From positions 15,850,111 to 15,914,110 of the forward strand of contig JAAONU010000016.1 of NCBI GenBank assembly GCA_012932295.1: a stretch of 64,000 nucleotides of DNA, read 5' to 3'. The first letter of the stretch is position 1, and the number at the start of each line of letters is the position of its first letter. This DNA is from Cyclina sinensis (lineage: Eukaryota; Mollusca; Bivalvia; Venerida; Veneridae). The notes below the pieces were generated by a model that saw only the letters and a list, made by a program, of their open reading frames with translations, searched no databases and was not told where the DNA came from. The translations under genes were made by a program, and so were the position numbers. Shown here piece by piece: positions 1 through 64,000 of the stretch.

Positions 1-415
1 TTGTCTCGACAATGTATTTGACCATGGACCAAAACAACTTTCAAAACGTTTTCCATGCAATAAGATACATTTGCGAAAATCTGATTAAATAGTAGAAAAT
101 CCAATCTCAAAATGGAAGCACTTAGAGAAAAACAGTGACAAGTGTTCTTGAAACAGTCTAGAAATTATCAGTTATACCTTTTAGACGTCATTTTCACATT
201 TGTCCTTGCTAGTGTGCTAATTTTTGGAAACTCTGTAACATAAATAAATCTCCTGTTATAACATTCATTAATATCCAGTTACAAAAATTCTCAGTTAGGA
301 TAAAAACATAATGTATTATGCCTGGTCATTACCAGTTGATTATTCAAAGATAAATGAAGATGAAATTCCTGTAAAAGAATTGAGGGCATGACTGTAAAGG
401 TAACGAAATATTTAC

Positions 416-3400
416 CGCCTGAAGATGTTCCTTCTACATCGTGGACATCATGGTATTTCTTTCTGCAAAGACAAAAATAAGCAATATACAAAAGCTATTT
501 ACGTTAATATAATAAAGACTGTCACCACTAGATACACGTTTATATTTTTAAAAGCACATATTTTAGTTTATATAGTTAATGGATAACTAATGGAAATCGT
601 GTATTCTCTTTTCAATTACATTGAGGGACTTCCTAGAATACGTTTTAGCTGCAGATTAAAAAAAACAATAATAATGATTATAGAAAAATTGTTGATAATA
701 ATAATAATAATAAGTTAAATTAAAAGTCAGAAAGTTACATGTAAAATAAACATAGACTACAAGAATTAATGACCGCCGACTCAAGTGTTTGCGTATGGTT
801 TATCTAATTCAGCAAAGAAGCTAGTAAGTTAATGTTAGTTGTTCAATTTTTTTGCTATATATATTGTAATTAAGTGATGTAAGTTTCGTACGCATTTACG
901 GAAAACTTGATAAAAAGTTTTCTTACATGAAGAATTTATTAACTCACTTAACTAGAACTGGTTTCAGATAACACGAATGGAATAAAATACTTTTATGTAC
1001 CCCAAACGACTTTACACCTACCCCCTACTGCAGCATTAACAAAGAGACATAATGTTATTGAAATAATATAAAAAATGAAGCTAAAGGTGTAATAAATTAT
1101 AAGGTTTGCATGAAATAACAATAGAAAACGGTTCACTATAAATAAAAAAGTTATCTCTCTTTTAAAATACATTACATCTCAAATTCAAAATTAAGCAATA
1201 GAATCTTATACATACGAATTGTACTCAAACCTCTCTCGAAATAAGAATACAATTTTAATCGAATTTTATGAAAAAAATATGATAATGACTTTTTTCGTAA
1301 AAAAACATTTAGTAAATATGCCAGCCAATATGTAATTTATCTATCTATTTATTACGTGACACTATTGACTCATTATTCATACAAATAATTATGACGCGAC
1401 AATAAGAAGTCATTGAGACATATTGTAACATCATCTGGTTTTCAGTTTTGAAAACGCCTTTACTGATTTATCTCTTTCATAATAATTGTAAACATATCTG
1501 CTTGAAGCCGTTGATGGGGAAACATTACCCATTCAATGACATAGTTTAAAATTTCGAAAACAGAAAACGAACAATGTTTTCCACTGTCATTATTCAAGAA
1601 AATTACTGAAAATGATAGGTGAATCTTTTGTTCAGAATATTTGATGATATCTGAAAGTCAAATAAGATTATAATTAAAAATGCCATGTGTCAAAGGGGTA
1701 TAGAAAATTATTGACAAGGTGCATATTAGACCTTATAATGAAGTAGACAGATTTAGAAAAAGAATAAATAAATCACCCTGTCTCCGAAGTCGGCGAGTGT
1801 CTTAATGTTACATTATCTAGCGCATCGACCTCCACTGGTGTACCTCTGGAGTCAATATTCATTGTCTGCAGAAGAAAAGAAAGCACTTTTTGTGAAAAAC
1901 TAGGTCGGTGCATTTAGAAACGTATCCAAATTACAACTTTAAACTCTGCCTAATGTTGAGCAATTAATTCCAAAAAACGTGATGCAAACAAAAGTAATTC
2001 TAATTTAGATTTATGGCAAAAGGACGACTTCGGGTAAGGTACGCGTCTTTATACCGTTACCTAATTATATAGGTTAGGCATGCTTTGTTCATTCAATATA
2101 TATTGGGTCTTCTATAGCTTTTAGGTTAAGCTTTTGTGGAAGGATGTATTTGGTGCCCGTTATTTATAATTAATTAAATGCTATTTCGGGTTTAAACCAA
2201 ATTTTGTAAATGATCATTAATCGTCTCTTGTATTAATGTCCGTCGAGTCATTAAAAGTTTACTTCATCCATGGTTACAGAGAATAGACAACCAATTTGTT
2301 TTATTTGTTGTACCATTAAGTCTACCAATTAAAATATACTAATACACATGTGCTCACATGATACGGGTTTGGCTAGTTGTCTGACAGTAATTTAAATTGA
2401 TATAAGTCTAACACAATAGATGATCGAGAGCTCTCGCGATCTGAAGCCTCCATGTTACTTAATTCTTTTAGAAAACGTCTCGAATATCAGTAACCTGAAG
2501 ATTGCTTGCCATCTGATATAACGGTTTTTCGAAATTGATACAATAAATCAGTTACAGAAATGCTTAATTTTGATAAAAGTACTCACCTTATTATGAAGCC
2601 TATGGACATCTTCTAAACTATAGTGGCTTCGGGATAGAGTGATTCCATCAGTGTGACGACGGCCTTGAGTCACGTGTTCCAGTTCACCTGAATACATTAG
2701 CTGTTGAATTATACTGAATTTCTTTTTTTTTCTTTTTTTTTAAAAAAAAAAGAAACGACTTTAAGGTAGTGGGTGTATAAAGCAGTTCCTTTTAACAGAA
2801 GACTACTAATTGCTCGATACGAGATCATTTCACTGAAAGTCGTGAGTTCGATCCCAATTCGAGTCATTTTTTTAAACTACAAGTTGAGTCTCTCTAAAAC
2901 ACTGCTTACAAATCTTATTTCACTGGCAAAAAACACACACACTTAAATAGCAGGATTAACATATGTATTAGAAATTTCAGTCTAAATTCATAACAAACAT
3001 TGGACATTCGTTACGTTAGTAATTAACTTAGATCTTCCTAGGATCTCTTGACCACCCGCCTGCACGTGACCATAACTGATAGTACATTTACTTGATGCAT
3101 CAAGTTATTTAAACCGTTAGTATTTCCTGCAGATTTATATACATGGGGTTGTTCTTAGCTGTTTGAATAATTGGAATGTGAGTTTAGAGAATTGATGTGA
3201 CTACATAAATCCTGTTATATCAGTATATCTATCTTTGTAAGTAAAACTGCGTCTTTAATACTACTGACCCGCAGATTAAGCTTTCAAATATTCTTCTTTA
3301 AAGGTAAAAATAGATCAAAAATAGATCAAAATACTCTTTAAACTATATTTTTATGTTTCTCTAAGGCTTGTAAACGGAAGAAAAAAATGCATTGGTTCAG

Positions 3401-6400
3401 AAACCATGACGATGAATGAAAACTGACAAGCGACGAGTTAATCTACAAGGTCACGGTGACTTTTACACTGAATCTATTTAATGATGTATAAATCACTACC
3501 TCATGACTAATTGGCTAAACTATCTACTGAGAAAAAAATATTGAAAACAATTCTGATGTTTCCATTACAAGAAATATAGTTATAACTAAGTTTTGTAACA
3601 TTTTCTTTTTAAGCATCTAGTAGCTTTACATGTTCACAACATGTAATCTTATGTTTTATTCTCAGAAGGTTTTAACAATTATGCGTGATTACAGACCTCA
3701 TTTCTGTTGTTCTTTGTTCTTGGATCAGACTAAGAAAACTGTAATTTTGAAGTACTTCCTTCTTTGCCTGACAGGCCTTTTTCAGTTGGGCAAGGTTGAA
3801 GTTAATATGTCATTCTTTAAAATCTCTCGATAAAAGTGTTTCATTTAACCTATATCAGATAGTCTGTTTCTTAAAGAGATCAATAAACAAAGGTTTAAAA
3901 ATAGTCCATTTCACCCCACTTTTGAAATTTATTTGTTAGTACTGTAATTTTAATTGCTGAAACAAATCTCTTAGATTGAATATTTGTTGATGCTCTTAAT
4001 ATATATAATATTTAATAACCGTTGTGGTCTTCATCCCTTGAAGAGAATTTCCAGTTCTCGCTGTCTTCAATCTGAAGCAAAAGATAATAATAATAGAAAG
4101 GTGCAAGTTGCAAGCCTGTATGCAATATATATTTTCATATAGATTTTCGTAAGAATAAAATCATTTTTTCCTTCATTCAACATTTAAATAGTTTTTTTCT
4201 AATATGGTTACTTCAGTCGAGACGCTGTTATAGGTACATGTAGATTTGCCACATATTTGAAGCTTTTGGCGTTTGTTACAATTTCAAAAAAAAACACGAA
4301 TTGAATCGATGTGTTACCTTAACGTTTATCGGACAAGGTGCTAGCGAGGACCTTCTTCAGGGTAAGCATCTCATGCATTTCCTCTGGATGGTAATGTATC
4401 AATCTCACCAGTCCGTCATTACCAGAGGTGAAGTAAAATCTGCAGGAACAAAACAAATATAGAAGCGATTGATACGCTTGACTATAAATAAATAAATATA
4501 AATAAAAGATAGATAGATAAATAAATAAACCTGAATATCAAAACAATTACTATGTGTTCTCATCACATTATTATTATCATAGTTATTATCGCCAAAGAGG
4601 ATGAAGCAAAAATACTCGGACTTTTTCGAAATGGCTCTTTAGAATAATGTCAAAATATTGTCTAGGATAATCTGTCGTCAAGTGGATCTTTTGAGTAGCT
4701 TAAAAAGATCTGAATATTTAAGAGATGAAACTATGAGCCTGTATGAGCCATTCTAATTGAAAGGATTCGTCAAAATATACCATTTAATAACACCGCTGCA
4801 ACATTTCTTAATAATTTTTCAGTCATATAAGGTAGCAATAATCAATACATATGTTGGTGTAATTTGAAACATGTTTTCTTTGGAAAAAGTATTTCATACA
4901 TTTATTTCAGCAGCAAAGAGATTAATTATTGTATAAATATAAAGTGCTTACTTGTGATGAAGAGACATGTTTCCAGGATTTTCGACCACTGAAATAAAAC
5001 CTTGTTGATATATCATGCTTATTTTAAAAAGAATAGAAAATGGACAGTATGCATTTATGTGAGGATAAATTACATCAAAAGGCCATTATGACAATAAAAC
5101 AGTTCAACTTAAAAAAAAAAACAAAAAAACACACACTTTTAGGATTCAACCATATTTCTTTTATGTAATGAAGAAATAAGCTGCTGCCTACAAGCACAAA
5201 TATAAATCTGATGTGAATTTGACACACTTGAAAATAGTTCTTACCATGCCGTGTGTTTACTTTACACGTGAGAAGTTTTTATTTTCATCTTAAATATATT
5301 TAACGCCGTTATGCTGGTCTGTTCCTAACCAGCATGATAATCATTTTAGAATAAGCAGTATTACAACAAGTTTTGTCTTACCGTATCCTTTTTCTGAGGT
5401 CTCCATGTAGCTGTCTACTATGAGCTGATGGAGAGATTGTCCCTTCATTTTCTCCTACAGAGCGAATTCGAAACTGAAAAACATATTAACAGGGTAATTA
5501 ACAATTACATAAATTTGACTTCCATATATCAGGCATTCTTTACAGTATTAAGTTACGTATTTCTACTTCTTTTTGAAATGTTTACTACATGTTTTAAGAG
5601 GCAATGTTGATGTCACTCCATCTGGTAATTTTAATGTTTCAAATAGTTATCAGATCGGCTTATATAATAACTGATATGGCTATAGAAATATTTAAAAACA
5701 AATCAAATTAGTTTGCTTGCAACGTTTAGATATGAATTCTACAAGTACAACTAATATTTGCACAGCTACATGGAGAGCATGAAAAAGAGGTACTTGATTT
5801 AAATAGATATTAAAATAGGAAGATTGTAATCTGACCTAAGCAGAGAAAGAAATTGAACTAGTCAAACAATAGTTCGAGCTTATTCCAGACAGATTCTGAA
5901 TTCGAAAACCAAAATCCGTTTGGGCTTGACCAAATAAAAATTGTACTTTTGTTATTTGCAAGAGATTAAGCTTGTATATTTTTATGTTTATTCTAATCAA
6001 ACATAAGGCATCTGTATTAAAATAAAACTTTAACAATTCATTCATGTTACCTGGCGAGCTCTCGGGGCGTATGGTTTTTATAGTTAACAACAAAATGAAC
6101 AAAGAAATGATTTAATATTGTTATACATTCGCGGGAAAAATTATCCTACAGTTAAAAGCCCAACTCCATCTACGGTGATGGATATTGTCCTAAATTCTTG
6201 AAGAAAGTAAACAAAAATGGTCAAATCAACAGACCGCAGTGTTCGCTGGAAAAGCATCAGTGAACTCAAAGTGTATAGATTACGATAATCAAACACAACT
6301 TATCAAATAGATATGTGGGATAATTTGGTAGTTATTCCATTAAAAAACAGAACGAAAAGCAGTTCTTTTTAGTGATACATTCGAAACGGCATAAAGTCTA

Positions 6401-6576
6401 ATTAAGACACTCTAGTTTTAAGATAGACATACCTTTATGATTGTTGTTATATTGTGTAGTCCCAGAACGTCCGACATCGAGGAATAGGTGTAGTGATGGT
6501 CATAACCGGGTTCGTAATAAAGACCTTGGCTTCTGCACGACACCAACAGGTGTGCAAGTAGCATCCAAAGTAACAT
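416..6576 (-). CDS. N-terminal part of a large lipid transfer protein (vitellogenin/apolipophorin/MTP-like), incomplete at the window edge
   Basis: Eight minus-strand exons with matching phases: 6433-6576 (start), 5382-5454, 4952-4988, 4324-4439, 4020-4064, 2587-2687, 1777-1865, 416-462. The protein opens with a hydrophobic signal peptide (MLLWMLLAHLLV), followed by a G-x-x-Y-x-Y-type motif (EPGYDHHYTYSS). Later it has FYFTSGNDGLVRLIHYHPEE, LKKVLAST, a tryptophan, and EDHNGELEHVT. This order fits the start of the lipovitellin-type N-domain, where an F/Y-F-x-x-G strand, a basic lNiKrgi-S segment, and a D-x-x-G-x-C loop occur. Such proteins load lipid onto secreted lipoproteins or carry yolk lipid. 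The usual Cys in the D-x-x-G loop is not seen. The start was chosen for the signal peptide; the exon has non-coding bases up to an acceptor at 6612. One exon may be missing between the first two. No frame breaks. Family fairly likely; subfamily unresolved. Confidence 0.6.
2760..2875 (+). repeat. tRNA-derived SINE fragment
   Basis: The segment ends in GTGAGTTCGATCCCAATTC, a close match to the RNA polymerase III B-box (GGTTCGANNCC), and is preceded by a poorly preserved A-box-like part. The same B-box-centred unit recurs near 44.2 and 51.2 kb. It is preceded by a T/A homopolymer palindrome at 2727-2757. It lies between lipid-transfer exons. Confidence 0.45.
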
Positions 6577-7190
6577 TGTGACAGAAGGACCACGAGTCTG
6601 ATTTACATCTCCTGAAATACCAAGGACTTCGGAAATGTAAGCCAGTCTTCGTAGATAAAGTTCCCTCAAATAATCGAGAACTAATATGTATCCAGGTTTT
6701 ATGATTTTTAAATCGTATTCTTGCGCCGTATAAGGTCCGCTTTTTACTGTCTTGTTCGAACTTGTTGAATATATCCCCTTCTCAATGGCTTGTAATCTGA
6801 GCATGAGCAATTATGGGTGGTAAGAGTTGAAAAACAAGATGATAGACATTTGATAACGCATCAGACAACGAATGAAATGGAAGTGTTAAGAGCGTTTTTC
6901 TATACTTCAAGTCAATGCGTAAAATCATATAACAGTTTAAACTTTGAAGGCTTACCGGTAGATTAACAGTTGCATGTATGCATTGAATAAGCTCAACATT
7001 ACTAGTGCGAGGATGAAACTGTTCATTTGCGCTGCTATATACGTGTGTCTTTCATCTGGTCCACGGACAAGAAGACGGCGAACTATTTGATAATGATGTC
7101 CATTATATAGAGCCAGAGACTGGTGGAAAACTGTATCTTCAAAGCAAAGGAAAGTTTGCTTCAATTATAGATCTTGATGTGCCAGCTGTT
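6577..7190 (-). other. Probable 5' non-coding exon(s) and promoter side of the lipid transfer gene
   Basis: A strong acceptor (TATTTCAG) ends at 6612, so the first coding exon is preceded by another exon. A donor-like CCG|GTAAGC lies near 6956 at the end of an open stretch (6952-7164) encoding a hydrophobic segment (MNSFILALVMLSLFNAYM). Joined to the acceptor at 6612, that frame does not reach the signal-peptide ATG, so I read it as untranslated or unrelated. No TATA box can be assigned with confidence. Confidence 0.25.
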
Positions 7191-7610
7191 AAAGTAAGCA
7201 AGTCTACAGATTATTTATTTATAAATATAAACAGACTAATTACACTTAAATTGTATTGTATTTGAAAATGAAAATGGTAAAGTTGTCTTAACCTTTTTAA
7301 ATTGATCGTAAAAATCCTGACCAAATATATTTGTAAAAATGTTATAAAATGCATCGTTAAACTTATTTCTGCTCAGTTTGTATATTTAAAACATGTTAAT
7401 AAAAAAATAGAGTAAACCAAGCGATAAATTTTCACAAATGTCTTTGAATTTAATGTTGTATTTTTTTACTTTCTTTATATTTTCTTTTTCAACTTCATTA
7501 TCCATTGCTATGAAGCACTTTTTTCTAACTGTCAGAAACATTTATAATTTAACGTAAAAATTGGAACTTTTTCAAACATAAAAGTGACGAATAATCTTTA
7601 GTCAGATTAG

Positions 7611-8456
7611 GCTCATAAAGTTCGCATTGAAGTTCGAGATCAAATTTAAATCATACGTCCAGAAAAATATTAAGACATGGTTACATATAGAAGACCGATA
7701 TTGAATTTAAGTGAATTTTGAGGAAGTGGACATACCGGGACAGTTCGGAAACGTTATTCGAAGTAAATCCTGTAAAATTAGTGCTGGGGTGAATGCCGAA
7801 CAAACTCAGAGACAGATGTTTTAGGTTGACAAGGCTGATTTTGAGCTAGGGCGTATGTCGAACCAGCGCCTGCATGAGATCGATTAAAGTGAACTTTGAT
7901 CTTGTTCGAATATCGAGCACATCTAAGATTGATATTCTGGTCAAATCCTGTGAAACTCGACCATGGGAGAGAATATCAAAACCAATTTCGAATATGGGTC
8001 TTAAAATATCCTCGATATTTGCACATGCTCGAAATTTTATTTTTCAGAATGTCGATCCTCGAAATTGTCAATCTCGAAGCTAACTGAGTTTAACTTACAT
8101 ACCAACCATCGAGCTATCCTGATATTCCGTGTTGATTCGAAATTATCTTTAGTTAAATCGATATCAATGCTTGCTCTATACTAAAGCAAGTTTAGAGTTG
8201 GTTCAATTTTCCAACCAGCTTGAAATTGACTTGAGTCGAATGTCGATCACAAAGTAGACTCGATAGAGCCCCAGATTGAATTCTCAGTGTTACTTCAAAT
8301 ATCGATCTCAAGATACTTAGTCTGAATTTGAAATTCACGGAGTTAAACTCAGATATTGATTTAAGAGCTTGTTCGATATTCGTTTCAGTCGGAGTTAATT
8401 TTAAATGAATACCACTGTCAAAATTGGCTCATTTTTTGCCTAAGCTCGAAATCTAA
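7611..8456. repeat. Degenerate repeat region rich in TCGA/ATCGAT motifs
   Basis: About 0.85 kb in which short motifs such as TTCGAAAT, GATATTGA and TCGATATT recur at irregular spacing, with no reading frame that looks like coding. Two overlapping ORFs near 7.88-8.09 kb are products of this composition. It abuts the fold-back element that begins near 8458. Confidence 0.4.
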
Positions 8457-8457
8457 G

Positions 8458-10497
8458 TATGGAATATTATTTAGGTAAAAGTTACACAACGCTTGCTTAC
8501 TGTTACAATTTACTCATTGACACTACTGTTGTGCTTACTGGTATAGTCATTATGCGTGCTGACACCTTCACTACGCTTGTTTTCAATGACACCATGATTG
8601 CTTGAAGTTACAACTTGTTCGCTGTTTAGACCCTCATGTCTATATCATAATTTCATTAAGTTGAATGACAGTGCAATATAGCGTAAGGCCATACCAAATC
8701 GTTCTTTCTTTTAGCGTCCGCGGACGGATAGGTTTGAGCTTCTGAGGTAGGAAAAAACAACAACATTGTTTTGCTTTACGACCTTACTGTACAAAGTATT
8801 AAATGCTTTCCGGTATGTTCGAGAATTTATACGTGACTAGTGTTGTTACCTCCTTTGCATCTTTACCCGAATTTTGTATTTACTGAGTCATGTAAAAAAG
8901 TTCCATGCGTGCATAAATTTGTTTGCGACGTCAGAAGAGGTTAGTTTCTGGTCAGTTATAATAAGATTTCAATGCCTTTTATTGTTTTTCAAGATAATAG
9001 CAAGGAAATGATTGTTTTATGTAAATTGTATGCGTTGAAGTATTTGTTATATGTTTTCGATATCAGTCGAATTTCTCAAGTGTAGTGTATACGCAAGCTG
9101 CAGCTAGAATTTGTTGATGAAGTTTAATGTAATTCAAATAGGTAGAGTCGGAAGACATTATTTATGACATTTTGTTAGTAGTTCACAAAGCAGATATTCC
9201 TTTCGTAACATTTTTGCTGAGAATTCTTCTTTCATAAGGGAGACAAATTCATTTGAATTATTTAAAAGAATTGTGATATCTTCGCAGTGAAGCCAACACA
9301 CACTCAGACAAAACAGATAGAGAAAAACAAATATCAGTAAAAATGATATTTTGGTGTTCAGTATTAAATTTTAAGTAGTGTTTACTTTTGTAATTTTTTA
9401 CAGTGATACCTCATTTGGATTTTAGTGGCATAGGATGGAAGGACCTGTCTAATAACATGAATGTGCATCAGTTTTATAGATTGTTGAAAATGAGTTGATA
9501 TTGACAAGTTGACTCCAAGACTCAGTTGTAAATTTACCTATGTAGAAATATATTTTCAGTTGAATTTATAGGTGGTTTGATTGAAAATACTTAGAGAAAT
9601 GCATTAAAAGTCTTTACAAAGTTGAATATGAAACTTGATAATTATATCCTGGTGTAGATACTAGTCAGTATGACTTGTTTATTTTTTGGGGCTTCGTTTG
9701 TGTTTTCAGGATAGCTAGATAGGTTTTTGAAATTAGGGTGGACGCTAAACGAAAAAACAATTTGGTATGGCCTAATGATATATTTCAACACGCCGGGGCT
9801 GTATATCAGCATTGATATTTCAACATTGCTCTGTTACAATGCTCCCAGAACAACATACACGATGTGACTACACAATGTAATCAGTCTCTAAGCATGTTGA
9901 AAGTAAGCATAATGTCAGTTGCAAAATTGCACTGTCACATTTTGATACCAGGGGGCGCACGTTTGTAGTTTTCATGAAAGGTAACGAAAATCTCCGTCCT
10001 ATGACTATTGTTAGATATCTATACATATTCGGATATTCTCGATAACTTTCCTTCAAATTACAGAAAAACACGACAACTTGCACATAGTGCCCCCTGTTGT
10101 CAAAATGTGACTGACAATTTTGAATTGATATTCTGCTTACTTCTATTCTGCCTAGTGCCTGATAACATTTTCTATATTGGTTGATCACGTCGTATATTTT
10201 GTTCTTGGATGCATTACAAATGAACCAAGATAGCCACGGCATGATAATATACCATTACGCTATATTGCGCTGCCATTTAGTCAAATGACATTATGATATT
10301 GACATCAGGGTCTAAACGGCATACAGGTTGTAACTTCCAGCAAGCATGGTATCATTGTCAACAAGCGTGGTGAAACTGCCAGCATGCATAATGACTGTAC
10401 CCGTAAGCACTTAAGCAGTGTCAGTGAATAAAGTGTAACAGTAAGGAGGCATTGTGTAATTTTTACCTAAATAACATTCCCATACATAAAATATCCA
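8458..10497. mobile_element. Fold-back (long terminal inverted repeat) element, about 1.55 kb before a secondary insertion
   Basis: Left arm about 8458-8725; right arm about 9739-9775 plus 10259-10497. Matching ends include GGAATATTATTTAGGTAAAA on the left and the complement of TTTTTACCTAAATAACATTCC on the right. Further matched blocks follow in order: a TTACTGTTAC block, the CATTATGC block, ACGCTTGTT, GTTTAGACC, GCAATATAGCGTAA, GGCCATACCAAAT and TTTAGCGTCC. The arms of about 270 bp enclose about 1 kb of AT-rich DNA with no transposase reading frame, so this is a non-autonomous element. The right arm is split by another element. It sits just upstream of the first visible exon of the Hedgehog-like gene. 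Confidence 0.75.
9776..10258. mobile_element. MITE-like fold-back element nested in the right arm of the larger element
   Basis: The segment interrupts the right arm exactly between GGCCT and ACGCTATATT, which are adjacent in the left arm. Its ends are imperfect inverted repeats (AATGATATAT... and ...ATATACCATT), and it may be flanked by a TA duplication, as in Tc1/mariner-type elements. Inside lie long complementary stretches: CACATTTTGATACCAGGGGG near 9937-9957 pairs with CCCCCTGTTGTCAAAATGTG near 10089-10108. The 124-codon minus-strand ORF here spans the hairpin and is not a gene. Confidence 0.7.
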
Positions 10498-10833
10498 CGG
10501 AGTTTGTCAAACGATTTAAAGAATTGCTGCAAAACAATTGAAAAGGTCATTTTACCCAAGTATCAGAGACACCAGATCGACTTGCCGTTACATTTTGAAG
10601 CGTGCTTTTGTATCATTTATACAGTAAATTTCGCTTAAACTTGATCATCATTTCTTTCCGAAAATGGGCTCTTATTTTTCTCTCCGGCGAATCATATGAC
10701 TGTTTAAGCGTTATGGTGTGTTCTTGGATCTTATAACTCATGAAAGTAGGAGTTGTCATTACTTGGTAAACGTATAACAAATTACCGGTGATGTTGTGAT
10801 GCTATATATATGTAAAAATTTTGTGTTTTCCAG

Positions 10834-13800
10834 AGAGTGCTCTGTAAAGAGAGCAAAATTCTTGTAGCACTAAACAAAGATGGCGGAAATGTTACGTCAT
10901 GGAAACCAGGGCAGCTGATCATTGGCAGTGAGAAGTGGAGATGTTATCATAACGTCCTTAAACCAGAATCAATGACAATCTATGCCAAAGTTGCAGCAGT
11001 AAAACATCCCAAGGACTATGTGATAGAACTTCATACTACAGAGGCAGGGTAATGTATTATTGAATCCTTGTTAGAAGTGTTGCTATGTGTACATACTTTG
11101 AATATGAAATAAACGTGATTTCTATGACTGGCTGTATGTAGAATTTTAAAACGTTTGTATCGAATATGCAGTTTAGTGATGTGGAAACGTACTTGCAGTA
11201 GACATAAACATGGGCATTACATATAAATATTGTTTTCAGTATTTTATTCTTTAGATTTGGACACATTAGTGTTCCCATCAAAGTGTGTGTTTTAGAGCTT
11301 AAGCAATGTCTTTTCTATGCCAGGCCCTTGGATATATTTGAAGAAGCTGATATCAGAGTCCAGTACGAACAAGGAGCATCTATTCCTTCAAGGACACAGG
11401 CGGTATCTTTCTAACCCTCTATACTTCGGTCTGAATCAGATGGACTATGTGACCGCTTTCACCAGTAATATACCATTCAATCTGAATAATGAAACAATGG
11501 TAGGTATTTTTTATCTTTCCCCCTTTTCTATCTTGCATATATTTCAGTCCCAAGAAAGACATATGATAGCTAAGTGAGGATTTTGAAATTTGTAAATTCA
11601 ACAAATATCTGTAAACATCCAAATAATAAGAAAAAGTTGCTCCGATAGAAATTTCGTTCTTGTCATTGACAAAAATATTCCAACAACGGTGAAATGTTTG
11701 AATTTGATTGTTAATTTGATTGACAGTAATTAAACGTCTTTCAAGTAAATATAATATTCTAAGAATATTTAAGCAAACTGAGAGAGTCGAGTAAAAAGAC
11801 CGGAAGTGTGTTTAGTGACGTCATATTATTCTTTGAGAGCTTGAAATTTTAACAAATGGCTGTTAGCGGGTCCATCAAATCTGAAAAATGTCACATATTA
11901 AGATGAGAAAATCTTCCGTTAGAACAGTGAAAACATTACTGAAGATATGAAATGTCAAAGAAATCAAGCAGAAATACATCCCTAATTATTTCCTTTAACG
12001 TCACAGTTTTTAGATTATACGCCATATTTTCACTTAAATCTTCGTTTTGATTTAAAAAATTGCGGGCGATATCACGGCATGGAAACATTTTACAAATATA
12101 TAATTCACAGGTTGAGCATGAGATTAACGTGTACAAGAATACAGGACCTGTTGAACCTTCTGTTGACACAAAATCAAATACTTCGTATGATGAAGAGAAA
12201 GATTTCCTTTTAAGATGTTTTGATTGCCATGGTCACAGTGATATCACTTTTAATTTGTAAGCATCTGCTTATTTACAGTGTTTTAGTTTTCTTTTAACTT
12301 CATTTTTTTTCAAATTCTCATATGGCACGTCTTAACTTCGAAAATGATTAAGTTTATTTTTTCAGCGGATTCTGTCTTTATTTACGTTTCGCTATAAATG
12401 CAAATAATATGGCGATTAAATAAAATTATTTAATTGATTTCGTAAGAATATATACAACAGAAAACAGCAAAAATTATGTGCCTTTTTGACATATTTGTAA
12501 TGAAGTACTATCGTTTTTTTTGATATTTCATTCAACTGGGACTGTGAGTTTTGGAGTTTACTTTTATTAAACATGCTTAAAACTGAAGCTTTCTTAGAAA
12601 ACATATCAAACAGAGCAAACTAAAATGAAAATCAATAACTTCATGATCGTGACCAAATTGCAGTCATCTCAAGATAAATAATGTCGACAAGAAAGCTGTA
12701 GTGAAGAAATACTTGATGACAATGGATATCCGCACGCATGCGCAACAAAATATAAGGTGAGTTTCATTAATGTTTCGTGAATTTTAGTAGTTTTAGTTAA
12801 AATGTAAGTAAATACATGCTGAAGATTGTACACGAATGACATACACAGTGGCACAGTGCATAACAATACCCAAATGTTCTTTAAATTTGTCATGTCACTT
12901 GAAAGAGTTGTGACTTAATCCTAGACATTTTCAACCAATATTTTAAACAATTGGATGGACAGCTTTGGTTTAAACCTTTAAAGCGCTAGAAACTTATGTT
13001 ACTGTCCCAGTGTCTACCTTATTTCACTGTATGACAATTGACAATAGGAATCGATTGTTTGGCCCAGGGGTCTAAAACGTTGCTATGTTATAATTATGAC
13101 CAAGTGCGCATGAGTTTAAATCCTGCATAAAGATGGACTTTTCCTGATGCACAGAGAACAGGCAAAAGACTAGAATTTTAAGTGTTTGTAGTGATGGAAG
13201 ATTCTGAATTGTATTATACTTTCTATTCTGTATTAAATTTGACCATAGTGGAGTCTCATATTTATACTTTATATCTATTAATTCCTAACCGTAACAGAAC
13301 TGTCTACGTATTGACGTATTTTCATCTTCTTTCCACAGTCTGTACACAGACAAGGAAATAGCCCTGACGAAGACGGCCGCTCTGTTGACGTCAGCCACCT
13401 TCGACAATATTTCAGACAGAGCTGGCAATGTTTAAGACATTGCCACCCATTATGTTAACTGTAAACTACACAAGTCAGGCCTAATACCTGCCCTGAAAGC
13501 TTCCACTAAAAGTGCTGCACAATATCAAGGGGACTTCAGCATGGATGGAAGAATATATATATGTAAGATAACTATGAAAGGGTTTTATAAAGGACCTATA
13601 TTGTAACACAGCTTACATATATAAATATTGATGTACAAAAAGCTTTATCAGACGTAATTAATTAATTTCATAATGATTTTGATAGTAAATGCTCAAATCC
13701 CTGTCAAATATCAAAATAGAAAGATTTTTTTCTCATTTAAAGAGAATAAAGTTACTTGATCATCATAATGTTTCGTGCAATCTAAACTGTCAAAAAAGCC

Positions 13801-16800
13801 AGTCTAAAACAAGACTTTTAGGCTTCTGTTCGGACACTGTTATGCTGAAATAAATAAATAAATAAATAAATAAATATTGCAGCTCAAAGCTTCGAGGAAG
13901 GGTCTGAACCAGAGAATGACGTCAGCGTTTTTGACTGGAACGTCACTTCCTCTCACCAGCATGTCGACACAAATGGTACCATGAATGCGACCTTCACCTT
14001 CTTTCAAAATATGACTATTACTCCTGCACTTTCGTGGTCCCTGCGAGATGTTGACATGGATCTTGGTCCTCCGATACGAGTGAGGCGAGTATAAATTTAC
14101 CTCTGTTGTGTAGATGGACTATGTTCATGTCTGAACACGGATGGTATTTTTTTAAAAGGGAGACAACATATCATTAGTAGTAAACGCAACAGTGCGTGTC
14201 CTAATTCTGTTAAAGGGAGATAATATTTCATTAGGCGTATTCTCTTTACTTCTATTAAGGATTTCACGACTTGTTGAAGGAAAAAAAATCATTTCATTAG
14301 GAGTTAACACGATATCGCGTCTCTTTATTTTGTTAAAGGGAGATAACATTAGGAATATAACATTTTATACCTGGTTTGATGTTATTACAGTACAAGACCG
14401 ACGTTGAGTGTTATATCTAGCTCGGACACAGTAGCACGTTGTCATGAGACGTCTGTCTCAATCGACAGTAACATCTCTGTACCAAATACTGACCTCGGTG
14501 TACAAGCTTATGGATTTGACATTTGGTAAGAAAATATGTCATGAACATACGTACTGATTCTATTCCAGTAACAATTGCAATGTGTAAAAAAATGAAAAAA
14601 AAATGAAAAAATTATAGAGCTACAAAATAGTCCGATTATGAATAAAAAGAAGGAAGTAATCATAACTCTATATGTTATGTATTTTTCTATTGTCTGCTCA
14701 ATGCGCACCTTTTCATTGCACGCAAAAACTGTAATATAGAAAACGGGGCTATCAATATGTTTGTAAATCAAAACTCGCAAGGCTTCTGTGAAACGAAAAC
14801 AAAACCACCTGCCGTGAGGCAATACATTACCGACGCCGTTCAACTGTTCAAAATTACGTCTCAGAATTATGGTATATAGTTGGTTTTAAAAATCTGCAGA
14901 AATCGGATTTTCTCTCTTTATTTACTGAGTGTTTTTCAGACAAAAAGAGGACAAAGTTGTCGAATAATTACATCATTGAAGAAATAGCAACTAATATAAC
15001 TGAGAAAGATCGAAGACTACATATCTACGAGGCCCTTTAGATATAACCACAAATAAAACGGCTCTCTTGAGTTTAGCCTCCTGTAAAATTTGAAATTTCA
15101 TATAAAATTTTATTGATGAACGGCTTTGCTACAGTGCTATAGTAGGGAATGAAAGTTTGGTTATTTACTTCAAGAATTAGATTTAAACTTGCTTCATACT
15201 TTTTAAACGCACATAAGGAAAGAAAGTTAAATGGAAAAGATGTTGGGTTGTGCAAGTGCTGTAATAGGATATAAGATTGAGATTTACTCAAAGGAAAGTA
15301 AGATAATTTCATAATAATAAGAAGAAATATTCTGTAAACTGTTTTTAATAATTGAAAGACTCGATATTAAAAAATTCTGCTGTAGGAATGTTCGGCTGAT
15401 GAAAAGCCTAACACGGAAGTTTGACATTTTACGACAACCATTACTACACATGTGCCACGCGGACTGCCACGGACCGGAAGAGCTAAGAGCAGACGACACA
15501 ATGGAGAGCGCGTGTCTGGAGCCGTCTGGTCCCATAGTCAGAGGAGACAGTAGATTTTACGGGTTGGTTCTAAACTCTGTTGCTAGAAAATGCACATAAG
15601 CTTCCTGTACACCATGACTTACTCTTAAATTAAAGGAAACACCTAAAACAGTTTACTTTGGTTATCTCCCCTTGACAGTATTGTATTTTGCTTGCCTGTG
15701 ATGAACATATTTAAAGAAACATAGATTGGATGATGACAAGTCACATTTAGACGACTGAAATATGAACCTACACAAACCAGTACCTGTCAGTAAATGTGTC
15801 AGACATTTCCGCAATACGTCTTTGTCACTTTGGTATTGGTTGTCGGTTTTGGATAAAAATACAGAGAAATTACATTGCATACTACAACATTCCGTCTTAA
15901 GGATCATTGTGAAGTTCATTTAATACATGCTATACCAAGGTAGAAGTTTGTCAATAATTTTAATTTAAGAAATTGCTGACCACTGCTGTCTTATTGAAAA
16001 AAAATAACTCAGACGTGGACTATAATGACAAACGGTACTAAGAATCATATGTTAGATAAAATCCAGTCTTACAGCCACTCGACCATCTGGTTAAAAGCTA
16101 TATATGATACTTATATACAGCCTGCATCAGCTATGGGGAGACTACGTTCTCTTTTCTTCCGAAGAAGCAAGCGCAACTTGGTGTGGTGACGTAGACAGAC
16201 CATGTGTAAATTGTTCACATCACGTGATTGGCAATAGTGAGGACAGCAGTTGCGCGGACAGATTAATGAACTTTGACCTTGCAACATCAGTTACGCGCCT
16301 TGCAAAATTTGTCGAGGTCGAATGGCCAGACAGTAAGTCAAAATATATACTTTATATATTTGTCGTTTCTGGCAAGTTTTTAAAGAAAATATTGGTAGTT
16401 TTCAACATAAAATGTCTTAATCTTTGCGTTTTTTTAGACCTGACACTAAAGATACTTAAACCAGTCAGCATATTATGGACTAGTATTTGTTAATACTTTA
16501 TACCAATTTATTGACATGTGTTACAAATAGCTTCAATACAAATATTGAAGCTAAAACAAAATATGCAATAATGTGCCGAATAATAGCTTCTAGCGATATC
16601 GCTTAGTAGAAATTCTAGAATCTTAAAGAAGATACATAACTCATGTAAAATCACAGTTCGCTGAAATGTGAAAGCGCTCATCTTCACAGGAAAGATTCTC
16701 GTGTTAGAAGCTTGGGACGAACCTACCTCAGATTTTCCGGAAGGTCGTCATGGTAACGTGTCGGTGTTCTACGAAGGCCGTGCAGCAGAGATATCTCTTA

Positions 16801-19800
16801 CCAAACCATTAACAAAGGCGTCTGATGCACCCGAGATCGAAAATGACGAATACATTTTAGAACGTCTGACTGAACTTGCTGTTTGTTCAAACTTTGCCTA
16901 CGTAAAGAGGGATAACTCTTCAGTGTCCATGTGTGTAGAAAATAGAAATCTGGAAGCAAGGAAAAAGCGTTCATTATTATCGAGGACGAGACGTTCAGGG
17001 CACGTTGAACATTCAATGGTAAAAGAAATGCTGGAGGAGTTAGGTATGTATTACATGTTAATATTTGTAAATGTCTAAACAGACAAATTACTGATGCCTC
17101 CATTGCAAGGCGAACATGTGTTGCTAATTAGGTCATGATTAGACTTGCACTGAAAGAAAATAAAACAAAACTATCCACATTTGTATTTTAATATGTGATA
17201 TATAAAACTTATTAAATTTGAAGGTTTATAAAATTCTGTTGTTGGTTTGAAATCGTCATAAGTTTGCAAGTGTGACGTGCCATGCTTTGCCAAGAATGAC
17301 CAAGTATCATATGGCTCCTTTGATAAAAGCAATTGCTTCCACGTAATTTGGTCAAATTGAATGAAACTTCTTAAGTGCGATTGGTTTTCTACTTCTTGTT
17401 TTTTTAAGGGGACGGCTGTTGAGGCCTCTGTTGATGATCTAGGGTCTGCACCTAACCTGGCTTTATACGAAGCGTATCCTAGCAATACAACAATGGAGGC
17501 TGTTTGTGGTCCATTCACAGGAACTATCTCACAGGACGACCCAGACAAATTTCGAAGGTACAATTACACAACCTGTTTGACTTTTTTTCTGTTTATTCAG
17601 TAGCTGAAACATTTTAAATTCTCACTAAGCCAAGTATTGCTGCGAAATGTAACCAACTACCGAACGCATTTGTACCTTAGTTGACGACAATTCTTTTTGT
17701 TATACGGCGGTGTATATGTAGTTATATCCAGCCATGCACTAACTACACAATTCATCCGTTATATAGCACGACGCGCGCTAACTGACCTTTATGCCAGGTA
17801 AACTGACGTATCTAACTATTGTATAAGATATTTACAGCCTTTTTTTTTTTCGTGTATTTGTGATTATACTGCTCACTGCCCAAGGCCCTTATGAGCGTAT
17901 AAATAGCTTATCCTCGAAAAATTCATGTTAACATTAGTTATAAAAGGCATACACGGTTGTCTTAAGATGAAAGAATGAATCAAGTTGTATATTAATCAAC
18001 ACTTATCGAACGGATTAGCGAGTTGGATATCTTTTAAAGTGTATTTTTTACATTACATGCGTTTGAGCTTACCTGTTCAAGTGATATTTAAAGCACAATA
18101 TGTCCCCTCGCTGGTCGAAAGGTTTAATAATATCTCATAAGTGTGGCTTTTTAGTTCTTGTAGTATTCACTGATTGTAGGATAGTATTCTTTTTGCCGAT
18201 GACTGGACCCCAGTCATTTTCACTTTATATTTCTAGACTGGTTGAATATCCATTGAGTAACGCAGAATTTGAATCTGAGGGTCCTGCTGACACGTGGTGT
18301 GGTGTAGAGACGCGGCAGTGTCAGGGACTGTACCCTGCCCTCGGATGATCTGGATGACCACTGGACGTGGTGCGGTACAAGGACCATGCATATGAGACTT
18401 GCATCTGGTCTTCAGAGACTGTCCACTATCACAAACCAACAGGGTACTGCTCAAGTCAGATTACGTACACGTTCAATGCATGTGTGAAGAATATATTCCA
18501 AATCTACTCATCAGTTGCTAGAAACTGATTTTAAATCCGATATTTTACTTTATAGTTAAACAATTTCCCGTAAAGTCATGTACACAATACTCATGGAAGA
18601 AAATATCAGTAAAAAGATCCGAGACAATTATTTTCAATTATTTTGTGTTCTTAAATTCGAGCACATGCTTCGTCATAATCATAAAATCATAATACCGTGT
18701 CTCTAATATTGACTATCATTGGTTAGTTTGAGTAACCATTGATGTATAAGTAGTTACATCTTAATACGACTTTCAAGAGACGGCTAAAAATATGATTATT
18801 TCAGTTAAAGTAAACAGGGCATTGTCGATGAAAGAACCAGACAACAGCTCTAAACTCTTCGAGGAAGGCAGGTATGTGATGAGTGTTCATTAAGTACCTA
18901 TTACCTCCTGTAAGATAATTATGTTACAGACATACAGATATTGAAGCTGTGATTTAAGTGTTTTGTCTGAGCTATTAAAACAATGTAGAAGAGCGGATTG
19001 ATGCCAACATTCTAAGCCACACTTGAACTGTCTTCAAAATACAGTGAAAAAATATCACTAGTTCAAATTACACTCTCTTTCGATCAATGTTGCCAGGCGC
19101 GTAGCTAGCCTATAAAGAATGTGGATTCAAAATAATCTAGGGGGGTCAGGGGGCATGCCCCCCCTGAAAATTTTGAAATAAATGGTGCAATTTGGTGCGT
19201 TTTGGGGCCTCCGGAGAGCTTTCTTGACCAACGAAAATCCATTTATTTTAGCATAAAAATGGAGATGAATAGCTTTACTTTCGTTTATTTCAACTACAAT
19301 TTCAAACCACATTTTTTTTACTAAAAAAATTTTTTTTTTGTCAAAATAATGTGGATTCAGCTGCGTACTCGCGTATAGGCAGCTACGCGCCTGGTTGCTC
19401 GCATTTAAAGGTAAAAAGTTGTAAAATTGTCTAATTCTTTACCGTCATTGAGTCGCGTTGCATTTCCGGTCAACATCGTGTTTCATTATTTATTTCGTAT
19501 TATTTAGAGCAGCGCGGAATAAGCATGGTACCAGGGTCTTCATTTTCAATGGACGAATTTGCTTCGAAAGCCATTCTTGCGGGCTTCGACTATGTGAAAT
19601 ACGCTTCTGAAAATTATCTAGAAGTCTGTGTTAAACTTCAAGATGGCATGCAGGCGACCGTCGTTTCATTTCCTCTTGCTAAACTTATCGCAGTACCACT
19701 TCCGGTTGGAGAAGAGGACGAATACGATTACCCGGAAGTTGTGAAGAAAGAAACTAGAAAACCTTTGCTCTTTGACTTTTTCACCAGTCCAGATATTATT

Positions 19801-22800
19801 GGCATCCACTTTCGATTGAGCAACTTTGTGAGTCCTGGCAGACGACATTTACGGATTGATCCAGTGCTGGTGAACCTTCTAGATTTAGGGTACAACATTT
19901 ACCATGGCGGGTTTTATGTGATTTCTGGTTCAGGATACAGACCTAGATCTGTCAACAACGATAATATTGCGACAAGGCATGAGAAAGAAATAATCAGATA
20001 CAGGATGGGTCAGGCTGTGGAAATCAAACCGAACATGCCCACTAATAATAACATGCTTTTTGACCTTGGGCTTGCCATGATTAAAGTTGCTCGTACAGTG
20101 CGGATGCGTCGTATTGGCGTTGGAATAGGTTGTAAAACAGATAGGCTATACTTTGAAATCCGTCCAATGGACAAGAATAACAGCAAGTCCATAGACGTTT
20201 GGGAAAGTGGAAATGTGGATCTTTTTAACAGATTGAAAGAAATTGAGTACCTTGTGTCTATAGGTAATTTTCGATATTTCGTCTTATAATTGTTTTATAC
20301 AATGAATTTCTCTCTCTCTTTTTCTCTCTCATTGTAGAATAAAAAGTTTAAGATTAAAAACTACTGTTTGGAAAAATAAGTATTGATATATCCTTGACTA
20401 GGTCTAGGTCTCTTAATTGAATTAAAGCATGTGGTTTAGATTTCTATAAAAGACATTAATAAAGGTATAGAATACATAACAATTGAAAACGTTCCCCCTG
20501 TTCGTTTTCACTACTACTATATATTAAAGATTTAACTTTTCGACGCTTCTCTTTTGTCATATGTCAGTGAAAATCCTTGCAAGTCAAAGCATATGAAAAG
20601 TCTTTCGATGAAGATAGTCCATACGGCAGCAGACTGTTGCCCACAGTACATGTATCTAGAAACTGTTGCTTGTATATGTTTTCAGGTGTGACAATATGCA
20701 CATATATTCAGGTAAAAGAAACAATCATTAAATGATATCTGACAGACAGACATTTTTTGTATATTTGTGCAGGCGGTACCGTAGTCACGGCGACTTTTGA
20801 CCCCGTCATCTGCAAGGAGTCTGAAATAGGAAGCAACTTTTTCTACTTCAGCTTTGACCTTGAAGAAGAAGGGTAGGTAAAAAAACAAACGTATCCAGTC
20901 ACAAGAAACGTTTTAAATGTATCTAAATTAATAATCCTTTTAATGAAAGTTAATTCTTAATTTTTTCATTTACACTGCAGTAAGAATAAAAACTGGACTA
21001 AAATATATTGCATTATTTTCAAGAAATAGAACGTAAAAAGGTAAAGTAGAATTGCACTGGTGACCTAGGTGTCAAACTAGATCCATTCATGATCGAAACT
21101 TAGAGTTACAAATATTCAGATCAGCTGTGAATTTACAGTCCATGCAACTGCATCAGACCGAGGAGTTTTGTGAGGAGACAAGAGAAGACAGAAAAAGGGT
21201 AGGCGAGGGACTTACAGAAGGTTTTCAGCAGAGTGGCAGGATCTGACAGACTTCCAAGGAAAGATATCGTGTCTGAAATACAGGAATGCATTGTAGACAC
21301 ATGTGGCGGCTGTCCTAGCACGGGTAAGATGATGATTTTTCCATTTGTTTTCGTGGTAATACAGATATTCGATGATTTATTTTGATACCCTTTCAAATAT
21401 TGTTTTGATAAAGGCAGAAATGATTAATGCAAGAACTCTTAAATGTAAAAATGAATAATGTGAAAGTTGAGTTATTTTTATTGTTATGAATACTCATTTT
21501 ATTCTAAATTACTTCCGTATGACAGAAATTAAACTATTTGTAGATATGTAGGCTTTATTCATTTTCTATATTAAAATTGTTTAGTGGTCAAATGTTTTTA
21601 AGTATGACCAAGTAATATTATTGCAACAAAAACACATCATTCATATTCAAACAATATGTGCTTATTCTTCTTTGTATCAGGATTAGTTCGCCTTTTAAAC
21701 GTAATAAGTTATAATTATAATAACAAGCATATTATGAGGATCTAATTATTAGTTGTTTCAAATTTAAGGTGCAATTTGGAAACAAAAAGTTATAAAATGT
21801 GCAAAGATGGTCTCGCGATTCCTAGAACGGGCCAGTACACCCTACCCACCTCTTGTTGACAAGGTGACAATATTTAACACAGAAAATCTCCAATCCTCTG
21901 TTCATTCATTGGCCTGTCATGACGGTAACATTTGTATAGAAAATACAAAGCTTTATGCTATTTTAGGTAAGTTTTCAGCTCTTTCGTGGGATCAAGAAAC
22001 TTCAACCTTTAGAACTTTTAGTTACGAATTTAACTTGTATGAATACAGTTAAGTTCTGTTTCTGGTTGAAATAACGTCATACACATTTCTGTAATGTTTA
22101 ACATTTAATGTTTATTATCACCACCATAATAAATAAAAGTTGAATAAAAACTTAATAGAATTCTAAAAGTTCTTCGTGGTTTAACTAGAGGAAAAATTAC
22201 AACAGCAAATATCATTTGCTAGAATATAGTTAAGAAATTGACAAGCCCGAAAAGAGGTTTTTGTGAGGCATTTACTTGTCTTCTGCAGAACCAACTATTG
22301 CTGCCACTTACGAACATGAGCACACCACGGACCTATTGTTTGCTGGGTCAGATAATCCGAGTCCGCTGCTAGAAATCGCGGAACAGGAGCTGGCGTGGAG
22401 GGCGGAAGGAAATGTCAACGTGTTTATAGAAAGTATGGAAGACCTGAGTGCACTGAGTAACACACTCAAGGTATATACTGATTTCGTTTCATAATTCTTT
22501 TCTTTTTCTTTATTTCTTTTTTCGCGTGGTAAGGAAAAGTATAAAAAAGTATAGAGCAAGTTAAGCTCCGGATAATACTCTTTCTTAACTGGCAAACCAA
22601 CACTAATTTCCGAAAACAAGTTCTACATGTCTGCAGTGTATTTTCAAAGTTGTTTAAACATCTGAGAAACAAGGTCCCTTTATCATGTTGTAAATAACGT
22701 TTTCTTGTCTCTCATAATTTGCAAATTGATGACCTGAAATTATTTGCTTGAACACTCCCAAATTAAATGGTTTGTTTCAAACTATAATACACAAGTCTCA

Positions 22801-23136
22801 TTATCTTTGTCTGTTTTGATTGTTTACGATATACCGCCTGAACAAACATCTTTCTATAAACAGATAATTATGATGTACAACAGAAAGATAAACAACGTAA
22901 CGTTTCACATCACTGATGCAGCCAGCAAAGATAACATATATTTTGGTATCCATGAGTTAGTTGCGCAGTGGTCGGGTTCCGTGTGCCCGCGATGGAGTAG
23001 ACTGGTTTCCACACCATATCGGCTGGAGATAATACCACATGACCGGAAGAAGCGAAGTGCTGAGAGAAGTCAACAAAGAAACCAGATGAAACTAGACATG
23101 AGACACTGGGAGGTCAACTGGTTACTGAAATCCTAA
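10834..23136 (+). CDS. Large secreted-type protein with two tandem Hedgehog signalling-domain-like modules and a third M15/Hedgehog-fold module (5' end not found; several frame breaks)
   Basis: Nineteen exons: 10834-11048, 11324-11499, 12111-12256, 12664-12756, 13339-13562, 13883-14084, 14391-14525, 15386-15562, 16121-16332, 16690-17043, 17409-17557, 18237-18443, 18805-18871, 19508-20263, 20773-20872, 21139-21323, 21826-21966, 22289-22470, 22864-23136; about 1,330 residues. The first 450 residues are beta-rich, Cys-containing and unrecognised. Two modules then follow the full order of the Hedgehog N-terminal domain, and the long exon 14 adds an M15-like module. Two furin-type basic sites follow module 1. 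No Hint domain is visible, so Hedgehog-style cholesterol self-cleavage is not expected. Four exons (2, 11, 12, 14) need removal of one base to stay in frame; TAA at 13433-13435 and TAG at 21200-21202 are in frame. AATAAA lies at 23245. Known: Hedgehog N-domains share the fold of M15 peptidases. Inferred: an extracellular binding or structural role. Confidence 0.72.
13048..13160 (+). repeat. tRNA-like SINE fragment in an intron of the Hedgehog-like gene
   Basis: CCCAGGGGTCTAAAACGTTG followed about 45 bases later by GTTTAAATCC resembles the unit near 51.18 kb (CCAGTGGTCTAAAGC..., TGGTTCGAATACC), so the two are probably copies of one tRNA-derived family. The B-box here is decayed. Confidence 0.4.
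13846..13874 (+). repeat. (AAAT)n microsatellite
   Basis: Seven near-perfect AAAT units directly upstream of the acceptor of exon 6 of the Hedgehog-like gene. Confidence 0.9.
14152..14352 (+). repeat. Short tandem repeat of about 60 bp, 3-4 copies, in an intron
   Basis: Repeats of a unit with AAAGGGAGATAA(C/T)AT, a TTTCATTAGG-like block, and a (G/C)GCGT(G/C)TC block at 14157, 14212, 14278 and 14335. Complementary open frames are produced on both strands and are not genes. Confidence 0.65.
15464..16914 (+). other. Hedgehog N-domain-like module 1
   Basis: Spans exons 8-10. The conserved order of the Hedgehog signalling domain can be followed: GPIVRGDSRFYGL (the G-x-I-x-R....RF..L segment), DYVLFSSEE (the NPDIIFKDEE strand), CADRLMN (the ADRLMTQRC helix start), then VEVEWP, VLEAWDEPTSDF (the VTEGWDEDG loop), VFYEGRAAEISLT (the LHYEGRAVDITTS strand), LTELAVCSNFAYVKR and VSMCVE (the HIHCSVK end). 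The acidic residues that bind calcium in Hedgehogs are largely kept. All three zinc ligand positions are changed: His to Phe, Asp to Glu, His to Met. A Cys-rich insertion (WCGDVDRPCVNC) is extra to the family. Confidence 0.75.
17409..19640 (+). other. Hedgehog N-domain-like module 2
   Basis: Spans exons 11-14. It repeats module 1: GTISQDDPDKFRRLV, FESEGPADTWCG, a Cys-rich insert (RQC then DCTLPSDD after one frame correction), MHMRLASGLQRLSTI, VKVNRALSMKEPD, LFEEGRAA, ISMVPGSSFSMDEF, ILAGFDYVKYASENYLEVCVK. The last block is the clearest Hedgehog match (family form: [20 protein letters not shown]). Zinc ligand positions read Phe, Arg (or a neighbour after the frame correction) and Val, and the calcium loop is poorly kept, so this copy has diverged further than module 1. 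Intron positions and phases parallel those of module 1 (the phase-2 junctions before LHQLW and RLVEY), which supports duplication of an exon block. Confidence 0.72.
19092..19393. mobile_element. MITE with CCAGGCGCGTAGCT terminal inverted repeats
   Basis: The left end CCAGGCGCGTAGCT is the exact complement of the right end AGCTACGCGCCTGG, about 300 bp apart, with TTG on both outer sides as a possible 3-bp target duplication. A GGGGGGTCAGGGGGCATGCCCCCC palindromic block lies inside. No transposase frame. It occupies the intron just before exon 14 of the Hedgehog-like gene. The small minus-strand ORF (19127-19312) is part of this repeat. Confidence 0.8.
19720..20263 (+). other. M15-peptidase/Hedgehog-fold-like module 3, catalytically dead
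   Basis: The rest of exon 14 reads on after module 2: DPVLVNLLDLGYNIYHGG, FYVISGSGYRPRSVN, RYRMGQAVEIKP, LFDLGLAMIKVARTV, RIGVGIGCKTDRLYFEIRP. The order Ser-Gly-Tyr-Arg, (H)RxGxAvDi, a helix, then Gly-x-Gly...h-x-H/F-x-(D/E)-x-R is that of M15A/M15_3-type D-Ala carboxypeptidases, the structural relatives of the Hedgehog N-domain. The first zinc His is replaced (R-Y-R-M-G), the Asp is Glu, and the final His is Phe (LYFEIRP). Known: the three-ligand site is needed for peptidase activity. Inferred: a binding module. Confidence 0.55.
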
Positions 23137-23244
23137 ATATGCTGGCATTCATTTTATTAGTTGTGTTTGACCATATATTTTGTTGTTGTTGTTTTTTTAA
23201 TGTTTTCGGTTTATTTTCTCTTTCATTAAGATTTATTTGTAAAC

Positions 23245-23250
23245 AATAAA
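23245..23250 (+). terminator. Poly(A) signal AATAAA of the Hedgehog-like gene
   Basis: AATAAA lies about 110 bases after the stop codon, followed by AT- and T-rich sequence. It is the nearest canonical signal downstream of the last exon. Confidence 0.55.
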
Positions 23251-26200
23251 AGCAAGCCTTTTTTGGTGTTCGAATCTACTGTTTAATAGGTAACTGTGAA
23301 ATAAACGAACTTTATATATTCAAAATGCTAGATTTACCATACATGATAAATAATATGACAGTAATTCTTTGCATATCGAAAAGTATTTGGCTGTTTTGAT
23401 GTGTTAATATAAATGTATAGTAAAAGAAAAAAAAAAAGCAAAGCAGACGAAAAAATATGAATAATACAGCGAGTCTTTTCAATAAAAGCTCGACAAAGAA
23501 TAATAAAAAAGATAGTGTAAATATCTCACGTATACTTTATCATAGGCTTTTTTTCTTCATAAAAGTTTCACAAATGTTGTGATAAGACATCTGTCAACAT
23601 TGTGTTATATAAATAAAACAAATTCTACCCATAAATTAAATGATAAAGGGTCTTTTAAGGGTAGATGTTTTATCACTATATCGGGGAGTCAACATTTTAT
23701 CAATTATCACTGCTAGAGTGTAAATATTAGCAGCAGGGTGCCTGCATAAATCATGCAAAAAATCTCAAAACCACCTAAATGTACAAATCCTGAATAATCT
23801 ATTTCCATTATTGAATTTTATCGCCTTATTCTGACATATCATTGAGCGCTGATAAGAGAGTTTATATAGAAATACACAAATAAAATTTTAAACCTTTGCT
23901 TATCTTCACGCCTTTGGATTTCAAATTTATAATCATTCAAACTCCGTATAAAAGCCATTGGCACTTTGAAAAGAATGTTTCGATATCGTCAAGTTTCAAT
24001 AAATTATCACGCTATCGTAAATTTTACAATCGAAATGAAATTGTATCTCTGATGCACTCCCAATACAATTGCTCATGTGCAGTTTTTGCATAAATGAATG
24101 TAGATGTACTGTTGGCCAACTTCAAAATGAGTTCAGTTTGCAAGATATTTCTAGGATAACAGTTTAAACCGTGGCAGTATTTGAATGCATTGGAAAGGAG
24201 CAGCTTCTTTTCCTTTTGAATATGCTGTTTTCGTTGGAGCAAGTTACGACGTCCAAGACTTGTTTGTAAGTACGAGTAAACCATTACAACATGACCAGAA
24301 GGCGCAACAGGGCCTTCGCAGGGTTTTTTAACACCATCTCGTGGTATCTTCACTTTTACTAGCCAGCAATTCAGTGCTGGCTCCAACCGAAGCATCAAAT
24401 TCTAAAGTTCGAGTGGCTGTAACACCATACTTGGATCAAACTCAAGGAATCAACCTTTTCATTGACACTGTGTGTAGAGACAAGACACCTATTTCTTCAT
24501 TTACTTTTTTGTGTAATACTTTATGGAGAGAAAACCCAATACTAGTTTCGTTAACTGCAAAGTCATGTGCTTGTAAAGACTTGTTAATCTAAGTATACTG
24601 TAGTGGTCAAGATAGTTGTTACGTGTCATGACTCCCTTATCTTATATACCTTCTAGGAGAGCCATTGACTAGAACACAATACATGCAGTTTTTAACTTGA
24701 TAAGAAATAAGCCAGACTTGTTTATAATCAGCTTTAACCCTTAGCATGCTAAAATAGACTTGTCCATTTTTCAATCTGGACTGATCCATTAATTGTTTAC
24801 AGACTGCTTATTGAAAATTTAATGATTGAATGGTGAATAGTGCAGACCATGATCAGACGTCCCCTCAACAACAAAGGTCATATCCGGACATATCCGGTCA
24901 GAGATCTCCTGAACTACGGATAACAGACGTGTGGCATAACCAACGCAACGAAATGAATTACAACTGGAGCTTCAATCCTTCTTAATGTATGGCTTAAAAA
25001 GTACAAATATCGAACTGCCCTCTTGGATTTAAAAAAAAACAAGTTTTTTTTCTCACACACACAAGAAAAGCTCTATTTGGGACACACTTTTCTCATGAGG
25101 TCGTTAAGAACAAAAACCAGATTAGGAATGATAAGTTCTGCAAGCACCTTCCTTGAAATCTTGATAAAAAAGAATCACCTGGCACTCTTGGTTTATTATA
25201 GTACTCTAGCTGAAAAAAAACCTAAATAGAAAAATGACAAATACTCGCAATCACTGTCACATACATCTTGGTTGTTCCCAAAATGAAAACGCGCAGAATT
25301 AGTTTTATGTTTTGATTTACATCATTTGCAATCTCGTCTGCTCTTGTTTTCAACATTGATGTCGTCTCCTGATTTAAAATACTCTTATTTTTAATATTTG
25401 AAAAAAGGCGGTCAGTGCTCACAAGAAACGTTACGTAAAATCTTATGTATGCAAATGAAAACTTATTATCCAAATTAGTTATTTTTTAATCTGGATATTA
25501 ACAGCTTACAAACACTAATCTCCCATAAAGAATTTTAACATGTAATTAGGGAAGGTTTAGCAACAGAAATGTGTCAGTAAATATCGAAAATTTTATGGTT
25601 TAAATTGTCCATCCTTAAACACTCCCGGACCTATGCCTGCTTACACACACACACATATATATATAAATTCGTTATACACGTTTTCTCACTTTATTGGGGG
25701 TCTGGTTGTATCATTTCAGTGATAGGTGCTATAAAACTCATGTCAGTTGATGTTTTTCGTGTACATGTACATTTGTTACATCAAAATGCTATTTCAGCGA
25801 CAAATATAACAAGCATTGAGATAAATGATTATATCCAAAACAATTTTGCTGATTTATTTATGTTTGAGCTTCTTATGTTCGTTTATTCCGGAAGCTGTCC
25901 TAAGAAGACAGAGATACTGCTTACAAAAGTGTGCTCCACATCTAACCATGGACTATACATCTATGTACCATATACAGGAACACTGGCAATGGCCCTGTTC
26001 TATCTTCGCTGACTTGTACCACAGCATAAGGTCTAACACATCACACAGTTCCGTGTCAGTGCAGCCCGCCCTAGGTTTCGTTTAAAGATTTATAACCTTT
26101 TCTTCACTTAAAATGTTCAAACTGACTTCAGAAGTTGTGTTTCTATAGTACAACAGCTCAGTCTTAAGACACTAACTTAATACTGTAAGGCCGCCTATCG

Positions 26201-28231
26201 CACGCTGCTAAGCTGCTCAGCTGTCCCAAAAGACCGCCAGTCTCACACCGCCCGTACAATACCCACCTAACGCCGACAGTAAAATTAATTTACACTGTCA
26301 TAAGAACGCAAGTCTTTCTATACATGACCACAAGGCCGGTTTATTTTCACTCCTAATCTACATAACAACAACAGCTAGGCCATAAAAGTCTATATCACGT
26401 TGCTAGATCAGCAGGCAAGGTAGCAAGTCCTAGACCCCACACTTCACGTTGCTTGTCCGCTAAGTCGATAACATCTGTTGTTCTTTCAATTGTTTCGAAA
26501 AGAAAAAAATATGTTACTGGCCCGCAACCTGAAGCAATTTCAACATATGCCAACGAGGAGAAGCGCGGATTTGATTAGTGGAAAGGCACGGAAATTGTGA
26601 TACATGGAACGTGAGTTTGATCCCCCTCTTCTTTACTTACACTAATTGTATTTCAGATTAGAAGTTAAACCTGGGTACCATATATCGGTGCTATACACTG
26701 AGCATGTAAAACGACTAAACGTATCATTGGAATAGACAGCTTTCTTTATCTTCCACCATCACCTAGTAACTAAATAAAGTCTTCCGCTCGAGTCGGTCAT
26801 ACACGCAGCCGTTAAAGGTACGAAATAAGAAATACAGAAAGGAGCTGAATCCATAAAATATAATGTAAGATAGAGCTATTATATGTCATTACACTCAAAC
26901 GGGCTGAGTCGAAATACAAAAACTTCATAGATTAGAACCAAAAATCTTATTTCAAGCATTGAACAAGTTGTTGATCAGATACTAAATCAACGCATGTTGT
27001 CTGTGAAAAGTGAAAAAAGTCAAAAGGTTGTATAACATTTATATAAATCGTACTTGAATGGGATAAAATATGTCAATAATCGTTTTTATTAAATGTTTCT
27101 TATCTATGAAACCATGCCGTGGGAGGTTTATTAATATATTTCTGAATAAGAATTTGTACAAGCTTAAACTGAAAAAACAAACGCCAAAGAAAAAAGGATT
27201 AAAGCATGGAACGTTTAATTAACGCCAATATGTGAAGGGCAAAGTTATAAAAATCATAATGTCACCGTTGACAGGATAAGAAAAGCATTTTTAACTTTTT
27301 ATGCCGATAGAGTGTGAATTGATCGGCCGCACATTAATATCTTCTATTCAAACACTGACAAATATTTCTACGTCTAACGGATTTAAATGAAAAGTAAACA
27401 CTGGGGCTAATAGCTAAAACAGGCATTAATATCATAATGGTGTACCCTTGCATTGGGGGATATATGATCTTGTATAGTGAATAAACAATATATCAGACGA
27501 TAGCCGGTCAACGCGCCAATTAAATCAGCATTTCCATCAACTTAGATCAAGGAATATGTAATCAGAGAACAAATATACAGCTGTTTCAAAAACCGACTGG
27601 GACCATGAATGAAAATCTCGAATTGCATTAAGGAGCTTAAGTGTTAAACTTTGAAACATTTGTTTTCTTTTTGATAATCCGCATAGTGATTTGAACCTAA
27701 ATAGAATATTTTGACTTTAATGGAATTGCACTGTTTGAAACTAGAATGATAAATTTCGGTGGTAGGATTTTAAGTCATACCAGCTTACTGGTAGAATTAC
27801 AGCGTTAAAACCTCCTTCAATATGCTATTTGTGCGGATTTACAGAGGTTTAAGGATGTAATTAAGAATAAGGGTTTTTTTGCGCTTTATTCGTAAATATT
27901 TGTTGTAAATGGATATGATCTTGAAACACGAAACTTGTAGTGACATGGAACGATGACTCTCAGTGTAGTTTAGGAATATGAAACAAAAGAAATTTAAAAG
28001 TTCATGCGGATAGAATTCGATAAACAGCGAGAGTGAAACAAAAGCTTGTTTAAATAAAAAGAATGCTAACAATTATCCAATATTTCCATAGCACCTGACT
28101 GACTTCAATTGTTGAGCAAGCAGGGTGAAACTGCGGATACAAATAATAAAATAATGTAATAATGGATTTTGTGGTCGTGAAAGCATTTAATATTTCTAGA
28201 TATATTTTAAGCTCAGTTTTCGGATTACAGT
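23251..28231. other. Intergenic, no gene recognised
   Basis: About 5 kb of AT-rich sequence between the Hedgehog-like gene and the single-exon ORF at 28.2 kb. Short ORFs (24341-24592, 25605-26012, 25825-26085, for example) lack splice-consistent neighbours, conserved motifs or coding-like composition. A short (CA)n/(TA)n run lies at 25640-25665. A SINE fragment is listed separately. Nothing else is seen. Confidence 0.6.
26562..26705 (+). repeat. tRNA-derived SINE fragment
   Basis: GTGAGTTTGATCCCCCTCTT marks the B-box. Downstream, GGTACCATATATCGGTGCTA and TACACTGAGCATG match the body shared by the copies near 31.2 and 37.6 kb. Confidence 0.6.
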
Positions 28232-29905
28232 ATGAGATTTGAACAGATTCTGGACGGTTTTGAAGACGTTCTGTTTGAAAGTCCTCTTCCGTCAACGCGC
28301 CAGGGAAGTGCAAGCGTTAGGATTGATATGAGCGTACATTCTGATGATTCATTTGAATTTGATGATGTCAATTCCTGTGCGGAAACAGACGAAGGCCGTC
28401 TGTCGAGATCATTACAGTCATGGATGATTGATCACAAATGGAGAACAATAGAACCGTTAGAAAAACCACCTCTCGAACCTGTGTTCAGCGGGAAACTTGG
28501 CAAAGTACGGCGAGTGAATAGGTCAAACAAGACTGCAAAAGAAAGAAGCGTAGCGGCGTCTAAGGACAAAAGGTGTAAGGCGGCACCATTAAGGCGTATA
28601 CCCAGCGATGATTCTATACAAACAAGCTTATCTCTTTTGACATGTTCTTCATTAGAAACTCATGTGATAGAATTAACAAGTTCTAAAACAAAACGGCGTA
28701 AAAAGCGAAAGAACAACTCACGTGCATCTTCTTCAATGGAAACAAATGTACCTTTCGTATCAAAGTGGGAAGAGGTCATGAATCGTCGAGTGACCAACCT
28801 TAACAAACTATTCAAAAATCATACGGTTATGGTAAATAAGTGTGGATTCATTGCCGGAGTAGACGAAAACGAAGAGTCCGAAGCATTCCGCATGATGGAT
28901 AAGGATGAGCAGACGGCACTTTTGGACTGTGGCAGAAGGCGAGGTATAAGGTATACTGACAAAACAACTTTGAAAAGAAGCTCCAGTATGCCTAAACTGA
29001 ACATAGATATAAAACCCCGTGTTATAACGAGAACTTTATCGGCAAATGCTAAGAAATCCTGGGGTAAACAGATTGATATTGCTGAACTAAAACGTGAACG
29101 AATGAATCGCTTGATCGCTATTGAACAGGCCAAAGCTCTGCAGGAAAAGGAGAAGCAGCGAAAAGGACGCCGTCATGGACTCACACGTACTTCATCAAAC
29201 AAATCTTTGACATCATCTGCAAGACCAACCTCTCCTACGAATACTTTAGCTGGAACAGAAGCTTCTATCAGGCAGTCTCAAGGCTCCAGACACAGTTCAG
29301 ACTTGAGGGCTTATTCTCCGTCCGATAAACCCTCGCAGCTTGATGAACCAGAAGAAAAGATCGCGGTCTGGAAAGGCGACAGACAAATTCTTGAAATAGA
29401 TCTCAAAAGAGAACTTACAGAAAGAGTGAAACAAAGAATTGATTCCACACGAACTGCACTGAAACGTGTGACTGGATATGGAGATGAAAACAAACAAAAA
29501 CTCTACATTGGAGGGAACGAAGAGTATCCTCAACATGTAGAAGAGGATTTCTGTCATAAACCTAGAATCATTCAGCAAATGAGAATCTCGCCTCATCTCA
29601 GTGGAATTATACATGACGATATCCAAGTGCGAATGGGACGTCCCAGATATCACGAGATTCGAGTAAACGACCTTGAACAATGGGATAAAGGTCAGGAACT
29701 TAATCGCGCACATAGAAATTTGAAAGTGTTCAACTGGTTACACAGTCTAAACGATGTTACTTTCATTACAAATGTGACTGCAGACGTCAATGATAATGTT
29801 CCTGATGAAGACGGGTCCACGTTGCAGGAACTTCTGCACGTAGAGGCAGCAGACGAACCGGATGTTGCACCACTTTTTAAACAATACGAAGTTCGGATAC
29901 TCTGA
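28232..29905 (+). CDS. Single-exon 557-residue protein of unknown function
   Basis: One uninterrupted frame of 557 codons, far longer than chance at this base composition, so very probably coding. No signal peptide or membrane segment is visible. The N-terminal 60 residues are acidic (SDDSFEFDDVNS). A basic stretch follows (KTKRRKKRKNNSR, near residues 153-165), which could be a nuclear localisation signal. Near residues 285-315 there is a charged helix likely to form a coiled coil (ELKRERMNRLIAIEQAKALQ). Then comes a Ser/Thr-rich low-complexity linker and a C-terminal part with several tryptophans (EQWDKG, VFNWLHSL). I recognise no family. A splice acceptor-like TTACAG just before the ATG suggests an upstream non-coding exon. 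AATAAA occurs at 30956. No frame breaks. Confidence 0.7.
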   Translation: MRFEQILDGFEDVLFESPLPSTRQGSASVRIDMSVHSDDSFEFDDVNSCAETDEGRLSRSLQSWMIDHKWRTIEPLEKPPLEPVFSGKLGKVRRVNRSNKTAKERSVAASKDKRCKAAPLRRIPSDDSIQTSLSLLTCSSLETHVIELTSSKTKRRKKRKNNSRASSSMETNVPFVSKWEEVMNRRVTNLNKLFKNHTVMVNKCGFIAGVDENEESEAFRMMDKDEQTALLDCGRRRGIRYTDKTTLKRSSSMPKLNIDIKPRVITRTLSANAKKSWGKQIDIAELKRERMNRLIAIEQAKALQEKEKQRKGRRHGLTRTSSNKSLTSSARPTSPTNTLAGTEASIRQSQGSRHSSDLRAYSPSDKPSQLDEPEEKIAVWKGDRQILEIDLKRELTERVKQRIDSTRTALKRVTGYGDENKQKLYIGGNEEYPQHVEEDFCHKPRIIQQMRISPHLSGIIHDDIQVRMGRPRYHEIRVNDLEQWDKGQELNRAHRNLKVFNWLHSLNDVTFITNVTADVNDNVPDEDGSTLQELLHVEAADEPDVAPLFKQYEVRIL

Positions 29906-30955
29906 TATTTTGGTTAACTTTATTTTAAATCAAGAGTGAGTTAGAATAAAACCGAAGATTTAAAAGGATCAAACTTATAATCTCTGTCGCTATTTTACAA
30001 CTTTCGGCAAAAGAAGGCTATCAGGATTTAAATATATTCAAAACATTACATATTCGTTTCGAGTGTCAAATTTTTGTATACTTGCCCATTAACATAATTT
30101 AATATTTATGTGGATGAAAAGTGTAAAAAGAGCCATACATTATCATAATAATCTATATTTCATTGATGAAATAGGACGAAATTTAGTCATTCGTCTATAC
30201 TTACGTAGAACCAGGTTAAAACTTACATATGATCAAGAAAATTCAAAATGTTGTTTAAATTGAGAAGACCAAATAATATCGTTTTATTTTTAGACTTTAT
30301 GAGGTAAACGGAAAACTGTGCTAGCAATTCAGTTTCAGTATAACTGTGATACAATAGTCGATTAAAGAGATTTAAGAGGTGTAGAAAAACTTTCCGAGTA
30401 TTATTGTCACGGTGCTCTGCTTACGGGTATATATTTTCAGAAGCAATATTTTACGAGGGCACAGATATATCATCTTATTAATTGATGAATTGATTGGCAG
30501 TTACTTTTGAGTTTACTTATTTTTTCATATTATTTTACTTTTAAGGGATCAGAGGGTAGAGAAAGGTTAAAGTTCATTTTATCTTTCAACAGAAAATATT
30601 TAGTTTGTAAGATATGTTCAATGTTATTTTTGATGTGAAATCTCTATTTAAATTTATATGTACCATACAGGGTTTTCTCAGATAAGTTTCCTATGGTTTG
30701 TGGAAATGAGTAAATAGCTTCATTTGTATATGTGTGTTTTGTATATGTCGTTCTACTTGCCGCAAATCATTGTATCATAAACTGGTCTGATCTGTGCTGT
30801 GATATTTAATCAGAATCTGTTTGTGATCAGAGAAATTTATATGATTTACAATTTAAAAAACGTGAATAATTCTGATATGGTTTTTATTACGTATTTAGAT
30901 TTACTACACCAATAATATCAAGAAAAAAACTTGTTTTGTTTGTTTTTGATTTTGT

Positions 30956-30961
30956 AATAAA
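30956..30961 (+). terminator. Candidate poly(A) signal for the 557-residue gene
   Basis: AATAAA about 1.05 kb after the stop codon, in the AT-rich 3' flank. The intervening sequence shows no other gene, so it may be a long 3' UTR. Confidence 0.35.
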
Positions 30962-31029
30962 TGGACGACTTTCTTTTTCCAGGCCATATTTTGATATAGC
31001 ATCATGTGTTCACAACATCTTACTTTGAG

Positions 31030-31115
31030 AACGAAAGAAAGAAAGAAAGAAAAAAGAAAGAATGAATGACAGACTGACTGACTGACTGACTGCTTGAATG
31101 TATGAATGAATGCCT
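31030..31115 (+). repeat. Compound microsatellite (GAAA)n-(GACT)n-(GAAT)n
   Basis: Consecutive GAAA, GACT and GAAT tetranucleotide runs at 31035-31112. Confidence 0.85.
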
Positions 31116-31159
31116 CACTTAATAAAGTTCAATTGGAAATGTTTCAGTTGCATGCTTTG

Positions 31160-33305
31160 GTGAATTTCATTTGGCTGCCAGTTGATCCCCATCTCCTCCA
31201 CTTACATTACTGTCTTTCGGATAGGGACGTTAAACCGAGGTCTCATGTATCAGCGCTGTACACCTAAGCATGTAGAAAAAAACCAGGGGTAGTCTCTGGA
31301 TTGGGATGGTTTTTAGCTCGATTTTTTTCGAAGAAAAAAATCGAGTTATTGCTATAGTCATGGTGTCGTTGTCGTTGCCGCTGCCGCTGCCGTTGCCGTT
31401 CCCGTTCGAAAACTTTAACATTGATAATATTTTTTATTAGTTAATGGATTGTCTTCATACTTGGACACAACAACCCTTTGGACAATACCTTCAAGTAGAC
31501 CAGACTGAATTTGACCTTGACTCATAAAAGACCTTCACCTTTAAGGTCAAATTGTTAAATTTTGCTAAAATTGGCCATAACTTTGTTATTTGTTGTTGGA
31601 TTTGATTCATACTTGGACAAAACAACACTTATGACAAATCCGACATTATGATTCTTTAATGTTCGACCCTGACCTTAAAATGACCTTCACAGTCAAGGTC
31701 AAATTATTGAAATTTGCTAAAACTGGCCATTACTTTGTCGTTCATGGTTGGATTTGATTAATACTTGGACAAAACAACACTTATTACAAAATCGACATGT
31801 TGAATAACTCGTTTTTGACCATGACCTTAAAATAATCTTGACAGTCACGGTCAGATTGTTGAATATTTTGCTTTAATTGCCATAACTTCCTCTTTTTTAT
31901 GGATTTGATTCATACTAGGACAAAACAACACCTATGACAAATCCAACATGATTATTTCAAGTTTGACCTTGACCTTTAAATGACCTTGACAATCAAGGTC
32001 AAATTATAAAATTTTACTAAAACAGGCCATAACTTTGTTATTTATGGTTAGATTTGAATCAAACTTGGACAAACAACACTTATGACAAAGCTGACATGTA
32101 AAATTAATCAAGCGTGACCTTTAATTTCAAAATGACCATGAGCATCAAGGTCAAATTATTGAATTTTGCTTTAATTGTCATAACTTTGTTGTTTATGGTT
32201 GGATTTGATTCATACTTGGACAAAACAATTATGACAAAATCGACATGTTGAATAACTCAGGTGTGACCATAACCTTAAAATGACCTTGACCATCAAGGTC
32301 AGATAATTGAATTTTGCTTAAATTGTCATAACGTTCTCATTTATTTATTGGTTTGATTCATACTTGGACAAAACAGCACTTACGACACATCTGACATTTT
32401 GATTCTTTCGAATATGACATTGACCTTCAAATGACCTTGACAGTCAATGTCAAATTATTGAATTTTGCTAAAACTGGCCATAACTTTGTTATTTGTGATT
32501 TCACTTTAATCATACTTGGACAAAACAACACTTATGATCAAGCCGACATGATAAATTATTCAAGTGTGACCTTAACCTTAAAATGACCGTGACCATCAAG
32601 GTCAAATTATTGAATTTTGCTCAAATTGTCATTACTTTGTTATTTATTTATGAATTTGATTCATACTTGGACAAAACAACACTTATGACAAATCCAACAT
32701 TATGAATTTTTCAAGTGTGACCTTGACTTTAAAATGGCCTTGACAGTCAAGGTCAAACAATTGAATTTTGCTTACATTTGCCATAACTTTGTTATTTGTT
32801 GTTTGATTTGATGTATACTTGTACAAAATACACTTATGACAAAACCGATATGTTGAATAACTCAAATATGACCTTGACCAAAAAATGACTTTAACCGTCA
32901 AGGTCAGATGATTGAATTTTGCTTAAATTGTCATAACCTTGTCATTCTTTTATGGATTTGATTCATACTCGGACAAAACTATAGTTATGACTAATCTGGC
33001 GTTTTAATTCTTTCAGGTATGAACATGACCTTTAAATGACCTTGACAGGCAAGATCAAATGTTTGAATTTTGCAAAAATTGGTATGGGTGGATTTGCTAA
33101 TTATATTTCCAAATGATATTTCATTTCAAATCTCTTCACCACAATGTGCTCCCTCTGATTTGTTTGCCTTTGAAAATAGGAAAAAGTCGAGCGTGGCCCC
33201 CGCTTGCAGTGGCTCTTGTTGTATCTTGCCCCCACAACATATAATAACTAAACTCTGCAGAGGGCGTCATCATATCGGCAACCGGTACCGACGATAAATG
33301 AACTC
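31160..33305 (+). repeat. SINE copy split by an inserted tandem-array element
   Basis: The left part (to about 31308: CGTTAAACCGAGGTCTCATG, then CCAGGGGTAGTCTC) and the right part (from about 33220: GTATCTTGCCCCCACAACAT, then GCAACCGGTACCGACGATAA) together match the uninterrupted copy at 37580-37830, where the halves are contiguous (GGGATGTTTTCTGTATCTTG). The SINE was therefore present before the array element arrived. Confidence 0.75.
31309..33222 (+). mobile_element. Pearl/Helitron-like non-autonomous element with an 11-copy, about 151-bp tandem core
   Basis: It opens with a strong hairpin (AGCTCGATTTTTTTCGAAGA, then the complement ending ATCGAG) and a GTCGTTGCCGCTGCC tract. About 11 tandem units follow (31440-33075). 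The marker CATACTTGGACAAAAC recurs at about 31460, 31610, 31760, 31912, 32064, 32212, 32362, 32512, 32664, 32814 and 32967. It ends near AAAAAGTCGAGCG...GGCTCTTGTT. Bivalve pearl-type elements, classed with Helitrons, have this left end / tandem core / right end plan. No Rep/helicase frame is present. Each unit carries several AGGTCA half sites. Confidence 0.7.
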
Positions 33306-35438
33306 AAAATAGATTGACACCTGATTCATGTTACCAATTGTCGATTCGCATGTAATGCCAATTATCGCTTGTACTGCCGATTAGCATCTAACTGCCTGTT
33401 GCCTTTTGCAAATTCACTTCATGCAGATTCCTTGGTTCACAAATTGAACTAGCATCTGACTTCCTCTTGCCATTTGACGAGTACACGTTTTAATGAAATT
33501 ACAGGTGGCTATTAGTTCCATATATCAGTTTAAACCAGTAAATGGGTATTTACTTCTATCACAGTCTGCATGCTTTTCTGTTTCTGTTCATCGGTATTGT
33601 AGTTAACATAAAAAACTTGCTTTCTGGTGAGGTTAAAACGACAGCTTTTCATTTTGAAGTGTAAGCCCAGAATTTAAAATTAAACACGGTCGATTACCTA
33701 TTGTATTTATAATTTCTATTTTGGACAATAAAGCGCACGAAAGTATCTGGCCAAACCAACGATTTTCTGGTGAATTAAACAAATTACCCCTTAACATGTT
33801 CATTTTCTTCAGCTATTATCTTATTAACTTTACTTGTATTTGAATAAATGAGATTGTTAAGGGTAATGAAATTGCACAATTATTCAACGTGGTTTTGAAT
33901 AATCCATATTTTGCTGGCATAATTTTCAAGACGCCGTTAATTCACCATGAGAATACCCTTTTTTCAGCATGTCTTACGATGGATACAAATCGAAAGATAC
34001 CTCCCCTATTTTGTTCGTTATGTGTAGTTTCCTAGGTTTAAAGGGCGACGATTCGTACTTTCATATTAGTAATTCATTTAAGAGTTAACCATATCATTGA
34101 ACAGTACTGACATGAATCGCACTAAATAATGCTATGATTTAAATGTAGTACTACCACAAAAAATAGCTTTTAAATAAATGGAAGTGAAATTTACCGGTGT
34201 AAAATCGCTGGAGAGAGATGTCGTTTATAACATGATGCCATGATGTTTATATACTGGTTCTCAAATTCAGGGAAAAGAAAATACTTCCTAAATCAATATC
34301 CCACAAATATTTATGGCATTAAACCGACCTAGGCTAAAGGTCAAATGAGTAGTAATCAATACATCATTTGTAACACTGTTTTAATTGAAAACAATAATTG
34401 TACATAATAGAATCATAAATTTACAAATTCTTTATAAATAAAGCTTCATTTAAAGGGACATACCCTGAAAGTAATGCATGATGTCCTGCATGAATCGTGT
34501 ATTTTACTTGGTTCATTCTCTTTAAAATGAAAAATAATTGAAAATGGTAAGAAGGATATATATGTTCAGAAATGTCACGTTAGGGCATTTCGACCCTGAG
34601 AAAGTTTTCATTTGTAATCAATGGTTATCCGTCACCCAAAACTTGTACTAAAACTCTCTATTCATGCATTCAGGTTATACTTCAAATTTTTGTCTTACAC
34701 CTTGATATCGAGTCAATATTTATTAATATCATTCAGTTTTATATGATTTTAAAGAAATGGAATGTTTTAGGTTATGCGTATTTAAATGCATGTGTCATAC
34801 AGTTAATTTTACAAAAGGCATGACCCACATGCACGGACTATAGAAATACGAACATTGTATGATGTAACAGATAACGTGCTCTTCACTCGAACAGTGTCCC
34901 CATGTTTTCTCCATTTTTTTTATTCATTTTTATTTTATTTGGTTTTACATTTTTCTATTTTTAGAATCAGTTGAAGAGTGGTGCACGTATTACTAACGTG
35001 GCATCTTACAACGTCATTTGATTTTTTTCGGCATCGATTTTGACCTATATTTGTAACGAATGAAATAGTTTGATACAAAATCTTCAGCTAAAGAAGGAAG
35101 TTGGCCATTGGTAATAGGTAATTAGCTTCTGAAAATAATGCAATAATGGTAACATTTATAACATTAATACAGTCGTTAATTAGATATCTAAACATTTTAA
35201 CCAAGAAAAATTATTCCTAATGGAATAAACATATAATATATATTTCTAAAATGTTCTAAACTGTTATGAACATCGGATATTCGACTAAGTACTACAAACG
35301 TTAAATGTTTGCCAATGTCCGACGGAACATTAATATTGTACTGTATTTACGGCCGATCATCTTTTTAAAAGACATTTCTTGTTTATAATGTGTTTATATT
35401 CTGTTTGATTAAATCTTAAATTTGAAGTATTTTTTTCT
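33306..35438. other. Intergenic, no gene recognised
   Basis: About 2.1 kb of AT-rich sequence between the SINE/array and the 3' end of the lectin-like receptor gene. No ORF with coding character. It probably includes the 3' UTR of that minus-strand gene. Confidence 0.5.
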
Positions 35439-38400
35439 TCACTCTATTGTGACTTTATCATACGCAGGGTTAAATCTCGGCTGTGACGTCTGCGCTACTA
35501 CTGGGTGGGTCTCCGCATCAATAGAATCACATGTCCTTTTGTTCATAGTATCCGAACTGCCTTCAACCATCACGTGGTCATACTCTTCTTTAATAAGTCG
35601 TTTCTGACTAGAGCCCCTATGTAACATATCATAAGCGGAGTCATGTGCTTCTGACATCAAACTGTACACATTCTTATCTCTGTCTATTGGTTCATGCCTT
35701 ATACAACACACACTCCTTCTGCTGTCTATTACGTCATATTCTTTGTCTACGTCATCAGCGTTTTTATTCGCACCGACCCCATGCATAGAGAGATAACCTG
35801 GGCGACCTACATTTGAGATGGACCTGTCCGAGTTTCTCGGAACAACATCAGGTCTGTTAGCTTGTTTCCTTGTTCTATCGATGGTGGCGTATTCAGGACT
35901 GTGTGAGTCACGTGATTCTTTTACATCAGATACCGGGATGCTTGATTTAACATGGTCTAAGTCAATCTGGTTATATGTTGTTACACGGTTTTCGAGGTTA
36001 AAACCACCGTCATCATTTCGTTTATTTTGCATGTCCTTGCCTTGGTTTCGTTTGGTAAAGCTTGTACCACCATGCGGAAGCTTATCTGTAAATCCATCAC
36101 CACTGAAATGAAACGCCAGCTGAAATTCACTAAGAATCACTTAAACTTTGTCCTCCGCATGCAGATTAAGTATGAAAGAAAGCGTTTGCGGCAATGATGT
36201 GATGCACTATTAATCACTGTACGTTACTTTTTGTGTACACATTTTCTAAAATGTATTTTCACATTATTGCATATCTAATTCCTTTAGCATTTTAGTGTTG
36301 CACTGCATACTAATGGTCCTTCACGTGAGTTATGATGTGGATCAAATTGACAAATTAATATGAACTTCAGACTTAAGAAAATAATTCAAGCGAAAATAGA
36401 CAAAATTTAATTACTTTCGTCTCGTTTATTCAAATTTCTGGTAGAAAAAAGAAATTAAATAGTTAATAGAGACAAGTAAATTTAACGAAAGAAGATAATA
36501 TAACAAAGAACATAACAGGGTTTATTATTGGATTTGGGATTACGTACCAATGACGACGTTTCCTCAACACGATGATCAAAGTAGATACGGCTACAGTAAC
36601 AACTATGACAAGCGTAACAGAAACTCCTGCATAAAGTCCAGCACTGTGTGATCCCGAAGTCACTGCACTGCGGTGCCCATTGGTAACATCTGCAAGATAT
36701 CAGATATTTATTTATCAATTATGACATTTTTATAGGATACCTTGGCAGAGACGCATACGCACCTACTTTGATTTGTATATTTGCAACTTCTGACAGCGAT
36801 TTCCTGGAATCGATACTTTTCTTCAGTGGTCTAGAGCGTTCGTTTTTCACTACCAAACTACACACAACCCAGCGAACATGCGTTCGAATCATCCCAGACA
36901 AGAGTGTGAGATTTTTCTGTTGCAATGCATCCTGCTACAAACGAAAGTTCTTTGGAACAGTTTTTGGCGCACTATTTAAAAAAACAGACAAATATAAAAC
37001 CCATTCAGATTACGTGGCAAGTAGTAAATTTTAAAATCTTTGAAATAAATAATACTTGATAAAGTTCCAATTCACAACTTACCTTTGCTCGTGCTGCTTG
37101 TTTCTGAAAAAGAAGTTATAAGAAAAATTTACGTGTTGGACATTAAGAAGGGCTAATTAATTAATTACATTTTTTATGATTCTTACTTTTAATAAGAAAA
37201 ATCAATGCGCTTGACCATTTTGGCAGACATACTGGGCACAGCTATTCTGCCTAACAGTGAAACCTAGTTTAGATAAGAATAAAAAACACCTAAAATTATG
37301 AATTTGTCAGAAAGAATCGAAATGATATGAAAAACAATTTACGGTATGGCTATAAATACCTCCTTGGCAAATGTAGTTTTTCTTCTGGTTGCAGCCAGTG
37401 TAAAATATATCCGGACATGTATGTTTGATGAAGCCACACCGGAACATGTTTCCAACAACTAGAATGGAAATTTAATGACGTGTATATGATACACAGTCTA
37501 AATGGCCTTAGCAAACGGTTTAAATCAGGAAACATTTGTGCTGTTTCGATTAACGGTTGTAGGAGTAAAGCGGTTCCATTCAGGCTTAAATCTTTCTCGA
37601 TCCCCCACTCCCCCACTAACATTACTAATAGTCTTTCGGATAAGACGTTAAACCGAGGTCCCATGTATCAGTGCTATACACTGAGCATGCAAAAGAACCA
37701 GGGGTGTCTCTGAATGGGATGTTTTCTGTATCTTGCACTACCCCAACAACATAAAATAACTAATCTCTTCAGGGGGCGTGGGCCATATGGGCAACCGGTA
37801 CCGATGATAAATAAACTTAAATAAATAGATTCGGAAAATATATTTTGAACGTATTAGTACCTGGCAAGACGGAAGGAATTTCCTTTACCACCAAGTTTAT
37901 CCAAAAACTTTCGCCGATAAGCGTTGGATCACCTTTAGATGCTGTAAAGTTTCCTCGCGCAAATACATCGCCTTCTGCAACTGGTAAGGTGGTATACTCA
38001 GGTATCCAAAGGGAACAACCACTACGTGTTTCCTTCCAAGAGTTTTCTAGCCGAGAGATTGTTAAAGTCTTATGTTTGTCTACAGAAAGAGAGAATAGTT
38101 AGAATATCACAGTTATTGTTCAACATGCACACCATGTTATATCTTACAAACAAACAAACAAACAAGCACGCACGCACACACACACAGACATACAGACATA
38201 CATACATACACAATTATTTATTTACATACTTATGCACAGTCCTTTGAACTGAGAAGTGCAGTTTACAGCCAAGACATCGTACTTATAGTAGAACGCGCTT
38301 TGGTTCAGCTCTTTCTCTAACGAAATGTGAATCGCAACACAAAGATGCTCACTGATGTTTAGTGCTTCGCCTGAAGTAAATAGAGGTGATTTAATCAAAG

Positions 38401-39527
38401 CCTTTGATTATGTATAGGACAATGTGGCATTATGGACATTACTTGCACAGTTACTAAGAACATAGTCTAGACCCTTAATATGCTTGTGAAATAATAGGAA
38501 TTAACACGTTTGACAGGACTTTACGTTACAAGTTGAGATCTTTTTACAATAAATGCAGTGTGTCTCAGTAAAGAGGCCCGGTTACAGATAGTGGAAAGCT
38601 TATGGAAGAATTTTAGTGTCTAAAGCGGTTTTGATCTGAAGTGTGATAAAAAAGGGTTTATATTATAAACATTTGAGATTTTCCCCCATGATTTATTCAA
38701 AACCTATATCGCCCAACGTTATAGCCGATAGCAGAACACAGAAAGTTGCATGAAAGTAACTGTAGAGAAACAATCCATGCAATAAGATTTAAAATAGTAT
38801 CAAAATATGATATACATACCATGCCCACTGATGACTTCATACGTGGTATAATCTCCCACCCAGCTCTCATCGCCTGGGTGCATATGAACTGACCGTTTGG
38901 CCACTGAAATGTTGTGGTTATTTCTATCTGGACTTGGATTAAAGGTAAGTAGAGTTGAAGAGCTACCACTACATCTTTCGTCAGCCTCAAACCACGTGAC
39001 TTCGTCAGCGTTATAGTGAAGATTGTCTGAAAGTAATTTGCAGAGTTTTAAATAAAAACAGAGAAAACCAATTGCAGTGGTTTAAAAACAAAAAATAAAA
39101 ATGGTCCTTAAGTAATTATAACTTATTTTATTTTGGCTCGATGACTGTTTCACGCGTTCAAGCCTGTACTCGTGTAAATATGGTGGTAAAATGCGACAAA
39201 AAGATATCTGGATCTGAGGTCTGGCAATCTAAACTTCGACCATTGCTCCAAAAGGATTTTTTTTCCACAAAGTTACTGATAATCCTTCCTAGAACTTTTT
39301 AGAGTAAAACACATATCTTTTCTTTTTTAAGACATAAAGAAAAATAACAAACAGTGTCTACTTTTGAAAAAAACATGCATTCATTTTATACCTGTCTCTC
39401 TGTTAAAAACGGCAAACAGTTAACATATCTTACCAAGTACTTCGTTCGTGTTAGGCCTGACACACTGGAACCTCCAGTTAACAATAATAACAAATGTCAA
39501 GTATTTTAAAATTCTTCGTTGAAACAT
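35439..39527 (-). CDS. Type I membrane receptor with two C-type lectin-like domains and a tyrosine-rich cytoplasmic tail, complete
   Basis: Eight exons with consistent phases give 528 residues: 39434-39527, 38820-39026, 38230-38370, 37861-38079, 37360-37458, 37083-37103, 36548-36689, 35439-36102. The first exon encodes a signal peptide (MFQRRILKYLTFVIIVN). CTLD 1 runs from VTWFEADERC...LLTF through WVGDY to NCTSQFKGLC. CTLD 2 runs from ENSWKETRSGCSLW through ESFWINL to GCNQKKNYICQ. Calcium/sugar motifs (EPN, QPD, WND) are not seen, so these may bind protein or other ligands. A Ser/Thr stalk, a membrane helix (GVSVTLVIVVTVAVSTLIIV) and a basic stop-transfer (RKRRH) follow. The 220-residue tail has Tyr motifs EYATID, EYDVID, VYSLM, SAYDML (fits the ITIM form S-x-Y-x-x-L), EEYDHV and NPAYDKV (NPxY). 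Likely a cell-surface recognition or immune receptor; no frame breaks. Confidence 0.82.
37545..37835 (+). repeat. SINE copy in intron 4 of the lectin-like receptor gene
   Basis: Contains TCGATCCCCCACTC (B-box region), GACGTTAAACCGAGGTCCCATG, TACACTGAGCATGC, CCAGGGGTGTCTCTGAATGG, TAATCTCTTCAGGGGGCG and GGCAACCGGTACCGATGATA: the same order as the split copy at 31.2/33.2 kb. It is inserted opposite to the direction of the host gene. Confidence 0.75.
38141..38215 (+). repeat. Compound microsatellite (ACAA)n-(CACG)n-(CA)n-(CATA)n
   Basis: Runs of ACAA, GCAC, CA and ACATACAG units in the intron between exons 3 and 4 of the lectin-like receptor gene. Confidence 0.85.
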
Positions 39528-39949
39528 CACTTTTTTATTATCCAAGTCCTACAATGATTGAGAGAATGATTTGTTCATGGAAACTTAACGTTTTTCATAA
39601 CATTAAAGTAGAAAATCAACTGAATACATCTATTTTTCTTTCATTATAAAAGGTCATCCTTGCGACAAGTAATCAGATGTAGGTTATCATAAAATATCCA
39701 TCTCTATTGTCGATGTAAGTATTTATCATCAGGGTATTGTTTTCTTATGTAACCGGTTTTTGCCTTACCTAATAATACAATTAATAACATTATTATCCCT
39801 ACATAACAAAGACACTTAAATACTTTTGTTTATGAAGTGCCAGTACTTTTTTACGTATACTTGTCATTAATAAAAAATAGACACACTCACGGGTCTTGTA
39901 CAGGAGAATCATGCATGAATCAAACAGATATATAAACAAAGTAACTTCA

Positions 39950-40085
39950 AGATGAAGGGGCGGGCAGTGGTCCAGCGGTAATATCGATACACAAGCGGTA
40001 TTTAAAAGAATCAGGAGTGTCTCTGGAATGGGATACATCCAGTATTCTTTTCACTTTCACTTCCACTTTTCGCCACAACCTAAAT
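39950..40085 (+). repeat. SINE copy with an internal deletion
   Basis: GGGCAGTGGTCCAGCGGTAA matches the A-box end of the copy at 44.14 kb (GTGAATCAGTGGTCCAGTAG), and CAGGAGTGTCTCTGGAATGG matches the body. The B-box and the middle are missing. It abuts the minisatellite array. Confidence 0.6.
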
Positions 40086-40099
40086 ATGTAAACAGACGA

Positions 40100-40600
40100 T
40101 AAAAGGGTTGAAAACGTTAGGAAGTGAGCAGTAGCAGTACGCAGCAGTAGAAAAATGTGAAGTTGGCAGTAGCAAGAACAGCAGTAGCAGTAAAGAAAAC
40201 GTGAAGTTGGCAGTAGCAGTAACAGCAGTAGCAGTAAGCAAAACGTGAAGTTGGCAGTAGCAGTAACACCAGTAGCAGTAAAGAAACGTGAAGTTGGCAG
40301 TAGCAGTAAAAACAGTAGCAGTAAGCAAAACATGAAGTTGGCAGTAGCAGTAACAGCAGTAGCAGTAAACAAAACGTGAAGGTGGCAGTAGCAGTAACAG
40401 CAGTAGCAGTAAACAAAACGTGAAGTTGGCAGTAGCGGTAACAGCAGTAGCAGTAAACAAAACGTGAAGTTGGCAGTAGCATTAACAGCAGTAGCAGTAA
40501 GCTAAACGTGAAGTTGGCAGTAGCAGTAACAGCAGTATCAGTAAACAAAACGTGAAGCTGGCAGTAGCAGTAACAGCAGTAGCAGTAAAAAAAGTCTTAG
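40100..40600 (+). repeat. 44-bp minisatellite array, left arm
   Basis: About 11 copies of a unit built from GTGAAGTTGGCAGTAGCAGT and AACAGCAGTAGCAGTAA(A/G)CAAAAC. Because 44 is not a multiple of three, all three minus-strand frames stay open with rotating Thr-Ala/Leu-rich translations; these are not genes. Confidence 0.9.
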
Positions 40601-40624
40601 AAGTCTGGAAAGTTTCAATGAAAA

Positions 40625-41115
40625 TAAAACATGTTTTAAAATCAACAGACCCTCCCGAGTCAATTGCGTAGGTCTGCGACTGTTTCTGACACTCTTGCAA
40701 ATTTTCATGAATTTTGGTGCCAATCGGAAAAATGTCATTTTTAATGTCTAGGGACCCTCCCGTGTCGATTTTACCGGTCTTCGACTGTTTCTGACACTCT
40801 CGCAGACTTTCAGGAATTTTGGTGCCAATTGGGAAAATGTCATTTTTAAGGTCTAGCCATCCTCCCGGGTCAATTTTAACGGTATGCAACTGTTTCTGAC
40901 CCTCTCGTAGACTTTCAGGAATGTTGGTGCCAAAATCGAGAAAATGTCATTTTTGATGTGAAGGGATCCTCCGGTGTCCTCTGTTACGGTCTGCTACTGT
41001 GTCTGACATTATTGCAAACTTTCAGGAATAAGGTGCCAATCTAGAAAGTCTAGCAACAATCCCAGTCCGATTGCACCTGTCTGTGACTTTTTCAAACACT
41101 CTCGCAGACTTTCAG
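40625..41115 (+). repeat. About 123-bp tandem repeat between the minisatellite arms, 4 copies
   Basis: Blocks such as CTGTTTCTGACACTC(T/G)CGCA, AATTTTGGTGCCAAT and (A/G)AAAATGTCATTTTTAA recur at about 40680, 40785, 40890 and 40995, with the later copies more diverged. No coding frame. Confidence 0.75.
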
Positions 41116-41485
41116 AGTTTCCTACTGCTACTGCTGTTACTGCTACTGCCACCTTCACGTTTTGCTTACTGCTACTGCTGTTACTGCTACTGCCAACTTC
41201 ACGTTTTGCTTACTGCTACTGCTGTTACTGCTACTGCCACCTTCACGTTTTGCCTACTGCTACTGCTGTTACTGCTACTGCCAACTTCACGTTTTGCTTA
41301 CTGCTACTGCTGTTACTGCTACTGCCAACTTCACGTTTTGCTTACTGCTACTGCTGTTACTGCTACTGCCAACTTCACGTTTTGCTTACTGCTACTGCTG
41401 TTACTGCTACTGCCAACTTCACGTTTGATTTAATTTCTACTGCCAACTGCTACTGCGTACTGTTACTGCCAACTTCCTATTACTT
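41115..41485 (-). repeat. 44-bp minisatellite array, right arm, inverted relative to the left arm
   Basis: About 7-8 copies of the reverse complement of the unit at 40.1-40.6 kb (CCAACTTCACGTTTTGCTTA, CTGCTACTGCTGTTACTGCT). The arms are about 510 bp apart and could form a very large hairpin. The plus-strand ORFs here are repeat translations. Confidence 0.9.
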
Positions 41486-42295
41486 GAAAACGTGACACAA
41501 TTGTTCAGAGGCACTAACACGTAAGATCTCTGCATTTTTTCCCCCTTTCTTTTTTTTTTTAACGGAAAGTACAATCTATTACAAATCTAGAATAAATAGT
41601 GACTTCACAGATTATAAGTCCCAGAATAAACCATAAAATGTATTAGTCACTGTTTAATCGCTGTATCAACAGGCAGTAAAGTATTGTACTTTCCGATAGA
41701 AATATTACTAACAAAATGTAACAACATCTAAGGGTAAGTTTGAATCACAAGTTTAAAATTATCGTAAATATTTTAACTCTGACACGTTATGAAAAGCCAA
41801 ACAATAACAGGAGAGAAATCAATTAGGGTTATGTACACCTGACCTTCAATGTTATTAGGTCGTAGTTTTAATTTCTCAGATTTTGTTTCTGATATATTTT
41901 CCTAACGTGTAAACATATTAAAGTAAAAAATAATAGAAAAAAACTGTTAAAATCTTAATTTGGAGAGATAACAATATCAATTCAACTACACCCTTATTTG
42001 AATTTGCAGTTTGCGTGGGTTTAAAGATACCCAGTTCGTTTCTGTACCTATGGACAAAGCATTTTAAAAACATTGCATATATATAAAGAGAGAATCAGTT
42101 TCGAAGATCTTGTGCTAGTAGAAATTCAAGTCAAAATTCGATGTATTGTTATTCATTGAAACGTACAGTAATGTTTCATTTCTTTGTATAAGTTCACAAT
42201 TTAATGATTTCAAAATTCAAAATTCAGACATTTCAAAATTTATCATTATCTGAAAGACACTGGAAATTTTTGGGGGGAAACTTTTAAAGAAGGAA

Positions 42296-45200
42296 ATGTT
42301 GTTTGAGGAACAAAAACCGAGAAGGAATTATAAGAAGTTGTTCAAATCAGCCGTGTACTGGGCTCAGTTAGAGAGGAAGAAAGAAAAGGTGAAAGTGCCA
42401 GAAATAACCACTTATGTTCAACAGGTAGTGTTTTATCATACATGTATTTATTCTCCCGTTAACTGTAAAGATTCTTGTAAGGTGATAGCAAATTATCGTA
42501 ACTAATAAAACAGGGAAATTGCTTATGTTATGGATTTCAATTGAATATCGTGTTGAAGAAAGACCGCAAAATAATTAAACAGCTAGATGTTTGAAAATCT
42601 TAGAAGGATATTTGATATCTTTGTGTAATGTGCTCAATGTTTTAATACCTCAACTCAACTCAGCTTATATTTTTCTTTAATATGTTCAGTTGTAGTTATT
42701 GGTTACCACCAATTAACAGGTTTATGGTATAAAGCTAGATTGATAATTCAGAGGGTTCGACGCTTTTTTCCTCTTCCACTTCTTTTAACTGAGACGTAAA
42801 GACGAGGAAAAAAGTATCTATGCTTGAAAAATAGCATATGAAAAAATAAGGGTGTCTCTTAACTTCTTACTCTTCAATCTCTCGCACTATCCTCCAAAAC
42901 TTGAATGAACTACACTCCGCCATCTGGACAATCAGGATAAACCGTAGACAGAAATACACCGTGGTGTACATTTTAATAAAGACATTTCTTATTCTAAAAC
43001 TATTCAATATTTATGTATATTGATGATTACATCTATCTGGATTTTATTTAGAAATTCTTCCTTCTCGATAACTTAATTAAATGATTTGAAAGCAGACACT
43101 TACTATTGTTTAAATACTAGCATTCAGCCAAGATTATAACTAAACATATTTGACATTGATTTATTTTATGTGGAAAGAAAATATAAGTACTTGCATTTTT
43201 TAGAAAATTATCGCGCTTATTACTCTCCTGAATTCTGACAAGTGCTCGCAACTAAAGAAGAAATGTTGAAGTCACAGTCCAGCTTCGTAAACCTCCCCCC
43301 TCCCCCGCCCCTCCTTCAACCTCCCCCCCCCCCCCTCCCAAAAAAAAAAAAAAAAAAAAAAGCCACCCACTACGACTCATTTTCATATTGTAAACATATA
43401 TTACACATTTAATCCCATCACTTAAAGAAATAACAACCCTCGCTAAAGGCAGTTACGGAACAACAAGCAATGGTAATAGTTTAACAGACTTGGACTGATG
43501 TGATCTTGACCGCTGCCACTCCGTTGCTATAACATAAACACATATTAGCAACATACCATGCTAACAATTTTGGAGTGAAAAAAAAGAAATTGCTAAAGAA
43601 AAAAACGCAAAGTTTTAGATTGACTTCACAGCAATTAGCCAAATATTTCTGAACAATTGAAAACATCAACTATTCGTACAACGTTTTCTTTTATTTAAAG
43701 TAAGTAGTATTAATTTGTACGAAATTCAAAAATCTGAACAGAAATGATATTTGCCTGTCCTTTATTTGAAAGTTTACTTTCTGAAAGATTCCAAGTTTAA
43801 TTGCTTCAATTATAAAAATTGAATATAGTATTTTTTATCTGATATACATATCACCTGTGTGTGTATTACGGGGTGCAGTTGATTCATAATCCAAATACAA
43901 TACGAGATGGCGGGTGTTTGCGGTACCTTGTGTGTGATAGGATTAATTAACTTTGATACGTTGATCTCAGTTGAGCAGCTGTCTAGCAGGGGTTCACGCA
44001 CTGGCTGTAAACTAACAGAAATAAGTACTTGTACTTAAAATGCACTAAACGCACTTAAAGGTGAGGCAGTATACAGGTATAAGTGACGAGCATTGTGACG
44101 TGTATTGTTTGTAAGCATCAGCTGAAACGTATTTAAAAAGATAAGGCGGTGAATCAGTGGTCCAGTAGTAACGCAACTGGCTTAAACTCAGAGGTCGCGA
44201 GTTCGATCCCCAAGTCCTCCACTTACACTACCTATCATTTTCAGATATAAAAGACAAAACGACGTCCAGTGTATTTGTGCGAAATATGCGAGAGAACTAG
44301 GAGTGTCTCTAGGAATAAGGCGCTTTCTGTATAACCTAATATAATTCAAGCTCTTCGGTGACCGTCGGTATAATGGACAAACTCTACGGGCGAAAAGTAA
44401 TAGGCAGATTGGGAAAAAAACATTTGCATAAGAACTATGCTAGGTATTCTATTTATGTATTTCATTTGAAGCAATATATTTTTCCATATCAAGATTCAAT
44501 TTTGTGATATATAAGTTTTACAAAAGGTTCAAGAGAATCCGTGATAAATGGCCAAGCCAGAGAAAGTGTCCGTAAGGGGCAGGTGATAAGTTTCATTTAA
44601 CTATCTATCATCATAGAACAAATGTCAGCTGAATCAGATTCAATAGGAATTTGTGAAATTCTAAAGGATGTAAAAAGAGAAAGACATTCCTGTTTACATG
44701 TAATGATTTAAAAACTGATTATCATAAAATACCTTTAAATAATTGGCTGAACTGTTTAAGAACTGTAAGTATTTTATTGAAAGATACGTAATAAACTTTA
44801 ATACCTACAATGATACAGACCTTTTTTCTCTAAGATCTAAACATTATTTTGAGGCAATATTTTTTATGAATATCAATGATTCCTAACGCAATAAATTTAC
44901 TTTATAATTAAACTTACATAGACATTAAGTGATAGAAAAGATTTCTTCTGGTCTGGCTAAATATTATTGTAATTCGAAACCACGTCAATGGATTGGAGCG
45001 ACAGAATAGTTTGATTGATAATTGACCTTTTTTTCGAAAATAATTTTTTACTTTTTAATAAAATAATCTTTGTTGCATAGATAAATCATTTGTTCAGTTT
45101 TCAGTTCGCCTAATGGGAGATTAATAAAGACTCTCACAATTTCAATTAAATGTAAAATTGAAATTCAATAGCGGGAGACATTTTTGCGTCCAGTTAAAGA

Positions 45201-48200
45201 AATCCTTTCATTTAAAGGGAAGATTTTGAACAATATCTTTTACTTGTTATTTTATTTCTCTCATAACGGCAGATATTTATGGTAAAAATATAAAAGATAA
45301 TCGATTAGCTGTATATCTCCTTCTCAAAGAGGACATCAACAAATCTGAAACCTGCCTTTTTATTAGATAATAAACTCGTGGTTCAGGCTAATTTAGTCAT
45401 TGGAAACCTATCAAATTATTGTTCGGTCTATCGGTGCGTGATATCTGAAGAAACTCCGTGATTACAGTATACAAACGCATGTGCATGTTTCAATGCATGC
45501 CATTTGTCTTAATAAATTATGCACTTGATGATTATTTTATATTGTAAATTAAGATATTCTTTAACCTCGGACGAGTGACAGATATATTTGATCTGTGAGA
45601 AAAAATATTATTATTCCTACACGGTAATGATTCAGTTACAAGGTGAGACGTGTTTTGGTTATAGACAATATAGTGGATGTTTCCATTCTTGTAATCAGGC
45701 ATAGGAGTCCACAAGGACGTAATAAGCGAAAAACAACAACAAAAACAGGGATTCTTGAATAAAGCAAAAAACAACAAAAACAAAGAACAACAACAAAAAA
45801 ACAACAACAACAAACGAGAGGATACTGGATGAAATAACACAATGAGTACAGTGATTTGGTGAAAGTTTGCATTAAACGTTCGCATTTTGTAAAAAGAGCA
45901 GACGACAAATGAGGTTTTATAAAATTATCTTAAAAAAGAAGAAAACAATTGAAATTAATTTCAAAAAGGAATTGAATTAGAATGCTTTTAGCATCCAACC
46001 ATATGGACTTTATGTAATTTACAGAAATCTGTGCGAATTTATAAAATTGGCAGATATGAACAAAGAATAATTTTTATCAACTTTTTTTAGAAAAATGAGG
46101 AAAATGTCGTTTATAACTGATCAGTTATAGGACCTCGAATTGTCGCACCTAGGACCATAGTTTCATGGATATCAGGGTAACAGTTTGGTATTTTATCTCA
46201 AAAGATTACATAAAAATGCTGTGTCAACAGTGATGAGACGTGGATTGTGAAAATACTTAACTTTATCAATAATAAACGGACTATAGAAGATCGTGGGGGA
46301 ATTTGACAACCAATTATAACATATGATATGCGGTGATAGGGAATATTTTATAGGACAAAGTAACTGACCGTATCGATTTTGTGTCGAAATTTTATGTACA
46401 AGAAACAAGAAAATACTGAAAACTTTTTTCTTTTTATCGACAATTCCTTTGATGGCCGATATCGCAGACCTCTTTCGCATGTGAATGATTTTGTAAAAGT
46501 ATAATATAATATGAGTGTATTGAATAGAATTAAAGATATTGACAAAAAAACATCATGTTAAGTAGCTACTCGACAAGTTAAACGTGAAATAATCAAAAGA
46601 AATTGTCGGTACTCATAGGATAGAAGGGTGTAACGAAATGCACACATGGACAATTAAGTTTTGAAGTGTGCACTTATTGACGCTCGCGCGGGACAAAAGG
46701 TGTGATATTTACATACATAGATATTCGGTATGCCGTAAAAAATTGGATGTAAGAACTATTTACTTGTCGCGTAGATTGATATTAACAGAGTAATGAGGAT
46801 GCCGACAAATCATGGGAAATATTTAAAATCGCACGTGCACGGAAAGCACGTGCACCTCCCTGTGGTTAACTTTTACGAAAACGAGGTTCGTACATCTTTC
46901 ACTAATTTAACAAGGCCTAGAATTATCATAAGAAAACTTTTTAACATTATCTTGGTGTTCTCAGCAAATCGCTTTTTTCCGGAACGTTCTTAGATTACAA
47001 TATTTGAGTTTCCAACTTTAAAGATATTAATAAAACTGAAGAAAATGGGATACAAATTGTTTGAGACCGGCACACTATTTTTATGATGGCGAAATTTCAG
47101 TTACTGTTTTGTAAATACGTAAGAAACGCCTTACTGTGCTATCAAAGTTTGCTTTGTAAGTTTTGCAATACTGTTTGAATAACGCAGACGATTTTTTTCT
47201 AAACCATTGTTTCGTAGAAAACCAGAACTTGTCCTGAACAAACCCCACACTGAGTTGTGAAATCACCCTTATAATAATATCAGAATATTCGATCTTGTTT
47301 TTGTATAAATATATATAATATTTCAATTTCGCATAAGCAGTAAAAATGGGCTAAATATAACCCTGTTTGAGATTTCTACAAAAATATCAATTATACTCCG
47401 TTTATTCAATGTGAAATCAAATAATTTGTACTGTGAATTAGTACACAAGGCATGATTTGTATTGCTTTGATAAAATGATTTCAAGTGATTGTACTTTTCA
47501 ATTTCAAATGAATGCCAAAAAAGGATAAAAATGGATTAACTTAATCCATATGTTCAACATCAGTTCCTACTCCGATATTTGCCCGCTCGATCTCTCACAC
47601 TTTGTTTAAACAGAAAATGACAAAAAATAATTTCACTGGCGGCTACTTGCCTCTGTATTTGATTTATCATCAAATTAAGTAACGGTGAGGCCGTTTAAAC
47701 AAATACCTTTGTGCTATTAATTGATATGTGTTTAATAAGTTGAGAAAGATATTGACTTGCACGTTCTGGACAGCTGAGTCTTGCCATCTCTTTAAAAACA
47801 AGGTAAAAGGCCTTTGTTTGAGCCATTTAGAGAGGATCGTAAAACAAATATTGCTGTCACACAAAGCTTAACTTCTGTAGGGTCATAGACCCATCTTTAG
47901 TCATACTTATCAAACAATTATCGTTTACAGAGGAAACGATGCCTAAGAAAGCGAATTAATTATTTGTAGAAACTTAAGGATGAAATTTTAGCTAGTAACA
48001 ACCATAGCTACCTCTGTGATCTATTTTTTTTAAAGTCGCTGACATTTTCTCACTAAATCTCTCACTGACTAAAGATTCCAGCACTATGACGGACTATGAC
48101 CATTTATATTAGAATGTTGATGTGTATGAACTGAGCAGTAGCGGTAACAGGCAGTAGAAAATCGTGACATTTGCAGAGGCAGTAGTTGGCAGTAGGTTTA

Positions 48201-50471
48201 GGTAAAAAGTAAAGTGTAAAGTTGGAAGTATCAGTAGACAGCAGTAAGAGTAGGTAAAACGTAAAGTTGGCAGAAGCAGTAGTTGTAGAAGCAGAAGAAA
48301 AATTGTGAAGTTGGCAGTAGAATTAGGTAAAACATGAAGCTGGCAGTAGCTGTAGTTAGTAGTAGCCTAAGAAAATATGTAAAGTTGGCAGAAGTAGTAG
48401 GTAGAACGTGAAGCTCTCTGTAGCAGTAGTTGGTAGTAACAGTAGGAACAATGTGAAGTTGGCAGCAGTAGTAGGTAAAACGTGGAGTTGGTAGAAGCAG
48501 TAGGAAAAAGTGAGGTTGGCATTTGTAGGAGATAAAACGTAAAGCTGGCAATAGCAGTAGTTGGTAGAAGCCGTAGAAAAAAATGTGAAATTGACAGAAG
48601 CAGTAGGTAAAACGTGAAGTTGACAGTAGCAGTAGTTGGTAGTAGCAGTAAGACAAATGTGAGGTTGGTAGGAACAGAAGGGAAAATGTGAAGCTGACTG
48701 TAGCAGTAGATGGTAGTACAAATGTAGCAGTATCAAAAATGTGAAGTTTACAGTAAGAGTAGGTAAAATGTGAAGCTGACAGTAACAGTAGGTAAAATGT
48801 GAAGTTAGCAGAAGCAGTAGTTTGTAGTAGCAATAGGACAAATGTGAGGTTGGCAGGAACAGAAGGGAAAATGTAAAGCTGACAGTAGCAGTAGCTGGTA
48901 GAAGCAGTATGAAAAATGTGAAGATTACAGTAAGAGTAGGTAAAATGTGAAGTTGACAGAAACAGTAGGTAAAATATGAAGTTAGCAGAAGCGATAGTTG
49001 GTAGTAGCAGTACGACAAATGTGAGGTTGGCAGGAACAGAAGGGAAAATGTAAAGTTGACAGTAGCAGTAGTTGGTAGTAGCAGAATGAAAAATGTGAAG
49101 TTGGCATTAACAGTAGGTAAAATGTGAAGCTGGCAGTAGCAGCAGTTGGTATTGGGGGTTGAGGGGATGTAAAATTGGGCTTGGGGACAAATTTATCAAA
49201 ATAATAAAAAAAAAATATCTCTTCCACCCATTTTCCCCCTACCCCATCACCACTCACGTGCCCTGTTGTGTACATGAATCGTCAAGCCAAAGTCATGTTG
49301 AATGCAAACTGCACATAATTTACCTACTGCTGCTGCTATTTACTGCTTCTGCTCACTTCACATTTAATTATTTTCTACTGCTCACTGCTAGTGCTTACTG
49401 CTACTGCCAACTTCCTACAACTTCAATGTTGGCAATTTCTAGCATAAAGGGCAGGGTGCAAACGCAGAATGACACCGTTGTTTTCAAAGCAATTGAACAT
49501 ACATGTACATGCGAAAAATCAAAATTAAGTTTTTCTTAGAACATGATAGACGAAATACACGTTTATTCAGAAGTACTTTATGTCGGCTTGTACGGGAGCT
49601 GACCATTGAATAGTTATAAAGAATAAAGATTTATCTTGCAGATTAATTACTGCATATTCTTTCAGATCCAGCAATGTCAAGAAATGTACTCCCGGCTACA
49701 CTTGGAGAAAGAACCGGAAGAAAACGACAAATACTCTTCACCTTTTCCTCTTCTCCGAGGTCACACAATTGTCACACAAACGAGGCCGCTTACTTACTCA
49801 ATGCGGAAGTCAGCAAAATCTTTGCGGCCATATTCGATTCGGTCCGCCCCGGTGTTCATGTTTACAAACGAGCGGACTTGTGATAAACAAGAAGAGGAAC
49901 ATATTGTTAATGATGGTGCTAAAAGTGAAAGTACGGATTACGACTGTGATGAACACGGTCGAGGTCGGAAACGAACTAGAATGGATACGGAACGCCTGTG
50001 TGAACATTTACAAGAGCGAGGTCTAGGTTTGCCGACGCTTGTTCGATCTGCTTCAACATACAGACGCATTACCCAGATTCCTCCTCGAGGCATGCGCAGT
50101 AGATCTCTTCCGAGAAATCCATTCAAAACGAGAAAAAATAAAAGGTCGAGCACGCATTGATCAAGAAATGGCAAACATGAAAGCACTCGCTTTCTGTGAA
50201 CAACAAGCACCCAAGGTGTTCCGAACTGCTTCTGCAAACATGAAAAATAGAGACTGTTCAATTTATGGAGGAGGATTTCAGAGAACACATGCAACGTGAG
50301 GGTTTTGACGTCATTATACATGATGTCGACGAGGAAGATGATAATGCAAGCATTGCTAGAATGCCAATGAAACAAGAGGAACTATTTTTGCGCATTAATA
50401 CATGGGTGGAAGAAGTGGAAAACTCATGTAAAGCTTACCACCATACGCCCGATGCCTCTGTGACAGGTTAA
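42296..50471 (+). CDS. Two-exon gene of unknown function, 7.2-kb intron, two one-base frame breaks in exon 2
   Basis: Exon 1 (42296-42424) starts at ATG, encodes a basic helix (YKKLFKSAVYWAQLERKKEK) and ends CAACAG|GTAGTG in phase 0. Exon 2 (49666-50471) starts after TATTCTTTCAG in phase 0 and continues VQQ-IQQCQEMYSRLHLEKEP. Exon 2 then needs two one-base corrections, both extra A in A-runs (50133-50138 and 50243-50247), to keep one frame through KIKGRARIDQEMANMKALAF, IETVQFMEEDFREHMQRE, DVDEEDDNASIARM and a C-terminal EELFLRINTWVEEVENS before TGA. The product is about 310 residues, soluble, with an Arg/Ser-rich middle (GMRSRSLPRNPFKTR). I recognise no domain. AATAAA lies at 50716. Joining the exons is inferred from phase and reading continuity only. 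Confidence 0.55.
43283..43363 (+). repeat. Poly-C/poly-A tract
   Basis: Runs of C broken by single T or G residues, then about 22 A, inside the 7.2-kb intron. This is a likely site of assembly uncertainty. Confidence 0.9.
44136..44400 (+). repeat. tRNA-derived SINE, best-preserved promoter in the window
   Basis: AATCAGTGGTCCAGTAGTAA (A-box region) and GAGGTCGCGAGTTCGATCCC (B-box, consensus GGTTCGANNCC) are spaced as in a tRNA gene. A body shared with the other copies follows: CCTCCACTTACACTACC, then AACTAGGAGTGTCTCTAGGA. It is not a functional tRNA, because no cloverleaf acceptor closes. Confidence 0.7.
44401..48110. other. Intron interior, nothing recognised
   Basis: About 3.7 kb of AT-rich sequence within the long intron of the two-exon gene. 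It holds an A/C-rich AACAACAAC tract at 45729-45815 and two CACGTG palindromes at 46832-46857, but no exon with coding character. Confidence 0.5.
48128..49150 (+). repeat. Diverged minisatellite array related to the 44-bp family, left arm
   Basis: About 1 kb of degenerate units around GTGAAGTTGGCAGTAGCAGT, GTTGGTAGTAGCAGTAGG and AAAATGTGAAG, clearly related to the array at 40.1 kb but more diverged. The long minus-strand ORFs of 200 and 220 codons translate the repeat and are not genes. Confidence 0.85.
49319..49435 (-). repeat. Short inverted arm of the diverged minisatellite
   Basis: TACTGCTGCTGCTATTTACT, CTCACTGCTAGTGCTTACTG and CTACTGCCAACTTC are the complement of the unit to the left, about 170 bp from the main array. 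This reproduces the inverted layout seen at 40.1-41.5 kb. Confidence 0.75.
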
Positions 50472-50715
50472 ATATTTTGGAAATTGATAATAATTTACGT
50501 TCTTTGAGTAAAATTTGAGGGTTTTTTGGTTGAAACATTATGGATTGATCTAGTTGGTTGTAAAATCACGAGGCCTACCGAAAATGTTCAGTACTTCAAT
50601 CAAACAAATGCACATATACTGGAGTGATTAATCGGTGCAAGAGTTTAGTTTGCATTTTCGTATTACTTGAGATTTTGTGCGGTACATTTTTTTGGGCTAA
50701 TTGTCGTCGTTTCAA

Positions 50716-50721
50716 AATAAA
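50716..50721 (+). terminator. Candidate poly(A) signal of the two-exon gene
   Basis: AATAAA about 245 bases after the stop codon. Confidence 0.45.
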
Positions 50722-51175
50722 CAGTAAAGTTTGACAGATTATAATAAAAAATATACCAGAATGACTGTGGTGATCTCCTTCGAGAAGGTACACCGTAAAG
50801 ATGAGTTGTGATATCAGGAAAAAATCTGAATAAAATTGTTCCTCATTATTGCTTCTTTCCAGAAATCGGCAAAGGTAACGACTTCAGGAGCTAATAAATG
50901 AAACTGGGGTTTGAAGCTACGATGAGATATTGTAGAATTTTGATTAGCTGTTGTTACGCTTGAGTTAAAATTTCCATTTTGAAAATTTATCTTGTTGACA
51001 GTTTTTTTTCCAGTTTCTGATAACGTACTGGAAACGTAGATTGATTTCAGTTCTATCAGTTTATTTGGAAATCATAGCAATGATAACTATATTATTATAA
51101 TTTGTGTCTGCAGTGAGGGTTGAGTACAGACCTACTTAAGTTCGTATAAATTCAGCCTGAGAAAATCAGTTATTT

Positions 51176-51390
51176 GGGCCAGTGGTCTAAAGCTTAAGAT
51201 TTTAAAGTTATTCATGACCCAACAGGCTATGGTTCGAATACCTTGGAGACCAGGATCATTCTGATTGCATAAAGTCCGTTAGCAAGTCTTCTTCTCATTT
51301 GCACCCTCTATGTGCAACAGGATATAACCCTAGACATTGGGTGACTTAATCGATACCGATACCCAATTTGACACGCAAGCCCAGACTGTT
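51176..51390 (+). repeat. tRNA-derived SINE fragment
   Basis: GGCCAGTGGTCTAAAGC and, about 55 bases on, TATGGTTCGAATACC (A-box- and B-box-like), with a body similar to the copy near 13.05 kb. It sits between the converging 3' ends of the two-exon gene and the oxidase. Confidence 0.5.
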
Positions 51391-51626
51391 CAATATACAA
51401 GAACTTTTTATGTTTCTGTTGACTCTGTTGTCGAAATCCTAGAATGTGTGTACCGTGATTATATGTATTCTATAAGCTATCCTTTCTTTTTATATTCGTA
51501 GCTTATTTATTTTAGACTGAACAGCCATTCTTCAAAGTTTAATAATGTATCGTTATTAATCTTGTTACATGAGAATGACTGAAATTGAAAGAAACAAGTT
51601 CCAATTACAAAATACCAATCCGTAGA

Positions 51627-51632
51627 TTTATT
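51627..51632 (-). terminator. Poly(A) signal of the multicopper oxidase gene
   Basis: TTTATT on the plus strand (AATAAA on the minus strand), about 70 bases beyond the stop codon at 51701. Confidence 0.5.
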
Positions 51633-51700
51633 GAATATTATGCAGAAGTTTCTTTAACAAAATAAATAATTATGAACGCAAAGTTTGCATCAACTTGATT

Positions 51701-54700
51701 TTATTTTTTTCGTCTGTTTCTGTTTTGTAAATTTGGCCTTGACCTTGTTAAAATTTGCCAACGACCTGGTAAAATACCATTTCTATGAAGGTCCATCAGT
51801 TCTTGATTGGCTAAAACATGTTTTTTATTTCCATTGGAAGTTGAACTTTTCTGGTCTGCAGGCGTACTTCCTGTTTGTGTCTTTAAGGATTGCGGGACGG
51901 ACACCCGATCCACATTTTTGGCAATAATTGGGGTATCTCCTTTTACTCTCGATGGAAGAATGAGAACTGTAGCTTTACGTGGTGGGCCTTTCTCGGTTTT
52001 CTTCTTACGCGATGAGGATGCCACTGTAGAAGTCTGGGACACAACAGGAAGTTTGTGCAGCATGACCGGAAGTTTTCGGTTCTTTTCAGCATCTTCAAGA
52101 GGTTTCAGTGCTGAAAATTAATAGAAGTATCAATTAAGCATCATGTTAGTTCTAGTGTTTTTAAAAAAACCAAGAGAGTAAATGTGATCCACCAGAGCAT
52201 AGCCGATGTAAAAAGAAATGAGAATACAACAGTGAATTTTACAAGAGCCTGCTGCAAAAAGATTGAGTAATAAAGAGTTGTAAAAATTAAATGCCTGGTT
52301 CCATTTATGGTCTGAATTCTGTTAAAATAATATGATCCTTTAACGTACTTTTTATCTACTTTATCATCACTTTAATAATATCAGGCCATCATTAGTCCAC
52401 TTAATAAACCCATGCAATATCCTGAGATTAAACAAGAATTATTTGTTTATTTGTTTATTAAACCAAAAAAAGAAGTGTCGTATTCTCTTGACATAAAACG
52501 GTTTTTACTTTGTCAAAAACTTATAGTAAAACTTGATAAAGTATTCTCTTACCGCCTTTTGGAACCACTGCGTACTTGGACTCCATTCCGCGGACTAAAT
52601 GTGGCATCACGTGACAATGCAACAACCAAGTACCCGGATTGTCTGTGTACATGTCCACAGTCTCGTATGTACCCGGGAACACCTCGACGACGTCACCACG
52701 ATGAGACTTGGCTGTTCTGTGTACGTACGTCTGTCCATGAAAATGGACGGTATGGTAATCGTCCTCTGACCCGAGTCCCATGACGTACCACGTGACGTGT
52801 TCGTCAACCTCCATCACCATCCCTGGCGTGTTGCCAAGAATGTAACCATTTATACTGTTCATTAAGTTACTCTCCTCGAATTCACTGTGAGGAGCAAGTT
52901 CTTTTATCCTTTGCATATTTTCGCGGATGTACCAACTCCTGTTTTCGTTTATAATGTAAAACGCAAGGGCAAATTCACGCGAATGATGATCTAAACGCTG
53001 ATTCTTGGCGTCTAACACCCCTCTTCTGCATGTCACGAGCGGCCCGAAAAGTCCTGTCGGGGTATCTCTTAATCATATTGGTTCCCGAGTGATACATCCA
53101 CCCAATACAGTTTGGTTCATTCGGCCCTGGACCAGCTCGCTGTGGCACGGTCCATCTGTAAGTGAATACCTTCCCAGGTTGTACCTCGTTATCATCTGTA
53201 AATCTTGACTGGTCGTTATATTTCATCCCCTCATTTCCCTTGTTGGTAAAGACACCATGTGGTTTGATGGAGAATGGATGGGATGCCTTATTCATAAACA
53301 CCACCTCTATAACGTCACCTACTTCACCGCGAATGAACGGTCCCAGAAGGCCAAGATGAATTTCCCTGTATCCCCGCTTCTTCTCGTATTTGAACGTCTC
53401 GTCTGTAAATTCTCGGTAAACAGCCTTTTTATACGTGGTACCCACGTAGCCACCCTCAGTTCTTGTGTAAAGGTACGATTTTCTGAAAATATATTCCGTC
53501 ATATAGAGGTGAAAAATTACTTATTCTGTACTTTGGTTAAAAAAGATTAACGAGGTCGTGATTTTTTTGCCGCTACGATATCAATCCATGTTTATTATAA
53601 AAGCAACACTATCAAACAGAACAACTTGTATGCATGAAAACAGTGACTTGAACTGAAGGAAAGCAATCTAATTTTCAGGTTCACACCTATACAAAAATAA
53701 CAAACTACTTAAAAATTCAATTGATTATGTATCGATATTGTAAATAGTCGAGACATAGCCCATACGCTGTATTGTCCGTGAGTGGTTTTCCGACGATTTT
53801 GTCAATGCCCGACGGCGCGTAGTCCCATTCAATTTCTACTGCAGCAATGTAGTACCGTCGGACGCCGCCGGATGGTTTCATTGGCACAACAGGAAGGCTC
53901 TGAGCGCCTTGACAAACGTTGACAGCTGTACGTTGACGTCATTCCTGCCATCAGATGGTGGTGGGTATGACAGTACAACTGCCCATTTACCTAGTACAAA
54001 CATAAACAAATATGTCTGAATCTGTTCTAATCTCTATTAAACGGTCAGTCTGCAAATACATGTTGATACAATGGCAGAAAACAGATGGCAAACAGTTGTT
54101 CAAAATAAACTGTAGCCGTTCGAAGCAGAATTATTATTCTACACATGGACAGATGATGTAAAAAAAGAACAAATGAAAAAGTAAGTAGGAAATTGTTCAA
54201 GTAAGTAAAAGAAAACAGAACTATATAGTGAGATAGCAGATATAAATGTTGGCTTTCGATCCTCTTTTCCTACATAAAATTTTGTTAAACATACTAAGGT
54301 TGAGCATGTTAAAGAAAATGGCAACTGTATAATTATCATGAGTGTACATGTATCATATCACTTAAAGTCGACATACCAACATTATCTGGATGCATATAGC
54401 CAGTAAAACCAAGGCCCGGTATGATGATCTTCGAGTCCAGTGTCCGTCCATTTACGGCCATTGAATTGCCTTCCAAGGCAATACCGTGTAGGTCCTTGCT
54501 GGCCCCTACACCGAGGAAGTGCCATGACACCCTGTCCCCGAGACACATGTCTATCCCATACAGAGTGCCATAAATACGGCCATTGATAGCTAAAATATAA
54601 TTGCAGAAAATATAAAATAGCTAAAAATACAATACTGCAGTTTGGTTATTCTAATGATTTAGGCTAGTAGAGATTTTTTTCAAGGACAATCTTCATCGAC

Positions 54701-57700
54701 TCGTCACCTGATATTAAGAATTAAATATTACTATTTGTCATTTGAGGTTAATAGTTGGGACAATCTCAAGCGAAGATAAAATATGCAAAATATGAACAGC
54801 TCTAAGTTTGCTTCATATATATTGTTCTAGGACATTCAACATATCACAATAGGTCTATAGTTAATACTGTAATGTCGATGTTAATTCAAAACTGAAACGC
54901 TTGAGTCACATGCTTCATTTTTTAAACAAACGTCGCGTTTTAGGCATAATGTATTTAAATATGATGTGTTTTGACAAAATGAACTTTCCGGATTGGCGTA
55001 AAATAACGTCGAAATAACGTCGAAAAGTACATGCGACTGACGTTTGACATTATCTAAATGGCGTTGTCTCTAAAATCGCTTTACAAGCAACAGTGGATTC
55101 TTTAATGCCTTTTCAATACAATACATAGTTCAAATATCATTTACATACTAAAAAGTATATTTTCGGTGACAGAACTGATTGGTTTGTCCCTTTTTGTTAC
55201 GCGTCACTAACCATAATATCATTCTAACCATAAAGAAAGTATCATATGTAACCAAATGGAATACCGCCGAATACTTAACTTACCATGTAATAAGATTGCC
55301 ATGTTTGAAAGCCTCGTCGTTCTTGTTAAGTAAGGCCTTGTCCGGGGAGAACTCCCGGATACTGTCATCAATATACCAGGAGAGATTCTCGTCAACCACG
55401 TGGAACAACACAAATATCTCCCGGTTCACATGTTTCTGGAATTTTGGTGACATATCATTTAAAAACAGGTTTCCGATTTATTTGCTGAAATTTTGCAATA
55501 ACAAAAATATACCATTTCCAGTATCAAAACATATATAACAAAATTATTGATAAAATACATGCATCATACATATCATGTCAAAGACAAAAATATTTTGCAG
55601 TTGTGATTTTGTGACGGGACGCAGACAATTTTAAAGCTTAAGTTGAGAGAAAATGAAAATTATGGGATGTAAACCCATGAAAATGATGGCACTATTTTCG
55701 TCGACATATCTGATATTGAAAATTTGAAGTTAAATGTAAAGAACAAAGTAATGGTTTTCAACGGAAGTCATTTACTTTTATGGATTAATTGAAATTTTTT
55801 CTGTGAAATGAATCAATCGGTTGTACAGGGCTGAATTTTTAATAGCTGAAAAAACTTTCAATCCATTATTGACAAAATAAGTTGCATTGATTGGTTACTT
55901 TTTTTCACCGATTAAAATGAAATGAATCAATTTGCTTGACCTTTTAAAGTGATTTTTTTTCCTTCTATATCTTTCCTTCAATACACCTGAGTAAATGTGT
56001 TTTAAGTAGATCGATAAAAATCGTTTTTGTTTTTGTTTCATCTAATGAATGGGGTTCCAATATCAAACCGTTTTAGTGCATCTTTTTTCAAATCAACTGT
56101 CAACAAATGTGAGCTCTTCCCATCTGACTTAACTAAATTTAATGCGTTCTGTAAGGAGAACGAGGGGGGGGGGATTCGAATTTGATAGCTCCATCTTTTA
56201 GGAGACAGAGAAAGCTCTTACTAAAATATACTCTACCTGTTTCCCTTTCTCGTCCAAGGAGCCGGGTTTGCAAACCAACAGTGGACCAATCAAACCTGTG
56301 TTTGTATCCTTACGCACATCGACCGCGGAGTGATATGTGTATGACAAGCAGTTCGGGTCGTCAGCTGTCGGTGCTGCGGTCCACGGGACGGTGAATTGGT
56401 ACGTTGTAACCTGTCCAGGCTGCGTTATCAGGCCGTAAGGTACATTTGCTAGAAGATGAGAGAAAGTATGATATAATTATATTTTATATACAGAAAAATT
56501 AATGAACACAAAACGTACTGGTCTATAAAAGAAAATAGTAGAAATTAAACAGAACATATTATGCTAATTGCATGTTGGTAAAGAGAAGTTGTTGATTAAT
56601 GCGGTGACTGGTCAATGCTATAAACAGTGAGTTATGCGCACATTATACGTATTAACAGAATGAAAATTGTAGTACTGTCCAGTAGGTAAACTTTTCCTGA
56701 AATTAAACTGATTTTACCTGGACAAAAGGTAAAGGTTGCACTGGCTAAAACACATCGAAAAATCTTAATGGAAAGGATTTGTGCCATCTTAGATCAGTGT
56801 AAGTAGCTCTAATTAGTTTTGATAATGTTGGTTCAACAGATACTTCTTGTTATAGTCATTAAAATGAGAATTATGTTATACCCATATCGGCAATATAATA
56901 TACAGATCCTTCCTGTGACTTGTCTATCCCGACACCGTGTGGGAAAAAGGAATAGGGCCTGGACGCCATGTTCATAAACACCACTTCAACCATGTCGCCC
57001 ACCTCCACTTTGATTGGTGGCCCTAACATGTGTAAATGTTCCTCCTCTAACGGTCTGGGTATCATGAATCTGTACAGGAATAATACAAACTGTAAGAGTG
57101 GAGGTGATGCACAAAATGGTATAAACATTCAAGCCATAATCTGAACGTCACATACGAGGACCGAAAACCGTTCGAAAGCAGGTTAAATCTTAATGTCCTT
57201 TCTTAACACTGTGACTTATATCTATACTCATATATCATGGCAAAAAAGGGGTGTTTTTGTCTCTCTTAAACTTTCGTCATTAAAGTAGTACAAATGAAAA
57301 CGCCTTTTATCCTTCCTGGCACTTATCCAATAATTCCTTGAAATGTTGCTCTGGCCCCTAGCCGAACCTTACCTGAAGTCCGTATCGTTGTACTCCTACA
57401 AACACAGCTTTCTTGTATGTGTTTCCGAGGACATCATGGTGTTCACCGTGGTGCATATGGTGATGAGAATTACTGGAATAGCATAAAAGATTGCTTGTAT
57501 AGCTTTTGTGAGATCAGTATAAGAATTCATGAAAGGTACAAACTTTAGACTGGACAACTAACTTGTAGTAAAGTCATTCCTTGTGCTTGAAAAATGAAAA
57601 TAGTCTTTTGACATTTTCAAAAAGCTCACAGAACAGTAACAAAAATCGACACAAATTTTCAAGAAAACGGCAAAGAACAGTTTAAACACACATTTTCACG

Positions 57701-60700
57701 AAAACTCACAGAACAATTCTAAAAAAAATCATCAGCACGGCCATTGTGTGGTTATTGTACAAACATCAAGGAAAGACATGAAGGGCTTCAGTACGAAACT
57801 ATATTGTAACACCTCATACGTACAAAAATTTCTCGATTTGTCGAAAATCTAAGATAAGTTTACAAATTGCATGTTATAAAACGTCTACGCCGTGTTTCTT
57901 TATTGTGTTACCTTCACGGCATCAATATATGTATAATTTGTCAGAAGAATTTCCATTTCCGATTGCCTGTCAAAAATCATACTTTTTATTTGTACTCTTT
58001 GAGTCAACTCAGCTTGTGTTGCTTCAAATATTCTAATTTTACAAACCTCGAGAATCCATGGTCCATTTCTATCTTCCCTGAGTGAACAGGTCTTTCCCTC
58101 CCGGCATATAATTCCAGTTAACCTCCTGAGCGGCAATATAGTACCTTCTCCGTTTACCTGGGGGTGTTTCCGGAAGTATGTCTGCACCACATTGTTTCAC
58201 GTGGAAAAATGCCGTCATGCCATCTAGAAAAATAGCAGACACATTGCATTAAAACACTGACAGTATCATTTCCATAATTCATACATGATAATAAAGACTA
58301 GAGCTGTTTTATAACTTAGACATCCTGGTTTAGTCTAGATTTTGCATTCGGAAAAAAGATAGCGTATAACAAACAAAATGCCTTTAAAACAGACTGACAG
58401 TACGCTATTTAATACCACGAAGTCAAACTGTAAATATTTACAGACTCTCATTAACATGTATCCTTAAGCAAATAATACCTACATAGTCGAACTGACCGTC
58501 TCTGGAAGGAAATTCCCATTTGGAGACAAAATAGAATTTTTGTTTGGAGGATTTGGACCTACATATGTTAATGTATCGAGGGATTTGCATTTTAGGCCTT
58601 TTAAAAATTGATTTAAGCAGAGTTTTCTCTATAGAGGCACTGTAAAGGAGTATATTTACTGCATGTCATTAAAAAATGTTTGGATTTCAAATACGAATTT
58701 CCTTCTGTAAAGACTGGTAAAGACAGAAGTGGTTATCACTGAATTTATGAGGAAGTAGGAAGCTTCCAAGCCTCAGTACCGTGTAAGTGATCATTGTTTC
58801 TACACACGAGGAGCCACGTGCCCTGGTTTATAGGCACCATGTTGGCTGCGATAAATGTGGCCGGGTATATCGACGCCGCGTCCGTTCTGAAAAAAAAAAA
58901 CGAAACATAAAATGCAGTTGAAGCCAAATAATGCAGATCAATGTGATTTCAAACTGAAAATACATCTTTTAATCTATATATAAAGTATACTTTTCCTGAT
59001 TTTTTCTGATAAATGGAAAAGAACGAAACAAAAATGAAAGTCACTGTATGCATGAGAGCAATACCAAGCATTAAAAACAACATCGTACTGCAAAATCTCT
59101 TTTTGAAAAAAAAAACAAAAACAAAAAAACATTAACCTTGCGTCTTTTATGTCGGTTCATTCTGATGCTAAAGCGTTCACATTGGCTGGACAAGTGTCAC
59201 TGATTGGTCGATGTTTTTCATTAATTTAATATGACACTACAAACGAACATTTTAAACATTGTCCTTCAAAGATTTTATAACTATATTGAAAGACACAGAT
59301 GCTTTTACCTATGGTTCTTAATCACAAAGGTCTGCCCGTATATCTGCATCGAATGTATGCCATTAGCAAGCGCGAAAATATAGAGGGCTACGTCAGATCC
59401 CTCGCACACCTCAAGCCCCGGCATGTTCCCGTAGACGTAGCCGTTTATATGGTACATCTTATTACTTTCCATAAATTTCTCATCCTTTTTGCGCAGAAGA
59501 TCTAAACACACACTGGGGTCATGACATCGGCGTAGATTGATTCCAATATAGTGGCTTATAGTTTCGTCAGTGATGTCAGAGTACAGAACGATCTCCTTGG
59601 AGACGTCCGTTCTTTTTCCATCCGGAGTTAATATTCCTAAAAATAGAATTTCAGGGTCATTTCATGGTCATTTGTGTATCTTTATACACGTCCATTTATA
59701 TTCCTATATCTGTATCATACATTCTTATTTTTTAGAAATATTTTCCATAAAGAAGTGGGGTGAAGCTTTAATAACGTCTTACTGTATGATTTCTCACTGA
59801 ACAGACTAAACAAATACTTCATTTTATAAAGCAGATAACACAGACAAACAGACAGACTTGCAAACAAAAGAATGAAAAGACAAACATTATGTAGACGAAT
59901 GGACAGGTGTACAAGCATGCACGCGCGCGTGCGCGCGCACACACACACACAGCGTGCAAAGGTTTGAGACCGTGTCCTTTTTAGTTTTTACCTCTTTTAC
60001 AAGCCAGAAGGACCCCAACCAGCCCTGAGTCTATGTCTACCATAGAGTCTACATGCGAGTGGTAACCCCAAGGTATACAAGCATCATCGTTGTCTGTGGG
60101 TGCAAAGTTCTCTGTAATATTCCAGACATATAAGTGGGATCCACCTGGCGGCACCGAGTCATCCATTTTGGAGATTGTATTTTCTCCATCCAAATACAAG
60201 GCACCTGTCCGGAAAGATTATTATATATAGCATTTTCTTCGTATTTATCCTAATGAAGTAAAGTGAGGCAATTCTGAAGCTACAAGATGCTCTTTGAAAC
60301 AAATAAATATTCTATTTCATATTGAATTACACAATTAATTTATACGAAACACAATTATCAGAATAACAAACCTTAAAGATTACTTTTATGTAACTATTGT
60401 CATTTCCTGATTTTCAAACTTAAATAAATGACCTTTCTCTTGAAAGAAAACCCAATTCCTTTCAAGTTATGTATGGTTTGGTACATATATGTTTTTTTTT
60501 TTACCAGTCACACTACATCAGCAAATTTTCTACTTTTTGTAGGCTTTTGTTTCACTATATTCAGCTTGACGACTTTAGAACTAAAGAAACCTATACGTAC
60601 AAAATAAATAATTATGACGACAACGCATGTCCAAATACATGGTTCATTTACCTTCGTGGGTTTTTGAATAAAATAATCCGTGTGGATGTACGCTTAGGTT

Positions 60701-62640
60701 GGCTTTGATTTGTGTAATGGCATTTCTAAATGTTATGTAGAGCATGTCGCCTAATTCACCTTTTAATGTTGGTCCAACATAGCTGAAAAAGAAAAAAATA
60801 TATATCTAATGTTGGTTTCATTTACTTGTGTAAAGAGGAAAATGTTTAAGTTTAACATTGCTTATTAAAATCTGAAGAAAATGACTAGACCTATTGCAAA
60901 AACAAGTACAAAGAAGGCAAAGTATAGATTCCAAATTTTCTTCATAAAAATGCATCCGATAATGTTTTCAACGTAATCGTGGTATACCACAAGGTAACGT
61001 TCTTTCTCACCTTTCGTTTAAGATGTAGATTTGATTGCGTATGTATTATTCACTTCTGGTTCATTTTTTTGTGATATACTGGCAATTAAACAATATATTA
61101 CATTACGACATGTGCAAATTCAGCCAAGTATAAAACCTTACATGCTTGCTAATTATTTTGTTATGACAATATGATAAAGAAAACCAAATACCGCAAAGTA
61201 CCTTTTGATAATGAAATGTTTTATTCACTTTATACTGTCAAACGAAATTGCTACAGAAACGTGATACTAATCTAAACACTAGACATTTCCTAAAGGTAAA
61301 AGGTTTTAAGTTCATTAAGCATTAACATCAAATCACAACACAAAAGATTTTAGAGACTTTATTCGAGGACATTTTGCGATCCCATGGCCAGTTACAAACC
61401 TCTTATTGATATTGTGTTATATTTACAAAGACATCTTCAAACTTGTCCGTTTTTTTTAAATAATCAACTTCCATGTTTATTCAGAATAGAGACGTAAAGT
61501 TAAGAGTTTAAAAACTTAAAAAATATAGTTTGTATCTTTGCAAAACATTTCTGAAAATGTCGACAAAAAGATGTTACTATAAAAGTTGGTAAAGAAAGAC
61601 AATCAATTACTCTAAAGGTCACCTCGCGTAATACGAAAGCCCATTACATGTATGTCCGACATTATCGCCTTTCTATTTAAACTGCCAAAACTCATGCGCC
61701 TCAAAATTGCCACCTAACATTTTCTTGCGCAGTGAACAACTATTGACCGACTAAAATATTTTTGACGATTACTTCGCGATTACTAAAAATTATTGTTTGG
61801 TCTATGAAGTAGAAAAAATTTGTGGTTATACAGCTACAACGGTAATATTTCATTGAGCAAATAAAGAAACAAAAGAGATTTCCTAAATCACGAACGGTTA
61901 CATCATGAGGTTTTCACTGCTGATGTCAAGAACGCATGCATTTAGCCAAAAACGTATACACTATCAACATAGCTATCTCACATAGGAGAACAGCTGGAGA
62001 ACATTTTATACGCGCTAATATTTCTGCAAACAATGGCTTCTAGTTATAAGTTTACACTACAGACCTTGCTTCATGTTTTCTGTCAAGAGTTTGTAGTAGT
62101 GCTGACAGGTTGGACTGCTTATAAATTTGAAAACGTGATAATTTTCTGCATTTAGCACAACATTTTGCAGTTTGAAAGACCGAACATAAAGTTTCAAATA
62201 TTGTTTAGTTGGTAAAGGATAAAATCTTTTGAAATATGCCTTAACAAATTATGCTGACTTAAAGAAAAAACATGATTCTGTAATCTCTGTAAAATACTTC
62301 GAAAAAGCTTAAAGAAAGAGGGAGAGAGAGAGAAGCAAAATTCTGTCAAATAACTATTTTAAACTATGGACCAGTAAAAATTGTATTGCTTTTGACGAGC
62401 TCACGACTTTGAGCCTGAGAATAAAGAAGTGAATTATAACTTAAAGAATATATGGGATAAGTTTACTGAAACTGAACACTTAAAACAAAGAAAGAAGTTC
62501 TGAAACAGAAAGCTCACCCATGGTATGCTGGTTGGTAAATTTCCTTGGTGAATGTGGCGTCCGTGTACTGTTTGTAAACCACCTTTATATACTTGCTGCC
62601 TATTCTGTTGTGGGTGGTCTTTATACGCAGGTCAGCTTCA
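51701..62640 (-). CDS. Hephaestin/ceruloplasmin-type multicopper ferroxidase (first exon(s) outside the window; six one-base frame breaks)
   Basis: Fourteen exons: 62518-62640, 60652-60782, 59992-60204, 59309-59636, 58780-58886, 58047-58223, 57373-57472, 56882-57069, 56237-56448, 55284-55435, 54377-54589, 53766-53990, 52553-53482, 51701-52110; about 1,170 residues forming six cupredoxin domains in three pairs. Copper ligands are all present: SVHPHGLF and WGYHSH (domain 1) with HTVHFHG and LLHCHVMPH (domain 6) for the trinuclear centre; type 1 sites in domain 2 (GIHSMQI, VCRNNDHLHDGM), domain 4 (DLHGIAL, YCHTHHHLMAGM) and domain 6 (Cys, His, Met in HCHVMPHLVRGM). It should oxidise Fe(II) to Fe(III) using oxygen outside the cell. 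Domain 3 has a His-rich insert (SHHHMHHGEHH). The last exon is a basic 137-residue tail ending NRRKK, with no membrane helix, unlike hephaestin. Frame breaks lie near 53067, 53927, 53983, 55289, 57395 and 58082. The start codon and signal peptide were not found. Confidence 0.9.
59918..59952 (+). repeat. Alternating (GC)n/(AC)n tract
   Basis: Alternating purine-pyrimidine GCACGCGCGCGTGCGCGC followed by (AC)n, in the oxidase intron between exons 3 and 4. Confidence 0.85.
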
Positions 62641-64000
62641 CTGAAATAGTAAAGACGCAAACGAGTACAAGAAAAAACCACCTCCATTAAGCATTCGCTT
62701 CTGACTCATAGTTTTGTCAGTTAACGAGAAATTGCGTGGACAAACGTTGTTTGCAAAACTGACCAATTGACAAACAGGTCAAAGAGCGCGTCTCTTCATA
62801 GATATGAAACAGTTCTGGAGAACACTCAGTGCATGTATAACGATTTGATATCAGATGTTAGAAGTGCAAAATGAAATGTGTGATGGTGTGATAAAATATG
62901 TTTTTGAAGAATAGTCTCAGCCAATCAGTAAATTTGTCCAGATAGTTAATAAAATCATCCGTTAATGGTACTCTTAATTGAATGAATTATGAATATGTTG
63001 TGAAGTGTGATATGTTGATGATGGTAGATAATAATTCAGATGACAAGTTCGATAATCAATATTTAATTAATTTTCATATCTTATGAAATATATGTCAAAG
63101 CAACGTTTACTCCTAAAAAAGAAAAAAATGCAAAAAATATGTTATCCTTTTAAAAATGCAAATTCAATTTTTAGTAAATGCTAGCTATCATTTAACGCCC
63201 AGCTATTAAAGTGACAGATCAGCTAAACAATTCTAGCGTGAAGTGAAACGGTCACATACATTCCAAGAGACATATATTGTGACATATAGCCCCTCCGTCT
63301 GACGGCTTAAGTGTGGAAGAAGCAGGTTTATGGTTCATTCTATGACAGTTTGTTGTTATCGATTATCAATTTATCATTTAAGAATACATATATTGATATA
63401 TAATTGAATATGAATTACGAAGTTTTCACCTCTTAAATGCCAAAAGATGTCGAGAAGGAGTTTCACGCTTCCTATGCCATCTAAAATAATCTAGACATAC
63501 TTTGATATTTGGTGTTTTAATGTCGTACGTCAGTTATTGTCTACATATGTATGTATGTCGGTCGATCTTCATAGAAAATTATGTCGGTCATTCGGTACAC
63601 TATAGAGATGTGTACTGTTCTGTTTTCAAATGACATTGTTTCACACAGTATAATGCTGACCAGTATGTTTTTGATCGATCTATGCGGTATAGAAATAGTG
63701 TCCACCATTAAAAGGCTTTATTTGTTGCTTTCTAGGCGCTGTTTTAAGTATTTCATCCTCCACTGCTATATACATATTCTGCCCACTTGAATATGCTTGT
63801 ATCGCCACTAGCAGTTATATCGATTGACAATCTTATCGAAAAGTGGAAATGTTAGTCGTTTATAGTTCAAAGAATACTGAGATATACATGTATTTAGTAT
63901 CAGAGAGATGATGCAATCGCATTGTCCACTATCTTTTTAAAACGATCACAAATCGTTGTTGTAAGGGTGAAAGCGTCCCTGTGAATAACTTTGCCCTGAA
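62641..64000. other. Oxidase intron, nothing recognised
   Basis: Upstream of the first visible oxidase exon. That exon begins mid-domain after an acceptor, and the YYIAAxExxWDY-type start of cupredoxin domain 1 was not found here on the minus strand. The first coding exon(s) should therefore lie beyond the right edge. Confidence 0.5.

Follow-up and report, generated by a model that had tools for sequence, protein, structure and literature searches.

Can two Hedgehog N-terminal signalling domains stand in tandem in one animal protein that has no Hint domain? Hedgehog domains are known in two contexts: together with Hint in the morphogens, or near VWA and cadherins in hedgling and its kin. The question is raised by a 64,000-nucleotide stretch of the genome of the bivalve Cyclina sinensis (hereafter, the window), for which a tandem of such domains in a Hint-less protein had been predicted from the sequence. 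The locus is probably a bivalve gene encoding a tandem Hedgehog-domain protein. Its product is likely to be a secreted precursor that is cut by furin-type enzymes and acts as an extracellular binding protein, not as a classical Hedgehog morphogen, a reading that we favor without regarding it as secure.

Two Hedgehog N-Domains in One Protein

Module 1, spliced from the window, matches the Pfam family HH_signal (PF01085; curated cut-off 22.1 bits) with E=3.3e-11 and 43.6 bits, and it matches Hedgehog chains in the PDB at 7.4e-7. Module 2 of the window, searched in frame-broken pieces, gave no match to HH_signal. The intact module 2 of the relative P0001 matches PF01085 at 8.2e-10 (39.1 bits), and P0001 in turn matches the window along module 2 in three frames (tblastn, E 5.5e-10, 1.2e-22, and 4.2e-105, the last match also spanning module 3). 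With a module 2 profile built from 10 relatives, Sonic hedgehog is matched at 1.6e-8, and Hedgehogs make up 25 of the 26 sequences among the matches listed. Fold comparison also identified the Hedgehog N-domain fold. The two modules are similar to each other and have a WCG-C-C insertion in common. In the tree, the 15 rows of module 1 group together (99/97), as do the 15 of module 2 (100/100), and each of these two clades contains bivalves and abalones.

Hint families were searched for in nine relatives, and none was found to E 1 in six of them or to E 0.1 in the other three. The only Pfam families above cut-off in these nine are HH_signal and, in P0016, VWA. Profile, profile–profile, fold, and orthologue evidence thus agree with the original prediction, and a single Hint-less protein with two Hedgehog N-domains in tandem is supported. 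The refuting checks named with the prediction do not overturn it: the matches are significant, and long relatives from independent predictions have the two modules in a single chain. Both modules lie where they had been placed.

Relatives in Other Mollusks

Relatives occur in clams, oysters, and abalones. Twelve were found by search: in 10 the alignment covers 100% of the scored region, and in the two oyster ones 59–60%, a figure that refers to the best local alignment; three further relatives came from a separate search. Gene models of the oysters and Lingula are possibly incomplete. Twelve long relatives, independently predicted, hold the modules in one chain; four of these are LOC gene models, and another five come from contigs 4,342–4,850 bases long, which resemble single transcripts. 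Judged from these records, the architecture is not confined to C. sinensis and belongs to a deposited, uncharacterized molluscan family. No paper on a tandem-Hedgehog, Hint-less architecture was found among open-licence PMC papers, a weak absence; members had already been deposited, and the UniRef name of two of them begins “Hedgehog N-terminal signalli…”.

Some members carry insertions. In the ark clam Tegillarca (P0016), a VWA domain is inserted inside module 2, and in two oysters a cysteine-rich insertion, roughly 330 residues long, sits near the corresponding position. For this oyster insert, a PDB search to E 10 (P0011 only) gave no match, and in Pfam nothing rose above cut-off, CBM_19 at 0.085 being below it. 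A lysozyme-like look was only a hunch, and the insert is left unassigned.

Gene Structure

The predicted span, 15464..20263, contains both Hedgehog modules, but the gene is much longer and includes a third module (Table 1). Exon 1 contains the start codon, a hydrophobic leader that looks like a signal peptide by eye, and about 40 further residues, with one internal frame break. For the N-terminal region, no Pfam family above cut-off was found in the six relatives scanned.

Table 1. Features of the tandem Hedgehog-domain gene in the window.
Feature	Position	Strand	Basis or remark
Whole gene	7013-23136	+	Extends beyond the predicted span
Exon 1	7013..7193	+	tblastn of P0001, E=6.6e-13; ATG at 7013; frames
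Exons 2-8, N-terminal region	10834..14525 (10834-11048, 11255-11499, 12111-12256, 12664-12756, 13339-13562, 13883-14079, 14391-14525)	+	tblastn blocks of P0001, ~37-78% identity; splice sites
First furin-type site	~11391-11403	+	Crossed by a frame break
Exons 9-11, module 1	15386..17043 (15386-15562, 16121-16332, 16690-17043)	+	Module itself ~15489-16950
Furin-type site RTRR, between modules 1 and 2	16983..16994	+	Sequence
Exons 12-14 and start of exon 15, module 2	17409..19650 (17409-17557, 18237-18443, 18805-18871, start of 19508-20263)	+	Module itself ~17470-19650; tblastn
Module 3	19756..20262	+	Inside exon 19508-20263; predicted M15 peptidase-type fold without zinc ligands
Exons 16-20, C-terminal domain	20773..23043 (20773-20872, 21139-21323, 21769-21966, 22289-22470, 22864-23136)	+	Predicted CD38/ADP-ribosyl cyclase fold
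Furin-type site RKKR	23044..23055	+	Sequence
Conserved 26-residue C-terminal tail and stop codon	23056..23136	+	Alignment of relatives; window translation

Parallel intron phases had been proposed for the two Hedgehog modules. This is true of the first two introns: the first (15562/16121 in module 1, 17557/18237 in module 2) is in phase 2, and the second (16332/16690 in module 1, 18443/18805 in module 2) is in phase 1. They match in place, the second within about two residues, the register being judged by eye from the alignment. Module 2 has a third intron (18871/19508) that module 1 lacks.

State of the Window Copy

About ten frame breaks, real in this assembly, interrupt the approximately 4.2 kb of coding sequence, whereas the window also has an ORF of 564 codons that is unbroken. 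In module 2 they are found at the 17409 join, ~18322, and ~19514, and two more lie in 21139-21212. These breaks would suit a decaying pseudogene of the family, as would the distribution of changes at invariant residues: 138 of 146 are retained, and all eight differing ones are in the C-terminal part, so that the copy could be drifting there. Against decay, the breaks fit one-base shifts by eye, most of them beside short homopolymers, and two of the ten are phase clashes at exon joins, perhaps due to another splice site. The neighboring multicopper oxidase gene also seems, by eye, to share such a break near 53070. Splice sites are GT..AG where read, and no in-frame nonsense codon is needed. A TAG in exon 21139-21323 was considered as a nonsense codon and dropped, because different frames match P0001 at the end of the exon and, by eye, in its middle, so that the two frame breaks account for it. 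A pseudogene seems unlikely.

Metal Sites of the Hedgehog Modules

Zinc and calcium ligands were counted in 16 module-1 rows and 11 module-2 rows with Shh as the reference. The zinc triad H141/D148/H183 is complete in none of the rows of either module; its first His is retained in four module-1 rows (P0010, P0015, P0016, and P0017). The calcium ligands E90, E91, D96, E127, and D130 are all retained in 12 of the 16 module-1 rows, including that of the window, and in none of the module-2 rows. The exceptions in module 1 are P0005, P0009, P0012, and P0017. The sixth Shh calcium ligand, D132, is retained in only 3/16 module-1 rows. Module 1 may, by its residues, bind calcium. It is through the calcium face that CDO, BOC, and Ihog bind Hedgehog. 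Passages of PMC11266112 describe binding of HIP- and Ptch1-derived peptides to Shh via the zinc pocket.

Module 3 and the C-Terminal Domain

A possible third tandem copy had also been suggested. A module does exist there, but a Hedgehog identity is not supported by its sequence: hhalign gave probabilities of 0.2% and 1.1% against modules 1 and 2, respectively, and no Pfam match was obtained. Its predicted structure has the M15 fold, and module 3 is predicted to be of the M15-peptidase type and only distantly Hedgehog-like, although Foldseek returned no match below E 0.03. Designed “Cake” repeat proteins gave PDB profile matches as low as E 1.9e-17; these rest on one 17-residue stretch that is repeated in the target, and we take them as an artifact. 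The M15 zinc ligands, given as His, Asp, and His in passages of PMC11266112, are kept in none of 17 rows: Y or F stands in place of the first His in all 17, the Asp is mostly E, and the last His is mostly Y, being retained in P0014 only (the P0016 row ends before that position). P0014 may be a protist protein, which is a guess. Module 3 thus resembles the M15 zinc DD-peptidases and L-Ala-D-Glu endopeptidases (1lbu, and ChiX and LysECD7, which we take to be M15 members) in predicted fold, in the YR arginine (15/17 rows), and in the D of D-x-x-H (15/16), and differs from them in the replaced zinc ligands and in giving no sequence-profile match.

The C-terminal domain is likewise predicted, from its modeled structure, to adopt the fold of the ADP-ribosyl cyclases CD38 and Aplysia cyclase, with no significant sequence similarity to them. 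It gave no PDB match by sequence to E 10 and no Pfam family above cut-off, and when it was aligned to a typed human CD38 sequence, 48 of 60 shuffles scored equally or better; the catalytic Glu and two Trp therefore cannot be mapped safely. A structure model with a mean pLDDT of 58.5 was counted against the preferred explanation.

Secretion and Processing

Of 16 relatives (P0014 excluded), 10 have a hydropathy of at least 1.5 over the N-terminal 19 residues; the other six have no strongly hydrophobic start, and some are partial models. Later stretches do not reach 1.6 except in P0012 (1.71). The protein is thus likely to be secreted. Conserved furin-type sites fit R-X-[KR]-R. The site near residue 160 is present in all 11 rows of alignment A1 that reach there and the one at 1380, ahead of the C-terminal tail, in 12/12 A1 rows, both also in P0015 and P0016; the one near 689, between modules 1 and 2, is present in 11/12 A1 rows and P0016. 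Cleavage by furin-type proprotein convertases is likely on the strength of these motifs. The middle site is absent in P0008 and P0015, and RXKR is also present within module 2 (753), so that the motif alone is no proof of cleavage.

Possible Function

In the mechanism that we favor, the precursor would consist of the two tandem Hedgehog N-domains, the predicted zinc-less M15-peptidase domain, and the predicted CD38-fold domain, and furin-type convertases would cut it into separate or disulphide-linked chains. Outside the cell, these chains would engage their partners partly via the calcium site of module 1, most likely in the role of pseudoenzyme scaffold or ligand, within hemolymph or matrix. 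In this view the Hedgehog fold would offer a surface for binding proteins, as it does for Hedgehog with Ihog/CDO/BOC, and would not be a cholesterol-modified morphogen. Extracellular binding itself we infer.

Alternatively, furin may set free domains of the Hedgehog type whose targets would be Patched or Ihog/CDO/BOC-type receptors, making the protein a Hint-free Hedgehog-class ligand. The calcium ligands of module 1 and the furin-type site behind it are what such a ligand would have; the zinc pocket, the peptide site on Shh described in passages of PMC11266112, is lost in both modules, and with no Hint domain found there would be no Hint-driven cholesterol attachment. This is quite improbable. 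About as doubtful is an immune or matrix protein that binds peptidoglycan of bacterial walls through dead M15-type modules. In its favor, modules 2 and 3 have matches to the Hedgehog/M15 fold, peptidoglycan is the target of M15 enzymes, and module 2 is the place of the ark-clam VWA and the oyster insert, but that insert has no PDB match and no above-cut-off Pfam family. A misjoining of two or three adjacent genes by reader and gene predictors, to which only the phase clash at 17043/17409 points, is highly improbable given the twelve long single-chain relatives, five of them transcript-like.

Relation to Known Hedgehog Proteins

With Hedgehog proteins (PF01085 plus Hint/Hog), the binding protein favored here has in common HH_signal in modules 1 and 2 and the calcium ligands of module 1; it differs in the tandem arrangement with the WCG-C-C insertion, the lack of a detected Hint, the lost zinc triad, the furin-type sites, the large N-terminal region, and the predicted M15-type and CD38-fold domains. 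Hedgling, composed of Hedge, VWA, and cadherins in the passages available of PMC4054682 and PMC2362128, is likewise a Hint-less Hedgehog-domain protein, large and probably extracellular, and VWA recurs in Tegillarca. Compared with hedgling as described there, the present family has two Hedge domains, and the nine scanned relatives showed neither a cadherin, EGF, or Ig family nor a stretch of transmembrane strength outside the start; VWA is found in one of the nine, within module 2 and not adjoining a complete Hedge domain.

It is conceivable, if rather far-fetched, that a Hint-free molluscan polyprotein, in which the Hedgehog domains, the dead M15 peptidase, the CD38-fold domain, and the conserved tail peptide of 26 residues lie between furin sites, is a second, convertase-driven route to Hedgehog-class extracellular ligands, built on an ancient core of module 3 and CD38 fold that is also present in the perhaps-protist P0014. 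The family itself represents a third, Hint-less use of the Hedgehog domain in lophotrochozoans, by tandem duplication and addition of a predicted peptidase-type module. Module 3 would form a bridge from Hedgehog to bacterial-type M15 peptidases within one animal protein, and the ark-clam member, with VWA in module 2, bears on whether Hedgehog and VWA are an ancient cassette. Through this family one can study the role of a Hedgehog fold that lacks zinc, cholesterol, and autoprocessing.

Gene model and frame breaks

The tandem Hedgehog modules, which the original prediction had assigned to 15464..20263, do lie within one gene, but this gene is longer, covering 7013-23136 on the + strand in 20 exons by model. 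A stop codon at 23136 closes the final exon, splice sites are GT..AG wherever examined, and blocks matching P0001, a relative from the protein searches, at about 37-78% identity are collinear with the gene (cross-module matches set aside).

About ten frame shifts break the window's reading of the gene. The model needs no in-frame nonsense codons, and the window keeps 138 of the 146 residues invariant in 12 relatives; on the opposite strand, the multicopper oxidase gene has a one-base frame break near 53070, by eye. Against assembly error, however, stand one intact 564-codon open frame in the window and the confinement of all eight altered invariant residues to the C-terminal part of the protein. 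The frame breaks are likely errors of the assembly.

Features of the window
Feature	Position	Strand	Details
Exon 1	7013-7193	+	tblastn of P0001, E=6.6e-13; start codon present
Frame break	in exon 1
Frame break	near 11394-11400
Two frame breaks	in exon 13339-13562
Phase clash	14079/14391 exon join
Phase clash	17043/17409 exon join
Frame break	near 18322
Frame break	near 19514
Two frame breaks	in 21139-21212
Intact open frame	28211-29905		564 codons
Satellite-like array	31512-33081		151-base unit, ~10 copies
Two 44-base-unit arrays	40127-41426		much alike units, opposite orientation, 10.7 and 6.9 copies
Multicopper oxidase gene	52524-53520, by look on to 60217	-	Cu-oxidase_2 6.1e-14, Cu-oxidase_3 1.4e-7 in first two open frames

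The intact open frame gave no match in a Pfam search to E 0.01. In the multicopper oxidase region, a sub-threshold Pfam match lies at 56874-57128, and two other open frames tested had no Pfam match. A 105-base tandem repeat separates the two 44-base arrays, and a repeat at 48241-49151 looks related to them.

Duplication of the modules

Modules 1 and 2 are duplicates. Hhalign relates them with a probability of 99.5% (E 6e-23, 158 columns) and with a common WCG-C-C insertion, and the parallel intron phases of the original prediction are borne out: phase 2 and phase 1 introns stand at corresponding places in both, the register being set by eye from the hhalign alignment. In a 32-row tree (root arbitrary, two rows long), all 15 module-1 rows group together (99/97), as do all 15 module-2 rows (100/100); Lingula P0017, which has one module, and a Sonic hedgehog (Shh) sequence fall outside both. 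Since each clade holds bivalves and Haliotis, the modules had probably been duplicated before bivalves and gastropods diverged. The single module of P0017 (524 residues) may be genuine or may reflect a partial gene model.

Relatives and variant architectures

Three protein searches (12, 10 and 12 proteins) gave 17 different proteins. Relatives in other bivalves come from Ruditapes, Mactra, Mya (two), Dreissena, Saccostrea, Pinctada and Tegillarca; Haliotis (two) and Lingula also have relatives, and P0001, P0002, P0004, P0008, P0009 and P0014 are further ones. In Tegillarca granosa P0016, a VWA domain (8.7e-18, residues 729-890) lies inside Hedgehog module 2, whose two flanking parts match at 1.1e-21 and 1.9e-11; the arrangement is reminiscent of hedglings and choanoflagellate proteins, which pair Hedgehog with VWA. 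In Saccostrea P0011 and Pinctada P0012, module 2 is interrupted at approximately this point by a cysteine-rich insert some 330 residues long, followed by a furin-type site; the insert has no Pfam family above cut-off, and a PDB search with part of that of P0011 gave no match.

In P0014 (2,781 residues), similarity is confined to module 3, the predicted M15 peptidase-type fold, and the C-terminal domain (84.4 bits, profile positions 954-1376). The common region spans its residues 2339-2770 and retains the last M15-type histidine; Cadherin_5 and Big_9 are also above cut-off, with weaker fn3 and EF-hand. The partial Mya arenaria P0013 has RLLASSQ four times at the module 1 start, perhaps a gene-model artefact.

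Metal sites

Compared with Shh, the zinc triad is retained in none of the 16 module-1 rows and none of the 11 module-2 rows (P0011, P0012, P0015 and P0016 left out of the latter, P0013 out of both). Shh partners bind via its pseudo-active site (PMC11266112), which is lost in the tandem modules here. E90, E91, D96, E127 and D130 are all retained in 12/16 module-1 rows, the window among them, and D132 in three of 16; no module-2 row (0/11) keeps the calcium-ligand set. In module 3, every one of the 17 rows has Y or F in place of the first zinc His; 16 rows extend to the D of D-x-x-H, and 15 of these retain it.

Predicted processing and proposed function

R-X-[KR]-R sites occur near residue 160 (11/11 rows reaching that far in A1, the alignment of 12 relatives), near residue 689 (11/12) and at residue 1380 (12/12); P0016 has every site and P0015 all but the middle one. 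A highly conserved tail of 26 residues follows the last (P0001 1381-1406; window 23056-23136); the cut predicted there would release it, and it could be a free peptide. Ten of the 16 relatives have an N-terminal hydropathy of at least 1.5, and P0012 alone has a later stretch that reaches 1.6; P0014, left out of this count, has one at 3.18. Secretion and furin-type cleavage are predictions.

The family sequences are already deposited, as uncharacterised proteins, and the literature search gave no paper on a Hint-less protein with tandem Hedgehog N-domains and predicted M15-type and CD38-fold domains. PMC6027127 covers Hedgehog, DD-peptidases and hedgling, PMC4054682 the Hedgehog-VWA cassette, PMC2362128 a cnidarian protein with Hedge-VWA-cadherin, and PMC1949048 the catalytic residues of cyclase; excerpts of PMC8166818, PMC4944945 and PMC3538665 do not mention a tandem Hedgehog family.

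The product would be a secreted precursor cleaved at furin-type sites, with its zinc-less Hedgehog/M15 modules as binding surfaces, in module 1 together with calcium. The calcium face of Hedgehog is used by CDO/BOC/Ihog.
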